From Clostridiales bacterium (GTDB lineage Bacteria > Bacillota > Clostridia > Lachnospirales > Lachnospiraceae), in NCBI GenBank assembly GCA_012839295.1, contig DUNO01000008.1, forward strand, positions 124,001 through 188,000: a DNA stretch of 64,000 nucleotides. Reading direction: 5' to 3'. Below the pieces are notes generated by a model. It did not search any database and was not told the DNA's origin. It saw only the letters and a list, made by a program, of their open reading frames with translations. The first letter of the stretch is position 1, and every line of letters begins with the position of its first letter. Of the stretch, positions 1 to 64,000 are shown in pieces. Both the position numbers and the translations under genes were made by a program.

Positions 1-59
1 CCTCCTACCGTTATCATAACTTCTGGTAAGGCATTTGATCATATCCAAAGCCGCAGAAA

Positions 60-102
60 GGCTGTCCGAAGGGTATTCTAGATATAATACCCCCGGACAG
101 CC
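60..102 (-). terminator. strong stem-loop, probable terminator
   Basis: An inverted repeat pairs 60-77 with 86-102 with a single bulge and an 8-base loop (78-85). It lies downstream of the secreted protein at 169-1230 and would stop its transcript. There is no clear T-run on either side, so intrinsic termination is probable rather than certain. Confidence 0.5.
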
Positions 103-116
103 TAAGCGGTAAGGTG

Positions 117-168
117 CATTCCAAACGGATGGGAAAAAGCCGGTAATTGTCGGCAGCAGGTATAGTAA
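117..168 (-). pseudogene. remnant of a DUF1648/SdpI-like gene (duplicate of 7732-7782)
   Basis: About 52 bases match the inside of the DUF1648 gene at 7506-7991 with only about three differences. Read on the minus strand it gives LLYLLPTITGFFPSVWN, against LLYLLLTITGLFPSVWN in the intact gene. Similarity starts right at the stop codon of the neighbouring gene (169-171) and ends near 117. The minus-strand frame stays open to base 1, through the hairpin at 60-102, but the sequence beyond 117 no longer resembles DUF1648. Best read as a scar of a duplication or recombination event; a paralogue continuing left of the window cannot be excluded. Confidence 0.6.
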
Positions 169-1230
169 TTACCAATAATTATCGTAAATATCTTGTATCG
201 TCAACTCATCCTTTGTACCATCTGCATTTAACCGATAGTAAGTTTCTTTATCCATGTCATAATATACGATTTCATCTGCAGTGTACTTGAACAGACCTCC
301 CTGTTCACTTTCTACATTGTAACGAAAATCTTGTGACAGGATAGCTGTCATTTTCAAATTACTCAGGGTCAATTTATAAAACTTTTCACTTTCATTGACT
401 ATATCTTCCTCCACAATATAATGCCACAACCGAATATAAGCATATTTTGCGGTGGTCTCATATACTTTCCAGCCATAGCAGGAAGAAGCAAGTTTTTTTT
501 CTGCCCCTGTTTTTAGGTCATAAGCATATAATTTGTTGTCGCTGGAATATACCAGATAGCGCCCATCATACAAACTTTGCGGACCTGACGGTGCATTGGA
601 ATAAGCTACAGAGCCGCCTCCATTCCAACCATCCCAATTCTCAGCGAGGTCATTATTTGAAAGGTCAATCTTGGACAGGAACTTTGCAGGCACTATTTTT
701 TTGTTTGTTACATTTTTGGTATCGATAACATATATTTTATTCAGATTCAATCCAATGTATATTTTACTGTCATAAATACCTAAGATACCATAATATCCAC
801 CGGTAGTTTCGGTGTGTACTTTGGCAGAAAAACTTCCGATTGCTTGGGATTTATGAGTACTGATTGTCATTTTATAAAGTGTGACAGTTCCTTCGGACGA
901 TGAAATGCGAGTTCCTTTTGTGTAATAGATATATGTTCCATTCGTCCAGGCGTCAGCAAGGCCTTCCCAAACGCCATCAGAGGTTAAATCTGTCAGCGCA
1001 ATACCATTATTTTTAGTTTCTGAACCGGACTCACGAAGTATGGAATTTCCAGCTTCGTCTTTATCGTACCAAAAATAAACTCCTGCGATGTTTGTCCTTG
1101 ATGAACTGGTTGATTCATCGTAATTAATTTCAATCTTCTCATAGCCCTGAGTGGCTGCGTTTGCTTTTATGCCGGGATTGAGAATCACTATAAGGACAAC
1201 CATTGAAAATAATGTTAGATACCGTCTCAT
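169..1230 (-). CDS. secreted protein of unknown function, propeller-like
   Basis: 353 residues with an N-terminal signal peptide (about residues 1-26, ending ...KANAA). The mature part has short blade-like repeats of the kind found in DUF5050/YncE-like beta-propellers, for example GILGIYDSKIYIGLNLNKIY, LVYSSDNKLYAYDLKTG and EIVYYDMDKETYYRLN. The ATG at 1230 follows a good AGGAGG site. No catalytic motif is recognised; family assignment rests only on the strand-turn pattern. It is first in a run of three exported proteins on the same strand, suggesting a surface or extracellular role. Its stop codon abuts a fragment of a DUF1648 gene. Confidence 0.6.
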   Translation of the reverse strand: MRRYLTLFSMVVLIVILNPGIKANAATQGYEKIEINYDESTSSSRTNIAGVYFWYDKDEAGNSILRESGSETKNNGIALTDLTSDGVWEGLADAWTNGTYIYYTKGTRISSSEGTVTLYKMTISTHKSQAIGSFSAKVHTETTGGYYGILGIYDSKIYIGLNLNKIYVIDTKNVTNKKIVPAKFLSKIDLSNNDLAENWDGWNGGGSVAYSNAPSGPQSLYDGRYLVYSSDNKLYAYDLKTGAEKKLASSCYGWKVYETTAKYAYIRLWHYIVEEDIVNESEKFYKLTLSNLKMTAILSQDFRYNVESEQGGLFKYTADEIVYYDMDKETYYRLNADGTKDELTIQDIYDNYW

Positions 1231-1404
1231 AATTTTTTTCCTCCTGCTAGATAATATTGTAGTAGTTTTTTATGTCCCTCTCAAGGGATATTGCTTAACG
1301 GCTAGATACTCAGTACCAGTTCTTCCCCCTTCCATTAATTGAACTAGGCTATGTTATCTTTGGTAATCAAATAAATATTATTAATTTTTTCATAAATCCC
1401 CGTG

Positions 1405-2583
1405 TTAATCTACTATTTTTGCAATACCCCATTTATCATTCTTTTTATAAAATACTGCATCCGGATCCATCGCTGTTACAGCGGTTGCATCAAACTTCCA
1501 CGTTTCCTTGCTAACCTTAGTACCCTTTGCATTTATCAGCTTATACACCCCCTTGCTGCCTACGATAGCAATTCCCTTTTCCGTAAAACAATTTGCATCC
1601 GCATATTTTGTCTTAAATAATGTTTTACCTTTTTTATTAATATAGGAATATGTACCATCACTGTTTTTGACCGTGGCATATCCATTTACAAAAGAACTGC
1701 TTTGAGCATATTCAAATGGAATCACTGTTTTTCCCGCTTTATTGATAAATCCCCACTTTCCATCCTTTTGTACACATGCTAATCCATCATTGAATACCTT
1801 ATATGTATAATTTGAATCAGTAACCCAAAAATTTGTGAATTGATATTTTATAATAACTTTTCCGCTTTTATCGATAAAACCCCATTTCCCATTCTTCATT
1901 ACAGGTGCCAGCCCTTGATTAAACGGACGGACTGCCTCAAAAACAAATGGTATTGCTGTATTTACCTCACTGTCTACATATCCCCACTGCCCCCCTTCCA
2001 GTCCGTCATTGCGTATGCTGCATAATAAACCTTCCGTGTACCAGTAAGAGTAATCCATTGTTATTGGAAAAGACCGATAGTTTCCCTCCTTATCCACAAA
2101 ATATGTATCGGCCTGCGGTAAACAGTCCGCTATCGTAATACCTTCTGCAAAAGAACTACAAAAACGGGTTATGCTTAACTCCTTATTATTAATTTTTTTA
2201 TTGACCTGCCCTAAGGATAACACTATATTTCCTTTGGTATCTATATAATATGCATCAGTTGCCCCAGGATCAGGATTTTCCTCATTATAAATCGTAATAC
2301 ATGCCAACCCTTCATGAAAATTTTGAACCGTCATATCTTTATAGCCCCTGTCCAGCGTATATTTTTTTTCAGATAAATCAATTACCACCTTTCCATTTTG
2401 ATCCAAATACTTATACACTCCGTCTTCTTTTACCCAGACTAGTCCCTCTGAGTAGTAACCAACTTCATCATAAACTGCATCGGTTAAAAAACTTAATGCC
2501 GGGCTTGTCGCCGCCAATACGGGACTTACTGCCAGGATGCCTGCGCAAAGGCTCACTACTATCATTGCTATTATTCTCTTCAT
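1405..2583 (-). CDS. secreted WG-repeat protein
   Basis: 392 residues with a signal peptide (about 1-24, ending PVLAA). The body is a series of WG (beta-leg) repeats, recognisable as KWGFIDKSGKVII, KWGFINKAGKTVIPFEYA, YSYINKKGKTLFKTKYA and QWGYVDSEVNTAIPFVFEA. These repeats are common in secreted proteins of Clostridia and Bacteroidetes, with no established biochemical role. The ATG at 2583 is preceded by AGGGAGG. It lies in tandem with a longer WG-repeat protein upstream and may be a paralogue of it; binding or surface display is the most that can be inferred. Confidence 0.8.
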   Translation of the reverse strand: MKRIIAMIVVSLCAGILAVSPVLAATSPALSFLTDAVYDEVGYYSEGLVWVKEDGVYKYLDQNGKVVIDLSEKKYTLDRGYKDMTVQNFHEGLACITIYNEENPDPGATDAYYIDTKGNIVLSLGQVNKKINNKELSITRFCSSFAEGITIADCLPQADTYFVDKEGNYRSFPITMDYSYWYTEGLLCSIRNDGLEGGQWGYVDSEVNTAIPFVFEAVRPFNQGLAPVMKNGKWGFIDKSGKVIIKYQFTNFWVTDSNYTYKVFNDGLACVQKDGKWGFINKAGKTVIPFEYAQSSSFVNGYATVKNSDGTYSYINKKGKTLFKTKYADANCFTEKGIAIVGSKGVYKLINAKGTKVSKETWKFDATAVTAMDPDAVFYKKNDKWGIAKIVD

Positions 2584-2683
2584 TTTATCCTCCCTTTAAA
2601 TTTTTCATTATTTGATGATTTGACAATGCCAAATCATATCTCTGCCAGATCAGCTGCATAAATGCATCATCTACTTGCATTTG

Positions 2684-5110
2684 CTAAAGCTTATGGACGC
2701 GGTATAATCTTCCGTCCAGGTAGACCAGAATTGATCCGTATTTATTAGGTACATAATTGCTGCTGCGATAGATCGCATTTTTCTTCGTAAAGCAATAGCT
2801 GCTGAGCAAGGTACCATCGGAACGCATTAATGCATAATAATCCTCATCGATTTTCCGGACAAAGGTATACCCATGATTAAAATCAGCCACATCTGTAAAA
2901 AATGTTTCATTATTGATTAATTTTCCCAGACCGTCATAATATTTGTCATTTAATTTCACAATATTATCCGTATACATTAGTCCTGATTCTCTTAATCCAC
3001 TATAAGGAAGTGCTGACAAATTATAAGTAGGAGCCTCTATTGTACCGAGCTTCCTGCCGCCTGCACTATAAAATGTAAGCCTGTATCGGAAGGGATTGGA
3101 AAGCTCCTTCAGACTCACATATCCATCACCGGTAGGCTCTATTGCTTTGCAGTCCGTAGGGGAGATTATTATTTTATTCTTCCCTGTTACAAAGCATGAA
3201 TCACCATCCTTCATAGTAAATATCATATCGTCATTTCCCGTATAAGCTTTGTTGACATTTGCATAATATTGTCCTGTATAAAATCCTGTTTCATCATAAT
3301 AGACACCGGCTGAATTGATTACTGTATTGCCCTCAGTTACAGAAGTATATATTATTACAATCGGATATCCTGAATCAGACCGGAGTGTTTCATAGTTGCT
3401 GACCTTTGATATGGACAGCTTATTTGCTCCCGTTACGGCTTTCAGTGTCAGTATATTATCCTCGGAAAGCACCGCAATGCAGTCTGAGCCAAGGATTTCT
3501 GCTTTTTTTATTCCAGCCGGATTCTCTTTACTGCCGATTACTTCCGGTATACCTATGGACATGATCTGTACACCCGACTTATTATATACACCATATGCGG
3601 TAAAAAATCCTTGTGACACCTCCTCACTGACGCCGGCATTTAACAATTTTGTTTCCGCAAGTAATAATCCGTATTTAAAATAAGATGAATCTCCAATGGA
3701 GGGCTGTGTTGATACCTCCAGGCTGACCGGTGCCAGTGCCGAGTTAATATCCAGCATCCCCATATCGATACCTGATACATCCGCCCCTCCTAATACAAGA
3801 TTCAAATCTTCCTTGGCATGATCTGTAAAGTCCAATTTCTTCTTTCCCTGCGTATCGACAAATCCATCGAATGCCAGATAAGAATTCAAATTAAGTTTTA
3901 AATCAGGATAATAATAGAGAATGACAGCATGTGCGTAGCCATCACTGAAGGTTCCCAGCTTCACGGAGCAGTTTGGCAGATTGGCACAGAGACTGTATTC
4001 CTTGCCATGGTTAATAATCAGCTTTTCGGACAAATCCATAGGATTTCCTTCCTGGGCGCTGTAGATATACTCTTTATCAATCTCACCCAGCAGAATCCCT
4101 GATTGACCGCCATCCATCAGAGAAGAAAATTTAAACTCGGACAGGTTTCCCGCCGCATCACAATAAGCCCATTTTCCCTCTGCATTTTCAAATATAGCAT
4201 ATCCGCCGCTGACCACCCAGCCATTTTCATAGAAAGGTTTTACTACTATATTTCCTTTTTCATCCATCATCCCATATTTTCCATCTGCCCTGATCATCGC
4301 AATCCCATCCACAAAGCCTGTGGTGTAAATGTAAGTTGATGAACTATAAATTTCCTCAAATTTATATTGATTTAACACTTTTCCTGTTTTGATATTGATG
4401 ATGGCACCCTGTATCCAAACGAAATCACTATACCAGTCCTCTGAGGCATCAAGCTTTCCTGACGCATTCAGCCATGCATCCCTGTAATTATACTCCCCCT
4501 CATTTTTCTTCACATAGGTATTCTTGCGGATACCGAAGACCGAAGTGCCATCACTGCCAAATTCAGCAATCAGCGCCGAATCCGGTCCGTAATATTTTGT
4601 ACTGCTTCCATCATAAGTCCAGACCAGATTACCAAGCAATCCAATGGTATAATCCTTATCTGTGACAGAATCATATGCGGTAAAATCAAAGCCGCTTGTA
4701 TCCGTAATGACACTGCTGATTCTGTCAGCTGCGGAAACCTTCACATATACCTCCTTACTATAGGAGCTGTAGTACATCTTCCCTTTACTCTTTGCATATG
4801 CCCTGACCTTATAATAATAGCCTCCTTCGGAAAGTCCACCATCTTCATAGGCATTGAGATTACTTGTTTTTATTTTGGTATATCCTGCACTTTTTTGTTT
4901 TGAACGATAAAAGATATATCCTGTTGCCTTACTGACTTTTTTCACCTTCAGACTGACAGAAGCTTTTGACAAGCAGGATGCCGTAAGCTGTGGTTTACTC
5001 AATGTTATAGTGTCTGCTTTTGCACTGACCGGGATTGTAGCCATCGATAAAAACAATGCACAAAAAATTATACTGATACTTTTTTTTACGATTCCCTCTA
5101 AATACCTCAT
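2684..5110 (-). CDS. large secreted protein with FN3-like domain and WG-type repeats
   Basis: About 808 residues. The start is placed at 5110 (MRYLEGIVKK) because GGGAG lies about 7 bases upstream; an in-frame start at 5137 has no such site. A signal peptide covers residues 1-31 (ending VSAKA). Residues about 35-125 look like a fibronectin-type-III domain (ATGYIFYRSKQKSAGYTKI, YYYKVRAYAKSKGK). Degenerate WG-like repeats follow (KYGMMDEKGNIVVKPFYENG, KWAYCDAAGNL, YYALMRSDGTLLSSY). Probably a surface or secreted structural protein of unknown function, in the same direction as the two other exported genes. Confidence 0.75.
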   Translation of the reverse strand: MRYLEGIVKKSISIIFCALFLSMATIPVSAKADTITLSKPQLTASCLSKASVSLKVKKVSKATGYIFYRSKQKSAGYTKIKTSNLNAYEDGGLSEGGYYYKVRAYAKSKGKMYYSSYSKEVYVKVSAADRISSVITDTSGFDFTAYDSVTDKDYTIGLLGNLVWTYDGSSTKYYGPDSALIAEFGSDGTSVFGIRKNTYVKKNEGEYNYRDAWLNASGKLDASEDWYSDFVWIQGAIINIKTGKVLNQYKFEEIYSSSTYIYTTGFVDGIAMIRADGKYGMMDEKGNIVVKPFYENGWVVSGGYAIFENAEGKWAYCDAAGNLSEFKFSSLMDGGQSGILLGEIDKEYIYSAQEGNPMDLSEKLIINHGKEYSLCANLPNCSVKLGTFSDGYAHAVILYYYPDLKLNLNSYLAFDGFVDTQGKKKLDFTDHAKEDLNLVLGGADVSGIDMGMLDINSALAPVSLEVSTQPSIGDSSYFKYGLLLAETKLLNAGVSEEVSQGFFTAYGVYNKSGVQIMSIGIPEVIGSKENPAGIKKAEILGSDCIAVLSEDNILTLKAVTGANKLSISKVSNYETLRSDSGYPIVIIYTSVTEGNTVINSAGVYYDETGFYTGQYYANVNKAYTGNDDMIFTMKDGDSCFVTGKNKIIISPTDCKAIEPTGDGYVSLKELSNPFRYRLTFYSAGGRKLGTIEAPTYNLSALPYSGLRESGLMYTDNIVKLNDKYYDGLGKLINNETFFTDVADFNHGYTFVRKIDEDYYALMRSDGTLLSSYCFTKKNAIYRSSNYVPNKYGSILVYLDGRLYRVHKL

Positions 5111-5400
5111 AATCACTCCCTGACCTTCCCTATTCAATGATCTCGATTACCTGTTTGTTCAAGAATCCATCGCTATTTAGTATTCTGCATATATTCTTCC
5201 CTCCCATGTAGTATCAAGGCTGTTCCCCTATTTTTCTTTTTGCAACTATCATAACAGAAAATTATGGATTTTAATTACAATTTCAAAATTGGGCTTTATT
5301 CCATCAAAAAAAGCACAAAAAAATTCCGGTCATAAACCGGCAGTCAGTAATTTTACTATGTAAGCGAAGCACAGGTAAATTCACTTGCCATAAATTGAAA
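5111..5400. other. intergenic region, no gene seen
   Basis: This AT-rich spacer separates the WG-repeat gene from the terminator of the kinase gene. It should hold the leftward promoter for 5110-2684, but no convincing -35/-10 pair was identified. No coding potential was seen. Confidence 0.5.
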
Positions 5401-5450
5401 AGCTCTGTATCTCCCACCAAGTTGTGTTACTTGGTGGGAGATACAGAGCT
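5401..5450 (-). terminator. rho-independent terminator of the AgrC/AgrA-like operon
   Basis: A perfect 22-bp inverted repeat (5401-5422 with 5429-5450) with a 6-base loop, flanked by AAAA on the left and TTTT on the right, so it can act in both directions. It begins 3 bases after the histidine kinase stop codon. Confidence 0.9.
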
Positions 5451-5452
5451 TT

Positions 5453-6733
5453 TTATAACCCCGCTGTCAGAGACAGCATCGCACAATAAATTCCATCTTT
5501 CCAGCCAGCCTGGAATTCACCGTTATACCGGAGGGCAATATCCCGAAGAATCTCCTGACCATAGCTTTTTCGCTCACGGGAATGAAGTTTCTTCGGCTCT
5601 AAGGAGGAATTTTCAACCTTAATGTGAAGATAGTCTTCCTTTCTCACAGCCTTTACACTAATAAAACGATCTTCCCCGGAACAATTCCCGGCTGCATGGA
5701 TGGCATTATCCATCAGGTTCGTAAAAATACTGCACATATGGACCGGCTGTATATAAGGTTCTTCCTCTATCTCCAGGGAAGTATCCAGGCGAATGGCCTG
5801 TTCCCGGCAAAGCGGTGCCTTTTCGTCCATGACCGCATTGACTACCGGGTTGCCACAGTAGGTATATTCCTTTGTTTTCGCAATCTCTTCCTTGAGCGCA
5901 TCTAAAAGTTCACGGGACTGTTTCGTATCCCCCTGTTCTGTCATATGGTATGCCGTAAGCAGTTGATTATTAAAGTCATGCCTCAGCTTTGCCATTTCAC
6001 CCCGTCTGGCTTCGATCGACTGATAATGGACATTCTCCAGCTGATAAAGCTTTTCCAGCTCCTGGAGCTGCCTTGCCATTTCCTCCTTCCTTCCCTGCTC
6101 CATCAGTACATAGAGCAGGATAAAATCAGCAACAAAACCTAGAATCACACCAATGCAGACAAAAAAGTCATTATAGAATATCTCTGTATCAACACTGCCA
6201 TTCATGAAATAGAGTGTGATCAGCTGGCTGACCGGAAACACAAAAAACAACCAGATTATCCGGGATGACTTTTTATAATTAATGATCCTGTTCCATGTAA
6301 TGAGGAGTAAAATTGAAAGAATCATTACAATTGCAACATCTAAAGACACGAATACAACCATTTTAAGGCTATTAAAACTGGCATCAAAAACGGTGCCTGA
6401 ATATTTCATCAGAGATATACAAAGGATGTCACCAATATATGTAATGATTGTCCATAATATATAGAAGAGTATCTTTTTCCATAGCTTATCCTTAAAACCT
6501 ATGACCAGATAAAGGACCGCTATGGCGATACACAGCCAGTACATGATTTCTGCCAAAATGTCATCCGCATGGGTAATTTTTATATATGCCGGCAGCAGAT
6601 TAATCAGCGTGAATATCAAGGCCAAAGTCCAGCGCGGCATTTGAGTCCGGCGAGGCTCAAATGCCAGGGAAAACTCCATTCCGGTCAAGAACATAGTCAG
6701 ACACCAAAGCGCGAAATTGATCCATAAATACAT
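5453..6733 (-). CDS. AgrC-type membrane sensor histidine kinase (GHKL)
   Basis: 426 residues. Residues 1-212 contain about six to seven hydrophobic membrane segments. A coiled linker (213-245) leads to the H-box LRHDFNNQLL with the presumed phospho-acceptor His252. The N-box of the GHKL ATPase is NLMDNAIHAAG (Asn343), followed by a C-terminal ATP-lid region. This architecture is that of AgrC/ComD/NatK-like quorum or peptide sensors. It is last of a three-gene operon (DUF1648 protein, LytTR regulator, kinase); the LytTR regulator is its obvious partner. The ligand is unknown and no AgrB/AgrD pair is present nearby, so peptide sensing is not established. Confidence 0.9.
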   Translation of the reverse strand: MYLWINFALWCLTMFLTGMEFSLAFEPRRTQMPRWTLALIFTLINLLPAYIKITHADDILAEIMYWLCIAIAVLYLVIGFKDKLWKKILFYILWTIITYIGDILCISLMKYSGTVFDASFNSLKMVVFVSLDVAIVMILSILLLITWNRIINYKKSSRIIWLFFVFPVSQLITLYFMNGSVDTEIFYNDFFVCIGVILGFVADFILLYVLMEQGRKEEMARQLQELEKLYQLENVHYQSIEARRGEMAKLRHDFNNQLLTAYHMTEQGDTKQSRELLDALKEEIAKTKEYTYCGNPVVNAVMDEKAPLCREQAIRLDTSLEIEEEPYIQPVHMCSIFTNLMDNAIHAAGNCSGEDRFISVKAVRKEDYLHIKVENSSLEPKKLHSRERKSYGQEILRDIALRYNGEFQAGWKDGIYCAMLSLTAGL

Positions 6734-6745
6734 CTTAATTTCCCC

Positions 6746-7456
6746 CTATAATATTTCTCCCATATAACGGAAATACGCCGAACGGGTCTCAGCATATTTT
6801 GCCTTGCTGACCGGCAGCTCCTCTCCCCGTTTCAAAATAATCTGCCTATTCTCAATCCGCCGGATATGGTCCATATTCACCAGATAGCTTTTGTGGCAGT
6901 GCAAAAACTGCTTTGGCAGCCGCTGCTTCAATAATTCCAGGCGCTCATAGCATATAATCCTATCCTGCAGGGTATGTATAATCAGCTGGTGCCCCTGACT
7001 TTCCATGTAGCAGATTGTATGGAAGGGAATTGCGTGAACTGCGCTGTTATGTTGAATGATCAGCTTCTGGGTCTCCAGTTTTTGAAAAGTATCCCAGGCT
7101 TTTTGCAGCATGTTGTCCAAAAGCACGGAATCAATTGGTTTTAGCAGATAACCGCAGAGATTTGACGGCTTTAAAAAGATTCTCTGTGAAAATCTGTCAT
7201 TATAGCCGGTTACGTAGATAATCTGCGTACACGGACTGGCATTATTGAGCTCAGAAGCAAAATCAATTCCATTGAGGGACTGTTTCCATTCAATATCCAT
7301 AAACACAACGTCAAAATATTCCCCCTGGTCTACCGCTTCCAGCAGCAGCTCCGGTGAAAGAAAGCTGCGCAGTGTTTGGATTTTCGCATGATGCTTCAAA
7401 AGCATCCGAAGTGAATCCAATGCTATTATCTCATCATCGCATATTGCGACTCTCAT
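6746..7456 (-). CDS. LytTR-family response regulator (AgrA/NatR type)
   Basis: 236 residues. The receiver domain (1-120) has the acidic pair CDDE at 6-9, the phosphorylation site Asp54 in VFMDIEW and the conserved Lys in LLKPID. The LytTR DNA-binding domain covers about 135-230 (CYMESQGHQLIIHT, FLHCHKSYLVNMDHIRRI). LytTR proteins bind pairs of 9-bp direct repeats. A strong AGAGGAGG site precedes the ATG. Transcribed with and 12 bases before the sensor kinase. A pair of direct repeats at 8668-8707 is a possible target. Confidence 0.92.
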   Translation of the reverse strand: MRVAICDDEIIALDSLRMLLKHHAKIQTLRSFLSPELLLEAVDQGEYFDVVFMDIEWKQSLNGIDFASELNNASPCTQIIYVTGYNDRFSQRIFLKPSNLCGYLLKPIDSVLLDNMLQKAWDTFQKLETQKLIIQHNSAVHAIPFHTICYMESQGHQLIIHTLQDRIICYERLELLKQRLPKQFLHCHKSYLVNMDHIRRIENRQIILKRGEELPVSKAKYAETRSAYFRYMGEIL

Positions 7457-7505
7457 GGTATTCCTCCTCTAACCACAACCCTATCTGGATTAATCCGGGG
7501 CTTCA

Positions 7506-7991
7506 TTATTTTTTTACCAGCCTGCTCACCCTGATGGTGAAGAATATGGGTATACCAAAAGCAACGGCCAGTACCACCGGAAGAAAATAAACCGGTAACG
7601 GACGTGCCTGCATGCTGTTATAATTCAGCCAGAAGAAGATGCCCAATACCACTGCCTTTAACAAAATCAGCATTGTTTTTAAGTTCGAGTACACAATCTC
7701 CCTGTTCTGGTCAGTAACCTCCACCGGCACATTCCAAACGGATGGGAAAAGCCCGGTAATTGTCAGCAGCAGGTATAGTAATATACTGACAATCGGTAAG
7801 GTTAGTAATTCTAATTTATTTCCCCAACGGTCAACCTCCCCCAGTGCATTGTAGTGTCCGGGGATTTTCTCAGGTATACTGCCCCAATTTAGAAACAGGA
7901 CGATAAACATGGCTGCTAATATCAGGATTCCAATGACCTCCAAGATAATTTGCAGCCTAGTGTACTTTAATTTAAAGTTTCTATTTCCCAT
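7506..7991 (-). CDS. DUF1648/SdpI-like integral membrane protein
   Basis: 161 residues from ATG 7991, which has GGAAGG 8 bases upstream; an in-frame GTG at 8000 is less likely. It has four probable membrane helices and the DUF1648 signature region WGSIPEKIPGHYNALGEVDRWG. DUF1648 proteins include the N-terminal part of SdpI, the immunity protein and signal transducer for the SdpC toxin in Bacillus. Being first in an operon with a LytTR two-component pair, it may act in envelope-stress or bacteriocin immunity, but this is inference. Codons 74-91 are duplicated as a fragment at 117-168. Confidence 0.85.
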   Translation of the reverse strand: MGNRNFKLKYTRLQIILEVIGILILAAMFIVLFLNWGSIPEKIPGHYNALGEVDRWGNKLELLTLPIVSILLYLLLTITGLFPSVWNVPVEVTDQNREIVYSNLKTMLILLKAVVLGIFFWLNYNSMQARPLPVYFLPVVLAVAFGIPIFFTIRVSRLVKK

Positions 7992-8199
7992 TCTGATCAC
8001 CTTCCAATATAGCGAGTATATTCTTTAAACTTACTATCTTATCTTATACATAGCTTATCTTTTCCTTACTTGCTATTATATTCCCAGGCGACCATTCTGT
8101 CCATCCTTAATCCTCGTCAATTGCTTATCGTTAGGAGCTTAATTCCATTGACAAATTGTCGAATATTGCATTATTAATTTACAATTATTTTCAAATATT
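7992..8199. other. intergenic region upstream of the DUF1648 operon
   Basis: AT-rich spacer expected to carry the leftward promoter of the DUF1648-LytTR-kinase operon. No -35/-10 pair with good spacing was found with confidence, and no gene is seen. Confidence 0.4.
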
Positions 8200-8238
8200 A
8201 ATCCCGGCAGGGTACCAATAATGTACCTCACCGGGATT
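8200..8238 (-). terminator. terminator of the small gene 8315-8566
   Basis: Stem AATCCCGG pairs with CCGGGATT, with an inner GGTAC/GTACC helix separated by a 3x3 internal loop. It lies just downstream of the 83-residue gene on the minus strand. Confidence 0.6.
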
Positions 8239-8314
8239 CCTTTATACCATATTTTGAATCACTCGAAAAAAACCTATTGCCTTTTTGTAATCAAAGAATC
8301 AGACATCCTTATTC

Positions 8315-8566
8315 CTACCCTTCTTTTTTGTTACTTTTCAGAAGTAAATCGCTTAATTCTTTTAGTAGTTCTTTGTCCGAAGAGGTTACCTTGATATTTG
8401 TACTTAGATTCTTTCCTTCCGGAGTGGTTATTGTTATGTCAATAATTGTCCCAGCTTCAATGCCTGTGTTCTCCACAGCCTTCATAAAAAGCGGAAACTT
8501 TGGATGATTTTGCACAAACTGATTCCATGCGATTGTGAGCTTAAATAATTTTGCCGGATTTACCAT
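8315..8566 (-). CDS. small conserved-type hypothetical protein
   Basis: 83 residues with no signal peptide or membrane segment. The N-terminal half is hydrophobic and aromatic (LFKLTIAWNQFVQNHPKFPL); then comes a strand-rich ITITTPEG segment and a charged Lys-rich tail. A purine-rich stretch precedes the ATG. I recognise the general look of a small protein common in clostridia but cannot give a function. It is monocistronic, with its own terminator at 8200-8238. Confidence 0.6.
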   Translation of the reverse strand: MVNPAKLFKLTIAWNQFVQNHPKFPLFMKAVENTGIEAGTIIDITITTPEGKNLSTNIKVTSSDKELLKELSDLLLKSNKKEG

Positions 8567-8667
8567 GTCTTCTTTTCACCTGCATTCTTGTATTAAGAGT
8601 TTTTATTCAATAAATAGTATTTATGCAGGATAATATATCATATTACAGATTTTAAGTCAAAAAAGAA

Positions 8668-8707
8668 TTCATTAAATTTATAGGATATGATTCGTTAAAT
8701 TTATAGG
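8668..8707. promoter_or_regulatory. pair of 17-bp direct repeats, possible LytTR-type site
   Basis: TTCATTAAATTTATAGG (8668-8684) and TTCGTTAAATTTATAGG (8691-8707) differ at one base and start 23 bp apart, about two helical turns. LytTR regulators bind two direct repeats at roughly this spacing. They lie about 100-140 bp upstream of the small gene starting at 8566. The link to the regulator at 6746-7456 is a guess. Confidence 0.3.
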
Positions 8708-8727
8708 GAGGGCAGACAATAGAATAA

Positions 8728-8771
8728 AAAGACTTTAAATCCCACATATTCCAGCGGAACTTAAAGTCTTT
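8728..8771 (-). terminator. hairpin at the end of the leftward sugar operon
   Basis: AAAGACTTTAA (8728-8738) pairs perfectly with TTAAAGTCTTT (8761-8771) around a 22-base loop, 39 bases after the stop of the isomerase-like gene at 8810. It is a plausible end point for the operon that starts at 15696. Confidence 0.55.
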
Positions 8772-8809
8772 GGGGGGCTTGTCATAATTTAACGGTGGGG
8801 CAAACAGGA

Positions 8810-10219
8810 TTAGCTGTGTCTATAAACCTCTACACCCATGTAGTTTGTGAAGGCTTCCTCCAAAACATCTGCCACATGTCCGCGTACAAAGCAAACATGG
8901 TGCTCGAAGCCATTCTTACACATATACTGCATTAATTTCTGTAATTCCGGTACATAGCAGTTGGCAAGACCGCCCCTGGTCGGAATCTCTTCCTCCTGGA
9001 AACGCCCCTCCCCAAGGTAAGCCTTCATAATACCCTTCTGGTCATCCGTAGTCACACGGAAATAGGTCATATCCCCAGGTGCTACCTGACCCTTACATGC
9101 ACCAAAGCAGTTTTCCTTGCCCAGGGTGCTGCCAAGCACATCGAGACATTCGATTTCAACCTCGGAATCAAAGAAGCTCTTCGGGAAGTTGGAGCAATGA
9201 AGGGATACACAGGTATCGCGTTCTTCACGGATATTATTATTCCAGTCCATCAGCGCCGGAGCGGTGCCTGCTGCCAGGTAAGATGCCAGCATGGATACTG
9301 CACCTGTAACATCACTCTCGCAGGCAGAGGGCTTTCCTTTATCGCCCATCATACTCATGGCAAGACAGGTGGCACAGCCATAGTTATTTTCAACACTGTC
9401 CCAGCATTGTACTGTGGAAGCATCACAATCCAACTCCTCGACTGCTTCCTCAATGGCATTGCACAGCTTTGCCTGACGTTCAATCAGATCATCACCAATG
9501 AAGTCCGGGATATTTCCATAGGCTTTGATTTCCTCTATTTTAGAGGCTATCTTCTCCTGGTCATCATAGTTCATGGCTTTGAAGATAATCTCCGAGAAAT
9601 CCACTGTCTGTACTGCAATACGGTGCTTCTGCAGGATTTTCTCCGAGAAACGAACCGTATTAAAGGCAATCGGACGTGCTCCAAGCATGGCAATGCGGGA
9701 ACCCTTTAAGCCGTTCACTACCCGACAGACTGCCGAGAATTTCTGAAGGTCCTTCTTAAATTCATCACTGCTGATCTTGCAGGTGTGAAGCTCCGTCAGG
9801 GAGTATTTAATATTTCTCTGGTAAAGGTTGTTGCAGAGGGACAGCTTGCCGCAGAAGGCGTCCCGGCGGTTGCTCATGTCCATCTTATCCCAGTCATCAT
9901 CACAGGCCTGGATTAAGACCGGCACCTCCAGCCCGGACAGCTGGATGGCTTCTGCCACACCAAGCTCTTCGCCGAAGTTGGGAAGGATGACAATAATCCC
10001 ATCGATGATGTCACTTTTTTTCTTGAATAATTCTGCGCATACTTTTGCTTCCTCATAGGTTACAACCGCGCCGTACTGCGTATCCTTTTCGCCAACCATG
10101 ACATAGTCATGCCCCAGGGTGTCCAGCAAGTCTGTTATTTCATTACGCGCTGTTTTAACCAGATGGGACGGGAAAAAGCCTCTCGTTGTAACAATTACAC
10201 CAAAGGTTTGTTTTTTCAT
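8810..10219 (-). CDS. L-fucose/L-arabinose isomerase-family sugar isomerase (candidate D-apiose isomerase)
   Basis: About 469 residues from ATG 10219; the ATG at 10240 is itself followed by the GGAGGT that would serve the downstream start (spacing about 14). The fold and layout follow the FucI/AraA-like family: an N-terminal Rossmann-like half (VIVTTRGFFPSHLVKTA, DGIIVILPNFGEELG), a middle domain and a C-terminal metal-binding part (TVQCWDSVENNYGCATCLAM, GACKGQVAPGDMTYFRV). Such enzymes interconvert aldoses and ketoses using a divalent metal in the cytoplasm. Last of six genes, after kinase and transketolase. In a D-apiose pathway it would make apulose; I infer this from context only, and another aldose is possible. 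Confidence 0.75.
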   Translation of the reverse strand: MKKQTFGVIVTTRGFFPSHLVKTARNEITDLLDTLGHDYVMVGEKDTQYGAVVTYEEAKVCAELFKKKSDIIDGIIVILPNFGEELGVAEAIQLSGLEVPVLIQACDDDWDKMDMSNRRDAFCGKLSLCNNLYQRNIKYSLTELHTCKISSDEFKKDLQKFSAVCRVVNGLKGSRIAMLGARPIAFNTVRFSEKILQKHRIAVQTVDFSEIIFKAMNYDDQEKIASKIEEIKAYGNIPDFIGDDLIERQAKLCNAIEEAVEELDCDASTVQCWDSVENNYGCATCLAMSMMGDKGKPSACESDVTGAVSMLASYLAAGTAPALMDWNNNIREERDTCVSLHCSNFPKSFFDSEVEIECLDVLGSTLGKENCFGACKGQVAPGDMTYFRVTTDDQKGIMKAYLGEGRFQEEEIPTRGGLANCYVPELQKLMQYMCKNGFEHHVCFVRGHVADVLEEAFTNYMGVEVYRHS

Positions 10220-10266
10220 AGTTTTTACTTTTACCTCCATTTGTTTTAGTATTGGTTGTTAATAAA

Positions 10267-11742
10267 TTATTTTATCAGCAGGCCCACTGCATTCTTCCAG
10301 CCATCATAATGCTTTTTGCGCTGTTCCCCAGTCATAACGGGGCTCATGGAGCTGTGAAGGCCGCGCCCGAAAATGGCTTCTGAGGTAGTGCATCCAGCTG
10401 CAATCGAGGCAAGATATGCCACGCCTGCGGCAGATAATTCCTCAATCTTTGATACCGCCAGGTCTACGCCCAGTAAATCCGCCACAAACTGCATCAGGAA
10501 CTGGTTCCTCGTTGCGCCTCCGTCCACACAGAGCTTCTGCAGAGGTTCCTGGCAGCAGGTGTTCAACTCCTCCACAATGTCCTTAATCTGGAAGGCAATG
10601 GCCTCCAGTCCTGCACGAACAATATGCTCCTTCTTTGTGGATGCGGACATTCCGCAGATGATCGCCCTCGCTTCATTATTCCAGTAAGGTGCCCCAAGGC
10701 CGGAAAATGCCGGTACCAGATATACCCCATTGGTGCTTTCCACAGCTGCGGCGATTTCCTCGGATTCCCTGGCATTTGCGATGAGCTTGATATCCTCCGC
10801 CAGCCATTTGATGATTGCCCCGCTGTAGTTGATATTTCCTTCCAGGGAATAGCTCACCCTTCCCCCGATTCCCCAGGCAAGGGACTCTACTACCCCCTTC
10901 GAGGTTACCTTCGGGCGTTCCAAGCCGGCATTCATCATAACGGAGGTTCCGGTTCCAAAGGTTGCCTTTGCCGTAAAGGAGCTATGGCAGCCATTTGCAT
11001 AGAGGGCCGCATGGCTGTCACCCATCATCGCATGGACCGGAACTGGTGTATCAAATAAACCTTCAAGGGTGGTATAGCCAAAAACGCTGTCGCTGGACTG
11101 TATTTCCGGAAGGGCGGAGCTCTTAATCCCAAACAGCTCCACCATATCCGGATCCCACTGCAGGGTATCTAAATTCAGCAGCTCAGTTCTGGAGGCATTG
11201 GAGTAGTCCGTCTTAAACTCCCTGCCCCCCGTCAGTTTGTACAGCAGCCAGGCATCAATATTGCCGCAGTATAATTTATCTTCCTGGAGCAGCTTCTCCG
11301 CAGCAGGGACATTGCGCACGATCCAGGTGAACTTCGGTGCAGAAAAGAAGGGGGACAGGTTCAGGCCTGTGACACGGCGGACCAGCCCAGCCTTGCCGGC
11401 CTTTTCCATCTCCTGTGTAATATCCGTTGCCCGCCCGCATTGCCATACGATGGCATTGTATACCGGTTCACCGGTCTCCTTATTCCAACAGACTGCCGTC
11501 TCACGCTGGTTCGAGATCGCCACCGCTTTAATTCGGGATTTATCCAGCTTACTTTCCCCAACTACCTTTTTACAGGCCTTCACTGTATTCTGATAAATCT
11601 CCACCGGATCGTGCTCAACCCAGCCCTTCTCATTGGTAATCTGGCGGTGTGGAATATCGGTGCGGGAGACCAGTTCCCCCTCCGCCGTGAATAGGATAGC
11701 CTTCGTTCCCGCAGTACTTTGATCAATTGAAAGAATATACAT
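10267..11742 (-). CDS. FGGY-family carbohydrate kinase, glycerol-kinase-like (candidate apulose kinase)
   Basis: 491 residues from ATG 11742, with GGAGG 5 bases upstream. The N-terminal ATPase motif is LSIDQSTAGTKAILF; AISNQRETAVCWN and YNAIVWQCGR are typical of the glycerol-kinase branch of FGGY kinases. The second domain has the phosphate loop ATFGTGTSVMMN and the C-terminal motif LCVDGGATRNQFLMQF. The family phosphorylates polyols or ketoses. It sits between the isomerase-like gene and the split transketolase, so its substrate is probably the ketose made by the isomerase, with the phospho-ketose passed to transketolase. Glycerol itself is less likely because no glycerol facilitator or dehydrogenase is present. 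Confidence 0.85.
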   Translation of the reverse strand: MYILSIDQSTAGTKAILFTAEGELVSRTDIPHRQITNEKGWVEHDPVEIYQNTVKACKKVVGESKLDKSRIKAVAISNQRETAVCWNKETGEPVYNAIVWQCGRATDITQEMEKAGKAGLVRRVTGLNLSPFFSAPKFTWIVRNVPAAEKLLQEDKLYCGNIDAWLLYKLTGGREFKTDYSNASRTELLNLDTLQWDPDMVELFGIKSSALPEIQSSDSVFGYTTLEGLFDTPVPVHAMMGDSHAALYANGCHSSFTAKATFGTGTSVMMNAGLERPKVTSKGVVESLAWGIGGRVSYSLEGNINYSGAIIKWLAEDIKLIANARESEEIAAAVESTNGVYLVPAFSGLGAPYWNNEARAIICGMSASTKKEHIVRAGLEAIAFQIKDIVEELNTCCQEPLQKLCVDGGATRNQFLMQFVADLLGVDLAVSKIEELSAAGVAYLASIAAGCTTSEAIFGRGLHSSMSPVMTGEQRKKHYDGWKNAVGLLIK

Positions 11743-11837
11743 GGGTTCCTCCGTTTTATGCAAATTTTCTTTTCATAACAGAAGGCTTTACAGAAACAAA
11801 TCCTTCCCGCACTATAGGCCATCTGCTTATTTTCTTA

Positions 11838-12767
11838 TTATTGCAATAACTTTCCTGCTACGGCAGCTACATTCTCCGGCGTTAATCCGTAATGCCCAAA
11901 GAGCTCTTTTGAGTTACCTATCTTGATCTCCTCATCCGGGAAGCCAAGGATTTTGACCTTCGCCGGCGCATACTCGCTAACCACATGGGTAACTGCTTCG
12001 CCAAGCCCGCCATAGATGCTATGCTCTTCCAGGGTTATAATTCCCTTTGTTTCCTTCGCTGCTTTGATTACGCTTTCCTCGTCAAGGGGTTTAACGGTAA
12101 ACATATCAAGAACTCTTGCGCTTATTCCCTGTTCCTTTAACAGCTCCGCTGCTTTTTTCGCTACAATAACCATCTCGCCGCAGGCAATAATGGTAATATC
12201 CATACCGTCACAGACCTGCTTTGCCTTGCCAACCTCAAAGCTTTCCCCCGGTTCATAGACACCTTCCACGTCACCCCGTCCCATGCGCATATAAGTCGGA
12301 TGATCCGTATTTGCCAGGTACTCCGTAAGGTATTCCGTCTGGACATTATCCGAGGGAGCCAGCACAAGCATATTTGCCAGAGCCCTCATGCTTGCGTAAT
12401 CGTGGAGGGAGGTATGGGTTCCGCCAAGGGGGCCATAGCTGACACCGGAGCTGACACCTATGATCTTGACATTTGTCTTATTATAGGCCACATCCACCTT
12501 CACCTGTTCAAAGGCGCGCGCCGCTAAGAAGCAGGCTGGGCCTGTGACAAATACATTGTTCCCATCCTTTGCCAGGCCGCTTGCCACACCGACTGCGTTT
12601 TGTTCAGCGATTCCGCACTCAATAAAGCGCTTGGGGAATTCCTCCGCAAACTTCCCTATGGTTACGCTTCCACGGGAGTCCGTCGCCACGGCATAAATCT
12701 TCTCATTTTCCCTCGCCAACTCAAGTAATTTTGCTGTAAATGCTTTTCTGCAGGATACCTTTGCCAC
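11838..12767 (-). CDS. transketolase C-terminal subunit (pyrimidine-binding + C domain)
   Basis: 309 residues starting at GTG 12767, with GGAGG 9 bases upstream and overlapping the end of the N-subunit gene. It corresponds to the second half of transketolase: pyrimidine domain (SRGSVTIGKFAEEFPKRFIE, CGIAEQNAVGVASGLA with the catalytic-type Glu) and C domain (ITLEEHSIYGGLGEAVTHVV). Two-subunit transketolases are common in Clostridia, and one group, AptA/AptB, acts on apulose 4-phosphate. It must pair with the protein at 12769-13581. Context argues for a dedicated catabolic enzyme rather than the housekeeping pentose-phosphate enzyme. Confidence 0.93.
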   Translation of the reverse strand: MAKVSCRKAFTAKLLELARENEKIYAVATDSRGSVTIGKFAEEFPKRFIECGIAEQNAVGVASGLAKDGNNVFVTGPACFLAARAFEQVKVDVAYNKTNVKIIGVSSGVSYGPLGGTHTSLHDYASMRALANMLVLAPSDNVQTEYLTEYLANTDHPTYMRMGRGDVEGVYEPGESFEVGKAKQVCDGMDITIIACGEMVIVAKKAAELLKEQGISARVLDMFTVKPLDEESVIKAAKETKGIITLEEHSIYGGLGEAVTHVVSEYAPAKVKILGFPDEEIKIGNSKELFGHYGLTPENVAAVAGKLLQ

Positions 12768-12768
12768 G

Positions 12769-13581
12769 CTAGGACACCTCCATTCCTTTTTTCGTTAGAT
12801 CCGCTTTAATCTGTTCATATTCCTCAGCCGTTGGAATATTGTGATGCCAATCAGCCTTATTTTCCATAACGGAAGAACCATAGCCCTTTATTGTATCCGC
12901 AATGACCACCGTGGGCTGCTTGCTCTTTCCTTCCTTCAGAGCCGGGATTAATTCCCCATAATCATGTCCGTTGCAGGTTACCACATGGCATCCAAAGGCA
13001 CCGTACTTCTCTGCCAGGTTATCCAGGGGCATGACATCCTCCGTACCGCCGCTGATCTGCAGCCTGTTCCGGTCAATGATCATGGTCAGGTTATCAAGCC
13101 CGAACTTTGCCGCTGCCATGGTGGCTTCCCACACGGAGCCCTCTGCCTGCTCACCGTCACCCATGAGCACATAGACATGAGCCGCAGAACCCCTGTTCTT
13201 AAGGGAAATCGCCATTCCGACAGCTGCGGATAATCCATGGCCAAGGGCTCCTGTTGCTATCTCAATGCCGTTGATGCCCTTCGTCGGGTGCTCCGCCAGC
13301 TTTGTCCCGAACCTGGTATAGGTCTCAAGCTCTGCCTTATCAAAGAAGCCGCAGTCCGCCAGCACCGTATACAGTGCTTCGGAGCAATGTCCCTTGCTTA
13401 GGATAAAGCGGTCCCTGTCCTCATCATGGTCCTTGATCTTTTGTATGTCCATAACGGAGTAGTACAGGCTGGTCAGGATATCCATACAGGACATGCTGCC
13501 GCCGATATGCCCCGACTTCTTACTGTATACCATTTCTAAGACATCCAGCCTTCTATCAAATGCTATCTTTTTTAAATCCAT
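12769..13581 (-). CDS. transketolase N-terminal subunit (TPP-binding)
   Basis: 270 residues with AGGAGAGG before the ATG. It has the thiamine diphosphate motif starting GDGEQAEGSVWEA (141-153) and ending in IIDRN, plus the transketolase signatures KKSGHIGGSMS and LSKGHCSEALY. It separates from the C-subunit gene by 1 base, so translation is coupled. The splitting is the natural two-gene form, not a frameshift: each half has its own ribosome site and a complete domain. Function: transfer of a two-carbon ketol group from a ketose phosphate to an aldose phosphate in the cytoplasm. Confidence 0.93.
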   Translation of the reverse strand: MDLKKIAFDRRLDVLEMVYSKKSGHIGGSMSCMDILTSLYYSVMDIQKIKDHDEDRDRFILSKGHCSEALYTVLADCGFFDKAELETYTRFGTKLAEHPTKGINGIEIATGALGHGLSAAVGMAISLKNRGSAAHVYVLMGDGEQAEGSVWEATMAAAKFGLDNLTMIIDRNRLQISGGTEDVMPLDNLAEKYGAFGCHVVTCNGHDYGELIPALKEGKSKQPTVVIADTIKGYGSSVMENKADWHHNIPTAEEYEQIKADLTKKGMEVS

Positions 13582-13602
13582 CTGCCTCTCCTTTTCTTAA
13601 AA

Positions 13603-14598
13603 TCAATCACCAAAATAATATTTAAATTTTGCACACATATCATCCAGGATAAATCTTGCGTCAATCTCGTCGTAAATACGGATCTGCCTGCTGCCGGGCC
13701 TTGACAGGTCGTAGCTTCCGTCCGGAAGGAGGTCACAGGGGGCGGATGCCATATGCCATTTGCCAATGCTTGGATTATGGAGGAGTCCGACACAGGGGGA
13801 ATCCCCTAAGGACCAGGATTCCGCATTGCAGAATACATCCACGTCCGTAGTATCCATCTGCATAAAGCCAGGGGAACCGGAGCCGTCCTCAGCCTTGCTC
13901 TGCCTTGCCCGTTCCGATACAATGGCACGGATACCATTCATGATCTTTTTCCCCTTAACCATGGTGTTTTCATACAGGTATCTGCCGATTTCCCCGCAGG
14001 GATAGATCCTTGTCAAAATCTCGGCAAAGGAGAACCGCATGGTAGTATATACATTCATGGGTACCTGCCATAATTTCAGCTTTGATTTAAATAAGATCCT
14101 GGCCGCATTCAAGTCGTTGTTCTGGTTAAACTCCCTGCCGCCATGGGGGTAAGCGCCACCGCCGATCCAAATTACGGTCAGGCGGTCTGCAATCTTAGGC
14201 TCCATCAGATAGGCACAGGCAATATTCGTAACTGCGCCCTGGTGGCATACGAATAAGGGTCTTGGGTCATCCTTCATCGCCTCTTCAATGATGAACCTGG
14301 CTCCTTCATTTTCAATCGGTGTATGCTCGTCTGCCAGTGCCTCCGGTGCCCCATGAAGAATATTCACTTCACCCTTCAAGCCCATAAGCTCTGTTACTTT
14401 AACAATTTCGTCATAGCTGTCCTGCTCGGAATTAACCTCACCATAATGGGCTGCTATGATTCCCTTAATATCAAGCTTCGGTGTCATCAGAAAATGTGCC
14501 ACCGCATATTGGTCGTCACATTCGCAATTACAGTCCGTGTCAACAATTACCCTCAGCCCTTTTTCAAATGGAAATGGAACCGGCAATTCTTTTAACAT
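13603..14598 (-). CDS. nucleoside-hydrolase-like protein, paralogue 1
   Basis: 331 residues, ATG preceded by GGAGG. The N-terminal metal motif is VDTDCNCECDDQYA, an elongated version of the DxDPGxDD calcium motif of inosine-uridine nucleoside hydrolases, closer to the TDxxNExDD form of DUF1593-type relatives. VIWIGGGAYPHGG, FNQNNDLNAARILF and WQVPMNVYTTM match the family core, including the N-x-x-x-D-x-x-A segment. These enzymes cleave furanosyl glycosidic bonds, classically N-ribosides. It shares an operon with a sugar isomerase, kinase and transketolase, so it may release a furanose from a glycoside. No signal peptide: cytoplasmic. Confidence 0.8.
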   Translation of the reverse strand: MLKELPVPFPFEKGLRVIVDTDCNCECDDQYAVAHFLMTPKLDIKGIIAAHYGEVNSEQDSYDEIVKVTELMGLKGEVNILHGAPEALADEHTPIENEGARFIIEEAMKDDPRPLFVCHQGAVTNIACAYLMEPKIADRLTVIWIGGGAYPHGGREFNQNNDLNAARILFKSKLKLWQVPMNVYTTMRFSFAEILTRIYPCGEIGRYLYENTMVKGKKIMNGIRAIVSERARQSKAEDGSGSPGFMQMDTTDVDVFCNAESWSLGDSPCVGLLHNPSIGKWHMASAPCDLLPDGSYDLSRPGSRQIRIYDEIDARFILDDMCAKFKYYFGD

Positions 14599-14679
14599 TA
14601 TGTTACCTCCATGTCATACTTTTTTCTCTCATATTATTAATAAACCATATTTTGCTGCTTACAGGCGGACATTCGTACC

Positions 14680-15696
14680 CTACTTTCCGTAACAAAGTCC
14701 CAGCTTCGCAAATAAGTCACTGATACTCATTCTTGTGTCTATAGAATCATATACGCGGATCTCTTTTCCCTCCGGGTTTGGCGTGTAGGTTGCGTCATCC
14801 CCGATAAAGGGGGCTTTCTCCATATGCCAGGATACCCGTTCCCCGCTTTGCAATAGTACGGACAGGGTAGGATTATCCCCGATACACCAGGTTTCCCCGT
14901 GGGGGAAGGCATGTCTGGCCATCTGTGGTGAGCTTCCCATTTTGTCATTTAAGGCGAACATCTGCTGGCACAGGTAGGCTCCTATGGCTCCGCAGGGCTT
15001 TACATACCTGATCAGCTCAGCAAAGCTGATCTCAATGGTCTTATAGGTGTTCTTCGGCACCTGCCAGACCATCATAGGGCTTTCAAATACTACCCGTGCC
15101 GCCTTAATATCCTGCTTTAGGTTGAACTCATCCTCTCCCGCCGGGTAAGCTCCCCCTCCGATCCATATGGCAATGACACGGTCTGCAATCCTTGGTTCCT
15201 TCAGATATGCGATGGCCAGGTCCGTCATACAGCCCATCAGCGCTACGTAAAGAGGTCTGTCATCCTCCTTCATTGCCTCTTGTATGATGAAATCCGCACC
15301 TTCGCTCTCCGGTAACTGATTTAAATCAGAAAGCTCATACCGCGATCCCCGGATCAAAGGGATATCCTCGATCTCAGCCAGGTCAAGGAGTTTTTTCCCC
15401 TCCTGGTAGCTTAATTCCATGCTTGTTCCCCTTGCTGTAAACATATTGTTATCAGAAGCCTCCAACTGCTCCAAGGAGAGACCCTGCTGCTTGGCAAACA
15501 TGGGCAGCATACTTGCAATCCATTCGAAATGTCCGGCAACAATCCCCTTTACCTCAATGGAAGGTGTCAATAGATGATGCATGATCGCAAAGGGATCATC
15601 CGCTTCATTTTTCACATCCGAGTGTATGATCACCCTCTTCTTCTTCAAATCAGGAACTGTGAATCCAAGCCTTGCTAATACCTCATCTCTTTTCAT
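14680..15696 (-). CDS. nucleoside-hydrolase-like protein, paralogue 2 (first gene of operon)
   Basis: About 338 residues from ATG 15696, with AGGAG 9 bases upstream (TTG 15702 is a weaker choice). The metal motif is IIHSDVKNEADDPFA: the first Asp of DxD is replaced by His, while NEADD fits the DUF1593-type form. AIWIGGGAYPAGEDEFN, QDIKAARVVF and WQVPKNTYKT mirror paralogue 1. The pair are diverged tandem duplicates on the same transcript, perhaps with different glycoside preferences. Expression starts at the promoter at 15798-15826. Cytoplasmic; furanosidase activity is inferred. Confidence 0.8.
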   Translation of the reverse strand: MKRDEVLARLGFTVPDLKKKRVIIHSDVKNEADDPFAIMHHLLTPSIEVKGIVAGHFEWIASMLPMFAKQQGLSLEQLEASDNNMFTARGTSMELSYQEGKKLLDLAEIEDIPLIRGSRYELSDLNQLPESEGADFIIQEAMKEDDRPLYVALMGCMTDLAIAYLKEPRIADRVIAIWIGGGAYPAGEDEFNLKQDIKAARVVFESPMMVWQVPKNTYKTIEISFAELIRYVKPCGAIGAYLCQQMFALNDKMGSSPQMARHAFPHGETWCIGDNPTLSVLLQSGERVSWHMEKAPFIGDDATYTPNPEGKEIRVYDSIDTRMSISDLFAKLGLCYGK

Positions 15697-15797
15697 ACGC
15701 AAAAACTCCTTTTAAATTAGTTTTAAACTTCTTTCGCAATTTCTTATAATACAGTAATAATTTTATTTTCTTCATTGCTACTCAATTTATATAATTA

Positions 15798-15836
15798 ATT
15801 GTAAATCCGTAGCCCTATACAGTCAAGAGCGCTTTG
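15798..15836 (-). promoter_or_regulatory. sigma-A promoter of the leftward six-gene operon with overlapping operator-like site
   Basis: On the minus strand TTGACT (15826-15821), 17 bp, TACAAT (15803-15798). Transcription would begin near 15791, about 95 bases before the first start codon. Overlapping and just upstream of the -35, CAAGAGCGCTTTG (15824-15836) has the central CG dyad (AGCGCT) seen in LacI-family and cre sites, though its fit to cre is poor. Confidence 0.6.
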
Positions 15837-15997
15837 TATAATCTGCACAGTACACAAGGTTCAATATATCCATTTATAACAAATACACAACATATCCATG
15901 AAAATCTGTCTTGAATCACCACTGATTTAGTATATAATTTAGTCTTATATTTAGTAAATAAATCTAGTAATTTATTATGATTATTTAGCAGAAATTA

Positions 15998-16026
15998 TTG
16001 ACAAAAAAGAGGTAATCCTCTAAAAT
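15998..16026 (+). promoter_or_regulatory. sigma-A promoter of the LacI regulator gene
   Basis: TTGACA (15998-16003), exactly 17 bp, TAAAAT (16021-16026). The start point would be near 16033. The spacer contains the dyad AGAGGTAATCCTCT. Confidence 0.75.
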
Positions 16027-16035
16027 ACAGATTAG

Positions 16036-16058
16036 TGTGAAATGAAGATCATTTCACA
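16036..16058 (+). promoter_or_regulatory. perfect dyad, candidate autoregulatory LacI operator
   Basis: TGTGAAATGA (16036-16045), a 3-bp centre, then TCATTTCACA (16049-16058): a perfect 10-bp inverted repeat placed at about +3 to +25 of the LacI promoter, where a bound repressor would block the start. Typical LacI operators have a central CG, absent here. A second dyad, TGGCC/GGCCA, lies at 16071-16085. Confidence 0.55.
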
Positions 16059-16126
16059 TCCGGCACCTCGTGGCCTTGTTGGCCAAATGTCCGTTAGTAT
16101 AAATAAGTAAGAATCGGAGAACTATT

Positions 16127-17146
16127 ATGGCAATTTCATCTAAGGAACTTGCGGCAATGCTTGGCGTATCCCCCTCTGCCATATCAATTGCCTTGAATAA
16201 TAAAGAGGGCATCAGCCCCGAGACACGGGAAAGGATCCTAAAAGCTGCCAAAGAGCATGGCATCCAAAAGTCCGAACGGTTAAACACGGGCAAAGCCCGC
16301 TCCATGTTTATTAACCTGGTTATCTTTAAAAAGCATGGCATGGTTTATGGTGATACCCCTTTCTTCTCGGAGGTGATCGAAGGAATCAGCAACCAGGTCA
16401 AGAAGGTGGGCTACAGCCTCCTCGTGACCTACCTCTACGGTAACCAGGACCGGAAGGAACAGCTGCGCTCCTTAAACCTGTCCGAGTGTGCCGGTATCAT
16501 ACTGCTGGCCACGGAGATGTCCGAGGAGGATATCCGGTGGTTTTCCTCGGCAAACCGGCCAGTCGTCATACTCGACAGCTATTTTGGGAACTATAACCTG
16601 GATTCTATCGTAATAGATAATATTCAGGGTGCTTACCTGGCCACCAGCCACCTGATTGAGCATGGCCACAAAAATATCGGTCATCTGGCATCCCAGGTCG
16701 AAATAAATAATTTCAAGGAACGCCATGAGGGCTTCGCGAAGGCGGTAAACCGTTCCTCTGAAACCTGCGACAGCATTTATAATACCATCCGCCTCCGCCC
16801 CACCACGGAAGGCGCTTATGAAGACATGAAGGCTTATCTCGGGAAGAAACCGGAGCTGCCCACCGCATTTTTTGCAGATAATGATATTATTGCAATCTCC
16901 TGTATACGTGCCCTTAAGGAGGCCGGTTATAAGATCCCGAATGACATCTCCATTGTGGGCTTTGACGATATCCCCATGGCCTATGTCACCTCACCTAAGC
17001 TGACAACGGTGCATGTGGCAAAAGAAATCCTTGGAATACGGGCTGTAATCAGGCTCATAGAGAAGATCAATGACCCCAGCGATGCCGCCCTCAAGATTGC
17101 GGTGAATACGACCTTGGAGATAAGGGAAAGCGTTTCCAGAAAATAA
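16127..17146 (+). CDS. LacI-family transcriptional regulator
   Basis: 339 residues. The N-terminal helix-turn-helix is SSKELAAMLGVSPSAISIAL (3-22), followed by the hinge helix and a periplasmic-binding-protein-like sensor domain (65-335; GIILLATEMSEEDI, TAFFADNDIIAISCIRALKE, SIVGFDDIPMAYVTSPKLTT). CGGAG precedes the ATG. It is divergent from the isomerase-kinase-transketolase operon and shares a 430-bp control region with it, so it most likely controls that operon and itself. The effector is probably the sugar or a phosphorylated intermediate; the binding-domain ligand cannot be read from sequence. Confidence 0.93.
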   Translation: MAISSKELAAMLGVSPSAISIALNNKEGISPETRERILKAAKEHGIQKSERLNTGKARSMFINLVIFKKHGMVYGDTPFFSEVIEGISNQVKKVGYSLLVTYLYGNQDRKEQLRSLNLSECAGIILLATEMSEEDIRWFSSANRPVVILDSYFGNYNLDSIVIDNIQGAYLATSHLIEHGHKNIGHLASQVEINNFKERHEGFAKAVNRSSETCDSIYNTIRLRPTTEGAYEDMKAYLGKKPELPTAFFADNDIIAISCIRALKEAGYKIPNDISIVGFDDIPMAYVTSPKLTTVHVAKEILGIRAVIRLIEKINDPSDAALKIAVNTTLEIRESVSRK

Positions 17147-17284
17147 AAACCACAGAAAGAGACTCTTCATGAAACTGTAGAGATTTTCGGACAGGTCGGG
17201 GAATCGGTTAAGCAGCTTGTGGATTCCATGAAGGATATTGTAGAGGTAAACTCCAAATTTAAAACCATTAGCAAGGAACTCTAA
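17147..17284 (+). pseudogene. in-frame coding tail after the LacI stop, chemoreceptor-tail-like remnant
   Basis: Directly after the TAA of the LacI gene the same frame stays open for 45 codons to the TAA at 17282-17284. The peptide is helix-rich (LHETVEIFGQVGESVKQLVD followed by SMKDIVEVNSKFKTI). It looks like the coiled C-terminal tail of a methyl-accepting chemotaxis protein but is too short to assign. There is no start codon with a ribosome site and no LacI-like character. Most likely a gene scrap left by a deletion or insertion. Confidence 0.35.
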
Positions 17285-17299
17285 AGGTCTTAAGATAAA

Positions 17300-17351
17300 A
17301 AGCCCCTGATAGTATAACACAGCCTTTTTTGTGTCTTACTATCAGGGGCTT
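17300..17351. terminator. bidirectional terminator between LacI and GH43 genes
   Basis: AAGCCCCTGATAGT (17300-17313) pairs with ACTATCAGGGGCTT (17338-17351), with an inner ACACA/TGTGT helix. A-rich on the left and pyrimidine-rich on the right, it separates the convergent LacI (+) and GH43 (-) genes. Confidence 0.8.
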
Positions 17352-17397
17352 CTGCTTTCACAATACGAATCAATCTATGGCATAGGCTGCCATCCCA

Positions 17398-18861
17398 TTA
17401 CTTCTTTAGCTGGAACTCCTTAAAATCCATAACACCGTTACCACAGTAAATAAAATAGAGGGCTCTCTTTCCGTTCTCTATTTTCAGCGGAGCTTTAAAT
17501 ATGGTCCAGCGGGTCGTCGGCTTTACCGCAATCTCCCCGACCATTTTCCCTTTTATACCGTCATATACCTGAAGCCTTCCGGTTGCCTTTCCCCTTACTT
17601 TCACCGCAATGGATCTTACGCCATCGATCTCAAAATATTTGAAGCCAACCCATGCCCCATTATACATATTTGCAATATACTGGTTCGGGTTATCTTCCCG
17701 GTCCTCCCCTTCCTGGGTAAAATAAGGGTGTTTGTTAAAGACCAGATTCCCCATCCCAAACTTATAGCGTCCGGCACTGTAAACATATCGCAGATGGCAT
17801 GCAATTCTGGCTTCGTATACCCCTTCCCCACGGAGAGGTCCGCCATTTAAGCCGCAGCTGGTCAGCTCCACCTGGGGAATCCGGCCATCGGGCAGAATCG
17901 TAATCGGCTCCGCCATACCCTGCCTGGAAAACATATGGCGGTTTGTCTGCCGATGATAAAATACATACCATTGTCCCTTAATTTCTACAATGCTCCCATG
18001 GTTATTTCCAATATAATTATAAGCCTTTGTATCCTTTGTATGTCCGTTCAGATACAGATCCCCATTACTAATGATTGTTCCTCCGAACACGAATCCCTCC
18101 GTCGGGTTTTTACTCGTCGCATAGCAAAGCTCATGGCCGTTAATGGAGGAATAGATAAAATAGTAGGTGTCCTTAATCTTACGGATTGAGCTGGCCTCAA
18201 AAAACTCATGTCCCTCAAAGCCGGTGCCCCGGGCTTCTCCCACCTTCTTGAAAAGCTTCTTCGGGCTTCCCTTCACTGTCTTCATATCAGGCTCCAGCTC
18301 TATGACATAGCCACCGTCCATCCTCCGTTTTTTTCCCGACAGGAGGGAAAAAACCTTGCCCTTAGGCGCAAATCCGGAATAGAGGTATACCCGGCCATCA
18401 TCATCCACCAGTACTCCCGGGTCAAATAAAAAAGGATCCCCGCTCTCCTGCCAGAGAATGGAGCCGTCCGGGTTCTGGACATAGCCGTAAAACTCGTACT
18501 GCCCTGCCGGAGTATCACAGACCGCAACCGCCATGACACTGAGGAAATCAAAGGCATAATAAAGATAATACTTTCCGTCCGTACCCCTGGCGACGTCCGG
18601 CGCATACAGCATACGCTTGCCATCCTTATTCATGGGATCCTGTGTCTTCTTATAAATAACTCCTTCATATCTCCAATCTGCCAAATCATCCACGGGGGCT
18701 GACCAGCATACATAATCATTCATACAAAAGGTTTTGCCATTAAATTTGTCATGGGATCCATAAACATAGACCCTGTCCCCAAACACATAGGGCTCCCCGT
18801 CCGGGACGTATTCGTAACTTGGTAAATATGGATTAAATGCCTGCTTCTTGATTTTCTCCAT
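17398..18861 (-). CDS. glycoside hydrolase family 43 protein (arabinofuranosidase/xylosidase type)
   Basis: 487 residues, AGGAGTGAGG before the ATG, no signal peptide, so intracellular. The five-bladed propeller (about 1-330) carries the family acidic triad: base Asp in EYVPDGEPYVFGD, pKa-modulating Asp in FLFDPGVLVDDDG and acid Glu in GHEFFEASSIRKI. The C-terminal 130 residues form a likely beta-sandwich. GH43 enzymes remove alpha-L-arabinofuranosyl or beta-D-xylosyl units; the exact specificity is not readable. It is transcribed toward the LacI gene and probably forms a transcription unit with its own promoter in 18862-19091. Confidence 0.88.
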   Translation of the reverse strand: MEKIKKQAFNPYLPSYEYVPDGEPYVFGDRVYVYGSHDKFNGKTFCMNDYVCWSAPVDDLADWRYEGVIYKKTQDPMNKDGKRMLYAPDVARGTDGKYYLYYAFDFLSVMAVAVCDTPAGQYEFYGYVQNPDGSILWQESGDPFLFDPGVLVDDDGRVYLYSGFAPKGKVFSLLSGKKRRMDGGYVIELEPDMKTVKGSPKKLFKKVGEARGTGFEGHEFFEASSIRKIKDTYYFIYSSINGHELCYATSKNPTEGFVFGGTIISNGDLYLNGHTKDTKAYNYIGNNHGSIVEIKGQWYVFYHRQTNRHMFSRQGMAEPITILPDGRIPQVELTSCGLNGGPLRGEGVYEARIACHLRYVYSAGRYKFGMGNLVFNKHPYFTQEGEDREDNPNQYIANMYNGAWVGFKYFEIDGVRSIAVKVRGKATGRLQVYDGIKGKMVGEIAVKPTTRWTIFKAPLKIENGKRALYFIYCGNGVMDFKEFQLKK

Positions 18862-19091
18862 TATGCCTCACTCCTTCATAATCCAAATTGTTAAGATCCT
18901 CCCGGGCCTGATCCCTGTTACGCCTCCAAACTCTGCACCAGACAGGGGATATTATGCTAATATTAAGGCAGATTGCGCCTGTTTTCTAATGTTTGTACTT
19001 ATTATAGCACTATTGCCTCTCTATTTATATGATATTTTTATAAAATTATCCAAATAATTTAAAGTTCCCCAAATTATTTGCCAAAGGCAAA
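18862..19091. other. intergenic region upstream of the GH43 gene
   Basis: AT-rich spacer between the hairpin at 19092-19147 and the GH43 start; expected to contain its leftward promoter. No dyad matching the LacI candidate operator (TGTGAAATGA) was found. No gene is seen. Confidence 0.4.
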
Positions 19092-19147
19092 AACCAGGAC
19101 AGTCAACCTGCCCACCTGGTTTGGCAGATCAATTGACTATCCTGGTT
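19092..19147 (-). terminator. terminator of the GH35-like gene
   Basis: AACCAGGACAGTCAA (19092-19106) pairs with TTGACTATCCTGGTT (19133-19147) with one G-T pair. It lies 35 bases downstream of the GH35-like stop codon. Confidence 0.65.
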
Positions 19148-19182
19148 CCTATTGTTCTTCCATATGAAATAATTATTCAGAA

Positions 19183-20724
19183 CTAATATTTATACAGCTC
19201 AAGATAATAAGAGCCCAGTTGATCCTTTAAATGCAAGGCCATTCTTTCATCCCCGTTCAACACACGGCGGCCTTTCCAATTGCCATTTTCAAACTCTCCC
19301 TCCTCCAGCTTTAAAATATCCACCTTCCTGTTTTCCCCTGATTTCGGGAGCACCTTAATGCTGCACATCATGCCAATAACATAAAAGCTGTTCTCTCCAA
19401 CCTCATATATCATTCCGGCGGCCAGCGGTTTATGGGGCTGCTTCGGGTTATAGCTTACGAGAAAATCATATTCTGCAAACTGGATAAGCTCGCCACAATC
19501 CGTCTCCGATTTCTTTACGAAGCTTTTTAGGGCCGGTGTGTGACGGTATTTAAAGTACAGGGGCTTTATATCCTCCATCACCCCATATACCCTGGAAAGG
19601 TATTCCTTGCTGCCCTCGATATCAAAGGCAGAGGGGTCAATATTTAATGCCAGCATGACCTCCATCGGCGGCTTGTTAATCGTTTCCGGCGCCATTGATA
19701 ATTCCTCCACCGCAAAGGGGGAATAGCCGAGGGCATTATATTTTCCAAAGGCATATAAGGCGTAGGAGGAGGTGATGGCATCCTTACGGACCTCCGGGAT
19801 CAAGAGGGGGTTGCCACCCTCTGCATACTCTTCCATGACCCGGGGGACATAGGGAACGTAAATATCCGGTGCAAGGCAGAACAAGGAAGGTGCCATCAGC
19901 CTCCACATTCTTTTCATGGATGCGACAGGGCCGCCGCAGGGGTAGGAGCCCAAGTACCAAGGATACTGCTTTAGCCAAGCATTAACATAGCAGGGAAGGT
20001 TATATTCCTTCTGGGCTGCCCCGGTGATACGCTCCACGGCCTTGGCGTAATAATATGCCATAAAATATTCCCCGGCTCCATAGCCAAAGCATTCCTTCCA
20101 GCTTCCATGGACTGAAAATTCCTTTTCCACCTCTGCGGGAACCTGGTCCGCAAAGCATTTCTCTCCTTCTGCGGAATAATCCCTGTCGGCCCCAAGAAGA
20201 CCCATCTCATTTTCAACCTGGATAGCGATTACCGTATTTTCCTCCCCATCTACGGCCTTTAAATGTGCCATGATATGGGCCAGTGCATTGGCATCCTTTT
20301 CGACGGCAGCCTGGCATAGGGGAGATATGGTATTGATGGCCTCCCCATCTACCTTCCTGGCACGAAAATAGGTCTGGGAATCCCGCTTCATCCAGCCAGG
20401 TACATAGGAGGATTCCCCATTCTTCCACAGGCCGAACCATAGCAGAACCAGATGCATCCGGTTTCTCCTCGCCTGGTCGATGATGCCGTCTAAAAGGATA
20501 TAATCGAATACTCCTTCTACGGCTTCAACCAGCTCCCAATAAATCGGAAGAATGACTGTATTCATGTTTAGGCCTTTTAAGTTAGGCCAGACCTCCGCCT
20601 CCATGAATTCAAGGCTGCTCGCGCTGGAATTATGGATCTCTCCACCTAGGATGAGAAAGGGCTCGTCGTGGACGTAGAGGGTGTCAATTCCGTTAAACTT
20701 TCTTATTTCTGGTATATTTCCCAT
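19183..20724 (-). CDS. GH35-like beta-galactosidase family protein
   Basis: 513 residues with CGGAGG before the ATG; no signal peptide. The TIM-barrel N-terminus is typical of GH35 (LILGGEIHNSSASSLEFMEA, WPNLKGLNMNTVILPIYWEL). The presumed acid/base is the second Glu of IAIQVENEMGLLG and the nucleophile the Glu in LLIPEVRKD. The C-terminal part (about 350-510) resembles the DUF5597 domain appended to this GH35 subgroup, which occurs in plant-wall utilisation loci. It probably trims galactosyl or related beta-linked sugars from imported oligosaccharides. Downstream of, and co-directional with, the GH3 gene (88-bp gap). Confidence 0.85.
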   Translation of the reverse strand: MGNIPEIRKFNGIDTLYVHDEPFLILGGEIHNSSASSLEFMEAEVWPNLKGLNMNTVILPIYWELVEAVEGVFDYILLDGIIDQARRNRMHLVLLWFGLWKNGESSYVPGWMKRDSQTYFRARKVDGEAINTISPLCQAAVEKDANALAHIMAHLKAVDGEENTVIAIQVENEMGLLGADRDYSAEGEKCFADQVPAEVEKEFSVHGSWKECFGYGAGEYFMAYYYAKAVERITGAAQKEYNLPCYVNAWLKQYPWYLGSYPCGGPVASMKRMWRLMAPSLFCLAPDIYVPYVPRVMEEYAEGGNPLLIPEVRKDAITSSYALYAFGKYNALGYSPFAVEELSMAPETINKPPMEVMLALNIDPSAFDIEGSKEYLSRVYGVMEDIKPLYFKYRHTPALKSFVKKSETDCGELIQFAEYDFLVSYNPKQPHKPLAAGMIYEVGENSFYVIGMMCSIKVLPKSGENRKVDILKLEEGEFENGNWKGRRVLNGDERMALHLKDQLGSYYLELYKY

Positions 20725-20812
20725 AGGTTAACCTCCGAATATAGTTTATTGTAGTTGGTAATTTTTGATTTAGGGCCGGGGCAGATTTTGGGGTAATATC
20801 ATCTAGTCTTTC

Positions 20813-23017
20813 TTAAAAGATTACCGTGATCTTCTCCATTAAACAGTCCTTAGAATTCGTACCGACGTATACATTGAATTCCCCGTTTTCCAGAAGATAG
20901 TTCATGTCATCATCGTAAAATCCTAAGCTGCTTTTCGGAAGCTTCATCTCCACTATCCTCTTTTCTCCTGGCTGCAGAGATACCTTCTGGAAGGCCTTTA
21001 ACTCCTTGACCGGGCGCACCAGGGATGCTGTGATATCCTGCACGTACAGCTGGACCGTCTCTTCTCCTGGGCAGTCTCCAGTGTTTGCAACTTCAACCTT
21101 AGCTATTATCATGTCCTTGGCCTGCTCTGCCGTAAGATTGTCATATTGGTAGGTTGTGTAGCTAAGCCCGTAGCCGAAGGGATACAAAGGCTCTAATGGT
21201 GCGTCCAGGTATCTGGAGGAGAACTTGCTCTTAGCCCCTGGCCTTCCTGTGCTTGGATGGTTATAGTACCTGGGGCACTGGCCTGCCATCGCCGGGAAGG
21301 TGCAGCATAATTTCCCGCTGGGATTATAGCTGCCGAGCAGCACCTCTGCCACTGCATTTCCCATCTGGATTCCTAACTGCCAGGCCTCCACAATGGCTGG
21401 TACGCTCTGGTCAACCCAGGGAATTGTCAGTGGTCTGCCGTTCATTAATACTGCAACCACAGGCTTACCCGTAGCCAGCGCTGCTTCCAACAGCTTTTCC
21501 TGCTCTCCCGGAAGGGAAAGGTCTGCCCTGGAGGATGCCTCTCCGCTCATGGAAATGGTTTCACCGACCACAGCTACGATGATATCTGCATCCTTTACCA
21601 CCGACTGCAGCTCCTCCGGCTGGAATGGAGAGGTTACACCGCAGGCCTTGGCATAGGAGACGTCTGCCCCGGCGTTTAACAATCCCTGGTGAATGCTGAC
21701 GCAGTCCTCTACATTAAAGCCCATTGACCAGGAACCAACAATCTCTGAGGACATATCCGCCAGCTCACCAACCAATGCAATTTTCTGTCCCTTTTTCAGG
21801 GGCAGGATATTTTCATTCTTCAGCAGGACGATGGAGCGCTTTGCTGTCTCCAGGGCTGTCGCCACATGCTCCTTTGGCAATACGTCATATAGGGTGTGCT
21901 TCTCCTCGGGAGAATAGGGATTTTTAAATAATCCAAGAGCCATCTTAACCCGTAGGATCCTTCTGACCGCATCATCAAGAAGTGCTTCGGGAACCTCCCC
22001 AGCCTCGACCTGCTGCTTTAGGTAACCGCTGTAAGCATGTGAATTCATGTCCATATCCATACCGGCGATACAGGATTTCTTTGAGGCATCCTCCAGATCC
22101 GCTACAATGCCATGCCTGATGCAATCATCAATCGCATTGGCATCGCTGACAACAAAGCCCTGGAAGCCGCATTTCTCCTTTAGAACCTCACGCAGCAGGT
22201 ATTCGTTAACGGTACAGGGAACTCCGTTAAAATCATTAAATGCTGCCATAACCGTTGCGGCGCCTTCCTCTACAGCAGCCTTAAAGGGAGGAAGATACGC
22301 ATTATAAAGAAGGGATTTGGCCATGGATACCGTATTATAATCCTGACCGCTTTCCGCTGCCCCGTATGCCACATAGTGCTTCAGGCAGACCGCAAGATTG
22401 TCTCCCGCATCCAGCTTCTTGCCCTGGAAGCCCCTTACCTTTGCCCTTGAATACAGGGATGCCAGGTAGGGATCCTCCCCCGGTGATTCCGCAATCCTTC
22501 CCCATCTCGCATCTCGGGAAAGGTCCAGCATTGGGGCAAATGTCCAATGGATATTACGTGATCTTGCTTCCCTGGCTGCAATTCTGGCGGTTTCCTCAAA
22601 AATACCCTCGTCCCAGCTGCAGGCCTCAGCCAAGGGAATCGGGAATACGGTCCTGCAGCCATGAATTACATCATAGCCAAAGATCAGGGGGATCCCCAAC
22701 CTTGATTCCTCTACGGCAATCCTCTGTAGTTCGTTTGATTTTTTCGGGTTATTCATCAAAAAGGATCCTATCCTGCCTGCCCGGATATTATCCTCCTGGT
22801 AATCCATTTCTGCATTCTGCATGATTTTGCTGAATTCCTCATGGCTTATCCTTCCTTCGGTAACCATTTCGATTAATTCGGGAAAGGGCAAATCAAAGCC
22901 CCCGACTATGGATGGGGACAGCTGGTTCATCTGCCCTACCTTTTCGTCCAGGGTCATTTTGCTTAATAATTCTTCAATTTTTTGTTCCTGCATTTCTGAT
23001 AACCATTGATTGGACAT
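20813..23017 (-). CDS. glycoside hydrolase family 3 (BglX-like beta-glucosidase/xylosidase)
   Basis: 734 residues with CAGGAGG before the ATG; no signal peptide. Layout is as in BglX-type GH3: TIM barrel (about 20-330, IPLIFGYDVIHGCRTVFPIP), alpha/beta sandwich (380-600, GEASSRADLSLPGEQEKLL containing the probable acid/base Glu) and FN3-like C-terminal domain (650-734). The catalytic nucleophile is the Asp in FVVSDANAIDD. The enzyme removes terminal beta-glucosyl or beta-xylosyl units. It starts a unit that probably includes the GH35-like gene, divergent from the AraC regulator. Confidence 0.92.
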   Translation of the reverse strand: MSNQWLSEMQEQKIEELLSKMTLDEKVGQMNQLSPSIVGGFDLPFPELIEMVTEGRISHEEFSKIMQNAEMDYQEDNIRAGRIGSFLMNNPKKSNELQRIAVEESRLGIPLIFGYDVIHGCRTVFPIPLAEACSWDEGIFEETARIAAREARSRNIHWTFAPMLDLSRDARWGRIAESPGEDPYLASLYSRAKVRGFQGKKLDAGDNLAVCLKHYVAYGAAESGQDYNTVSMAKSLLYNAYLPPFKAAVEEGAATVMAAFNDFNGVPCTVNEYLLREVLKEKCGFQGFVVSDANAIDDCIRHGIVADLEDASKKSCIAGMDMDMNSHAYSGYLKQQVEAGEVPEALLDDAVRRILRVKMALGLFKNPYSPEEKHTLYDVLPKEHVATALETAKRSIVLLKNENILPLKKGQKIALVGELADMSSEIVGSWSMGFNVEDCVSIHQGLLNAGADVSYAKACGVTSPFQPEELQSVVKDADIIVAVVGETISMSGEASSRADLSLPGEQEKLLEAALATGKPVVAVLMNGRPLTIPWVDQSVPAIVEAWQLGIQMGNAVAEVLLGSYNPSGKLCCTFPAMAGQCPRYYNHPSTGRPGAKSKFSSRYLDAPLEPLYPFGYGLSYTTYQYDNLTAEQAKDMIIAKVEVANTGDCPGEETVQLYVQDITASLVRPVKELKAFQKVSLQPGEKRIVEMKLPKSSLGFYDDDMNYLLENGEFNVYVGTNSKDCLMEKITVIF

Positions 23018-23146
23018 TATAAATACCTCCTGTTTTGCATTTTTAATACATTATAATTTTTCTTATTTTGTGATGATGCATCCTTGCTTTAAGCTTGAGC
23101 ATATGGATCTAATGAAAATATCTGGTTATTTTTATTATATCTGCCA

Positions 23147-23175
23147 TTGTAAAGTGAAGTAAATATAAATATAAT
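23147..23175 (+). promoter_or_regulatory. sigma-A promoter of the AraC-family gene
   Basis: TTGTAA (23147-23152), 17 bp, TATAAT (23170-23175), about 55 bases before the AraC start codon. The divergent GH3 gene starts at 23017, so the shared 212-bp region likely holds the AraC-protein sites as well. Confidence 0.65.
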
Positions 23176-23229
23176 AATATACATGTAACTAACTTAAGAT
23201 ATGGTTAAATTTAAAAGGAGGGTATCGGG

Positions 23230-24066
23230 ATGTCCAAGAATGAGAGAGACGAAGCTTTCGCAGAGGATTTTATATCCAGTAATCCAGGCCTTCCATTATC
23301 CCTTGACGGAATTCTCTTTCATTATTCCCAGGAGCCGGTTAAACGGCCGAACGGAGTTCCCTTCTATCAATGGATGCAGTGCATCAGCGGTACAGGCGAG
23401 GTAATATTGGACGATCAGAAGATCATTGTCAGGGAGGGGCGCGGGATCCTTTTAAAGGCTCATATTCCTCATTCCTATTATGGTACTACAGACCAATGGA
23501 TTACACACAATATAAGCTTTAGCGGCTCTGCCTGTGAGCAGATTCTAAATGGTCTTGGGATGAAGCAGTCAGGGGTCTATCAGGTGACTAATTTAGATAT
23601 TACCAAGAAATTTGTTAAGGGCATAACAATACATCAGAAGACAAAGGGTCCCTGCCTTGACAGGATTTATTCCAAGGAGCTTTATACCTTTTTGCTGGAT
23701 TTATCATATGATATTCAGCGTATCCACATATCAGAGCCGGCGATGGAGAATAAAATACTCAGGATTGTTGACCAATATCTTATCGATCATTTTAACCAGC
23801 CTGTTTCCCTTGATATATTGGCGGAGCTTGTTGATCTTCGGAAGGAATATTTATGTACCTTGTTTAAGAAGCATATGCAGCAGACTATCTCCCAGCACCT
23901 TCAAATAATACGGATTGCCCATGCAAAATATTATCTGGTCCATTATCCAGAGAAGACTGTGAAGGAGATTGGCGTCTTATGCGGATTTGAGAGTACCAGT
24001 TATTTTTGTAAGGTTTTTAAGAAGATAATAGGCTACTCCCCGGATGAATACCGGAGATTGCATTAA
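23230..24066 (+). CDS. AraC-family transcriptional regulator
   Basis: 278 residues, AGGAGGG before the ATG. The N-terminal cupin-like sensor domain is about 20-130 (GTGEVILDDQKIIVREGRGI, LLKAHIPHSYYGT), with the double helix-turn-helix at about 180-278 (LDILAELVDLRKEYLCTLFK, VKEIGVLCGFESTSYFCKVF, GYSPDEYRR). AraC sugar regulators of this type usually activate neighbouring hydrolase and transport genes when they bind sugar. It is divergent from the GH3/GH35-like unit and convergent with GH2, so it probably activates the hydrolase genes. Confidence 0.93.
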   Translation: MSKNERDEAFAEDFISSNPGLPLSLDGILFHYSQEPVKRPNGVPFYQWMQCISGTGEVILDDQKIIVREGRGILLKAHIPHSYYGTTDQWITHNISFSGSACEQILNGLGMKQSGVYQVTNLDITKKFVKGITIHQKTKGPCLDRIYSKELYTFLLDLSYDIQRIHISEPAMENKILRIVDQYLIDHFNQPVSLDILAELVDLRKEYLCTLFKKHMQQTISQHLQIIRIAHAKYYLVHYPEKTVKEIGVLCGFESTSYFCKVFKKIIGYSPDEYRRLH

Positions 24067-24124
24067 GACAGGACCTTAGCCCGGTAGGTTGCTGTTTCGG
24101 AGGGCTTGGGTATATTTTTTGAAA

Positions 24125-24181
24125 AGCCAGAAAAACCAACTTTAGTTTGCTAATCCCACATGCCTGTTGATTTTTCTGGCT
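24125..24181. terminator. bidirectional terminator between AraC and GH2 genes
   Basis: AGCCAGAAAAACCAAC (24125-24140) pairs with GTTGATTTTTCTGGCT (24166-24181), with one mismatch. It stands between two convergent genes. Confidence 0.65.
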
Positions 24182-24211
24182 CCCATTAATATCAGCTTAA
24201 TCTACTTAAAT

Positions 24212-25936
24212 CTACTTAACGTTCCCGCAAGTAATTCTTTTTATTTCTTCCAAATCAGCCTTCGGCTTTCGGTCGTAAGTAAGCAGCCCATTAATTTCCT
24301 GCTCAACATCCGTTAACTGTGTATAGCAAAATCCCTGAATATTCCCCGATTGCAGTAATGGCGTTACTACCTCCCGGTATCTCTTTAAGAAATCTTCCTC
24401 TGATGATGCGTTGGAATAGCCCCAGCCCTTTGCACCATTCTTCTCAAAGGAGATCCCTCCAAACTCGCTTATGATAACCGGTTCATTATGATACTGCCCG
24501 CCTTTAACGTATAAGGCTCTTCCGGCCGGGCGGTCATTTAGGATATGCTCCATGCCGGCATACCGTTTTGACAGGATTTCACCGTCAGACTCATAATCAT
24601 GTATTGTTAATAAATCACTTTCCACATGCTCCCATCCGTCATTATCAACGACAAGGCGTGTTGTATCTATTGCTTTTGTGACAGCATACAGCGCCCTGCA
24701 AAAATGCTGTTGCTCCGTACTTTGCGATATCTCCGATACTCCCCATGACTCATTTAAGGGGGTCCACACCACAATACAGGGATGATTATAATCCCTTGCA
24801 ACAGTGTCCATCCATTCCTGCATCATATCCGCTACAAGACGCCTCGAATAAGCATAGCCTGCCCCAATCTCTCCCCAGACCAGAAACCCTAAACGGTCTG
24901 CATGGTATAAAAATCTCGGATCTTCAACCTTTTGATGCTTGCGCACCCCGTTAAACCCCATCTTTTTTGCAAGGATAATGTCGTTGACAAAATCCTCATC
25001 GGAGGGAGCTGTCATAAGCCCGTCAGGCCAGTAACCCTGGTCCAGAAGTAATTTTTGAAAATATGGACGGTTATTTAATAAAAACCTTCCATTTTCAACG
25101 GATATCTTCCGCATTCCAAAATAGGACTGTACCTCATCCAATAGATTATCGGTATCTTTTAGGGAATATTCCACGTCAAACAATCTGGGCTGCTCCGGCG
25201 TCCAGGCCAAATCCTCCACCATATTCCAGCATCCAACCACCGCTTCGTCCAGTGTTACCGTATGGGTACCTTTCGCTTTTTGGACCAGGACTGCAGTTTC
25301 ACTGACCAGCTTGCCCTCGTATGTAATCTTCGTTTCCAGGGTGCATCCAATTGAATTCTCTGTTTCATACTCAAATTTTACTGACTTCTCATCAAATAAG
25401 GGGGTAACAAATACCTGCCTGATGAACTTTTCAGAAACCGGCTCCAGCCAGACGCTTTGCCAGATTCCGGTAGTGGGGGTATAGAAGATACTTCTTGATT
25501 CTTCCTTCCAAAATTGCTTCCCCCGCGGTATGTCCAGCTCCTTATGATAATCCTTAACACAAATTCTTAATTCATTGTCATCAGGTACGAGGTAATCAGA
25601 TATATCAACGGAAAAACTTGTCTGGCCTCCCACATGGCTGGTAACGAGCTGATGATTAACCCATACCTTACATTCATAATCAACTGCCCCAAAATGAAGG
25701 ATTATACGCTTTCCAGCCCATTCCCTTGGAACCGGAAAATATCTCCGGTACCAAACCGTTTCAAACAAATCCCTTTTCCCAATGCCTGATAGCTTAGACT
25801 CATATGCAAAGGGTACACAGATTGTCTGGTCATATATTTCTTTTTCAAAGGAAAAATCCCATATACCGTTTAAGGACATCCAAGCTTTTCTTTCAAATTG
25901 GGGTCGTGGATATTCCGGTCTTAAAATTTTGTTCAT
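24212..25936 (-). CDS. glycoside hydrolase family 2 (beta-galactosidase/glucuronidase type)
   Basis: 574 residues, CAGGAG before the ATG; no signal peptide. It has the compact beta-glucuronidase-like layout: sugar-binding jelly roll (1-160, FEYDDxx-like region ILHFGAVDYECKVWVNHQLV), Ig-like domain (165-270) and TIM barrel (280-574). The acid/base Glu is in VWTPLNESWG and the nucleophile Glu in VIISEFGGISFE. GH2 covers beta-galactosidase, glucuronidase, mannosidase and related exo-enzymes, so the exact sugar is open. It is read after the GH43 gene in the same direction (127-bp gap). Confidence 0.9.
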   Translation of the reverse strand: MNKILRPEYPRPQFERKAWMSLNGIWDFSFEKEIYDQTICVPFAYESKLSGIGKRDLFETVWYRRYFPVPREWAGKRIILHFGAVDYECKVWVNHQLVTSHVGGQTSFSVDISDYLVPDDNELRICVKDYHKELDIPRGKQFWKEESRSIFYTPTTGIWQSVWLEPVSEKFIRQVFVTPLFDEKSVKFEYETENSIGCTLETKITYEGKLVSETAVLVQKAKGTHTVTLDEAVVGCWNMVEDLAWTPEQPRLFDVEYSLKDTDNLLDEVQSYFGMRKISVENGRFLLNNRPYFQKLLLDQGYWPDGLMTAPSDEDFVNDIILAKKMGFNGVRKHQKVEDPRFLYHADRLGFLVWGEIGAGYAYSRRLVADMMQEWMDTVARDYNHPCIVVWTPLNESWGVSEISQSTEQQHFCRALYAVTKAIDTTRLVVDNDGWEHVESDLLTIHDYESDGEILSKRYAGMEHILNDRPAGRALYVKGGQYHNEPVIISEFGGISFEKNGAKGWGYSNASSEEDFLKRYREVVTPLLQSGNIQGFCYTQLTDVEQEINGLLTYDRKPKADLEEIKRITCGNVK

Positions 25937-26063
25937 TTTTTTCTCCTGCCTATCGTCTTATGATACGCCTCAGTGTTGGCGTACCGTAGTTTTCTATTTA
26001 TCAATTTGCTCCGTACCTCAGGCTTCCCAGCCAGCCAGCCTGCCTGCCATTAACACCTTGTAT

Positions 26064-28241
26064 TCACACGCTAATCCCAAACCTCTCAACTGCCAGCAGG
26101 CTATCCTTTGCCCAAACTCCCGGGCATCCATACATGATCGGTTCGGTATCAGCTACTACTATCTGGGGCGTTTCACTTTGGTCAACATATACTGAAATCT
26201 CTGCCCCCCGTATCTCTGCACGTAATTCGTAGCACCGGCCCGGTTCCAATACAAAGGGACGACTTGCCAGTATCCTGCTGTCATAGCTATGGCGGGTAAC
26301 GACTAATTCTTTTTTCGTAAAGCTCACGGAATAGCCGATGAAAAAGTGGATACCTAATACCCTATCCTCTCCCTCTCCGCCCTCGGAAGGCTCCGTAACC
26401 CGGAGCAATACCCCGGCATTACCCTCTTCACCCGTTAGCTCCGGCATGATTGCTGCCGTGACGGTGTAATCGCTCCAGGCTGCTTTTCCAAATATTCTTT
26501 TTTCATACCTGCCTACCTTCATCGGTAAGGGTAACTCTTGGTTTTCTTCCCCGTTCTCCCTTTGGATAAAGCAAATTTTCTTTATGGTTAATTCTCCGCC
26601 GCTTCCGCATACCTTCAGGACACGGGTACCTTCCGATAATTCTGCCCTGTAAGACTGCAGCCCTTGTTTTCCGGTAAAAAGCCCTAGCTTTTCGTTGTCT
26701 ATTAAGAGCTCTGCTTTGGCATCATCATTTCCACTTTCACCGGCAACGAAAAATTGATATTCCATCCTATCTGCAATCAAAATCTGATATACTGCCTCCT
26801 GCCCTTCCTTTAACAAAATACTTCCATCCTGGTTCCTCTTAAATTCACCTTGGCCGAATACAGGATAAAAGGAGGTGCCCACCGGAATAATAGCCTGCTC
26901 CGATGCCTCTTCGGAAATCGCCTCCGTGATTGCAGTAAAGCCGCAGCCAATTTCCCTCCCGTTGGCAAAATAGCCAATTCGGGCTGATATAAGTTTAATT
27001 CCGGCTTCCTGGATTTGAAGCCTGTTGTCAACAAAAACAGATATCAGTCCATCCTGCCTGCATTCTACACGGACACAATGAAGTGCCTCAAATATATAAC
27101 CGGCTGGCAATGTAGATTGTTTTACAAGCTTATTATCACCTTGTCCGCTATACCACAGCTGCATACTATGTGTAGCTATATCAAATACAAGGCTATAAAA
27201 CCTTGCTCTGCTTTCCCCTAATACAATTCCACAGCTTCCATCCTCACTGCCCTTTTGATTTATTATATTAAACTCTGCAGTAAAGCATGGATTAAATTTT
27301 TGCTCCGAAATAATAAAGAAGTCATCCCCATTGCTATAGTAAATATCCTTCTTACATTCCCGGCCCCCGCGGAGAATTCTCCACTGCAGCTCATTTCTCC
27401 CACCCGCCGGGAAAGAATAATCGGATACCGCAGGTGCAGGCTGGGGTGTTCTTGTCGGCCCCAGGACCTGGGTAATATTCCCACGCCACAGCTGGCGGTC
27501 TATATTTAAATACCGGGTTAAATCTTCATTCATATTATGGTAGACAATATAGCAGGAAACCAGGTCCGGTCCCATCACCGTACTGCTGTGCCCAAGGCCT
27601 ACAACCTCCCCCTGGGTGTGTATGACTATGGGATTATATGCGTTGTCCCGGTAACCCCTTAGAGGGTGGGTACTCCAGGCTCCATTAATACGGTAGCCCT
27701 TACTCAGGTAATGGTTCCCCGTATACGTCATATGGTAAATCCCATTATGTTTACATATAAATGCCCCTTCTGTCCAGCCATGCATGCTTGCTCCGGTCAA
27801 AACAGGCTCTCCCGGCTCCGTCGGCGACTTCATTTCACAGCCCCAGATACCCTCATCACCGGCCCAATAAAAATACCACTTCCCGTCATCATCAATGAAA
27901 ACCGTTCCGTCGATTGCATGCTGTATATTATCACTGATTTTCCGGAAGGGTCCCGCCGGATTTTCACTTTCTAATACATAATGGCCAAACCCGGATGGAG
28001 AGGTATACATATAGAATTTGCCGTTTGAATACACTACTTCAGGCGCAAATGGAACCAGCCCCGGGAAGGTGTCTTTTTCTATTGCATCCCCTTCTAATTT
28101 CCATTCCAGCAAATCCGCTGAACTCCAGCAGCTTATATACGGAGTGGTGCTATAGAGGTAATATACCCCGTTATGCCTTAATACGAAGGGATCTGCAAAA
28201 TCCCCATTCTTTGCTATTGGATTCTGGTATGTCTTTGTCAT
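26064..28241 (-). CDS. multidomain GH43 enzyme
   Basis: 725 residues, no signal peptide. The GH43 propeller occupies about 1-290: base Asp in NGDFADPFVLRHNG, pKa-modulating Asp in HAIDGTVFIDDDGKW, acid Glu in GWTEGAFICKHNG. The remaining 430 residues form at least two beta-sandwich regions: one near 310-450 (YSLVFDIATHSMQLWYSG, VRVECRQDGLISVFVD) and another near 600-725 (CYELRAEIRGAEISVYVDQS). Extra C-terminal beta-sandwiches are normal in arabinofuranosidase/xylosidase GH43 subfamilies. It follows the two ABC permease genes by 33 bp, so it is part of the transporter operon and acts on the imported oligosaccharide. Confidence 0.9.
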   Translation of the reverse strand: MTKTYQNPIAKNGDFADPFVLRHNGVYYLYSTTPYISCWSSADLLEWKLEGDAIEKDTFPGLVPFAPEVVYSNGKFYMYTSPSGFGHYVLESENPAGPFRKISDNIQHAIDGTVFIDDDGKWYFYWAGDEGIWGCEMKSPTEPGEPVLTGASMHGWTEGAFICKHNGIYHMTYTGNHYLSKGYRINGAWSTHPLRGYRDNAYNPIVIHTQGEVVGLGHSSTVMGPDLVSCYIVYHNMNEDLTRYLNIDRQLWRGNITQVLGPTRTPQPAPAVSDYSFPAGGRNELQWRILRGGRECKKDIYYSNGDDFFIISEQKFNPCFTAEFNIINQKGSEDGSCGIVLGESRARFYSLVFDIATHSMQLWYSGQGDNKLVKQSTLPAGYIFEALHCVRVECRQDGLISVFVDNRLQIQEAGIKLISARIGYFANGREIGCGFTAITEAISEEASEQAIIPVGTSFYPVFGQGEFKRNQDGSILLKEGQEAVYQILIADRMEYQFFVAGESGNDDAKAELLIDNEKLGLFTGKQGLQSYRAELSEGTRVLKVCGSGGELTIKKICFIQRENGEENQELPLPMKVGRYEKRIFGKAAWSDYTVTAAIMPELTGEEGNAGVLLRVTEPSEGGEGEDRVLGIHFFIGYSVSFTKKELVVTRHSYDSRILASRPFVLEPGRCYELRAEIRGAEISVYVDQSETPQIVVADTEPIMYGCPGVWAKDSLLAVERFGISV

Positions 28242-28274
28242 GTTTTCCTCATTTCTACGCTGCTTTCATTGCGT

Positions 28275-29117
28275 CTATCCTTTTAGCCCTGTTATTGCAA
28301 AGGACTCGGTAAAGTATTTCTGGCAGATGATAAAGACGGTTAATACGGGCAATATGGCGATTAACGCCGCGGCCATTACCAGCGGGATATCCGTCTGTGT
28401 CTCATGATAGGAATTAAGCATTGCTATAACCACCTGGATCGTCTGCTTCCTTTCATCGTTGATAAAGATCATGGGACCAAAGTAATCATTCCAGGTTGCC
28501 ATAAATATCATAATGATGTTGCTGACAATCGCCGGCTTACTTAAGGGCATGAATATCCTGTAATAGATTTTAAAGTAGCCGCACCCATCAATCTTTGCCG
28601 CTTCTAACAGCTCTGTGGGCAAACCGGTCATATACTGCCTCAGAAAGAACATCATGGATACATTCCCCAGCGCCCCGGGAACGATCAGGGGAAGCAGGGT
28701 ATTAATCCATTTGATTTTTGTGTATATGATGTATTGCGGAACGAGCAGTACAACAAAGGGAATCATCATTGATGACAGCACGCACAGGAACAGACCCTTT
28801 TTGAAAGGTACCTCCAGCTTCGCAAAAGCAAATGCGGAAAGTGTAGAGGAAAATGTCCCGATCAGCACGACACAGGCCGATACTATGGTGCTATTTTTCA
28901 AGCCGCTGAGCAGCCTCGAATTTCCCCACAATTCTATATAATTTTCCCAGTCCACAGGATCCGGTATCCATTGGGGTGGAATCTGATACACATACTTAGC
29001 CTCTTTCAATGAAGTGGAAAGCATCCACACAAAGGGTATGACCATGGTAAAAGCTCCTGCCAGCAGGATGATAAAGGCCAGTCCCCGGACTATTCTTGTT
29101 TTATTTTTAGCCTTCAT
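28275..29117 (-). CDS. ABC sugar transporter permease, MalG type
   Basis: 280 residues with six membrane segments. The cytoplasmic EAA loop that contacts the ATPase reads EAAKIDGCGYFKIYYRIFMP. GAGGGAGA precedes the ATG. This is the second permease of a CUT1 (oligosaccharide-type) importer, starting 3 bases after its partner, so the two are translationally coupled. No ATPase gene is found in the cluster; CUT1 importers of Clostridia commonly share one MsmK-like ATPase encoded elsewhere. Confidence 0.93.
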   Translation of the reverse strand: MKAKNKTRIVRGLAFIILLAGAFTMVIPFVWMLSTSLKEAKYVYQIPPQWIPDPVDWENYIELWGNSRLLSGLKNSTIVSACVVLIGTFSSTLSAFAFAKLEVPFKKGLFLCVLSSMMIPFVVLLVPQYIIYTKIKWINTLLPLIVPGALGNVSMMFFLRQYMTGLPTELLEAAKIDGCGYFKIYYRIFMPLSKPAIVSNIIMIFMATWNDYFGPMIFINDERKQTIQVVIAMLNSYHETQTDIPLVMAAALIAILPVLTVFIICQKYFTESFAITGLKG

Positions 29118-29120
29118 ACA

Positions 29121-30011
29121 TCATTCTCCCTCATAAACCCACTTATTAGAAATCTTAAACTGTATTAACGTCAGAAGCAATATCATCACTCCAAACAAAA
29201 TAGCAGCTGCACAGGCATAACCCATCTGGCTATAGTTAAAGGCCTTCTGCCAGATATAATAAATGATTGTTGCAACGCCGTAATTGCGGCCTCCATCCTT
29301 AGTAAATAAATCTACTTCGATGAAGGTTTGCAGCGATCCGATGATATTAACCGTTAACAGATAGAAAATGATCGGAGTGAGCAAAGGCAAGGTTATTTTA
29401 AAGAACCGCTGGACAGAGTTTGCCCCATCTATGGTAGCTGCCTCATAATAAGGAGCAGGGATATTTTTTAAGCTTGCAAGAAAATAGATTGCTGTTATTC
29501 CAATCATTTTCCAGGATATCATGATTACTATCATTCTCTTTGTCCATACCGGATCATTGAGCCAATTCGGGCCTCCGATCCCAAAGAAGCCAAGCACCTG
29601 GTTTACCAGGCCAAATTCAGAATTAAACAGCCATTTCCAAAGAAGAACCAGGGCTACGATGGAGGAGATATAGGGTAAATAATAGAGCACCCTGAAGAGC
29701 TTATCCCCCTTTATCTTCTTATCACAGGCCATAGCGAACAACAACCCCAGGGTCATATAGACGGGGATCGGCAAAAGCATATAAAATGTATTTCTTAGGG
29801 CAATCCAGAACTTACTGTCCTGGAAAATCTCAATAAAATTCTTAATTCCAATAAATGATTTGTCACGGACCAGCACATTCCAATCTGTCATAGACGCAAA
29901 AATACATAAACACAGCGGCAGTAAAAAGAAAAAAACAAATTGGAGGAGTGAAGGCATCACAAATAATAATCCGGCCATTCTTTCCTTATACTTCATATTT
30001 CTTTTGAACAT
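29121..30011 (-). CDS. ABC sugar transporter permease, MalF type
   Basis: About 296 residues from ATG 30011, which has GGGAG 12 bases upstream; the in-frame ATG at 30071 would add 20 residues without a spaced ribosome site. Six membrane segments and the EAA loop EAATIDGANSVQRFFKITLP. It pairs with the MalG-type permease downstream and the binding lipoprotein upstream to import oligosaccharides released by extracellular plant-wall breakdown. Confidence 0.93.
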   Translation of the reverse strand: MFKRNMKYKERMAGLLFVMPSLLQFVFFFLLPLCLCIFASMTDWNVLVRDKSFIGIKNFIEIFQDSKFWIALRNTFYMLLPIPVYMTLGLLFAMACDKKIKGDKLFRVLYYLPYISSIVALVLLWKWLFNSEFGLVNQVLGFFGIGGPNWLNDPVWTKRMIVIMISWKMIGITAIYFLASLKNIPAPYYEAATIDGANSVQRFFKITLPLLTPIIFYLLTVNIIGSLQTFIEVDLFTKDGGRNYGVATIIYYIWQKAFNYSQMGYACAAAILFGVMILLLTLIQFKISNKWVYEGE

Positions 30012-30172
30012 ATGGCAACTTAACTCCCTCTTTACAAGCTTAGCCCCTAAGGCTATTTTATTAACCGGCATCCTCTGTTATATAAAAAGGCAGTCTTTGC
30101 AAAACACCAAAATTTTATTTATTAAACTGGTTTTCCATACTGCTTTTTTAATTATGCATTTCGTTTTTGAAA

Positions 30173-30204
30173 TACATTAGCGAGAGCAGGCTCCCGCTAA
30201 TGTA
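30173..30204 (-). terminator. intercistronic hairpin after the binding-protein gene
   Basis: TACATTAGCG pairs with CGCTAATGTA, extended by GAG/CTC across one mismatch, around a short loop. It lies 11 bases after the binding-protein stop and before the permeases. Such hairpins usually weaken read-through and stabilise the upstream message, giving excess binding protein over permease. Confidence 0.6.
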
Positions 30205-30214
30205 TACCATATTT

Positions 30215-31582
30215 TTATTTTTTCAGCGCCTTCTGCTGTTCAATGCTTTTATCAAGTAACTGCTGGACAGAATCTGCCACCGATTCACAATAATCCTTAG
30301 CACTTATCTCCCCGTCATAAACAGAATCAAGGCCGGAGTTAAACTCACTCCACCATTCCTGGTTAAAGGTACGGGACTGTGTTGCCAGCCTTCCGTAGTC
30401 GTCCAAAACATTTAAAAATGCTTTCTTGTTGGCAGGTGCCTTATCCATTTCCATATATTCGCCGTATGCCATGTCTTTTAACGTAGGCACTGACATACCC
30501 TTCGTATAGCTCGTGCGCTGTGCATCCTCATTAAAGGCAAGGAATGCTGCTAAATTGCAGGCCGCTTCTATATTCTTGCTTGTCGGTGCCACCGCCAGGC
30601 CTGCGCTGCCAAACCAGATAGCCTTTTCGCCGGTATTCGGGCTTACAGGCCAATCCATGATATCCCATTCAAAGTCACAATTGTTCCACAGATCTGCTGT
30701 TGCCCAGGAGCCAACACCCATCATCCCCAGCTTACCCTGCATAAAGCGGTCATAGCTGCTTAAAGACGCTTCCTCTGCTGAGGAGGGAGCCACCTTGTAT
30801 TTAGAACGTAGATCTGCAACAAATTGAAATGCTTCCGTAAATTTTGGATCTGTAAATGCAACCTTTGTCAAAGAATCATCGAGCCAATTAGCGCCGTTGG
30901 ACCACACTGCTGATTCCATGGAATACATTGCAGTACCATATACATCGCCCTTTGTCAGCTTCTTTGCCGCATCAAGATAATCATTCCAATCCCAGGGATC
31001 CGCTTCTGTCGGAGGTGTTATTCCGGCTGCTTCAAACAGATCCTTGTTATACACAACTGGAAATGCGCTTACATCCTTTGGCAATGCATAAATAGGTCCA
31101 TTTCCTAAGCCTGTTCCATCATATCTATAAATATTAATGGCATTTTCCCATATGTTGCTTACATCAAAAACCTCATTATCATTTACGTATGTAGTTAAAT
31201 CATATAGGTTCCCAGTTGCCGCATATTTCATCACGTAGTCAACACCACAGTAAAATACATCCGGCTGGTCTTCTGCCGCAATCATATTCTGCAGCTTCGC
31301 ATCGTAATCAGCGGATGGCACCACGATATATTCCACCGATACATTTTTATATTTTTCTTCAAACTGGTCAATCATGGCTTGGAACGTAGCAACCTCAGAA
31401 TCATTTCCCCAACCCATGAATTTAAGGTTTATTTTCTCATCCTGCCCTGGCGTTGTATCGTCTGTCCCTACTTTTCCTTGTTCTGTTGGCTTAACCGCAT
31501 CCTTATCCGTTTTTCCTGAGCATCCCGCCAAGCTAATGACAGACATAGCCATCACTAAAATTACAGCCATTATTTTCTTCAT
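30215..31582 (-). CDS. sugar-binding lipoprotein of a CUT1 ABC importer
   Basis: 455 residues. The lipoprotein signal peptide has the lipobox LAGC (Cys21), then a Lys/Asp/Thr-rich linker and a family-1 extracellular solute-binding domain (INLKFMGWGNDSEVATFQAM, PDVFYCGVDYVMKYAATG, GKLGMMGVGSWATADLW). AGGAGGAG precedes the ATG. It is the first gene of the importer operon and captures oligosaccharides outside the cell. The divergent ArsR-type regulator and the motif pair at 31616-31694 suggest substrate-dependent control. Confidence 0.93.
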   Translation of the reverse strand: MKKIMAVILVMAMSVISLAGCSGKTDKDAVKPTEQGKVGTDDTTPGQDEKINLKFMGWGNDSEVATFQAMIDQFEEKYKNVSVEYIVVPSADYDAKLQNMIAAEDQPDVFYCGVDYVMKYAATGNLYDLTTYVNDNEVFDVSNIWENAINIYRYDGTGLGNGPIYALPKDVSAFPVVYNKDLFEAAGITPPTEADPWDWNDYLDAAKKLTKGDVYGTAMYSMESAVWSNGANWLDDSLTKVAFTDPKFTEAFQFVADLRSKYKVAPSSAEEASLSSYDRFMQGKLGMMGVGSWATADLWNNCDFEWDIMDWPVSPNTGEKAIWFGSAGLAVAPTSKNIEAACNLAAFLAFNEDAQRTSYTKGMSVPTLKDMAYGEYMEMDKAPANKKAFLNVLDDYGRLATQSRTFNQEWWSEFNSGLDSVYDGEISAKDYCESVADSVQQLLDKSIEQQKALKK

Positions 31583-31615
31583 GCTACAAACTCCTCCTAT
31601 AATAAAATATTTTTA

Positions 31616-31630
31616 AACAATAATAATGTT
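31616..31630 (-). promoter_or_regulatory. operator-like dyad, copy A
   Basis: AACAATAATAATGTT; on the minus strand AACATTATTATTGTT, matching consensus AACATTATWWTTGTT. It lies in the leader of the binding-protein gene. Confidence 0.45.
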
Positions 31631-31679
31631 TTAATCATATCTTTTTTTCCTCTCTCTCCTTTCGCTCTCATTAATTAAT

Positions 31680-31694
31680 AACATTATTTTTGTT
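31680..31694 (+). promoter_or_regulatory. operator-like dyad, copy B
   Basis: AACATTATTTTTGTT, positioned just after the predicted start point of the leftward promoter 31708-31736, where a bound repressor would block transcription. Confidence 0.5.
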
Positions 31695-31707
31695 TTTATT
31701 TAATTAA

Positions 31708-31736
31708 ATCTTATCATTACATCACATTTATGTCAA
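31708..31736 (-). promoter_or_regulatory. sigma-A promoter of the ABC importer operon
   Basis: On the minus strand TTGACA (31736-31731), 17 bp, TAAGAT (31713-31708). The start point is near 31701, giving a leader of about 120 bases that contains motif copies A and B. Confidence 0.7.
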
Positions 31737-31783
31737 TATATATTTCTATTTTATTATTATTTTTGTGATTATTGCTCATTTAC

Positions 31784-31798
31784 AACATTATATTTGTT
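31784..31798 (+). promoter_or_regulatory. operator-like dyad, copy C
   Basis: AACATTATATTTGTT, the third copy of the 15-bp motif, located about 24 bp upstream of the -35 of the regulator gene promoter. Confidence 0.5.
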
Positions 31799-31821
31799 AT
31801 TTATACGTTTCATGCTTTTTA

Positions 31822-31850
31822 TGGACATTTTTTATTTCATATGTTATTAT
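31822..31850 (+). promoter_or_regulatory. probable promoter of the ArsR-HTH regulator
   Basis: TGGACA (31822-31827), 17 bp, TATTAT (31845-31850); the predicted start is about 25 bases before the ATG at 31882. Confidence 0.5.
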
Positions 31851-31881
31851 CATTTTAGAACAACTTTATTGGAGGTATCCT

Positions 31882-32811
31882 ATGCCGAAAATTCTGGATC
31901 TGAATGCAGATAATGAAGAGATTCTTTGCAATGTGGCGAAAGCACTTTCATCAAAGGATCGGATTAAAATCATAAAACTTCTATATTATAATAGCTACAA
32001 TATCGGGGAAATAGCGGACCTGCTGCAAATCCCCGCCTCTACGGCAGCCTTGCATGTCAAGATTTTAGAGGGTGCCAACTTAATCCATACGGAGCAGCAG
32101 CCCGGATGCCGCGGCTCCATGAAGCTATGCAGCAGAAAAAATGATTTTGTAAATATACGTTTAAATGGGATCTCTAAAGGGGTGGATCAAATCTCTACCG
32201 TCGCAATGCCTGTAGGCGCATACACGGACTGCAAAATAACCCCTACCTGCGGTCTTGCCGATGTCAACGGTTACATAGGATATGAAGACCGGCCATCTGA
32301 TTTCTTCCTGCCGGCCCGTTTTAATGCCCAGCTGCTTTGGACGGCGGGAGGCTATGCGGAATATAAATTCCCATATCCCATAGACCCTGATATTAAGCTA
32401 AAACAATTAGTCCTGACCTTTGAGGCCTGTTCGGAGGTTGCCAATTACCGTGAAAATTGGAAGTCTGATATAACCATATGGATTAATGGTTATGAATGCG
32501 GCACTTGGCGCTGCCCTGGCGACTTTGGAGCCCGAAGGGGCAGGTTAAACCCTTCCTGGTGGGAAAACGGGGTGACCCAATATGGATTGCTTACAACCTT
32601 GACCATTACTGAAACCTCATCCTTAATTAATAACGAGGAAAGCAGCCGGATTGGATTATCAACCTTATCGCTGAAAGAGAATAGTTTTATTACTGTGCGT
32701 ATCGGGAATAAGGAGAATGCGGATTACCCTGGCGGGTTTAACTTATTTGGACAGAAGTTCGGGGATTATGAGCAGGATATTAATATGTCTTTTATATATG
32801 AGAATAGCTAG
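31882..32811 (+). CDS. ArsR-type winged-helix regulator with large C-terminal sensor domain
   Basis: 309 residues from ATG 31882, with GGAGG 6-7 bases upstream. Residues 1-85 form an ArsR-like winged helix (SSKDRIKIIKLLYYNSYN, IGEIADLLQIPASTAALHVK). The remaining 220 residues have no ArsR counterpart: a Cys/His-poor beta-rich domain with WKSDITIWINGYECGTWRC and FGARRGRLNPSWW, recalling a jelly-roll carbohydrate-binding fold. ArsR proteins are normally about 100 residues, so this is a sugar-type sensor grafted on an ArsR HTH. Divergent from the CUT1 importer, which it presumably controls through the repeated 15-bp dyad. Confidence 0.8.
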   Translation: MPKILDLNADNEEILCNVAKALSSKDRIKIIKLLYYNSYNIGEIADLLQIPASTAALHVKILEGANLIHTEQQPGCRGSMKLCSRKNDFVNIRLNGISKGVDQISTVAMPVGAYTDCKITPTCGLADVNGYIGYEDRPSDFFLPARFNAQLLWTAGGYAEYKFPYPIDPDIKLKQLVLTFEACSEVANYRENWKSDITIWINGYECGTWRCPGDFGARRGRLNPSWWENGVTQYGLLTTLTITETSSLINNEESSRIGLSTLSLKENSFITVRIGNKENADYPGGFNLFGQKFGDYEQDINMSFIYENS

Positions 32812-32824
32812 CTGCACATAGATA

Positions 32825-32869
32825 ACACCGAGGGCTTCAGAGTCATCAAAACTCTGAAGCCCTCGGTGT
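32825..32869 (+). terminator. hairpin after the ArsR-type regulator
   Basis: A perfect 19-bp inverted repeat (32825-32843 with 32851-32869) with a 7-base loop. It lacks a clear T-run but lies 14 bases after the stop codon and before the convergent lipoprotein gene. Confidence 0.7.
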
Positions 32870-32933
32870 CTCAAATCTGCACTGATTCTGAACTATTCAA
32901 AATCTTTATTTGTCCGTTTTTAACCTCAACTTT

Positions 32934-33524
32934 TCATTTTAATCCAAGGTAATCAGATGTGATACCCTCTTCCCCAAAATTTATCTGACCCCCAAATGCA
33001 TAAAACACCCATTCATCCTTATCATTTTTCTTGTAGAGGCATTCCCTGTACCAGCCCTTTAATTTGTTGTCTTCGCCCAAATATTCTTCTCTTATGGTCA
33101 GGATACTGTTGTTAAAGCTCTCATCCTGGTAATATTCATTTTTTATCTGGGCAGACACGATCTCTACATCTTTATGATATATGGTTGGATAAAACATATC
33201 CTTATTCAAATGAAGAACAGCGGACTGTTCATCCTCAAATTCTTCATTATAGAAAAACATGTATTCCCATTGTGCATCTTCGTATCCGTTATAGGCCTCA
33301 TCCAAAGCAGCTAAAAATTGATTGAACTCATCCCTTGTAACAGTGTCCTTAAGGGATATATCTGCAATGATTTTTTCACCCTTTTGAACCATCTGTGCGG
33401 CTGTATTAATGTCAAAATCAACTGTTTCTGTTCTTAACGGCTCCAGTTGCCTGCCGGTGTTTGTACAGGAACAGAGCGTCAGTGTAAAGAAAATGATTAA
33501 AAAAACAAAAAAACTTCTTCTCAA
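32934..33524 (-). CDS. lipoprotein of unknown function
   Basis: 196 residues from TTG 33524, with GAGGAGG 7 bases upstream. Hydrophobic signal with lipobox-like LCSC (Cys20). The mature part is acidic, with alternating helix and strand character (TVTRDEFNQFLAALDEAY, YRECLYKKNDKDEWVFYAFG); the last part resembles small secreted proteins with an IseA/DL-endopeptidase-inhibitor-like look, but this is not firm. It follows another lipoprotein gene in the same direction. Confidence 0.65.
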   Translation of the reverse strand: MRRSFFVFLIIFFTLTLCSCTNTGRQLEPLRTETVDFDINTAAQMVQKGEKIIADISLKDTVTRDEFNQFLAALDEAYNGYEDAQWEYMFFYNEEFEDEQSAVLHLNKDMFYPTIYHKDVEIVSAQIKNEYYQDESFNNSILTIREEYLGEDNKLKGWYRECLYKKNDKDEWVFYAFGGQINFGEEGITSDYLGLK

Positions 33525-33598
33525 ATTTGTTCCTCCTCGATATACCTTGACAATAAGAAATAATATTCTTTGGGATCTGAAAAGAATGCGGCAAGGCT

Positions 33599-34102
33599 TT
33601 AATTCAGCGGGTTATCATCAGCGTCAAGAAAATCGTATTCTTTCGGAATCTCTTCAAAATAAAATAAAAAGGGAAGTTTTCCGACCTCAACCAATTGCAG
33701 CTCTCCGTCTGTTAATGTTATTTGTATACTTTTACACTTATCGTTATTGACAATGAAAACATATCCGTCCTTCCAGAAAGGCTCTACGTGAATATCCATG
33801 CCTCTCCCTAGCATTTTATGAACCTTGACAAATTCATACTTTCCACGGCTAATCCTTTTAAATTCTATAGGGAAAAAGGTCTGTGCCTGGTATTCATTCC
33901 CCGTCATAAAACAGACCAGGCGGTTTTCATCCTTATCGATGGTGCCAATGATTTGCATGTCTATTGTCTCGGCATCAGCGATGGGTATTTCTTCACGGGC
34001 TATTTTCATCATGTCTTCACTATCGGAAGCCGTCTTTTTGCAGCCGCTTAATAATAGGATTGGAATTATTATCATAAAGGCGATAAACATCTTCTTTTTC
34101 AT
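33599..34102 (-). CDS. lipoprotein of unknown function
   Basis: 167 residues. Signal with lipobox LLSGC (Cys21), then a charged segment with short strands (LVCFMTGNEYQAQTFFPIEF). AGGGAG precedes the ATG. It begins 2 bases after the stop of the GNAT gene, so the two are transcribed together. No family recognised. Confidence 0.65.
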   Translation of the reverse strand: MKKKMFIAFMIIIPILLLSGCKKTASDSEDMMKIAREEIPIADAETIDMQIIGTIDKDENRLVCFMTGNEYQAQTFFPIEFKRISRGKYEFVKVHKMLGRGMDIHVEPFWKDGYVFIVNNDKCKSIQITLTDGELQLVEVGKLPFLFYFEEIPKEYDFLDADDNPLN

Positions 34103-34104
34103 AT

Positions 34105-34896
34105 CTATGCTCCCTTTATTCTTAACGCTAAAAGAACTTTTTCAAAATATGGTACAAAGCCTAATCTTTTATACATCGAAGTTGCTTCCGGACTGGAGCC
34201 TAATATAACAGTTTTTACATCCTGCTCCTTCAATTGTTTTAACGCTTCCACACAGACAGCAGTACCTGCACCTTGTCTCCTATATTCTTCAAGGGTTGAT
34301 ACAAACTCCAAAGAAGCATTATCTTGATCAGTGATGGTTGCCGCAGTTGATATTGGAACTCCATTCAAGTATCCAATATAAAAAGCAATATTGTTTTGTG
34401 AAACCCATGTAAAATAATGCTCGGCATCAATCATTTTCCATCCATGTAAAGCAGAGTTAACTATATCTATCCAACACTGAAAATCAGAAAAGTCTTTTAC
34501 TCTTTTTACCTCTATGGATAAATTAGTATCTATCCATTTGTTTGTGGTTTGTAAATCAAGTGCCATACCATATTCTTTTTCCTCTGGATTCGTTGGGATT
34601 TCTCCTACAAATCCTTTTTCTTTAAGGATATCAACAATATTGTTAGGTGTCGCATTAGGCAGGACATACCAAAATGACGGAATAATACCGTCTTTGATTC
34701 CTTTTAAAATTATATCGATATCTTCATCAGCCCCGAGCTTAACTCCATAAACAATGGACGGCCCTACTTCTCCTTGAATTGGCTTTATCCATTCAATACT
34801 TCCCATATGATTATAAATGATACCTGATTGTGCAAAAATGCGGAAATACCTCTCAATCCCTTTAACAATACAATTTATATAATATTGCTCGTCCAA
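34105..34896 (-). CDS. GNAT-family N-acetyltransferase
   Basis: The start is placed at TTG 34896 because GGGGGAG lies 7-8 bases upstream; an ATG at 34914 precedes that ribosome site. About 263 residues. The C-terminal half is a GNAT domain: ISTAATITDQDNASLEFVST, motif A EEYRRQGAGTAVCVEALKQL for acetyl-CoA binding, and TSMYKRLGFVPYFEK. The N-terminal half is variable and likely gives substrate selection. The acceptor is unknown. Co-transcribed with the lipoprotein that follows. Confidence 0.85.
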   Translation of the reverse strand: MDEQYYINCIVKGIERYFRIFAQSGIIYNHMGSIEWIKPIQGEVGPSIVYGVKLGADEDIDIILKGIKDGIIPSFWYVLPNATPNNIVDILKEKGFVGEIPTNPEEKEYGMALDLQTTNKWIDTNLSIEVKRVKDFSDFQCWIDIVNSALHGWKMIDAEHYFTWVSQNNIAFYIGYLNGVPISTAATITDQDNASLEFVSTLEEYRRQGAGTAVCVEALKQLKEQDVKTVILGSSPEATSMYKRLGFVPYFEKVLLALRIKGA

Positions 34897-35205
34897 ACAA
34901 TTTCTCCCCCTCATAACAAAGTATATGTTAATAGCTCTAATAACGATGTGTCATATTCCAAAAATATAATTCGAAGATCCTAAGCCGTTTTTACAGATTT
35001 CTGTTTGCGCTTATGCTTATTCTACCATATAAGCCCAAACATTACACTTCTATTTCCGTTTTACTGCACTTCTTTTCCAAAACTTCTATAAGAAATTTTC
35101 GTGTCTTTTTAATATAAGAATTGTTAGTATCTTTTCATAGTTGACAGTGTTATAATAGGCATGTACAAACCCATTGTATAATCAGGAAAGGAAGTGTTAC
35201 GAGCT
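34897..35205. other. divergent intergenic region
   Basis: Separates the GNAT gene (-) from the Uma2 gene (+). TATAAT occurs at 35151-35156, but there is no good -35 at 17 bp (TTGACA at 35141 is too close). No gene or dyad of note. Confidence 0.4.
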
Positions 35206-35763
35206 ATGCCACTACCACAACCACGGATAACTACAATCGAAGAATACGAAGCGCTGGGGGAGGATATCCGGGCAGAAGTCTTTGACGGCCAGATTCAATA
35301 CATGGCTAGTCCCTCACAGATGCATCAGGAAATATTACGGGAGCTTCTTTATGTCCTTACAGATTATATCAAAAAGAAAAACGGTTCATGCAAAACATAT
35401 TCCGCTCCTTTTGATGTAAAACTGAATGATGCCCCTCTTACTATAGTACAGCCCGATATCATGATAATCTGCGACAAAAATAAGCTTGATGGGAAACGAT
35501 GCAATGGTGCACCTGATTTTATTATTGAGATTGTATCTCCCGGGAATTCTTCTGACGATTATATCAAGAAATTGTATTACTATAAGAATTATGGTGTCCA
35601 GGAATACTGGATTGTTGATGCCGGACGGCGAATTGTAACGGTCAATTACTTTGAAAATGACAGCGTATCTGTTCAATATCCTTTTGAGGCTACTGTGAAG
35701 GTTAATATTTATGAAGATCTCTATATTGATTTCAAAAGCATTGAACCGCTTTTTAATGTATGA
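35206..35763 (+). CDS. Uma2-family (DUF820) putative endonuclease
   Basis: 185 residues from ATG 35206; GTG 35194 is an in-frame alternative with AGGA upstream. The PD-(D/E)XK-type core is visible: PFDVKLNDAPLTIVQPDIMI with the first Asp, APDFIIEIVSPGNSSDD with Asp/Glu and the Ser-Pro-x-Asn motif, and KLYYYKNYGVQEYWIVDA with Lys and Glu. Uma2 proteins are abundant in cyanobacteria and Firmicutes; nuclease activity is predicted from fold and the cellular role is unknown. It is monocistronic and lies upstream of tRNA-Leu. Confidence 0.85.
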   Translation: MPLPQPRITTIEEYEALGEDIRAEVFDGQIQYMASPSQMHQEILRELLYVLTDYIKKKNGSCKTYSAPFDVKLNDAPLTIVQPDIMIICDKNKLDGKRCNGAPDFIIEIVSPGNSSDDYIKKLYYYKNYGVQEYWIVDAGRRIVTVNYFENDSVSVQYPFEATVKVNIYEDLYIDFKSIEPLFNV

Positions 35764-35840
35764 TTTACTTTCAGTACGATTATAGCAATCTTTTATTTCA
35801 TTTTGTAATTTTGATTTTTGAGATAAGCTCAAGAGCCACA

Positions 35841-35860
35841 GTTCAGCTTGGCAGCTGAAC
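35841..35860 (+). terminator. small hairpin downstream of the Uma2 gene
   Basis: GTTCAGCT pairs with AGCTGAAC around TGGC, 78 bases after the Uma2 stop. No T-run follows, so termination is uncertain. Confidence 0.3.
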
Positions 35861-35917
35861 TTATGACCTTTGAGAAAATCTCAAGAAAACCCCCAAGAAA
35901 ATTAAAATAAAAAAAGG

Positions 35918-35946
35918 TTGCATTTGTATTCTGATTCTGCTATAAT
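35918..35946 (+). promoter_or_regulatory. promoter of tRNA-Leu(AAG)
   Basis: TTGCAT (35918-35923), 17 bp, TATAAT (35941-35946), 36 bases before the mature 5' end of the tRNA. Confidence 0.8.
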
Positions 35947-35982
35947 CTCTATTGTTCGTTGCGAATAATGAACACCAGAAAT

Positions 35983-36066
35983 GCACTCGTGGCGGAATTG
36001 GCATACGCGCTAGACTAAGGATCTAGTCCGGGTTTCTGGGTAGGGGTTCAAGTCCCCTCGAGTGCA
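35983..36066 (+). tRNA. tRNA-Leu, anticodon AAG
   Basis: An 84-base class II tRNA. Acceptor GCACTCG pairs with CGAGTGC, discriminator A (36066), no encoded CCA. Anticodon stem CTAGA/TCTAG and loop CTAAGGA give T33, anticodon AAG and G37. The long variable arm (CCGGGTTTCTGGG) and T-arm GGGGTTCAAGTCCCC are typical of leucine tRNA. A at the wobble position is unusual for bacterial leucine tRNAs, which normally use GAG for CUU/CUC. Confidence 0.93.
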
Positions 36067-36073
36067 CTACCGG

Positions 36074-36122
36074 AAAAACAAGGGCTCCAAAGTTTTATTC
36101 AAACTTTGGAGCCCTTGTTTTT
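36074..36122 (+). terminator. rho-independent terminator of tRNA-Leu(AAG)
   Basis: A perfect 22-bp inverted repeat (36074-36095 with 36101-36122), 5-base loop, ending in a T-run. It starts 8 bases after the tRNA. Confidence 0.92.
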
Positions 36123-36129
36123 TGTTTTC

Positions 36130-36270
36130 GGATCTGTCGCCAGAAAAGGGGGCATCCAGCTTGATATTATTCGTCCGAGCGCATATAATAAGATCAGTTA
36201 TGGGGTGTCCTCACGGACTATAGCCATGCCAAAAGAAGCGGCTAAAAAACAGGGTATCTCTAAAGGATAA
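36130..36270 (+). pseudogene. 46-codon C-terminal gene remnant after tRNA-Leu
   Basis: Between the tRNA terminator and the response regulator one frame is open and protein-like up to the TAA at 36268: RKGGIQLDIIRPSAYNKI, then SYGVSSRTIAMPKEAAKK, ending ISKG. There is no start codon with a ribosome site; the frame begins inside the terminator arm. The composition looks like the end of a real protein that I do not recognise. Likely the tail of a gene cut by the event that joined this segment to the tRNA terminator. Confidence 0.5.
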
Positions 36271-36291
36271 AAGGAAAACGGGGTGATAATA

Positions 36292-36915
36292 ATGGCAAAA
36301 ATACTTGTCGTTGATGACGATATAAATATCCGCGAGCTTGTCAGGCTTTTTTTATGCAATGAAGGCTTTGACGTTTTGGAAGCCGAGGACGGAAAAATCG
36401 CTCTTAAACTGCTGGAAAAAACTAAGGTTGATATGGCCATACTGGATATTATGATGCCTAATATTGACGGTTATGAACTATGTGAAGAACTCCGCGAAGG
36501 CTACGATATTCCCGTACTCATACTTACTGTGATGAATGCAACCGAACAAAAAGTCAAGGGGTTTTCCCTTGGAGCGGATGATTATATGGTTAAGCCTTTT
36601 GACCCCGTGGAATTAGTCGCAAGGGTAAAAGTACTGCTGAAAAGATATAAAATAAATGCTTCACGAGTGATAGGTTTTGGAAATGTTACAGTAAATAAGA
36701 AAACACATGAGGTTTTTCTTAAAGACCAGCGAATAAACCTCCCATTAAAAGAGTTTGAACTTCTTTATAAATTGGCATGTAACTTAGGGCAGACAATATC
36801 CCGTGAACGTCTTATTGAATCTTTATGGGGTTATGATTTTGATGGTAATGAACGCACCCTTGACGTTCATATCGGAAAACTCCGTGATCGATTCCCCGAG
36901 AACATCAGCGCATCC
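36292..36915 (+). pseudogene. OmpR/VanR-type response regulator, C-terminus lost by deletion
   Basis: From ATG 36292 (GGGG 7 bases upstream) the receiver domain is complete: VVDDDINI, phosphorylation Asp in AILDIMMPNIDG, LGADDYMVKPFD. The winged-helix DNA-binding domain follows (INLPLKEFELLYKLACNLGQ, ISRERLIESLWGYDFDGNER, TLDVHIGKLRDRFPEN). The homologous sequence stops there; the final strand-turn (usually ending in a VRGLGYR-like motif) is missing and the frame runs on into out-of-frame permease DNA until 37062. The recognition helix is present, so a partly folded protein might be made, but function is doubtful. Confidence 0.75.
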
Positions 36916-36916
36916 T

Positions 36917-37327
36917 GGGAGTTTCCGCGGAAAAGTGCTTGCGCTCAATTTAATTCCAATGGCAAAGACCATCGTGATGAACACAGCGACAGCTCTGTCC
37001 TTGCTTGTCATTGCGGATCAGCCGCTGATCCATTGCGTTATACTCTGGCTTGCGCTCTGTAGCATGACCGTAACGAACCTTTATTCAATTGTGTTATTCA
37101 AATGTCTTTTTTCAAGACGGGCGAATAAAAACACTTTGTTTAAGTTAGCAGAGGGTCTAAATGAATTGGTAATTCAAATTCCTGCTTTTACCATTGCTTA
37201 TATGAGTTATCTTGTCATGGCTGAAACCGCGGTATCGCTGCTTGTTTTCGCAATGTGTAATCTGCTGCTCCTGGGACTGACCATAGCTCTTAGTGAAAAT
37301 GCTTTTAGTAATCTGGAAATCTTATAA
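36917..37327 (+). pseudogene. C-terminal fragment of an ABC-2-type permease
   Basis: Starting at the deletion joint near 36917, frame 2 encodes GSFRGKVLALNLIPMAKTIV and four hydrophobic segments (SLLVIADQPLIHCVILWLAL, IQIPAFTIAYMSYLVMAETA, VSLLVFAMCNLLLLGLTIAL), ending with a stop at 37325. This resembles the last third of a multi-membrane-span ABC permease. The rest of that gene, and probably a sensor kinase and an ATPase between it and the regulator, are gone. No start or ribosome site of its own. Confidence 0.6.
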
Positions 37328-37402
37328 ATTAAGCTATCCATGAATATTCTTTTTACATTCTGAAATACTAACTACGAGAATATTTTTGAAAGGAGCTTTC
37401 TT

Positions 37403-37588
37403 ATGTCACAATTAAACCAAATTGAACTACAGAACCTGCGCCATTTAATCGGCGCCCATGATACTGCCCACCAGAAACTGACAGCCTATGCCGAGCAAGC
37501 AAATGACCCTGAAATCAAGCAATTTTTCCAGAATAGCGCACAGGAAGCAATGAAAACCAAACAGCAGCTATTAGGCTTTTTGAACTAA
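37403..37588 (+). CDS. small helical protein, possibly spore-coat related
   Basis: 61 residues, AAAGGAG before the ATG. All-helical and Gln-rich (QIELQNLRHLIGAHDTAHQK, EIKQFFQNSAQEAMKTKQQL). It is 16 bases upstream of a CotF-like gene and shares its helical, ferritin-like look, so it may be a small coat-associated partner. Function inferred from position. Confidence 0.65.
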   Translation: MSQLNQIELQNLRHLIGAHDTAHQKLTAYAEQANDPEIKQFFQNSAQEAMKTKQQLLGFLN

Positions 37589-37604
37589 AGGAGGAAATAA
37601 AGTA

Positions 37605-37856
37605 ATGATAAACGAAAAAATAATGGTTAATGATGTTCTTTCCTCTGCAAAGAGCAACCTCACATTTTACGCTAACACCATCTCTGAATGCGCAAATCCT
37701 ACATTGCGTTCTACGATCCAGCAGATCCGCAATTGCGACGAGGCATCTCAGTACAAGCTGTTCCAGATGGCGCAGGCAAAAGGATATTATAAGCCTGCCA
37801 TCACAGCTAAGGACGACGAAGTACAGCAGACTAAATCCCAGCTTACTGGCCAGTAA
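37605..37856 (+). CDS. CotF-like spore coat protein
   Basis: 83 residues, AGGAGG 10 bases before the ATG; MVNDVLSSAKSNLTFYANTI is the characteristic opening of the Coat_F family, followed by the helix NPTLRSTIQQIRNCDEASQY and the tail AKGYYKPA. CotF proteins are found in the coat of Bacillus and Clostridia spores. It forms a two-gene unit with the preceding small gene and supports a spore-forming host. Confidence 0.85.
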   Translation: MINEKIMVNDVLSSAKSNLTFYANTISECANPTLRSTIQQIRNCDEASQYKLFQMAQAKGYYKPAITAKDDEVQQTKSQLTGQ

Positions 37857-37886
37857 CAATTAAATGCTTTCAACCGTTTAGATAAC

Positions 37887-37920
37887 AACAGCCCCAGGCA
37901 GCAAAACGCTTGGGGCTGTT
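37887..37920 (+). terminator. terminator of the coat gene pair
   Basis: AACAGCCCCAGGC (37887-37899) pairs with GCTTGGGGCTGTT (37908-37920), with one G-T pair and an 8-base loop. Confidence 0.75.
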
Positions 37921-37983
37921 CGTTTAAATATTCATTTAAATATTCGTTTAAGCATTAGACCAAAGCTTTCCTGCCTGCATTCC

Positions 37984-38856
37984 TTATTTTTTTACTACCT
38001 CTAAGGTATTCAACAGGTACTCTCCTACCGTATAAGCATCCGGTGTTGTGTTACCTGCCATATCCGATACTGATACCTGGATTAAATAATTATCAATATA
38101 AACATCGTAGATAGCCTGGGAAACAACCATACCTTCTACCTCAATCTTATACTCTGTTTTAAAGGCAGTTCCTAAGGATGATTCAAAATCGCTCGTCTTA
38201 AAATCAGTTACCGTTATTTCCAGTCCCTGAGCTGCTAATTGGGAATTAATAAGCTCTTCCGTAATATAAGTAGTAAAATAATCCTTTACCTCGCTATATT
38301 CCATTTTAGGAAGGCCATTATATTGAACCAGTAATTGAACCCCTGATACTGTTGCCGTAAGATCTGCTGACTTTGGATAAGCAGCGGATGAATAAGTGCC
38401 TTCTGCATTCACCAGAACCTGATTTTCCCAATCCTTAGGCAGCACACCCTTTAAATCTCCGAATACTACTTCCTGCGCCTTAAAAGGTGCCTTCGCAATC
38501 TTAGGATCCTGAGCCTTCACTGTAACCTTGCAGGTGTATTTCTTCTTATTCACAGTGGCTGTGATGGTAGCAGCTCCTGCTTTAACCGCAGTAACCTTTC
38601 CTGTCTTGTCCACTGTTGCAACGGTCTTCTTACTGGTTGCCCAGGTCACCTTGCTCTTTGTTCCGCTTACGGTAAGCTTCGCTGTATCACCAACAGTTAA
38701 GGTAAGCTTACTCTTATTTAACTTGACCGTTGCCGCTGCCTTTTTTGTTGCTGCCTGTGCTGCTGCCACAGTATTTGCAGGAGCGATGGAAGGCGCTACA
38801 ACAGCCAGGGTTAATGCCAGCGCACATACTTTAAAAAACTTTGATAATCTCTTCAA
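37984..38856 (-). CDS. secreted protein with Big_2 (bacterial Ig-like) domain
   Basis: 290 residues from TTG 38856, which has GGGAGG 9 bases upstream and yields a clean signal peptide (KRLSKFFKVCALALTLAVV, ending about residue 33). An upstream in-frame ATG at 38928 would place a charged segment before the signal. Residues about 45-115 form a Big_2 domain (LTLTVGDTAKLTVSGTKSKV, ATVDKTGKVTAVKAGAATIT). The C-terminal 160 residues form an unrecognised domain with alternating strands (VFGDLKGVLPKDWENQVLVN). Probably a surface-exposed protein. Confidence 0.8.
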   Translation of the reverse strand: MKRLSKFFKVCALALTLAVVAPSIAPANTVAAAQAATKKAAATVKLNKSKLTLTVGDTAKLTVSGTKSKVTWATSKKTVATVDKTGKVTAVKAGAATITATVNKKKYTCKVTVKAQDPKIAKAPFKAQEVVFGDLKGVLPKDWENQVLVNAEGTYSSAAYPKSADLTATVSGVQLLVQYNGLPKMEYSEVKDYFTTYITEELINSQLAAQGLEITVTDFKTSDFESSLGTAFKTEYKIEVEGMVVSQAIYDVYIDNYLIQVSVSDMAGNTTPDAYTVGEYLLNTLEVVKK

Positions 38857-39046
38857 TGGAATGGTCCTCCCTTGTTTTATTCTTATTTTGTACTTGTAAG
38901 TATATACCATATACTGGTGTTTGACCACCCTTATTTGTTAAGAATTTGATTAAAATCCCAATACCGGATTTGATTTCCTCCACTGATATGTTATACTTCA
39001 TTTAACTGATTTAATATTCAGATTAACTATACCAGGGAGGACATTA

Positions 39047-41188
39047 ATGAAAAAAGGTTATCCTAAGAGAATAATTGCAATTGTATTGGCGTTATTATAT
39101 GTAAATATCTTGAGCCCGGTCGTATACGCACAGACCAGCGCAGTTACTTCTTACAGTGACGCTATAACTACATCAGCCGGAGCTGATACAGCGGCTTCAA
39201 GCTCTGTGGGCTATGAAGAAACCAAAAAACTGGCGGAGAAAAAAGCTTCTGCCCTCAAAATCCTTTACGGTACTACCAGCGTGCAGTATGCATTAATTGA
39301 TGGCGGAGAGATTGTACTGTCCGGACAGGCGGGCGTTTATAGCAAGAATAATTTAACCGCACTTACAAAGGATCATATGTACGGCATCGGCTCCATCAGC
39401 AAGATATTTACAACAGTGGCTGTTATGCAGCTGGTGGATCAGGGGAAGGTAAAGCTGGATAATCCGGTTATTGATTACATACCTGAATTTACAATGGCAG
39501 ACGAGCGTTACAAGGATATCACCGTAAGAATGCTGCTGAACCATTCCTCAGGCCTCCTTGGCTCTTCCTTCAATAATTCCATGCTGTTTAACGATGAGGA
39601 CCAGTCAGGCTATAATAATCTGTTGAACACCTTGAAAACTTCAAGATTAAAAGCGGCTCCCGGCGATTTCTCCGTATACTGTAATGACGGTTTCTCTCTG
39701 GCACAGCTCCTTGTTGAGAGGGTGTCCGGCATGGATTTTACCAGCTATATCAGCGAGAGCATTGTAGCTCCGCTGAAGCTGGACCATACGAAGACTCCTT
39801 ATGAGGATTTCTCCGCCGCTTCACTTGTTAAAACCTACCTGCCCACCTTTAAAAATGCACTTCCCATAGAAAGCCTCAGCGTAGTCGGGGCAGGCGGGAT
39901 TTACTCATCAGCAGAGGATCTATGCCAATTTTCCCAGATTTTCATGAAGGATGGGGCACCGGCGGTATTATCCCCGGCTTCAGCAAAAGCCATGGAGAAT
40001 CCGGAGTACCTTAACGGACTTATGAAGTTTAAAGAGGCTTCCTCCCTTTCCTACGGCCTTGGCTGGGACAGCGTGACCACCTCCCCCTTTACGCAGTATA
40101 ATATCAAGGCTCTGGTGAAGGGCGGGGATACCATGCTCTATCATAGCAGCCTTATTGTATTGCCGGAGGAGGGTATGGCCATGGCGGTATTTACCTCCGG
40201 CGGTGCCAGTACCTATAATCAGGTAATGGCCCAGGAGGTTCTGCTGTCCGCCTTAAAGGAGAAGGGCTCCATAGCTGAAATCAAAGCAAATCCGACACCC
40301 ACAAAGCCAGAAAAGGCTGACTTAACAAAAGAACAGAAGAAATACGAGGGCTCTTACGTTTCCTCCGTGGCTGCCATAAAGGTAACCCTGAGCAAGGATG
40401 GCATCCTTACCTTATCGGATCTATCCGGCTCTGGCCAGTCAGCCAAATACAGCTACACCGGTGACGGCAAATACTATTCTGCAAATGGAAGTGAATACCT
40501 GTCATTTTCCGAGGAAGCAAACGGTAAAACCTATCTATACGCATCCGCCTACAGCAACCTTCCCAGCCTTGGCTCAGTAGGTTCCTTTGGGTATCAATTT
40601 CAAAAGGCGGAGCCTAATGACCTGACCAAACAGGTGGCGGCAGCCTGGAAGACCCGCGCCGATAAAAAATATTACATCATTAATGAAAAATACACCTCGC
40701 AAATATACGCTGGTGGAGGAATGTCATTGCAGATCAAGCTTCCAAAGGATTTGGAGGGCTATTGCAATAACGCACAGATTATTGATGAGAATACCGCCAG
40801 ACCAAATATCCAGATCCCGGGTGTCTATGGCAGGGATCTCAATGATTATAGCTTCTATAAAAAAGGAGTCTCTGAATACTTAACCTATGGCAGCTATCTG
40901 CTGAAATCAGAGGATAACATCCGATCCTTATTTACCTGGTCCGGTGTGTCCTTCCAGATCGGCAAGGAGGGTTATGCCAAATGGTATAAGATCGGCGATA
41001 AGTCCAAAAACCGCAAGCTTAAGGTGACAGCTCCTGAGAACTCCTCCTTTACCGTATTCGATTCAAATGGTGTTTGTCTCTTTAATTCCTGGGTTTCAAA
41101 GGAGAACACCGTTACATTGCCTGAAAACGGCATGATTGTATTTGCCGGGGATCCTTACGTGACATTTGTTATACAGTATATAAAGTAG
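39047..41188 (+). CDS. secreted serine beta-lactamase-like hydrolase (class C/esterase fold)
   Basis: 713 residues, GGGAGG before the ATG, signal peptide 1-28 (ending VVYAQ). Residues 60-410 form the beta-lactamase/transpeptidase-like domain: SxxK motif Ser116-Lys119 in YGIGSISKIFTT, second motif Tyr in FSVYCNDGFSL, and KALVKGGDTMLYHSS near the third motif. Residues about 420-713 are an added beta-rich region of unknown role. Relatives act as D-amino peptidases, carboxypeptidases or esterases; resistance to beta-lactams is not implied. Divergent from the Big_2 protein gene. Confidence 0.85.
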   Translation: MKKGYPKRIIAIVLALLYVNILSPVVYAQTSAVTSYSDAITTSAGADTAASSSVGYEETKKLAEKKASALKILYGTTSVQYALIDGGEIVLSGQAGVYSKNNLTALTKDHMYGIGSISKIFTTVAVMQLVDQGKVKLDNPVIDYIPEFTMADERYKDITVRMLLNHSSGLLGSSFNNSMLFNDEDQSGYNNLLNTLKTSRLKAAPGDFSVYCNDGFSLAQLLVERVSGMDFTSYISESIVAPLKLDHTKTPYEDFSAASLVKTYLPTFKNALPIESLSVVGAGGIYSSAEDLCQFSQIFMKDGAPAVLSPASAKAMENPEYLNGLMKFKEASSLSYGLGWDSVTTSPFTQYNIKALVKGGDTMLYHSSLIVLPEEGMAMAVFTSGGASTYNQVMAQEVLLSALKEKGSIAEIKANPTPTKPEKADLTKEQKKYEGSYVSSVAAIKVTLSKDGILTLSDLSGSGQSAKYSYTGDGKYYSANGSEYLSFSEEANGKTYLYASAYSNLPSLGSVGSFGYQFQKAEPNDLTKQVAAAWKTRADKKYYIINEKYTSQIYAGGGMSLQIKLPKDLEGYCNNAQIIDENTARPNIQIPGVYGRDLNDYSFYKKGVSEYLTYGSYLLKSEDNIRSLFTWSGVSFQIGKEGYAKWYKIGDKSKNRKLKVTAPENSSFTVFDSNGVCLFNSWVSKENTVTLPENGMIVFAGDPYVTFVIQYIK

Positions 41189-41225
41189 AAGTCTCAAAAT
41201 TTGCTTGATATTAATCTGGTTTGCA

Positions 41226-41278
41226 AAAAGGTGAGCGTACACAAGGATAACCCGTCCCTCTGTGTATACTCACCTTTT
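41226..41278. terminator. bidirectional terminator
   Basis: AAAAGGTGAGCGTACACA (41226-41243) pairs with TGTGTATACTCACCTTTT (41261-41278), with one mismatch and one G-T pair. It serves the convergent serine hydrolase (+) and oxidoreductase (-) genes. Confidence 0.85.
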
Positions 41279-41285
41279 TATTCAT

Positions 41286-42839
41286 CTATTTCTTTTTTCT
41301 CTGGCAGGCGTCAAATACATCCCGCATGGCAGGATTACTGATCAAATTCCCCCGGTAGTCGAACCGGGAACCATGGCAGGGACAATCCCAGGTCAGTTCA
41401 TTTTTATTCCATTCCAGGCTGCAGCCCAAATGGGGGCATTTGGTTGTGACAAAATAGTACTTATCATATTTGTCCCTGTATACCCCAATCTTCATTCCAT
41501 CCTTCAGGACAGTGCCCGCTTCCCCGGGGCCAATGTCCCTTAACCTGTCATGGGTAATCCTGAGGTGCTCCGATAACAAGTTGATGGTTACTACTGCCGC
41601 ATCCTTTAACAGTTCCTTACTGCCGGACAGCATCAGCCTGCGCGGGTAAAAGACCTTCTGGAATTCATTCTTCCTGCCTGCAATCATGTCACTGATAATC
41701 ATTGCAGATACCATGGAACTGGTCATGCCCCATTTATTAAAGCCTGTGGCTACATAGATATTCGGCGTATTGGCAGAGTACCTTCCGATATACGGGATGG
41801 AATCCGGCGTCATGCAATCCTGGTTTGACCAGGTGTATACAACATTGGCTTTGGGATACCATTTTCCAGCCGCCTCTTCCAGCTTGACGTAAGCGTCCGG
41901 CGGGTTACTTTTCCCCGTCCGGTGTCCCGCGCCGCCCAGAAGCAAATAATTTTTAAAATTACGGAAGGAGTAGCCCTGCGGGTCTGCATCCAGGTACATT
42001 CCGCCAAGGCCTGCCTTTTTGTCTATGTCCTCACCTTCCAGGGCTATCACATATTGGCGTTCCTGGTGCATCCGGAAGAAATAGAAGCCGGGTGTATTGA
42101 TAAAAGGATAGTGGGTCGTAATAACAATGGATTTAGCGTTGATGCGCCCCTGTTCCGTGACAACGGTCCCATCATCCCGCACCTCCGTCACATGGGTATG
42201 CTCGTATACTGTAAGCTGCTTTGCAACCGCATCCAGGAACTTTAGAGGGTGGAACTGAGCCTGGTGGTCAAACCGTACTGCTGCCTTTACCTGAAATGGC
42301 AGCGTTGTCTCCTTTGCCAGTACCGCAGAAATCCCTACCTTTCTGGCAGCCTGGACCTCCTGCTCTATCTTCAGCACATTATCAAGGGTATAGATATAGC
42401 TGGGCAGGATCTGAAAATCACAATCAATCCCCTGCCGGGAGATGATTTCCTCAAACTTCTCAATTGCTTTCTGGTTTGCAGATGCGTACTCCCAGGCACG
42501 CTCCTCTCCCTTATAGGTAAGGAGCTTATGATAAATCAAATTGTGCTGTGAGCTGATCTTCGCCGTCGTATTCTTCGTCATACCACTGCCAACTGTCTTA
42601 TAATCAACCAGAACTACTGAAAAGCCCTGCTCCTGAAGCATGTAGGCCGTAAGCACACCCGCCAGGCCAGCGCCTATAACCGCAACATCCGTAGTAATAT
42701 CCTCCTGCAGCACGGGCCGCTTCACCGGTTCCTTTGCCCCTTGGTCAGCATAACGGAATTGTTTCTGGATCCATAGGGATTCTCCCTTCTCCTGCCCTGT
42801 GCTTTCTACCGTTCCATTTCCATGCCAAATCGTATTCAT
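41286..42839 (-). CDS. FAD-dependent oxidoreductase with C-terminal Rieske [2Fe-2S] domain
   Basis: 517 residues from ATG 42839 (AGAGG 6 bases upstream; GTG 42860 is the alternative). The N-terminal Rossmann motif AVIGAGLAGVLTAYMLQEQG belongs to a DAO-type (glycine oxidase-like) FAD domain covering about 45-400 (IYVATGFNKWGMTSSMVSAM). The Rieske domain at the C-terminus has both ligand pairs: CPHLGCSLEW and CPCHGSRFD. The combination is widespread in Firmicutes and Actinobacteria; electrons pass between FAD and the cluster, but the substrate is undetermined. It is a single gene with its own terminator. Confidence 0.93.
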   Translation of the reverse strand: MNTIWHGNGTVESTGQEKGESLWIQKQFRYADQGAKEPVKRPVLQEDITTDVAVIGAGLAGVLTAYMLQEQGFSVVLVDYKTVGSGMTKNTTAKISSQHNLIYHKLLTYKGEERAWEYASANQKAIEKFEEIISRQGIDCDFQILPSYIYTLDNVLKIEQEVQAARKVGISAVLAKETTLPFQVKAAVRFDHQAQFHPLKFLDAVAKQLTVYEHTHVTEVRDDGTVVTEQGRINAKSIVITTHYPFINTPGFYFFRMHQERQYVIALEGEDIDKKAGLGGMYLDADPQGYSFRNFKNYLLLGGAGHRTGKSNPPDAYVKLEEAAGKWYPKANVVYTWSNQDCMTPDSIPYIGRYSANTPNIYVATGFNKWGMTSSMVSAMIISDMIAGRKNEFQKVFYPRRLMLSGSKELLKDAAVVTINLLSEHLRITHDRLRDIGPGEAGTVLKDGMKIGVYRDKYDKYYFVTTKCPHLGCSLEWNKNELTWDCPCHGSRFDYRGNLISNPAMRDVFDACQRKKK

Positions 42840-42982
42840 AAAAAGCCTCTTTCCTTGCACTTATGCAGCTAAACTCTACATCGTCTCAAGGATAGATTTT
42901 CCGCAGGAAGAAAAATTTATGCATCCGGCGCTCTTCCTGCAGCCATTCTCGGCAAATCGAAGATTCCAGGGCAAAAAAATAA

Positions 42983-43054
42983 CTCCCCGAGTAGGGCTCG
43001 AACCTACAACCCCACGGTTAACAGCCGTGTGCTCTACCATTGAGCTATCGAGGA
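42983..43054 (-). tRNA. tRNA-Asn, anticodon GTT
   Basis: A 72-base cloverleaf on the minus strand: acceptor TCCTCGA pairs with TCGGGGA (one G-T), anticodon loop CTGTTAA with anticodon GTT, T-arm GTAGGTTCGAGCCCTAC, discriminator G, no encoded CCA. Confidence 0.95.
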
Positions 43055-43065
43055 ATATGTTAGTT

Positions 43066-43094
43066 ATTTTAATACTTGGGGCTGGTGCTGTCAA
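43066..43094 (-). promoter_or_regulatory. promoter of tRNA-Asn
   Basis: On the minus strand TTGACA (43094-43089), 17 bp, TAAAAT (43071-43066), ending 11 bases before the tRNA 5' end. Confidence 0.8.
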
Positions 43095-43270
43095 GCTTTT
43101 TTCTAGGGGGTTTTTACCGTATTTTTACCTTTTATGCATTGGAGCTCTTTTTGGGCTTATATTTTATGCGATTTATGTGGGGGTTATAAAAACAAAATAT
43201 ATAATAGAGAAGACAAAAATTAAGCATAAAAAATAATAGAAAATTATAATCGATAAAATAAAAATTTTAG

Positions 43271-43299
43271 TTGAAATTAGATTTTTTGTGTGTTATAAT
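43271..43299 (+). promoter_or_regulatory. promoter of tRNA-Leu(CAG)
   Basis: TTGAAA (43271-43276), 17 bp, TATAAT (43294-43299), 32 bases before the tRNA. Confidence 0.8.
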
Positions 43300-43331
43300 C
43301 TAATTCGTTCCGTAGTTTCGGTAACATGCCT

Positions 43332-43415
43332 GCAGTTGTGGCGGAATTGGCATACGCGCTAGATTCAGGTTCTAGTGAGGGTTTCCTCGTAGGGGTTCAA
43401 GTCCCCTCAACTGCA
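43332..43415 (+). tRNA. tRNA-Leu, anticodon CAG
   Basis: An 84-base class II tRNA: acceptor GCAGTTG/CAACTGC, anticodon stem CTAGA/TCTAG with loop TTCAGGT (anticodon CAG), long variable arm GAGGGTTTCCTC, T-arm GGGGTTCAAGTCCCC, discriminator A. It is nearly identical in D- and T-arms to tRNA-Leu(AAG) at 35983, so the two are duplicates that diverged in anticodon and acceptor. Confidence 0.95.
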
Positions 43416-43422
43416 TCCTTAT

Positions 43423-43468
43423 AAATCAAGGGTTTCAAAGTTTTTATAGACTTTGAAACCCTTGATTT
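43423..43468 (+). terminator. rho-independent terminator of tRNA-Leu(CAG)
   Basis: An inverted repeat of about 19 bp (43423-43441 with 43450-43468) followed by TTTTT, 7 bases after the tRNA. Same design as the terminator of the other tRNA-Leu. Confidence 0.9.
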
Positions 43469-43616
43469 TTTTGTCATTATAAAAGTGCGTACTTTTTTGT
43501 ATCCTAAAAGTCCCTTATTCATACGGAAATTTGAATGTCGGCAGGCAAAATAAACACCTGCCGGCTATTAGATTTTCTGAGAACATTTATCTGTTTATTT
43601 TCATAGGTACCGGCAA

Positions 43617-44576
43617 TTAATCCTTTTTCCTATTACGTAATATATCGCCTAAAACCGCTACCAATAATATAATCCCAGTAATAGTACGCTGCCAGTAAAT
43701 ATCAACACCAAGAATGTTAAATGCATTAACAACTAAAGCCATAATTATGACTCCTAAGTAAGAACCACTTATTGTACCGATTCCACCAGTAGTAGATGCA
43801 CCACCTATAACACTAGCGGCAATAACATTCATTTCCATATTTTGACCTTGTGTCGGAATTGCTCCACCCATTCTTGCAGCAAGTAAGACACCGGATAAGG
43901 CTGCCATAGCTCCCATAAATGTAAATGCCACGATTTTCATTTTATTAACCTGAATTCCGGAATATCTAGCTGACTCTGCATTCCCACCAATGAAATAGAA
44001 TTGCCTAAACCAAGCGGATTTAGCAAATAATATCGCAAACACGATTACTAAAACAAGTGATACAATAATTGGAAACTGTATTTTTCCAAAAAACATATAA
44101 CGGCCAATTATATTATACTCATCCGGGAAGCTTGGTTTACCCACCCCTTTGGTTAATACATAAATCAAGCCACGTATAATCATCTGCATGCCTAATGTTG
44201 CAATCAAAGAATTAATTTTTATTTTTGCCACTAAACATCCATTAACAAATCCTATGATCACCCCTGATAACAGACCCATAATAACTGCCACAAATACCGG
44301 CATGCCTACGTCTAAGCACATTCCAACTATAACACCACTAAATCCAGCTATCGAACCAACCGACAGGTCAATTTCACCTGTAATAAGCAATAATGTCATT
44401 CCTATAGCCATAACAGCCTCGAAGGAAGCTCCTAAGAACAACGAATGGATATTTCCAAATGCCAGAAAATTATTATTAAAAAAATACAAAATTATTGTAG
44501 CTAATATAATAACAAGCAAAAGTGGTACTTCATTAATTTTAAATATATTCTTCATAGTACTCTTCTTTGTATCCAT
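43617..44576 (-). CDS. ABC sugar transporter permease, RbsC type
   Basis: 319 residues with eight to ten membrane segments and the RbsC-family signatures LLITGEIDLSVGSIAGFSGV and NVIAASVIGGASTTGGIGTI. It forms the membrane channel of a CUT2 (monosaccharide-type) importer. Its start overlaps the last base of the ATPase gene, so the two are coupled. Last gene of a six-gene operon that reads leftward from 50995. Confidence 0.95.
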   Translation of the reverse strand: MDTKKSTMKNIFKINEVPLLLVIILATIILYFFNNNFLAFGNIHSLFLGASFEAVMAIGMTLLLITGEIDLSVGSIAGFSGVIVGMCLDVGMPVFVAVIMGLLSGVIIGFVNGCLVAKIKINSLIATLGMQMIIRGLIYVLTKGVGKPSFPDEYNIIGRYMFFGKIQFPIIVSLVLVIVFAILFAKSAWFRQFYFIGGNAESARYSGIQVNKMKIVAFTFMGAMAALSGVLLAARMGGAIPTQGQNMEMNVIAASVIGGASTTGGIGTISGSYLGVIIMALVVNAFNILGVDIYWQRTITGIILLVAVLGDILRNRKKD

Positions 44577-46099
44577 TATCTTACCTCGCTAATTGAATTA
44601 TGCATAGAAATCATAATCTTATTTTCATCAAATTCATTAGGTTTGAATTCTTCCGTTAATGTTCCAGAGTTAATCACTAATATTCTGTCACTCATAGTCA
44701 GCAATTCATCCAGCTCTGATGAAATAACTATGACAGAAAGACCTTGAGCTGATAATTCACGCAAAATATTATGTATATCTGCTTTTGCAGCAACATCAAT
44801 ACCTCTTGTAGGATCCATTGCTACAAGAACTTGTGGATTGGCAGCTATGCACTTGCTAACCAAAACCTTTTGCTGATTTCCTCCAGATAAATAACGAATG
44901 ATTTCATTATTATCACCCATTTTTATCTTAGTAGCTGCCTTATATCTTGAAACAGTTTCATCAATCTTTTTATTGCTTAATAATAAACCATTTTTCATTT
45001 CATCAAGGATACATGTAATCATATTGTCTTTTATAGAATGATCCAAAAACAGCCCCTGGGTCTTTCTGTTTTCAGGTAATCCAAGAATTCCATTTTTCTT
45101 TGCAACATGAGGATCTTTTATTTTTACAGCTTTTCCGTTAATTTTTATATTTCCACTATCCGCTTGCCTAATTCCAAATAACGTTTCACATAATTCTTGT
45201 TTACCAGATCCAACAATACCGGCAATCCCTAAAATTTCTCCTCTTCTAAGGGTAAAATTAATATCTTTAAAATAAGGATAGCGACTTAATTCCGTTACTT
45301 CCAACACTATCTCATTTGATATGTTATCCTCATTTTTACTATAATTAATATCAAGTTTTTGCTCGCTTCCAACCATAATATTAACAAGCTGTTGGATATT
45401 ACTTTCTTCTTTTTTGCAATCTAAAACTTTCTTTCCGTCTCTAAGCACCACTAAGTTATCAACAATCTTAAATATTTCACTCATATGATGAGATATGTAG
45501 ATAATCGAATACCCTTCTCTTTTTAACTGTCTTATAAATTGAAACAAAACATCAATTTCTTTTTTCTCCAATGAAGATGTAGGCTCATCCAAGATTAAAA
45601 TTTGGGGCTTTTTTGAAACTGCTTTTAGAATCTCAACAATTTGTCTCTCTCCTGAAGATAAATCACTTACCTTATCAGCCGGATCTATATTTATATTAAA
45701 AGAATCAAGCAATTGTTTTGTCCTATCATATAATTCATCTTTCTTAACAAGTCCAAGATTATTTTTAGGCCAATTATGAATAAAAATATTATCCGCTACC
45801 GACATATTTAATGCCAAAGATAACTCTTGAAAAACCAGCGCAATACCTTTATCGTTTGCTTCTTTTATTGTTGAGAATGATACTTCTTTATTTTCAATAA
45901 GAATAGATCCCCCATCCTTTTCATATACCCCAGTAAGAATTTTAACCAAGGTACTCTTACCGGCACCATTCTGTCCCATAAGACCTAACACAGTACCACG
46001 TTTGATTGAAAATGATATATCATTTAGAACCACATTATTATAAAAACTTTTCTTTAAATTTTTTACTTCCAGTAAGGTAGTTGCTACCTCATCCTTCAT
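44576..46099 (-). CDS. ABC sugar transporter ATPase, RbsA type (two ATPase domains)
   Basis: About 507 residues. ATG 46099 is chosen because AAGGA lies 12 bases upstream; ATG 46111 abuts the ribosome site and TTG 46129 lacks one. The first ATPase domain has Walker A GLMGQNGAGKSTLVKI, signature LSSGERQIVEI and Walker B ILILDEPTSSLE. The second has a degenerate Walker A (GIAGIVGSGKQELCETLFG), signature YLSGGNQQKVLVSK and AMDPTRGIDV. This double domain is typical of RbsA/MglA/XylG. It powers monosaccharide uptake with the RbsC-type permease. Confidence 0.95.
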   Translation of the reverse strand: MKDEVATTLLEVKNLKKSFYNNVVLNDISFSIKRGTVLGLMGQNGAGKSTLVKILTGVYEKDGGSILIENKEVSFSTIKEANDKGIALVFQELSLALNMSVADNIFIHNWPKNNLGLVKKDELYDRTKQLLDSFNINIDPADKVSDLSSGERQIVEILKAVSKKPQILILDEPTSSLEKKEIDVLFQFIRQLKREGYSIIYISHHMSEIFKIVDNLVVLRDGKKVLDCKKEESNIQQLVNIMVGSEQKLDINYSKNEDNISNEIVLEVTELSRYPYFKDINFTLRRGEILGIAGIVGSGKQELCETLFGIRQADSGNIKINGKAVKIKDPHVAKKNGILGLPENRKTQGLFLDHSIKDNMITCILDEMKNGLLLSNKKIDETVSRYKAATKIKMGDNNEIIRYLSGGNQQKVLVSKCIAANPQVLVAMDPTRGIDVAAKADIHNILRELSAQGLSVIVISSELDELLTMSDRILVINSGTLTEEFKPNEFDENKIMISMHNSISEVR

Positions 46100-46236
46100 A
46101 TATGTTATCATTCCTTTCGCTTCGCTCAAGACACAAACAAGATATGAAAAAATCGTTGTGCCCCTTTTCCCTTAGAATTAAAATATTGTTTCGGCTTGAT
46201 GTCCACATTTCTGTTCTCTATTGAAACACTTAATTT

Positions 46237-46271
46237 ATATGAGCTATGTGCATGAAGCTCATAGCTCATAT
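46237..46271 (-). terminator. intercistronic hairpin after the dual binding-protein gene
   Basis: A perfect 12-bp inverted repeat ATATGAGCTATG (46237-46248) and CATAGCTCATAT (46260-46271), 16 bases after the binding-protein stop and before the ATPase gene. Same position and probable role as the hairpin at 30173-30204: extra binding protein relative to the membrane parts. Confidence 0.65.
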
Positions 46272-46286
46272 GTTTCATCATAAATC

Positions 46287-48224
46287 TTATTTCGATAAAT
46301 AAAAGTATTTGGCATTATCTTGGTTTATTACAAATGTTCCAATGTCAACTCTATTAGGTAATATATTCAATTGCGCCGCAGAGTCATCTTGGGAAACTTG
46401 AATATTCGTATAGTTTTTTAAAGCAAGTATTTTCATAGCAATATATGGCTCTATTCTCGTTTTGATTGCAACAGTTGAATTGATTTCTCCACTTTCAATC
46501 AGCTTCAGAGTTGCCTCATCCTTAGAATCTGCTATAATTGTGATTTCTCCTGTTTTTCCAAGCTCTCTCACTGCTGTTGCCGCTGCCACACCTCCAGTTG
46601 ATACCATTGTAGATATACCATCTACTTCCGGATGTGCTTGTAGTGCTGCTTTTAAGGCGTCTGAGTCTTTGGATAAATCAGCTTGACCACCTACTTCCTG
46701 AACTATCTGAATTCCAGGGTACTTAGCAAGTTCTTCTTTGAACCCTTTTGCCCGCTGATCCTGACTGTTTTGTCCCACATTATAATGTATCAAGATTTTA
46801 CCTTCTCCATTTAAAGCCTGGGCAATCGTTCTTGCATGGATACGTCCGTATTCTAGAGTATCACCACCAACAAAGAAATCTCTTTGACTGTCTATAGTAT
46901 CCATATCAATCGTTATTACTGGAATTCCTGCTGCTTTTGCCTTATTAATCGCTGGTGTAAGAGTATCTTCAAAGGCCATTACCAAAATCCCTTTTGGTTT
47001 TTGAGAAATAGCATCTTCTATCATTTGTGCTTCTGCAGTCATATCATAGCCAGAAGGTCCTATAAACCTGCCCGTTACACCAAGTTCATTACATGCTGTT
47101 TCAAAACCCATCTTATGGTCAATAAAATATGGCTGTTCTAATAATCCGCCAATTAGATAATATACATCATCCTTACTTGGCTCGGTAACTTTAAGGTCAG
47201 AATAATCAAATGGATCTGCCTTTTGATAAAAATTTTTCACTGTATCTTTTTTAATTACATAAGTTCCTATATCAATAAAGCCAGGTAATGCATTAATACC
47301 TGCTGCTTTATCATCTGCAGAAATGCTAACACTATTTCTCAGCATACCATCAACCAGCATTTGGGCATATAGATTTTCAGTTATCGTTTTAATAGCAACA
47401 GTAGCATATAGATCTCCGCTTTCAATTAACTTTAATGTGGAATCATCCTTAGAATCCGCTATAATAGTAATTTCCCCTGTTTTTCCAAGCTCTCTTACTG
47501 CCGTTGCTGCTGCCACACCACCAGTTGACACCATGGTAGATATACCATCTATATCCGGATTTGCCTGCAGGGCAGCCTTAATTGCATCTGCATCTTTGGA
47601 TGTATCAGTCTGGCCAGCTACTTCTTGAATAATTTGAATATCCGGATAGTTTTTAAGCTCATCTTTAAAACCTTCCGCTCTTTGATCCTGACTGTTCTGT
47701 CCTACATTATAATGTATTAATATTTTTCCTTTTCCTCCCAATGCCTCTGCTATAGCTCTCGCATGAACACGTCCATAATCAATAGTATCTCCGCCTATAA
47801 ACACATCTCTGTTACTCTTAATTGTATCCATATCAATTGTAAATACAGGAATCCCGGCAGCAACAGCTTTATCAATGGATGGAGCTATTGTATCCTCAAA
47901 TGCAGACACAAACATGGCCGTAGGATTTTGTGGAATCTGTTGTTCAATAGCAGTTGAAAGCGCTGTCATATCATATTCACCAGGTCCACTAACCGCTGTT
48001 TTTCTGCCATAGATCTTACCGCTAATCTCCAGTCCCACTTTATGGTCAATAAAGTAGGGCAGTGAAAATAATGCTCCAACATAAGGAGTATAACCAGTTT
48101 CTTTACCTATACCAAATGCTTCACTATCTACTTTACCATCCGCATTATCTGTTTTTTTTGAACATCCGGAAAAAGACGCTATTAATAGCAAAAATACTAA
48201 CAACATGCTAATCTTTTTTTTCAT
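46287..48224 (-). CDS. double-headed sugar-binding lipoprotein (two tandem Peripla_BP_4 domains)
   Basis: 645 residues. Lipobox FSGC (Cys21), then two complete RbsB-like binding domains: about 45-335 and 354-643. They align end to end with an offset of 309 residues: PYFIDHK at 56 and 365, HYNVGQNSQDQR at 171 and 480, VDGISTMVSTGGVAAATAVR at about 225 and 534. Large blocks are nearly identical, even at DNA level, so the duplication is recent or kept uniform by gene conversion. Normal RbsB proteins have one domain of about 300 residues. It feeds the CUT2 permease and ATPase that follow. One molecule could offer two binding sites, or two specificities where the domains differ (GEYDMTALS against SGYDMTAEAQ). 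Confidence 0.92.
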   Translation of the reverse strand: MKKKISMLLVFLLLIASFSGCSKKTDNADGKVDSEAFGIGKETGYTPYVGALFSLPYFIDHKVGLEISGKIYGRKTAVSGPGEYDMTALSTAIEQQIPQNPTAMFVSAFEDTIAPSIDKAVAAGIPVFTIDMDTIKSNRDVFIGGDTIDYGRVHARAIAEALGGKGKILIHYNVGQNSQDQRAEGFKDELKNYPDIQIIQEVAGQTDTSKDADAIKAALQANPDIDGISTMVSTGGVAAATAVRELGKTGEITIIADSKDDSTLKLIESGDLYATVAIKTITENLYAQMLVDGMLRNSVSISADDKAAGINALPGFIDIGTYVIKKDTVKNFYQKADPFDYSDLKVTEPSKDDVYYLIGGLLEQPYFIDHKMGFETACNELGVTGRFIGPSGYDMTAEAQMIEDAISQKPKGILVMAFEDTLTPAINKAKAAGIPVITIDMDTIDSQRDFFVGGDTLEYGRIHARTIAQALNGEGKILIHYNVGQNSQDQRAKGFKEELAKYPGIQIVQEVGGQADLSKDSDALKAALQAHPEVDGISTMVSTGGVAAATAVRELGKTGEITIIADSKDEATLKLIESGEINSTVAIKTRIEPYIAMKILALKNYTNIQVSQDDSAAQLNILPNRVDIGTFVINQDNAKYFYLSK

Positions 48225-48352
48225 TGTATATCCTCCCTAGTAATTTAGATTTACATTTTGAATCAAAATTAATATACGACAATCTTCTTTCTCAAACTTA
48301 AATATTTTTAGGAAAAAGAATATTTATAATTAAGCAAATACTATCTTTGAAC

Positions 48353-49282
48353 TTAATACAAAGATTGTTTATTTATTAAATCATAAATTTCCTCACGATT
48401 AGGAATAGCAGAAATTACTCCTCCTCTAGTAACACTGATTGCACTGGCTGCCGAAGCAAATGCAACTGCTTCATGTATTGTTTTATTTTCACACAGTGAA
48501 ACACATAATGCAGCAGAAAATACATCTCCAGCCCCGGTAGTATCTATAGATGTTACAGGCCATATAGGCTGACAAAAAGATTCTCCAGCCTCAGTTAATA
48601 CAAACGCCCCCTGTGATCCTCTGGTAATAACAACATTCTTCGCACCTAAATCCTGGAGCCGTGATGCAACTGATAATGGTGAATCGTCAATCTTAGAATT
48701 AGTCAATTCCGTTGCTTCACCCCAGTTGGGTTTTACTACATCGCAAAATCTAAAGATATCAGTACTCCTTTTAAGTTCGTTTGTAATAGGTGCCGGATCA
48801 AAAACCGTAATCAAGCCATTTTCATGTGCAATTTTTAAAATCCTGTAATTGGCTTCGATTGGAATTTCATTTTGGATTAATACGCCTTTGTTATGTACTA
48901 TTAAATCCTTTATTGAACTAATGTGCTTCTCACTAATTTTTGTAGAAGCTCCTTTATTTAATATTACATAATTATCACTTGTATTATCTATTACTACACA
49001 AGCAAAATCATTTGGTATATCATCAAACCTAAAATAACCAAAATTATCCTTCTCCAGTTCATAAATCAATCTCTCTGAAAAAAAATCATTTCCAATTGCA
49101 GTATAGAAATTAACACTAGCTCCTAGTTTTTTAGCTGTATATGCTTGATTATACCCTTTTCCACCTACTTCATAAAATGAAGTCTTGCTCCTTATGGTCT
49201 GTCCTTCTTTTGGGAAAGCATTAACATGAAAAAAGGAGGTCATTCCAAAAAGTCCCGTTACAAATATTTTATTCTCATTCAT
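48353..49282 (-). CDS. PfkB-family sugar kinase (ribokinase-like)
   Basis: 309 residues. N-terminal signature VGGKGYNQAYTAKKLGASVN; C-terminal active-site motif DTTGAGDVFSAALCVSL containing the catalytic Asp and anion hole; VFDPAPI resembles the ribokinase NPAP segment. It phosphorylates a sugar or nucleoside with ATP in the cytoplasm. It lies in an operon with an RbsABC-type importer and is separated from the SIS protein by 9 bp, so it probably acts on the imported sugar. The sugar cannot be identified by sequence. Confidence 0.92.
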   Translation of the reverse strand: MNENKIFVTGLFGMTSFFHVNAFPKEGQTIRSKTSFYEVGGKGYNQAYTAKKLGASVNFYTAIGNDFFSERLIYELEKDNFGYFRFDDIPNDFACVVIDNTSDNYVILNKGASTKISEKHISSIKDLIVHNKGVLIQNEIPIEANYRILKIAHENGLITVFDPAPITNELKRSTDIFRFCDVVKPNWGEATELTNSKIDDSPLSVASRLQDLGAKNVVITRGSQGAFVLTEAGESFCQPIWPVTSIDTTGAGDVFSAALCVSLCENKTIHEAVAFASAASAISVTRGGVISAIPNREEIYDLINKQSLY

Positions 49283-49291
49283 TCATTCCAC

Positions 49292-50023
49292 CTATAGATG
49301 CTTAACTTTATACTTATAGTTTTTAAGCAGTTTTTGATTTTGAATATCACCCTGAGGCACATTTCCACTTGTAAAAATCGGAAGATTTTCGCTTTCCTTA
49401 CTCAATATTTCACTTGCAACAAGGATGATGGAATTTGCTATAAAAAATACGTTTATACTTGATAACGGGCCAGCTTTCACTCCTTCTTCTGTTACCTTCA
49501 CAGAAGCATCTCCATATCCAGCATGGTTATCTATATACATATCGCAAACGTCCATCAAATGTAAATTTTTTGGATGTCTGGAAGTTACATTTTTATAAGC
49601 TTCTGAAGTAATCCCAATTACATAAGCTCCTCTGTTTTTTGCTTCTTGCGCCATCTCAATAGGATAAGAATTAATTCCGGAATTTGAAATTATTAAGAAT
49701 ATGTCATCTGGATTAATCTTATAATTATCTATTGTCAACTTAGCATGACCTGACATCCTTTCAATTTCAGAGCTTCTCCTCGCACCTTCATGCAACATTG
49801 TGCTAGTATCAAAAATAGGGTTTATCGGCGCTAATCCACCTGCCCTGTAGAACAGCTCTTCTGAAACCATATGGGAATGTCCACAACCAAACACATGTAA
49901 CAATCCATTATTTTTAATGGTAGAAGCCATCTTTTCTCCAGCCGTTATTATTTTATCCATTTCCTGTTCCTTAATATTTTTTAAGGATTCATGTACATTT
50001 TTATAGTATTCTTCAGCAAACAT
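49292..50023 (-). CDS. SIS-domain phosphosugar-binding protein (UPF0309 type)
   Basis: About 243 residues from ATG 50023, which has GGAGG exactly 7 bases upstream; the ATG at 50050 also has a ribosome-like site. SIS core: LLHVFGCGHSHMVSEELFYR, DIFLIISNSGINSYPIEMAQ (Ser-rich phosphate loop) and AYVIGITS. UPF0309 proteins are predicted sugar-phosphate isomerases or binding proteins. Together with a PfkB kinase and TIM-barrel isomerase it may complete a pathway for an amino- or deoxy-sugar or similar; the role is not known. Confidence 0.85.
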   Translation of the reverse strand: MFAEEYYKNVHESLKNIKEQEMDKIITAGEKMASTIKNNGLLHVFGCGHSHMVSEELFYRAGGLAPINPIFDTSTMLHEGARRSSEIERMSGHAKLTIDNYKINPDDIFLIISNSGINSYPIEMAQEAKNRGAYVIGITSEAYKNVTSRHPKNLHLMDVCDMYIDNHAGYGDASVKVTEEGVKAGPLSSINVFFIANSIILVASEILSKESENLPIFTSGNVPQGDIQNQKLLKNYKYKVKHL

Positions 50024-50059
50024 TACAGTGCCTCCATCTAACATTTTCATTATTCCTTC

Positions 50060-50995
50060 CTAATTCCATCCTTCATTTTCCAGGAATATTTTTGCTTCAG
50101 AAGCCACCATATCGAAATCAGTCAAGCCAATCCCACCTGGATCACCAACACCGGTTAATCCACCATTTTGCCAGCCTTCCCATTCAACTGAACACACACC
50201 TTGATAATCTATATCCTTTAAAGCTTGTGCCATTTCTTTGAAATCTACGTATCCAGCCCCAAACCAAACATGCTGGCACTGTATGATATTGGTGAATCCA
50301 ACTTCATCTTTCACATGAACACAATTAATATGCTTTCCTAATTCTTTAATTGCTTCTTTAATTGGCTTCTTAGGCTTGATGGTTGTATAGAATGTTCCTG
50401 TATCAACGGTACAGTATACATTATCCATTCCTACTTCTTCATACATTTTAAAATATGCTTCTACGGAATTAATTAATGTCCCTTGTAAAATTTCTATAGT
50501 AACAGTCATCCCTTTTTTCTTCGCATATTGGGCAATTTCTTTTATACTGCCGATCAGCATATCCCATGCTTCTTTCCTAGTCATAAGATTGTATAATGCA
50601 GGATCATAAAAGCCCTGGGCAGGTAAGGTACACACAGTATATGCCCCTAAGTCAACAGCAGCGTCAACTGCCTGCTTAAACGTAGCAACCCCTGCATCTC
50701 TTTCCCACCATCTTGGAGTTACAAGCGTGCTATGTTGGGCAATATAGCCAATCTTAACCTTTCTTTCTGTCATTGCTTCTTTTGTTTTTCTTATAACTTC
50801 TTCATAATTCTCCGGCCTAATCTCCTGAAGTTTAGCATAAATAATGTCCATAGTGTCATACCCATGATCTGCCACCTTATGCACCAGATCATAAATAGGC
50901 AATTTGCCCCAACTATTAACAGCACACCCGCAAATTTCAAGTCTGCCCCATGGCATGTTAGGCCATATTTCCATTGATAAGTGTAATTTTGACAT
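50060..50995 (-). CDS. TIM-barrel sugar isomerase/epimerase (AP_endonuc_2 family)
   Basis: 311 residues, AAGGAGG before the ATG. Xylose-isomerase-like TIM barrel (IolE/Hyi/DTE-like): YDLVHKVADHGYDTMDIIYA, VTIEILQGTLINSVEAYF with a metal-ligand Glu, CTVDTGTFY with Asp, CVHVKDEVGF with His/Asp and CSVEWEGW with the final Glu. These are the four metal-binding residues of the family. It is the first gene of the operon and likely interconverts the imported sugar before phosphorylation. Substrate unknown. Confidence 0.88.
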   Translation of the reverse strand: MSKLHLSMEIWPNMPWGRLEICGCAVNSWGKLPIYDLVHKVADHGYDTMDIIYAKLQEIRPENYEEVIRKTKEAMTERKVKIGYIAQHSTLVTPRWWERDAGVATFKQAVDAAVDLGAYTVCTLPAQGFYDPALYNLMTRKEAWDMLIGSIKEIAQYAKKKGMTVTIEILQGTLINSVEAYFKMYEEVGMDNVYCTVDTGTFYTTIKPKKPIKEAIKELGKHINCVHVKDEVGFTNIIQCQHVWFGAGYVDFKEMAQALKDIDYQGVCSVEWEGWQNGGLTGVGDPGGIGLTDFDMVASEAKIFLENEGWN

Positions 50996-51013
50996 AATAC
51001 TTTACCTCCTTAT

Positions 51014-51027
51014 AATACAACTGGTAT
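51014..51027 (+). promoter_or_regulatory. GntR operator-like site 1
   Basis: AATACAACTGGTAT, an ATAC-N5-GTAT dyad in the leader between the promoter and the ribosome site of the isomerase/epimerase gene. Confidence 0.5.
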
Positions 51028-51042
51028 ATTTTTTATAAGCAC

Positions 51043-51071
51043 ATTATACTACTTGTATTATTAAAATGCAA
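51043..51071 (-). promoter_or_regulatory. sigma-A promoter of the six-gene CUT2 sugar operon
   Basis: On the minus strand TTGCAT (51071-51066), 17 bp, TATAAT (51048-51043), about 48 bases before the first start codon. An operator-like site lies within the spacer. Confidence 0.75.
51046..51059 (-). promoter_or_regulatory. GntR operator-like site 2, inside the promoter
   Basis: On the minus strand AATACAAGTAGTAT, an ATAC-N5-GTAT dyad occupying the spacer and the -10 box. Binding there would prevent polymerase access. Confidence 0.55.
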
Positions 51072-51175
51072 CTGCTTTTATTTATTTTTTTACATCTTTT
51101 TTAATAATATATTACAATTATAGTGAATTTCATCATTATATTTACATGTATTTTTAGTATATAAGCACTCCGGGC

Positions 51176-51189
51176 AATACAAGTGGTTT
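51176..51189 (+). promoter_or_regulatory. GntR operator-like site 3, upstream
   Basis: AATACAAGTGGTTT, the same motif with a weaker right half, about 105 bp upstream of the promoter. It could allow looping or control of the region between the operon and the GntR gene. Confidence 0.4.
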
Positions 51190-51265
51190 GTAATTATATT
51201 AATAAATTTGTAATTAGCGAGCCTCTTCGGAATCCATTTTTCTGTTTTTAATCATAAAAATAGAA

Positions 51266-51304
51266 CTGTTGCAAAAGTAGATTGTCCATCTACTTTTGCA
51301 ACAG
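51266..51304 (-). terminator. perfect hairpin after the GntR gene, IS-end-like
   Basis: A perfect 16-bp inverted repeat, CTGTTGCAAAAGTAGA (51266-51281) and its complement (51289-51304), 7-base loop, 80 bases after the GntR stop. It can terminate GntR transcription, but no long T-run follows. GGGGCTGTTGCAAAA, read from 51308 on the minus strand, recalls the terminal repeats of some IS families. Confidence 0.55.
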
Positions 51305-51383
51305 CCCCACAAGAAAAATGATGAATTGCATAACGCGCAGAAGAATTCAGGGTTCCAAAAGAAACAGGCTGAATAAAATCAAA

Positions 51384-52109
51384 CTATCTCTTTAAAAATA
51401 GTTCAATACAAAACTTATACTTACTTCCTCGATATTTAGATTCTACAAACTCAACAACATTATTATCCAAATCGTACGTTTTTCTCTGAATAAAAATGCA
51501 CGAATCTTCTCCTAGCAAATCGGATTCCCAAATTTCCAACTTTGAAAGTTCGAAACTTTGAAGAGCCCGCTGTGCTCTTACATTATAATATGTCTCTAAC
51601 AGTTTATATAAGGATACGTTGTCTTTCAAATTTTTCATCAAAAAGTGTTTAAACTTTATCGGAAGATATGCAGTTTCAATTGCCATAGGTTCATTATTTG
51701 CCAGTCTTAACCTCTTCAACATTATTACTTCTTCCGCATAATTAATATTTAAATTATCTGCTATTGTCTTAGTTGCAGGTATTACTTCTAACGCAAGAAT
51801 CTTCGAGCTGGGCTTTAATCTCCTGGAGGCCATATCATCTGAAAAGCTCGCTAAATAACCTAAATTTTGCGAAATTTTATTTCCACTTACAAAGGCTCCC
51901 TTCCCCTTAATAGTATAAGTCAAACCTTCATTCTCTAATTCATTTAGAGCCTTTCTAACCGTAACTCTACTGACAGAATACATTTCAGATAATTCTCTTT
52001 CTGAAGGGAGACCGGTTTCAGTATTATACACATTATTCATAATCGCCTTTTTAATTTCATCTCTGATTAATATGTATTTCGGCTTAACACTACTATTTTG
52101 TTTCAACAT
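51384..52109 (-). CDS. GntR-family repressor with UTRA domain (HutC type)
   Basis: 241 residues, AGGGAG before the ATG. The winged helix is TGLPSERELSEMYSVSRVTV followed by RKALNELENEGLTYTIKGKG. The UTRA ligand domain (about 85-240) has ANNEPMAIETAYLPIKF and the C-terminal YRGSKYKFCIELF. HutC-type regulators sense small metabolites such as sugar phosphates or histidine-pathway compounds. It is upstream of and co-directional with the CUT2 operon and probably represses it through the ATAC-N5-GTAT sites. Confidence 0.93.
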   Translation of the reverse strand: MLKQNSSVKPKYILIRDEIKKAIMNNVYNTETGLPSERELSEMYSVSRVTVRKALNELENEGLTYTIKGKGAFVSGNKISQNLGYLASFSDDMASRRLKPSSKILALEVIPATKTIADNLNINYAEEVIMLKRLRLANNEPMAIETAYLPIKFKHFLMKNLKDNVSLYKLLETYYNVRAQRALQSFELSKLEIWESDLLGEDSCIFIQRKTYDLDNNVVEFVESKYRGSKYKFCIELFLKR

Positions 52110-52252
52110 ATTTACTCCCTTGTACTTTATTTTTGTCCCTCAATTTAAATCTTATTGGTACTTCCTTCTGCCAGAGCATTGTGTTGATCATTGTCCGACA
52201 TTCCAATAAATTCATCTTGATTCATCTTATCCCTTTCCTAACTGATAAGATA

Positions 52253-52281
52253 ATTATATTACTTTTGTACATTAAATTCAA
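52253..52281 (-). promoter_or_regulatory. promoter of the GntR gene
   Basis: On the minus strand TTGAAT (52281-52276), 17 bp, TATAAT (52258-52253), with a leader of about 140 bases before the GntR ATG. Confidence 0.65.
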
Positions 52282-52545
52282 CCATGCGGTTGTCCTGGTT
52301 TATTATCCCATCCTGATGTGAAGAAAAACGGTGACCGGGAAAATCTATTGACTTTCCTTATACATATCCGAATAAATTCCTCATCGTTTGATATTATCAT
52401 AGTATATTTAAAATATATTTTCAATGGAAATAGCGTTATATTAAAAGATGCATTTCAATTTTCCAAAACAAAAGATAAAATTATAATACGACTTGATAGC
52501 CCCAAACTATTGAAATTTAATTTATCATATATTGTAAATTATAGA
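52282..52545. other. AT-rich divergent intergenic region
   Basis: Between the GntR and toxin-antitoxin promoters. Very AT-rich, with no convincing gene; small open frames here lack ribosome sites and look random. Confidence 0.5.
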
Positions 52546-52574
52546 TTGCAAACACAATATAATAATGATATAAT
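52546..52574 (+). promoter_or_regulatory. promoter of the toxin-antitoxin operon
   Basis: TTGCAA (52546-52551), 17 bp, TATAAT (52569-52574), about 50 bases before the antitoxin ATG. AATAATG-type repeats around the -10 may be the antitoxin's own binding site. Confidence 0.7.
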
Positions 52575-52624
52575 AACGACATAATAATGGTACAATTAAG
52601 CCATTTTATAAGGAGGTTGATCGA

Positions 52625-52885
52625 ATGCCACAGATTATTCCTATTAAAGATTTAAAAAATACAGCTGAAATATCAGAAATGTGCCACACCGCAAAAGAGC
52701 CAATCTATGTAACAAAAAATGGTTATGGCGATATGGTTATCATGAGCATTGAGATGTATGAAAGTACAATGAAGAGATTAAATATGTACTACGACCTGGA
52801 CCTTTCCGAGCAACAGATTGCTGCTGAAAAGACCAAGGACGCAAGACAATCTCTTGGCAAATCAAGAGAGAAATATGAAATATAG
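52625..52885 (+). CDS. Phd/YefM-family antitoxin
   Basis: 86 residues, AGGAGG before the ATG. The Phd/YefM fold opens with IIPIKDLKNTAEISEMCHTA and EPIYVTKNGYGDMVIMSIEM, the DNA-binding dimer part; the charged C-terminal tail (EKTKDARQSLGKSREKYE) would wrap the toxin. Its last 11 bases overlap the toxin gene, the usual arrangement. It is expected to neutralise the ParE/RelE-type toxin and repress its own promoter. Confidence 0.92.
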   Translation: MPQIIPIKDLKNTAEISEMCHTAKEPIYVTKNGYGDMVIMSIEMYESTMKRLNMYYDLDLSEQQIAAEKTKDARQSLGKSREKYEI

Positions 52886-53195
52886 ACTCATTATTGCGAA
52901 CCGGGCAGAAGAACTATTAGATCATATTTTATATTACATTATAAACCAACTAAAGAATCCTGGGGCTGCACGCCGTTTTATGAGTGAGATAGAACATGTA
53001 TATGATAAGCTGGAGAGCAGCCCCGAAGTATATCCCTATTCAGAAGATACTTTTTTAAGATCCAGAGAATACAGAAAAGCCGTTGTTCCACATTATGATT
53101 ATGTAATAATATTTCGAATTGATAAGGAAAGAAAGACCGTATACATTGTTGGCTTCTTTCACGATTTAGAATTATATAAAACAAATTATAGCTGA
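52875..53195 (+). CDS. RelE/ParE-family toxin
   Basis: 106 residues from ATG 52875, preceded by AAGAGAG. RelE/ParE core: NRAEELLDHILYYIINQLKN, PGAARRFMSEIEHVYDKLES, EYRKAVVPHYDYVIIFRIDK and TVYIVGFFHDLELY. RelE members cut ribosome-bound mRNA and ParE members act on gyrase; which applies is not settled by sequence. Antitoxin upstream. Such pairs often stabilise mobile or accessory DNA, and this one sits at the right edge of the AT-rich block. Confidence 0.92.
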   Translation: MKYRLIIANRAEELLDHILYYIINQLKNPGAARRFMSEIEHVYDKLESSPEVYPYSEDTFLRSREYRKAVVPHYDYVIIFRIDKERKTVYIVGFFHDLELYKTNYS

Positions 53196-53322
53196 ACCAA
53201 GAATAAGCTTCGTCCCCCCTGGTTCAAAAGACCGGAGACCCGATTTATCGTAAATGAAAACAGAAATTAACTTCAGTTATTAAAACCCACTACATGACGT
53301 AAGAGGCTAACCTTACGAACCT
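53196..53322. other. convergent intergenic spacer
   Basis: Between the toxin gene (+) and the ECF ATPase gene (-). A weak TGAACCA/TGGTTCA inverted repeat (53193-53225) is the only terminator-like element. No gene is seen. Confidence 0.4.
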
Positions 53323-54789
53323 TCAAACCCGATCAAAATAGTCTGCTACCACTTGTATGCTTTCCGAAGTCCATCCGCCGCTGTTCGTTACCGCCCCATT
53401 CTCTATAAAGATAAAATAGTTGCAACACGCAGCAACCAATTCAGGGTCATGCGTAATAATAAACTGTGTTTTCCCTAAAGAAGATAGCCGGTGTATATTT
53501 TGGGCGACTTCCATCATGTGCCGGTAATCTAAACCGCTGGTCGGCTCGTCAAATACAATAATCTCTTTATTCGATGCAATTGCGCCGGCAATCGCAACTC
53601 TTTGTCTTTGTCCACCTGAAAGGGACATAGGATGGGCGTCTTTGTATGCCGACAGATCGAGTGCCGACAGGATTTCTCCTGCAATTTTCTCTTTTTCTGT
53701 GTTTGTGGAAATATCCACCCCCAGCATGACCTCATCCAACACGCTTTCGGAAAATAACTGGTGGTTGACATCCTGCATAACCATATAGCATAGTGTGGTG
53801 CGTTTTTTCCCTACATACAGTTTTCCTTTATAGTTCAAAGAACCCTCCGCCTTTTTCAAAAGTCCGCAAAGGCAGCGGGCAAAGGTCGTTTTTCCGGCTC
53901 CATTGTCGCCTAAAACTGCTACCACGGCGCCCTGGGGAATCTCCAGGTACGGAATATTCAATACGGGCGCTTTCTTATAAGAAAACCGAAAATCTTTTAG
54001 CCCAATTTTCCCATGGCCGCCTGTTTTTAACTTCTTTTCCGGGGCAAAGCGGTTGTAAGCACGCAAGCCCATATTATGGAACTCTTCCGGTGATATTGCC
54101 CAAAAGGAATCTCCAGCCAGATCCTTTTCGATTTTTCCATCCTCAAAAAATAAAACCCGGTCCACAATGCCACGCAGCCAGGACAGGCGATGTTCCGCGA
54201 TTATAATCGTTTTTCCCTGGGCCTTCCAGGTAAGAAGAATTTTCTGTAAGTCCCAAATGGCACCGATATCAAGATTAGATGAGGGTTCGTCCAGAACAAA
54301 AACCTCCGGCATCAATGCACTTACAGAGGCACAGGCAATCTTTTGCTTTTCTCCGCCGGAAAGCGCAAACAGGCTTTTCCCCAACAGCCTTTTAATATGC
54401 AGGGCTTCGACCGTCCCATCAAACCGGGACAAAATATCTTCTTTGCCAATGCCAAGATTTTCACAGGCAAAAACAATCTCTGTGTCAGTTAAAAGCGTAT
54501 AAAATTGAGATTTCGGGTTCTGAAAGACCGAGCCCACAAAAGGAGCCAGCTCATACAATTCAGCACGCCTTATGTCTTTCCCTTTTACAAAAACATCCCC
54601 AGACATTTCGCCTTCGTAATAAGAGGGAATCAGCCCATTAACCAGCCTGCCAAAGGTGGTTTTCCCGCTGCCGGATTCCCCGCACAGGAGTACAGCCTGG
54701 CCCTTGGGTATTTGGGCGTTGAGCTTCGTGACGGCTGCACCGTTTATGGAATTTTCATAGATAAAAGAAGCTTCTTTCATATAGATCAA
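53323..54789 (-). CDS. ECF transporter ATPase, two fused ATPase domains (EcfA-A')
   Basis: About 488 residues; TTG 54789 has GGGG 7 bases upstream, and ATG 54780 is an alternative. First domain: Walker A LCGESGSGKTTFGRLV, signature FALSGGEKQKIACASV, Walker B VFVLDEPSSNLD. Second: AVLGDNGAGKTTFARCLCG, SLSGGQRQRVAIAGAI, IIVFDEPTSGLDYRH. Both sites look intact. Fused double ATPases of this kind (YkoD-like) energise ECF importers with one dedicated S-component. Last gene of the five-gene operon. Confidence 0.93.
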   Translation of the reverse strand: MIYMKEASFIYENSINGAAVTKLNAQIPKGQAVLLCGESGSGKTTFGRLVNGLIPSYYEGEMSGDVFVKGKDIRRAELYELAPFVGSVFQNPKSQFYTLLTDTEIVFACENLGIGKEDILSRFDGTVEALHIKRLLGKSLFALSGGEKQKIACASVSALMPEVFVLDEPSSNLDIGAIWDLQKILLTWKAQGKTIIIAEHRLSWLRGIVDRVLFFEDGKIEKDLAGDSFWAISPEEFHNMGLRAYNRFAPEKKLKTGGHGKIGLKDFRFSYKKAPVLNIPYLEIPQGAVVAVLGDNGAGKTTFARCLCGLLKKAEGSLNYKGKLYVGKKRTTLCYMVMQDVNHQLFSESVLDEVMLGVDISTNTEKEKIAGEILSALDLSAYKDAHPMSLSGGQRQRVAIAGAIASNKEIIVFDEPTSGLDYRHMMEVAQNIHRLSSLGKTQFIITHDPELVAACCNYFIFIENGAVTNSGGWTSESIQVVADYFDRV

Positions 54790-54815
54790 TTTTTCACCCC
54801 TTCCCCGCTAGCCGC

Positions 54816-55550
54816 TTACCATCCCAGGGCAGCGGATAGTGTAAATAATACGATAACAGCCAAACAAAAGCTAAAGGCAACCGCATCCTGCCAGTGAAAC
54901 CCGATAGGACACATATTGGTGCGGCGTACCGGCGCGTTTAATCCCCGCGTCAATGCTGAGGCTGACAACTCGTTTCCGATTGCAACCAGTCCCATTAGAA
55001 GCGGGACGAGCCGATATTCCAGCATTTTCATTGGATTGCGCCAGGAACCCACTTCCCGGAGCCGCATGGCGTCCCGGATGGCGGCATATTCCTCCCGGAT
55101 GGTGGGGAAAAAACGAAACATCACCGAAACAGGAATCGTGAACTTTTTCGAAATGTGCAGACTGTCCATAGCGGCCACAAATTCACTCACCGTTGTCGTG
55201 AGTATCAAAAAGTAGAACATGGACATGCCCGGGAGCAATTGTGTAAATATTGCCACCATTCCAGCAAACAGGGCATTGATGATTGGAGGGCAGTAATCCA
55301 TCATTAAATGGGGAACTGTTGCCGAAAAGATATACATCGTCCCATAGTAGACGGCAACGAAGGGCTTTTTCAATATCACAAAGGCAATGAGCGGGAATAT
55401 TGCCAGGCAGGGCAGCACATAGCGCATTATTCCTGTGCTATGGCCGGAAAACATTATGAAAGAAACCGTGAGACAAAGCAGAGTTTTCGTGCGTGGATCC
55501 AAGTACATCTGCTTTGCGGTGGGGCGCGTATTTCGCAATACCGTATCCAT
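54816..55550 (-). CDS. ECF transporter transmembrane T component
   Basis: 244 residues, about five membrane segments. CbiQ/EcfT family with the coupling helices carrying Arg-rich motifs near SVMFRFFPTIREEYAAIRDA and LRLRE-like MRLREVGSW, then SASALTRGLNAP. It links the ATPase motor to the substrate-binding S-component. Its ATG overlaps the stop codon of the S-component gene (TAATG). Confidence 0.9.
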   Translation of the reverse strand: MDTVLRNTRPTAKQMYLDPRTKTLLCLTVSFIMFSGHSTGIMRYVLPCLAIFPLIAFVILKKPFVAVYYGTMYIFSATVPHLMMDYCPPIINALFAGMVAIFTQLLPGMSMFYFLILTTTVSEFVAAMDSLHISKKFTIPVSVMFRFFPTIREEYAAIRDAMRLREVGSWRNPMKMLEYRLVPLLMGLVAIGNELSASALTRGLNAPVRRTNMCPIGFHWQDAVAFSFCLAVIVLFTLSAALGW

Positions 55551-56152
55551 TAAACCAACCCGCTTCGAATGAAGTGCTTTTTGAAAACCGCCTTACCTAA
55601 AAGTCCTCCAAATAATCCTCCGATAAAAGCAGAGGCAAAAATCACCGGCAGCACCCACCCGCGTTCATAATATCCAGCTATTGTGTTCACATAGTCCGTT
55701 CCGTATGTAGCAGCTTTTTCCGCCAAAGCCTTCCCTCCTGCCACCACCATCTGGAGCACGTTTGCGTTGGCGCCGATGCTCACAACCGCAAAGGCCAAAA
55801 CAGCCCGATTGGCGCTCTGATATTTTCCGGAACGCAAAATCAGCTCCGCAATCAACGCACAGATTGTTCCAAAAATCAGCGAATAAATTCCCACGCCTGC
55901 CAGGGTCAGAAAAACGCCATAAACAATATAAGTGATCAGAACCATACCAAATTTTTTGATCCTGATGAAATACAGCATCATAGGGATACCTAGAATCAAG
56001 GAGCTTACCAGCGGTATGAGCATGCTCACAACAGGTATCAGCCCAAGGGCCGCTGCAACCAGCAGGTTAATCAGGAAATAGATTGCCGTAAAAATTCCGG
56101 TATTCAATAAATCTTTTCCATTCAATTTCTTGTTGTTTTTTTGCTTTTCCAT
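55550..56152 (-). CDS. ECF transporter S component, Trep_Strep (TIGR02185) type
   Basis: 200 residues, six membrane segments (FTAIYFLINLLVAAALGLIP, LVSSLILGIPMMLYFIRIKK, FAVVSIGANANVLQMVVAGG). This matches the Trep_Strep family of S-component-like proteins in Treponema, streptococci and clostridia. The substrate of this family is not established; the neighbours point to a metal chelate, haem or vitamin-like compound. Starts 36 bp after the second ABC half-transporter and overlaps the T-component gene. Confidence 0.85.
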   Translation of the reverse strand: MEKQKNNKKLNGKDLLNTGIFTAIYFLINLLVAAALGLIPVVSMLIPLVSSLILGIPMMLYFIRIKKFGMVLITYIVYGVFLTLAGVGIYSLIFGTICALIAELILRSGKYQSANRAVLAFAVVSIGANANVLQMVVAGGKALAEKAATYGTDYVNTIAGYYERGWVLPVIFASAFIGGLFGGLLGKAVFKKHFIRSGLV

Positions 56153-56188
56153 CTTTAAAACCCCTTTCTTTTGAAAAGAACCGTTTAT

Positions 56189-57931
56189 TTATGAGAGCGC
56201 CTTGACTGTCCACGCCATACTCTCATTTTGAAGGGAATAGAGACGATGGTATAGGCTTTTTTGCTCCATGAGCTCCTTGTGGGTACCGGATTCCAGCAAA
56301 TGTCCCTCCCTTAGAACGACAATCCTGTCGCAATCCACAATGGAGCGCAGCTTATGGGCAATGATCAGAACCGTCTTGTTCTCAATCAGCTTCCCGATGG
56401 CCTCTTGGATTTTCGTCTCATTTTCAGGGTCGATGGATGCCGTGCTTTCGTCCAGCAGGATGATCGGCGCGTCCTTCAAAAACGCACGGGCAATCGACAA
56501 GCGCTGCCGTTCGCCGCCGGACAGGGTTTTCCCGTTCTCTCCGATGACTGTTTCATATCCCTCCGGGAGCCGGTCAATAAATTCATCACAACGGGCCAGC
56601 TTTGCGGCGGCAAGGATTTCCTCTCTTGTCGCATCCTCTTTGCCAATCTTGATATTGTTGTAAACAGTGTCGTTGAATAAAACCACCTCCTGAAAAACAA
56701 TGGAGAAGTTCTTCAGCAAAGCTTCCGGCGCAATCCCATTTATGTTGATGCCGCCAATGGACACGCTCCCGCGCTTCACATCCCAGAACCGGGCGGCTAA
56801 TTTGCACAGGGTGCTTTTTCCGCAGCCTGACGGCCCCACAAGGGCTGTAATCTCCCCCTGCCTCGCGGTAAAGGAAACATCATGGATCACCTCTTCCTGA
56901 TTGTAGCCAAAGCTCACATGGTCAAAGGTAATATCATACCGGGACAGCTCCACGTCTTCTTCCCCTCTCTGCTCCGGATAATCCAGGAGGTCACGAATCC
57001 GCTTTGCACTGACCAGCGAATAAATCAATTCCCCCAGCATTTCGCAGGCCTTGGTTAAGGGCTCATATACTCTCACGGCCACAAATAAAAACAGCAAAAA
57101 CGCCACTAAATTAATCTCGCCGGCAATGAGGAGGGAGGATCCCACAATAATGACAAATCCAAGTCCCAGACGCATGACATTATAGGAAACAGAGATTGCA
57201 AAACCGGCCAGAAATTCATATAGCACAAATCCGGGAATCGCCCGTTTGATTTTGCGTTCCAGCCCCTTTTGATAGCTCCCCATTTTGGAAGAGGTCTGCA
57301 GGACTTTTATGTTTTCCAGATACTCTTGCAGACCATCGCTGATGTCCAGCTTTTTTTGTCTGTTCTTCTTGTTTGTCCCTTCAGAAATTGATCTGCTCAG
57401 CGCCATGACAATTGCGGCAACCGGCAGGCAGGCGGCAAGACTTAAGCTCAGACGCCAGTCATAAAAGGAGAGCACAGCAATGGTAACCATCCCGGATAAA
57501 AATCCGCTGGTAAACTCCGTTGCCGCCGTAGCAAGCGTGTTTGCGGCAACCGCCACATCGTCCATGATAATGGAAGTAAAGTCACTTAAATTCCGTTTGC
57601 CAAGATAAGAAAGCGGGAGCCTGCGTATCTTGTCGGCCAATTCCATCCGCAATCTCAAATCTTCTTTGCCGGATGTGAGATATTTTTTGCGGTAGGTGAC
57701 CCTATAAGCGCAATAGATTACACCCAAAAGTGCCAGAGCTGCGCCCCAATACCCCCAAAGAGGAATATCTCCCTGCACATATCCAAAATAACGCCGGAGC
57801 ATTTCATCCGCAATCAAAGCCAATAACACAACCGGCAATAAAGTGGCAAGGTTGAATAGGCTCATGTACAAGCTGGCTTTCCTGAGCGCACGGCTTCCTT
57901 CATCACTTAAACGAAAGATCTTTTTAAACAT
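56189..57931 (-). CDS. ABC half-transporter, exporter fold (YbtQ/IrtB-like)
   Basis: 580 residues, GGAGG before the ATG. Membrane domain about 1-320 with six helices; ATPase domain with Walker A ALVGPSGCGKSTLCKLAARF, signature LSGGERQRLSIARAFLKDAP and Walker B IILLDESTASID. It overlaps the end of its partner by 8 bases and should form a heterodimer with it. This pair type includes exporters and also the exporter-fold importers YbtPQ and IrtAB for siderophores. Adjacent ECF genes favour uptake. Direction is inferred. Confidence 0.92.
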   Translation of the reverse strand: MFKKIFRLSDEGSRALRKASLYMSLFNLATLLPVVLLALIADEMLRRYFGYVQGDIPLWGYWGAALALLGVIYCAYRVTYRKKYLTSGKEDLRLRMELADKIRRLPLSYLGKRNLSDFTSIIMDDVAVAANTLATAATEFTSGFLSGMVTIAVLSFYDWRLSLSLAACLPVAAIVMALSRSISEGTNKKNRQKKLDISDGLQEYLENIKVLQTSSKMGSYQKGLERKIKRAIPGFVLYEFLAGFAISVSYNVMRLGLGFVIIVGSSLLIAGEINLVAFLLFLFVAVRVYEPLTKACEMLGELIYSLVSAKRIRDLLDYPEQRGEEDVELSRYDITFDHVSFGYNQEEVIHDVSFTARQGEITALVGPSGCGKSTLCKLAARFWDVKRGSVSIGGININGIAPEALLKNFSIVFQEVVLFNDTVYNNIKIGKEDATREEILAAAKLARCDEFIDRLPEGYETVIGENGKTLSGGERQRLSIARAFLKDAPIILLDESTASIDPENETKIQEAIGKLIENKTVLIIAHKLRSIVDCDRIVVLREGHLLESGTHKELMEQKSLYHRLYSLQNESMAWTVKALS

Positions 57932-59711
57932 GCTGTTTTCCTCCTACCCGCCACGAAATGCTGTTTTGGTACTCCTCAAACATATGGGCATACACGCCCC
58001 TTGCTTTGAGCAGCTCGCGGTGGTTCCCCCTCTCAATAATTTTTCCGCGCCCTAACACGCAAATCTGATCCGCGTGGATGATCGTGGACAGACGGTGGGC
58101 GATCATAAGAACTGTTTTCCCACGAAGCAATTCGCTCAAAGCCTTTTGGATCAGATGCTCATTTTCGGCATCCGAAAAGGCCGTTGCTTCGTCCAGAAGC
58201 ACGACAGGCGCGTCCTTCAAAATCGCACGGGCCAAGGTAATGCGCTGCATTTCTCCACCCGACAGGTAGATGCCCTTTGTCCCAATCACGGTATCTGCTC
58301 CATCCGGCAGTTTTTCAAGGATATCATCGCATTGTGCCAGATGAAGTGCGCGCAGCACATCCTCTCTGGAAGCGTCCGGCGTGTAAAAGGCGACATTGTC
58401 TATAATGGACATCTTGAAAAGATTGGTGTCCTGAAACACGATGCTGACCTGCTTCATCCATCCGCTGTAATCCATATCCCTGACGTCAACGCCGCCTATT
58501 TTAATGGAACCCTCCTGGACATCCCAAAACCGCGCAATCAGATTGGCAACGGTACTTTTCCCTCCGCCCGATTCACCGACCAGCGCCGCAACCGTTCCCT
58601 GGCTGATTGTGAGAGAAACATCGTCAAGGACCTTTTCCGCTCCAGCCTCATAGGAAAAAGAAACATGGTCCAAGGTGATATCGTAATTGCCGGGGTCCTT
58701 CGGATTCTCCGCTTTGGGTAAAGGCTGTTCCTCTAGAATTTTGTCAATGGCGTCCAAGGATGATTTTGACACCATCAGGTTGGAGGAGCTTTTCATGATC
58801 CGTGTCAAAATGGTGACTACGGCAGGGATCAGTACGGCAAAAAAGATGAAGCTGAGTATCATCCGCTCCGGGTCTTTGCCAAAATTGAACAGGATAATCC
58901 CGCCGGGTATCAAAAAGAAAAAAATGCCGTTAATAACAGCATTATAAGCGCTGTCCGTGCGCTCCATAGAAAGCGCATACTGCGTCACATAATCGCTGTA
59001 TTCCCTGACCGCTGCACTGTAGCGCCTGAAAGAATTTGCGGTCTGCCCAAACACTTTTACAACAGAGATTCCCCGCACATATTCTGTAGCCGCATTACTG
59101 ATGTCCTCCGCAGATTTTTGGTATTGTTTTGCCAATCCCTGGCTTGCACCTTTCAGCATGGAGGCAAGGATTAAAAATCCAAGGACGATGGGGATCAGGC
59201 AGATTAGGGAAAGACGCCAGTCATACCGGAACATGAACACCAAAAACGCGGCAGGAAGCACCGCCGATTGCACAGAATCAGGTATCTGATGGGCAATCAC
59301 CGTCTCCAGATTGTCGGTATTCTTTTCAATGATTTTTCTCTGTTTTCCGCTTGGATTGATGGAATGGTACCCCAGCGGAAGCTGGCCGATATGTTCAATC
59401 AACCGCATCCTTAGCTTCGCTACCGTATGAAAGGCTGTAATATGGGAGAAAAGTAACGCCATCCCGTATGTTCCAAAGGCCATGGAAATCAGAAAAACAG
59501 CCCTCCACCCCAGCTCGGTCAGGGAGGCCTGATCCAGCTTAGCAAAGTCCCCCAACGACCGGACAATTTCCTTTCCAACGTTATAAACGCACACAAATGC
59601 GCTCAAGTTTACCACGGCAGCGGCCGCAGCTAAAGCAATGGAAAGAATCATTGTAATTTTGAATTTTCCCATATAACCGAATATACGGGCCAATACACCC
59701 TGTTCCTTCAT
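57924..59711 (-). CDS. ABC half-transporter, exporter fold (YbtP/IrtA-like)
   Basis: 595 residues from ATG 59711, with GGGGG 9 bases upstream (in-frame ATGs at 59720 and 59747 are less likely; the latter lies inside the operator-like dyad). Six membrane helices, then ATPase domain: Walker A ALVGESGGGKSTVANLIARF, signature LSGGEMQRITLARAILKDAP, Walker B VVLLDEATAFSD. The post-Walker-B ...FSDAENE replaces the catalytic-type Glu region with a usual ATA, so activity appears intact. First gene of the operon and heterodimer partner of the next protein. Confidence 0.92.
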   Translation of the reverse strand: MKEQGVLARIFGYMGKFKITMILSIALAAAAAVVNLSAFVCVYNVGKEIVRSLGDFAKLDQASLTELGWRAVFLISMAFGTYGMALLFSHITAFHTVAKLRMRLIEHIGQLPLGYHSINPSGKQRKIIEKNTDNLETVIAHQIPDSVQSAVLPAAFLVFMFRYDWRLSLICLIPIVLGFLILASMLKGASQGLAKQYQKSAEDISNAATEYVRGISVVKVFGQTANSFRRYSAAVREYSDYVTQYALSMERTDSAYNAVINGIFFFLIPGGIILFNFGKDPERMILSFIFFAVLIPAVVTILTRIMKSSSNLMVSKSSLDAIDKILEEQPLPKAENPKDPGNYDITLDHVSFSYEAGAEKVLDDVSLTISQGTVAALVGESGGGKSTVANLIARFWDVQEGSIKIGGVDVRDMDYSGWMKQVSIVFQDTNLFKMSIIDNVAFYTPDASREDVLRALHLAQCDDILEKLPDGADTVIGTKGIYLSGGEMQRITLARAILKDAPVVLLDEATAFSDAENEHLIQKALSELLRGKTVLMIAHRLSTIIHADQICVLGRGKIIERGNHRELLKARGVYAHMFEEYQNSISWRVGGKQHV

Positions 59712-59736
59712 TTCTTCCATCCCCCTTATCCCTTTT

Positions 59737-59765
59737 TTAGTTAGCATTAACTAACTTTTTGTCAA
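59737..59765 (-). promoter_or_regulatory. promoter and TetR-operator-like dyad of the ABC-ECF operon
   Basis: -35 TTGACA on the minus strand (59765-59760). A perfect dyad TTAGTTA-GCAT-TAACTAA (59737-59754) occupies the spacer/-10 position; no consensus -10 is present apart from TAACTA at 16 bp. The layout is typical for a TetR-repressed promoter. The regulator encoded next door is the expected ligand. Confidence 0.65.
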
Positions 59766-59770
59766 AAAAC

Positions 59771-59790
59771 AAATGCCGGTAAAGGCATTT
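59771..59790 (-). terminator. terminator of tetR, abutting the next promoter
   Basis: AAATGCC (59771-59777) pairs with GGCATTT (59784-59790) around a 6-base loop; on the minus strand it is followed by a T-rich run (GTTTTTT). Its first bases are part of the TetR stop codon, and it ends 5 bases before the -35 of the ABC-ECF promoter. Confidence 0.85.
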
Positions 59791-60412
59791 AAGTTTTTAG
59801 ATGAAGAATATCGGCCCACCCAACATCAAAGAAGTGTTTTAGCTGTTCTATATAAATGCGGGCTTTCTCACGGCTCATGCCATGAGTAACCGGCTCAAAA
59901 AAGCCATATAGATTCGAGCTGATCAAAATATGAATGGTTTCCGGTGCAGCTTCTTTTCCCTGTATGACCGCTTGATGCCCGGTTTCTTTCATGAAGCGGA
60001 TGGTAGAGCTGGTAAGGATATCTACCAACTCGTCTAAATAGTTCTCATAGGAAGAACCTTTGGAGCATACGATCAACAGCTTAAAAATATCAAAGTGATC
60101 ATAGATGTAATCAACAAAAGCTGTCACCTCTACCTTCGGGGTAAGTGCCGTGATTTCTTTCTCCGAATCGGAAAGAGCATGGAAGCTGTTTTGTTGTGTA
60201 TTCAGAGCAGCTTTGAATTCATCGGCTATGGGAGAAACCAATGCGCGAAACAATTCATCTTTTCCGGAATACCGTTTATATAGGGCTCCCGAAGTCACTC
60301 CCGCATTTTTACATATCACATTGGTAGACGCTTTTTCATAACCGCAGGATAGAAACTCCTCTTTGGCAGCTTCCATAATGCGTGGATCAATGCTTGTATC
60401 AGGCTTTGACAT
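59789..60412 (-). CDS. TetR-family transcriptional regulator
   Basis: 207 residues. N-terminal helix-turn-helix: FLSCGYEKASTNVICKNAGV followed by TSGALYKRYSGKDELFRALV. The ligand domain is helical and ends in FFEPVTHGMSREKARIYIEQ. Preceded by GGGAGG. It lies directly upstream of, and co-directional with, the ABC-ECF operon, from which it is separated by its own terminator; it likely represses that operon and, via the dyads at 60437-60466, itself. Ligand unknown. Confidence 0.93.
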   Translation of the reverse strand: MSKPDTSIDPRIMEAAKEEFLSCGYEKASTNVICKNAGVTSGALYKRYSGKDELFRALVSPIADEFKAALNTQQNSFHALSDSEKEITALTPKVEVTAFVDYIYDHFDIFKLLIVCSKGSSYENYLDELVDILTSSTIRFMKETGHQAVIQGKEAAPETIHILISSNLYGFFEPVTHGMSREKARIYIEQLKHFFDVGWADILHLKT

Positions 60413-60436
60413 AACACGCCTCCCATCTGAAAGTTA

Positions 60437-60450
60437 TACTATCGATAGTA
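60437..60450 (-). promoter_or_regulatory. dyad downstream of tetR -10
   Basis: TACTATCGATAGTA is a perfect 14-bp palindrome just after the -10 of tetR, placed to block transcription. Confidence 0.55.
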
Positions 60451-60452
60451 GC

Positions 60453-60466
60453 ACTATCAGTATAGT
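60453..60466 (-). promoter_or_regulatory. dyad overlapping tetR -10
   Basis: ACTAT-CAGT-ATAGT, a dyad sharing the ACTAT half-site with 60437-60450 and covering the -10 box. Confidence 0.55.
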
Positions 60467-60487
60467 CTTCTGCCATTCCTTTGTCAA
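60459..60487 (-). promoter_or_regulatory. sigma-A promoter of tetR
   Basis: On the minus strand TTGACA (60487-60482), 17 bp, TATACT (60464-60459). The TGA of TTGACA is the stop codon of sufU. Confidence 0.8.
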
Positions 60488-60927
60488 CAGGTTTTTTTAT
60501 TTTTCGCGACTTCCTCCAGGGTATGCCACCCAAGGACGGCACATTTTACCCTGGCAGGCATATGGGAGATATCCTTTAATGCAACAGCATCCTCTAATTG
60601 TTCAAGTTCCTCCTCGTCGGTTATATTATTTTTGATCATCCCGGTGAAAATATCGGCCAGCTTCTTGGCCTCCTCCACTGTCTTTCCCTTGATCAGATCC
60701 ACCATAATCGATGCCGAAGCCTGGGAGATTGCACATCCGCTGCCGGTAAAGGATGCATCTTCAATTCTTCCGTCCTTGATAAATACCTCCAGCTCGATCT
60801 CATCTCCGCAGCTGGGGTTAATTCCTCTGTGTGTATGTGTCGCATGGGCAAGATGATGCTTATTATGGCTTGAATTCGCATGCTCCATTAAGATTTCCGA
60901 ATAAATATTTTCAATTCCCAAGGCCAA
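60484..60927 (-). CDS. sufU: iron-sulfur cluster assembly protein SufU/IscU-like
   Basis: 147 residues from TTG 60927 (AGGAGG 4 bases upstream; TTG 60921 is spaced 10 bases and also possible). It carries the conserved ligands: NPSCGDEIELEV, SGCAISQASASIMVDL and RVKCAVLGWHTLEEV. SufU is a Zn-dependent sulfur acceptor from SufS in Firmicutes and feeds the SufBCD scaffold. It overlaps sufS by 17 bases, as the last gene of the operon. Confidence 0.93.
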   Translation of the reverse strand: MALGIENIYSEILMEHANSSHNKHHLAHATHTHRGINPSCGDEIELEVFIKDGRIEDASFTGSGCAISQASASIMVDLIKGKTVEEAKKLADIFTGMIKNNITDEEELEQLEDAVALKDISHMPARVKCAVLGWHTLEEVAKNKKTC

Positions 60928-62140
60928 GCCACCTCCTGACTTTCATAAGACTTGCAATAAGCGCATCAATATCCTCTTTGGTATTATAAAAATACAGGGA
61001 CACACGGCAGGTAGCGGCCAATCCCAGATATTTCATCAGAGGCTGGGCGCAATGGTGGCCTGCCCGGATGCATATCCCGTCCGCATCCAACAGGGATGCA
61101 GTATCGTGGGGATGCACTCCCTCCAGGTTAAAGGATATTACTCCGCATCTGTTCTTCGTCCGACTATCCTCACCATATACTGTAAGATAAGGCACCTGCT
61201 TCAAACGGTCAAGGGCATAGGCCGTCAGCGCATCTTCCACCGCACCGATTTGTGCATACCCCACCTGCCTGATATAATTGATTGCCTCCAGCAAGCCGAC
61301 CGCTCCCTCTACATTGGGGGTACCGGCTTCGAATTTCTGGGGCAGCGGCGCAAAGGTTGCCTCCTGTTCTGCAACATAGTCAATCATCTCACCGCCGGTT
61401 AAAAATGGCGGCATCCGCAGCAGCAGCTCCTTCTTCCCGTATAATACGCCAATTCCCATGGGACCCAGCATCTTATGCCCGGAAAAGACGGCAAAATCCG
61501 TATCAAGCTCCTGTACGTCAAGCGGAAAATGCGGTATGCTCTGGGCACAATCCAATACCACCACCGCCCCGGCACTGTGGGCTTTGTCAATAATGTTCTT
61601 AACAGGATATATGGTACCCAATACGTTGGATACATAGGCAAGAGCAACGATACGGGTTTTATTTGTTATCTTTTCTTCGAGCTCCTCTTCCCTCAGGGAG
61701 CCTTTTTCATCCAGGTAGATGTACTTTAAGACTGCCTTCTTTTCCCTGGCCAGCTGCTGCCAGGGAAGGAGGTTGCTGTGATGCTCCGATATGGGTATTA
61801 GGATCTCATCCCCCTCCTCCAAGCCGCTTCTGCCATAGCTGTAAGCGATCAGATTAAGGCTCTCCGTCGTATTTCTCGTAAATATAATCTCTGCTGGTTC
61901 CTTTGCGTTAATGAAACCAGCCGTCACACTTCTTGCTTCCTCGTACCTATCCGTTGCCTTTACACTGATTTCATACAATCCCCGGTAGGGATTGGCATTA
62001 TATTCCCTGTAATAGTCCTCCATAGCCCTGATTACTGTCTCCGGCTTCTGCGTAGTAGCCGCATTATCAAGATAAATCAGCGGTTTTCTTCCGGGCTCCT
62101 GCCTCAGGATGGGAAAATCCTCTTTATATCGATTTGACAT
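60911..62140 (-). CDS. sufS: cysteine desulfurase SufS
   Basis: 409 residues. PLP-dependent class V fold: IYLDNAATTQKPETVI at the N-terminus, VVLDCAQSIPHF with the PLP Asp, the PLP Lys in AVFSGHKMLGPMG, and the catalytic Cys in IRAGHHCAQPLMKY. It removes sulfur from cysteine as persulfide and passes it to SufU. The start overlaps the sufD end by 17 bases; coupled with the whole suf set. Confidence 0.96.
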   Translation of the reverse strand: MSNRYKEDFPILRQEPGRKPLIYLDNAATTQKPETVIRAMEDYYREYNANPYRGLYEISVKATDRYEEARSVTAGFINAKEPAEIIFTRNTTESLNLIAYSYGRSGLEEGDEILIPISEHHSNLLPWQQLAREKKAVLKYIYLDEKGSLREEELEEKITNKTRIVALAYVSNVLGTIYPVKNIIDKAHSAGAVVVLDCAQSIPHFPLDVQELDTDFAVFSGHKMLGPMGIGVLYGKKELLLRMPPFLTGGEMIDYVAEQEATFAPLPQKFEAGTPNVEGAVGLLEAINYIRQVGYAQIGAVEDALTAYALDRLKQVPYLTVYGEDSRTKNRCGVISFNLEGVHPHDTASLLDADGICIRAGHHCAQPLMKYLGLAATCRVSLYFYNTKEDIDALIASLMKVRRWLGLGN

Positions 62141-63221
62141 GATTAAGCCTCTCTTTCACATATCCAAATACCTGCTCCCTTAGGGTTTCAGACGGAATAG
62201 TGTCAAGCACCGGATGAAACCAGGCTTCCAGTATTAATTTCTTGGCTTCTCCCTCGCTGAGCCCTCTGGACATCAGATAGAAGAGCTGATTTTCATCAAT
62301 TCTTCCGCTGTTTGCCGCATGCTTTCCGGAGACATTTTCTTCTCCGCAGAGGATTAACGGTACTGATATGTTCTTAATATTTTTATCAAACAGAAGCGTA
62401 TATTCTCCCTCCGCTCCTTCTGAACCGGATGCCCCTTTCTTAAAATCAATCGTACCCCTGAAAATCTTCCTGCTGTTGTCAAATAGGGCTCCGTTTACTC
62501 TCATATTACTTTTCGTATTCTTTCCATAGTGATTGGCTACATAGTTAAGATCCAGGAAACGCTCCCCGTCACCCAGATAGATCGTATCCACCGTCATCTC
62601 ACTATTCTCTCCCCGCAACGCAGTCATGATACCGCTTACAGCATGACCTCCGCCCAGTTCACATTGGGTAATCTTAATACTTGCGCCTTCCCTGCAAGCT
62701 CCGCCGATATTATTAAGATGAATCCCTTCCCCCGGAAGAAGCTGTATCTGGATCAGGTTGATTACGGCATTCTTGCCTGCCAGCAGATAAATCAATCCTC
62801 CATGGAACAAGGGGAGACCCGCTTCTCCTTCATAGGTAATCACCAGGGTCAGCTCACTGTCCTGCTCCGCCTGTATCAAAAGCTCCTCAGCCAGAACAGG
62901 GTTCTCCTGATCCAACCGGTAAGAGAGAAAAAGCGGTTCCGCTATCTTTTTCCCCTTCGGCACGGTAATCGCCCACTCCCTGTTTCTATACCTGTGCAGG
63001 AAAGCACTGGTCTCTTCGCCCATTCCGGTCTGGGGTAATTCGATCCCCGAAGGGTTATGCTTAAGGCCTATCACCGCGTCCCGAACTCCTTTCCCTGTCA
63101 GTTCTACTGGGGGAAAAGGCTTAATCTCCGGAATTTCTTTTATTAATTTTAATTCGTTGACACCCAGCCAACGAAAGGTTTTTACGGGCAATTGATTGGC
63201 TTCCTTTAATTCCAGAATCAT
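62124..63221 (-). CDS. sufD: Fe-S assembly scaffold SufD
   Basis: 365 residues from ATG 63221, with GGAGGG 6 bases upstream (ATG 63227 abuts the ribosome site). SufB/SufD superfamily beta-helix (LNYVANHYGKNTKSNMRVNG) and C-terminal HAANSGRIDENQLFYLMSRG, LSEGEAKKLILEAWFHPVLD. Forms the SufBC2D scaffold with SufB and SufC. It is shorter than Gram-negative SufD but normal for clostridia. Confidence 0.94.
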   Translation of the reverse strand: MILELKEANQLPVKTFRWLGVNELKLIKEIPEIKPFPPVELTGKGVRDAVIGLKHNPSGIELPQTGMGEETSAFLHRYRNREWAITVPKGKKIAEPLFLSYRLDQENPVLAEELLIQAEQDSELTLVITYEGEAGLPLFHGGLIYLLAGKNAVINLIQIQLLPGEGIHLNNIGGACREGASIKITQCELGGGHAVSGIMTALRGENSEMTVDTIYLGDGERFLDLNYVANHYGKNTKSNMRVNGALFDNSRKIFRGTIDFKKGASGSEGAEGEYTLLFDKNIKNISVPLILCGEENVSGKHAANSGRIDENQLFYLMSRGLSEGEAKKLILEAWFHPVLDTIPSETLREQVFGYVKERLNHVKSI

Positions 63222-63232
63222 AGCCATCCCTC

Positions 63233-64000
63233 CTATCCGATGCTGCCTTCCATTTCAAGACGTATTAACTGGTTCATTTCAAGGGCATACTCCATGGGTA
63301 ATTCCTTGGCGATGGGTTCCGCGAAGCCGCTGACGATCATTGCTCTTGCATCTGCCTCGCTCAATCCCCTGCTCATTAAATAAAATATCGTATCATCACT
63401 GATTCTCCCGATCTTCGCCTCGTGTCCGATATCTACATTGTCATTACGGATGTCCATCACCGGAATGGTATCGGACCGTGACCTGGAGTCAAGCATAAGG
63501 GATTCGCAGGATACGGCGCATTTTGCACCCTCCGCCTCCTTTTCGATTATTACGGCACTCCGGAAGGTACTGGTTCCTCCATCCTTAGAGATGGATTTGG
63601 AGCTCATATGGGCGGAGGTACCCGGTGCGGCATAAACCACCTGGACACCAGTATCCAGATCCTGCCCCTTCCCGGCAAAGGTTATGCCCGTATACTCCAT
63701 CCTTGCATTTTCCCCTTTTAGAATATTCATGGGATAAAGGCAGGATACCCTGGAGCCGAAGGAGCCTGATACCCACTCCATGGTTGCATTCTTTCCCACC
63801 TGGGCCCGTTTTGTATTTAAATTATACATATTCTTTGACCAGTTCTCGATGGTCGAATAGCGCAGCCGTGCCCCATCCCTTACAAACAGCTCCACGCAGC
63901 CTGCATGCAGGTTGGCAACGTTATATTTTGGTGCGGAGCAGCCTTCAATAAAGTGCAGGCTGGCTCCTTCATCCACAATAATCAGGGTATGCTCAAACTG
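63233..64000 (-). CDS. sufB: Fe-S assembly scaffold SufB, C-terminal part (cut by window edge)
   Basis: The last 255 codons of sufB; the reading frame runs open to base 64000 (FEHTLIIVDEGASLHFIEGC), so the N-terminal half lies outside the window. The beta-helix core has ATMEWVSGSFGSRVSCLYPM, SMLDSRSRSDTIP-like segments with cluster-building residues, and VDIGHEAKIGRISDDTIFYL. SufB is the main site of cluster assembly with SufC and SufD. sufC is presumably just upstream, outside the window, as in other Firmicutes. Confidence 0.95.
   Translation of the reverse strand, partial: QFEHTLIIVDEGASLHFIEGCSAPKYNVANLHAGCVELFVRDGARLRYSTIENWSKNMYNLNTKRAQVGKNATMEWVSGSFGSRVSCLYPMNILKGENARMEYTGITFAGKGQDLDTGVQVVYAAPGTSAHMSSKSISKDGGTSTFRSAVIIEKEAEGAKCAVSCESLMLDSRSRSDTIPVMDIRNDNVDIGHEAKIGRISDDTIFYLMSRGLSEADARAMIVSGFAEPIAKELPMEYALEMNQLIRLEMEGSIG

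Follow-up and report, generated by a model that had tools for sequence, protein, structure and literature searches.

The operon and its surroundings

The window, by which we mean the whole stretch of 64,000 nucleotides analysed, contains six open reading frames on the minus strand running from 15702 to 8810, in agreement with the leftward six-gene operon of the initial annotation; the operon start, placed there at 15696, lies at about 15702. The genes encode two nucleoside-hydrolase-like proteins (NH2 and NH1), both halves of a transketolase, an FGGY kinase and an isomerase, and are separated, from NH2 to the isomerase, by 81, 21, 1, 74 and 26 nt (Table 1). The six-gene block, conserved at 86-92%, is also found in L037, a Herbinix MAG with a contig that stops within the isomerase. 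Of the 48 related operon regions, 37 contain a homologue of the divergent LacI-family regulator (identity of at least 34%). The GH43-family protein is a probable partner, and its homologues lie close to NH-like genes elsewhere (L039-L042, L049, L143, L190). Terminator-like sites are no commoner in the region than in shuffled sequence (8 versus 7.5). As a regulator site we considered, and rejected, an 11-base near-palindrome upstream of NH2, which has seven window matches with at most one mismatch versus 3.4 expected, a count reached in 9 of 100 shuffles.

Table 1. Features of the operon and flanking region (window coordinates)
Feature	Position	Strand	Basis
Terminator-like stem, 18 pairs, 3' of isomerase gene	8728..8771	-	Consensus match only
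Isomerase, 476 aa, candidate D-apiose isomerase (ApsI-like)	8810..10240	-	Fucose_iso_C 97.5 bits; tree; predicted fold
FGGY kinase, 498 aa, glycerol-kinase-like, candidate apulose kinase	10267..11763	-	FGGY_N/C 215/139 bits; tree
Transketolase C-terminal half, AptB-like	11838..12767	-	Transket_pyr/Transketolase_C 105/117 bits; tree
Transketolase N-terminal half, AptA-like	12769..13581	-	Transketolase_N 154 bits; tree
NH1 (nucleoside-hydrolase-like), proposed apioside hydrolase	13603..14598	-	IU_nuc_hydro; predicted fold; residue survey
NH2 (nucleoside-hydrolase-like)	14680..15702	-	IU_nuc_hydro; TTG as called start, not certain
Promoter-like site upstream of NH2	15798..15826	-	10/12, consensus match only
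LacI-family regulator, divergent from operon	16127..17146	+	ORF and Pfam
GH43-family protein	17398..18861	-	Pfam; homologue neighbourhoods

Transketolase, isomerase and kinase

Branching of the transketolase halves with housekeeping enzymes had been named beforehand as an outcome that would refute an apiose assignment. The tree gave no housekeeping grouping; the window halves fall in a 28-row clade (support 99/94) with four enterobacterial AptAB pairs (E. coli, Klebsiella, Sodalis and Rahnella), 22 other operon rows and the genome's own split pair on contig C19. On this tree we rejected an ordinary pentose-phosphate transketolase. The genome has six other transketolases; five of them, the full-length TKT and the split pairs C7, C14, C56 and C79, lie outside. 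The N half is 44% identical to E. coli AptA and the C half 35% identical to AptB.

The isomerase has the L-arabinose/L-fucose isomerase fold, its AF2 model (pLDDT 78.8) being predicted to resemble L-arabinose isomerases (best Foldseek E 1.4e-21). In sequence it matches the isomerase from the Klebsiella apiose cluster at 46% identity. In the tree it falls in one clade with the isomerase of enterobacterial apiose clusters (99/96), in which the program warns of long branches meeting at the ApsI rows and the internal branching is not settled. We took the enterobacterial protein to be ApsI because of its position in the cluster and because PMC13001218 describes Escherichia as lacking apsI. Nearer relatives of the window isomerase (L008-L010, 51-55%) come from loci in which an Apt-type transketolase was not called, and the same clade holds six rows at 31-36%, the genome's own C55 included, beside distant kinases. 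In NCBIfam the isomerase matches a single model, NF048012 for sulfoquinovose isomerase (SftI). Split transketolases are known in a sulfosugar route, and such a route for sulfoquinovose or another sulfosugar was considered; we rejected it as highly improbable, since the match, at 88.5 bits, falls below the cutoff of 700 and the isomerase groups with its apiose-cluster counterpart.

The kinase scores 557 bits on the glycerol-kinase model TIGR01311, below the cutoff of 590, and 534 bits on NF000756, above the cutoff of 498, so automatic annotation would name it glycerol kinase. It is 39% identical both to GlpK and to E. coli AplK. In the tree it clusters with 13 related-operon kinases (97/91); the tree does not separate AplK, GlpK and a further four operon kinases and assigns the window kinase to neither AplK nor GlpK. 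These kinase results count against an apiose assignment.

Related operons and D-apiose as the probable substrate

D-apiose clusters occur in E. coli and Pectobacterium, and E. coli strains with the AptAB cluster grow on D-apiose while K-12 does not, according to PMC13001218. Like these, the window clusters an isomerase, an FGGY kinase and a two-subunit transketolase, with shared clades. It differs in its LacI-family regulator (Klebsiella has a 'sugar-binding transcriptional regulator'), in the two added NH-like genes, in a kinase of only 39% identity and in a genome in which no apiose-type ABC binding protein was found (best match 29%), which counts against apiose. The Listeria/Monoglobus-type operon (L075, L076; type B), ordered LacI-isomerase-TKN-TKC-kinase plus PF13204, has the same enzyme set and likewise includes a glycosidase-family gene; its isomerase belongs to another subfamily (~25%), and the PF13204 gene stands where the window lineage has NH-like genes. 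We take PF13204 to be GH140; the solved structure 8t9w is named Apiosidase.

We surveyed 61 regions and set aside 13 that did not have both a transketolase and a kinase. A binding protein of the apiose-cluster type, 51-69% identical to that of Klebsiella, was present in 15 of the remaining 48 operons, a PF13204 'Apiosidase'-type gene in 11 and either one in 26, PF13204-type and NH genes being called by BLAST to a handful of references. Neighbour counts are lower bounds, as the greedy ORF caller missed at least the L126 isomerase, the L073 AptA and the L043 NH and TKN genes. In type-B operons the PF13204 domain scores 313 bits (Listeria), 240 (L083), 322 (L099) and 60 (Monoglobus); no PF13204 match was found among the 20 window proteins scanned, NH-like ones included, and the genome carries four such proteins (E 1e-30 or better) outside the window.

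Together, the transketolase clade, the isomerase clade and the related-operon genes support the proposed substrate, D-apiose, at the level of sequence. A different pentose or tetrose as the substrate of these three enzymes is unlikely. It would accommodate a kinase equally near GlpK and AplK, the missing binding protein, a transketolase clade that takes in the C19 operon with its distant isomerase, and an isomerase clade that extends to L008-L010 and to the six rows beside distant kinases. Against it, the window isomerase is nearer the apiose-cluster enzyme than the C55 type (~34%), an apiose-type binding protein or a PF13204-type gene is present in 26 of the 48 operons, and the NH genes have their closest relatives in type-B operons, NH1 in L038 and NH2, outside L037, in the gene after the kinase of L193 (64%).

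Fold and active site of NH1 and NH2

NH1 and NH2 are about 41% identical to each other and match IU_nuc_hydro with 73 and 61 bits, respectively. The AF2 model of NH1 (pLDDT 93) is predicted to match nucleoside hydrolases (best Foldseek E 1.2e-16). Both resemble the group I enzymes (IU-NH, RihA/B/C) in fold, fingerprint Asp residues, distal Asp and the EFN stretch, which binds ribose in the known enzymes and is kept here. They differ by a longer fingerprint with an extra invariant Glu, by the absence of an HGxxGxG loop and by a Gly before the last Asp. The subfamily fingerprint across 67 surveyed copies is DxDxxxExDD, with Asp22, Glu26, Asp28 and Asp29 in 67/67 and Asp266 in 66, compared with DxDxxxDD plus a distal metal Asp in nucleoside hydrolases as described in PMC8910321. 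The kept Asp residues are probable metal-site residues, the register of Asp22 varying by alignment (gapped to 6ba1, ungapped to 6ba0 and in another alignment). Gly265, just before the last metal Asp, occurs in 65 of 67 copies at the position of the nucleobase-activating residue of nucleosidases, which is His, Trp or Cys in groups I-III (PMC8910321). The HGxxGxG loop of 21-26 residues was absent from the NH proteins in three alignments; we read this segment as the beta3-alpha3 loop, which carries a His or Trp in nucleoside hydrolases, some enzymes without the His being active nevertheless (PMC8910321).

The missing loop was dropped as a mark of apiosidases. A distant relative from Klebsiella michiganensis, scoring 166 bits versus 449 for NH1, lacks the loop and also has the long fingerprint, with Trp before the last Asp, and its gene neighbours a PfkB kinase gene and a nucleoside transporter gene; neither feature therefore marks apiosidases. 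This relative, together with the family, the fold and the EFN stretch, would fit NH1 and NH2 being ordinary nucleosidases or ribosidases that travel with the operon, and PMC8910321 describes nucleoside hydrolases as ribose-strict and poor on substrates without the 5' hydroxyl, which counts against an apioside as substrate. We nevertheless regard a nucleosidase role as improbable, given the near-invariant Gly, the genomic association of NH genes with the operon, and the off-operon NH loci (25 loci, 91 neighbours), whose neighbours include sugar transport, AraC, GH3, GH1, GH78, ROK and assorted other families and, among the 25 of 109 families listed, no nucleoside-salvage family.

Genomic association of NH genes with the operon

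In a sample of about one Lachnospiraceae genome per genus, the type-B operon was present in 17 of 21 genomes with the NH subfamily versus 33 of 278 without (p=1.7e-11, relatedness ignored), a clade-based count made after the tree was seen. The window genome, which carries a type-A operon, is one of the four exceptions; with it the count is 18. A 400-bit NH cut, picked after the scores were seen, gave 16/17, and a 300-bit cut 17/28 (p=2.6e-8). 'Operon' here means the type-B isomerase, beside which transketolase and kinase lie in 43 of 48 first-fetched family regions. A plant-glycan lifestyle accounts for part of the association: in a GH78 control (PF17389; 102 genomes, taken as G000-G101) the operon occurred in 9/31 positive versus 5/71 negative genomes (p=0.009), and in the same set in 2/3 with NH above 400 bits (p=0.049) and 4/7 with PF13204 (p=0.006). 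An earlier control with PF05592 was unusable, its limit being too strict for a 102-position model.

The first sizeable gene 3' of the apiose-type kinase is NH in L038, L053, L056, L063 and L193, where it starts about 320, 16, 14, -3 and 64 nt after the kinase, respectively; PF13204-type genes start 3 (L076), 24 (L124) and 72 nt (L122) after the kinase. At L046 the genes after the operon are, in order, AraC, GH51-like, GPH permease, NH, ROK and GH1. Among 48 operons retrieved without regard to NH, just 3 had an NH gene in the stretch, which counts against an apioside as NH substrate. Nor was a simple replacement of PF13204 by NH upheld, as 13 of 50 operon genomes carry both, the two being positively linked within them (p=0.005).

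On two Microvirga plasmids (L074/L209), NH lies in an operon with 3-oxo-isoapionate-type genes, whose products best match OiaX (decarboxylase, 453 bits) and OiaK (kinase, 575 bits), both under the cutoff of 700. The likeness to that D-apionate route is the NH gene within the operon; its chemistry, with a RuBisCO-like protein and a sugar-acid kinase, is different. Novosphingobium NH relatives stand with GH43, GH3, DUF5597 or GH1, with no visible apiose pathway in the stretches examined. Two Novosphingobium plasmids combine NH with GH43, GH3 and DUF5597, the family set of window positions 17398-23017 (identities of 23%, 42% and 30%, respectively).

These neighbourhoods leave a real, if minor, chance that the operon serves apiose and the NH proteins cut another furanosidic bond of imported plant material, arabinofuranosyl or modified RG-II apiose. 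GH43, GH51-like, GH78 and BT_1020-like genes are likewise found next to NH-like genes, the Novosphingobium sets recur in the window, and the genome's four PF13204 proteins could themselves free apiose; the position of NH directly after apiose-type kinases and the Microvirga operons argue for the apiosyl bond.

Proposed pathway

Apiose is common in plant food, in pectin RG-II and flavonoid apiosides. From the genes and their order, phylogeny, conserved residues, context and co-occurrence we infer substrate, enzyme activities and cellular location. On balance we favour D-apiose breakdown by the transketolase route, with the NH pair first freeing apiose from an imported plant apioside. NH1 and NH2 would act upstream of the pathway, probably in the cytoplasm, holding a beta-apiofuranoside through a metal that chelates its 2,3-cis-diol, in the way ribose is held by nucleoside hydrolases, and using a metal-held water for hydrolysis. 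The isomerase would convert D-apiose to D-apulose and the FGGY kinase D-apulose to apulose 4-phosphate. The two-subunit transketolase would then pass a two-carbon unit from apulose 4-phosphate to glyceraldehyde 3-phosphate, with xylulose 5-phosphate and dihydroxyacetone phosphate as the products. The scheme of isomerase, kinase and two-subunit transketolase (ApsI, AplK, AptA/AptB) was reportedly set out by Carter et al. 2018. Relative to that described route, the NH-like pair is a new part of the operon. The suggestion of the initial annotation that the pair frees the furanose is now backed by gene context, by co-occurrence and by a single difference in the active site, while for the activity itself it keeps its conjectural standing.

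In the open PMC literature we found no paper joining nucleoside hydrolase with apiose, or with transketolase, FGGY and gene cluster, nor any joining apulose with isomerase and kinase or GH140 with apiose and rhamnogalacturonan; the papers that came up there gave no description of a Firmicute enzyme freeing apiose intracellularly. PF13204 apiosidases would be alike in proposed reaction and operon place and belong to an unrelated Pfam family. More tentatively, the NH1/NH2 subfamily may be a new O-glycosidase class, a metal-dependent beta-D-apiofuranosidase on a loop-less nucleoside-hydrolase branch that lost the activating residue (Gly), serving Clostridia and, in another pathway, Alphaproteobacteria, with whole apiosyl-glycosides imported and apiose cut off in the cytoplasm. 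If so, a branch of O-glycosidases recognisable by a sequence mark would be added to the nucleoside-hydrolase fold, and many gut-bacterial genes annotated as nucleoside hydrolases would need renaming.

The catabolic genes of the window operon

The initial annotation had described a leftward six-gene operon with an isomerase, an FGGY kinase, a split transketolase and two nucleoside hydrolase (NH)-like proteins, here NH1 and NH2, and our analysis bore this out. From 5' to 3' the genes encode NH2, NH1, the transketolase halves, the kinase and an isomerase with an L-fucose isomerase C-terminal domain (Pfam). The same block is present at 86-92% identity in a Herbinix MAG (L037); the window genome itself (G000), which we place in Lachnospiraceae by the kinship of its genes, comprises 6.36 Mb in 82 contigs. 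The apiose-type operon is of a known kind, and its NH-like pair is its candidate apioside hydrolase, a role for an NH-like protein in an apiose operon that was not found in the literature searched. That NH1 and NH2 cut the apiosyl bond, the candidate activity, we put at slightly below an even chance.

Coordinates of features in the window and at related loci
Feature	Source	Position	Strand	Remarks
Six-gene operon	window	15702 to 8810	-	intergenic gaps 81, 21, 1, 74, 26 nt
NH2	window	14680-15702	-	
NH1	window	13603-14598	-	
Terminator-like stem	window	3' of isomerase gene		consensus-type match
LacI-family gene	window	start 16127		divergent from operon
Sugar-binding protein	window	46287-48224	-	645 aa, two tandem Peripla_BP_4 domains
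ArsR-type HTH protein	window	31765-32811	+	at edge of ABC/GH cluster
Protein at window start	window	2684-5137	-	817 aa
Second operon	own contig C19 (L171)	2198-11834		
LacI/PF13204 stretch	own contig C26 (L176)	5961-10560		
GH43 - NH - transketolase N - transketolase C	L041	8541-12810		
NH-containing plasmid operon	Microvirga ossetica (L074)	3260-10897		

PMC13001218 names the kinase AplK and the transketolase subunits AptA and AptB in E. coli SE15, and describes growth on D-apiose for cluster-bearing Escherichia strains but not for K-12. We compared the window genes with the SE15 locus and with three plasmid clusters of enterobacteria in which an isomerase is present as well. A tree built from 33 transketolases did not place the window halves with housekeeping enzymes; they fell into one clade (support 99/94) that also comprises AptAB, a pair from the genome's own contig C19 and 22 further operon rows, and outside it were the own full-length transketolase and the own split pairs of C7, C14, C56 and C79. 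Identity between the isomerases of the window and of the enterobacterial clusters is 43-46%, and the two fall in one clade (99/96). This clade is wider, as it includes three loci (L008-L010) 51-55% identical to the window isomerase, around which no Apt-type transketolase occurs among the called genes of wider stretches (L127, L129, L130), and six rows of 31-36% identity, own C55 among these. An AF2 model of the isomerase (8-row alignment, pLDDT 78.8) matches L-arabinose isomerases. A tree puts the window kinase in a group with 13 others from related operons (97/91) and does not separate AplK, glycerol kinase (GlpK) and four further operon kinases. The window kinase shares 39% identity with E. 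coli AplK and likewise with the genome's own GlpK, and scores above the cutoff of one glycerol-kinase model. Altogether, the catabolic steps of the window operon very likely serve apiose.

The split transketolase of contig C19 that falls in the Apt clade is part of a second operon, which further encodes LacI, a remotely related isomerase (Fucose_iso_C, 31 bits), RbsBAC and an FGGY kinase. On contig C26, a LacI that shares 41% identity with the one in the window is divergent from a stretch of two genes, the second of which belongs to PF13204 (Apiosidase in Pfam), possibly a remote part of the window operon's regulon.

Related operons with a second isomerase subfamily

Related operons (type B) have the order LacI - isomerase - transketolase N - transketolase C - kinase, with an isomerase about 25-27% identical to that of the window (type A). 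At an identity of at least 62% to the reference isomerase of L038, it occurs in 50 of 299 Lachnospiraceae genomes, a count that leaves out three more at 45-51%, and it is also found in Paenibacillus (L053), Listeria (L075) and Monoglobus (L076). In L127 and L129, isomerases of both types share a neighbourhood with distant FGGY kinases, and again no called gene is an Apt-type transketolase; the isomerase pair would here serve another purpose.

We fetched 61 regions through the type-B isomerase, blind to NH, and 48 of them contain both transketolase and kinase. Among these 48, a binding protein that shares 51-69% identity with its counterpart in the Klebsiella apiose cluster is encoded in 15, a PF13204-type gene in 11 and an NH gene in three, one of which also has a PF13204-type gene; 20 have none of the three. 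The binding protein (15 operons) and a PF13204 or NH gene (13 operons) never occur together (Fisher p=0.004), which reads as a division between import of the free sugar and import of the whole glycoside. In the PDB, the Klebsiella binding protein (450 bits) and that of L080 (345 bits) both match best to 5ibq, a structure which we take to hold D-apiose. PF13204 scores were 313 bits in Listeria, 240 in L083, 322 in L099 and 60 in Monoglobus, and the Listeria protein matches a solved structure, 8t9w, named Apiosidase. Because apiose-type binding proteins and PF13204 genes occur in these operons, apiose would be the best substrate for the type-B group, as judged from gene content.

Linkage of NH-like genes to the operon

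A pattern scan with NH1 over 84,980 species genomes gave 32 loci, nine of which also carry operon genes (L037, L038, L041, L043, L046, L053, L056, L063 and L064), with transketolase alone in L041 and kinase alone in L064. In L041, GH43 and NH precede the transketolase halves and the stretch contains no isomerase and no kinase; the set reads as a partial operon. NH is the first sizeable same-strand gene 3' of the kinase in L038, L053, L056, L063 and L193, a place taken by a PF13204-type gene in L076, L122 and L124; the operons of the window, L037 and L043 instead begin with their NH genes. Among cultured species, [Clostridium] fimetarium DSM 9179 and Paenibacillus turpanensis have NH within the operon.

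With a 22-row NH profile, copies above 300 bits were detected in 28 of the 299 genomes and weaker copies in 15 more. A tree of 68 NH copies separates one nine-row clade (the L065/L066 group), with the type-B isomerase in 0/7 genomes. Without this clade, the isomerase is present in 17/21 NH genomes vs 33/278 genomes lacking such NH genes (p=1.7e-11); for comparison, it is present in 25/29 PF13204-bearing genomes. The four NH genomes lacking it are G000, which has the type-A operon, and G015, G025 and G036, in which neither operon type was found, G015 having a 51% isomerase alone. Operon genomes hold 22 NH copies, five of which begin or end no more than 5 kb from the isomerase, compared with an expectation of 0.2 for 18 kb (P 3e-6). 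A GH78 control showed a weaker link to the operon (9/31 GH78-positive vs 5/71 negative genomes), and part of the NH signal therefore reflects a general plant-glycan lifestyle.

NH-like genes away from the operon

Among 91 neighbours of NH genes at 25 loci off the operon, the sugar-transport families BPD_transp_1 (9) and MFS_2 (6) were found together with AraC, GH3, GH1, GH78 and ROK (Pfam); the 25 families listed, out of 109, contained none for nucleoside salvage. A set of GPH permease - NH - ROK - GH1 occurs in L044 (L179 was taken as the same contig from its length and order) and L181, and also downstream of an apiose-type operon in L046. Judging from this gene set, the permease would import an apiosyl-glucoside, from which first apiose and then glucose would be removed, the glucose then being phosphorylated. 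In L183, NH is adjoined by a protein similar to BT_1020, which is part of RG-II breakdown.

In Microvirga ossetica and M. lotononidis (L209), plasmid operons mutually 87-97% identical contain an NH of the NH1/NH2 subfamily (422 bits) with an ABC transporter, a PGDH_C dehydrogenase and OiaX-like and OiaK-like proteins. In NCBIfam the latter two match best to models of the 3-oxo-isoapionate route, OiaX at 453 bits and OiaK at 575 bits, scores that fall short of the cutoff of 700. This route starts from apionate derived from apiose, and a second, unrelated pathway thus points to the same sugar. More distant NH proteins accompany GH43, GH3 and DUF5597 on Novosphingobium plasmids (L210, 206 bits; L212) and adjoin GH1 in L213; in Klebsiella michiganensis (L211, 166 bits), a distant NH is flanked by a PfkB kinase and a nucleoside transporter.

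Fold and active site of the NH-like proteins

A model of NH1 (31 rows, pLDDT 93) matched nucleoside hydrolases in Foldseek (best E 1.2e-16, TM about 0.6-0.7). Asp22, Glu26, Asp28, Asp29, Thr124, Asn158 and Asp162 are invariant in 67 NH copies, and Glu156 (65/67) and Asp266 (66/67) nearly so. According to PMC8910321, the metal of nucleoside hydrolases is bound by two Asp of DxDxxxDD, an Asp about 230 residues further and the O2' and O3' hydroxyls; NH1 Asp28/29 and Asp266 align with the metal Asp residues, as does Asp22 in one of the two registers printed. The review defines groups I-III by a His/Trp in the beta3-alpha3 loop and a His/Trp/Cys before the last Asp. NH1 and NH2 are without the HGxxGxG stretch (21-26 residues in three printed alignments), and their subfamily has Gly before the last Asp in 65/67 copies. 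The Klebsiella relative, in its nucleoside context, also lacks this stretch and has the long fingerprint, but carries Trp before the last Asp, and the Microvirga and Novosphingobium proteins have Gly; in this small sample it is therefore the Gly, not the missing loop, that goes with glycoside contexts. Nucleoside hydrolases are described as strict for ribose, the IU enzyme cleaves 4-nitrophenyl riboside, an O-glycoside, and some active enzymes are without the His (PMC8910321).

Other features of the window

The tandem-domain sugar-binding protein adjoins RbsA/RbsC-like, PfkB, SIS and TIM-barrel genes, and further frames of 649-660 aa were found in the genome with a similar type of query. The C-terminal part of the ArsR-type HTH protein (about 230 residues) has no Pfam match, as is the case for the protein at the window start.
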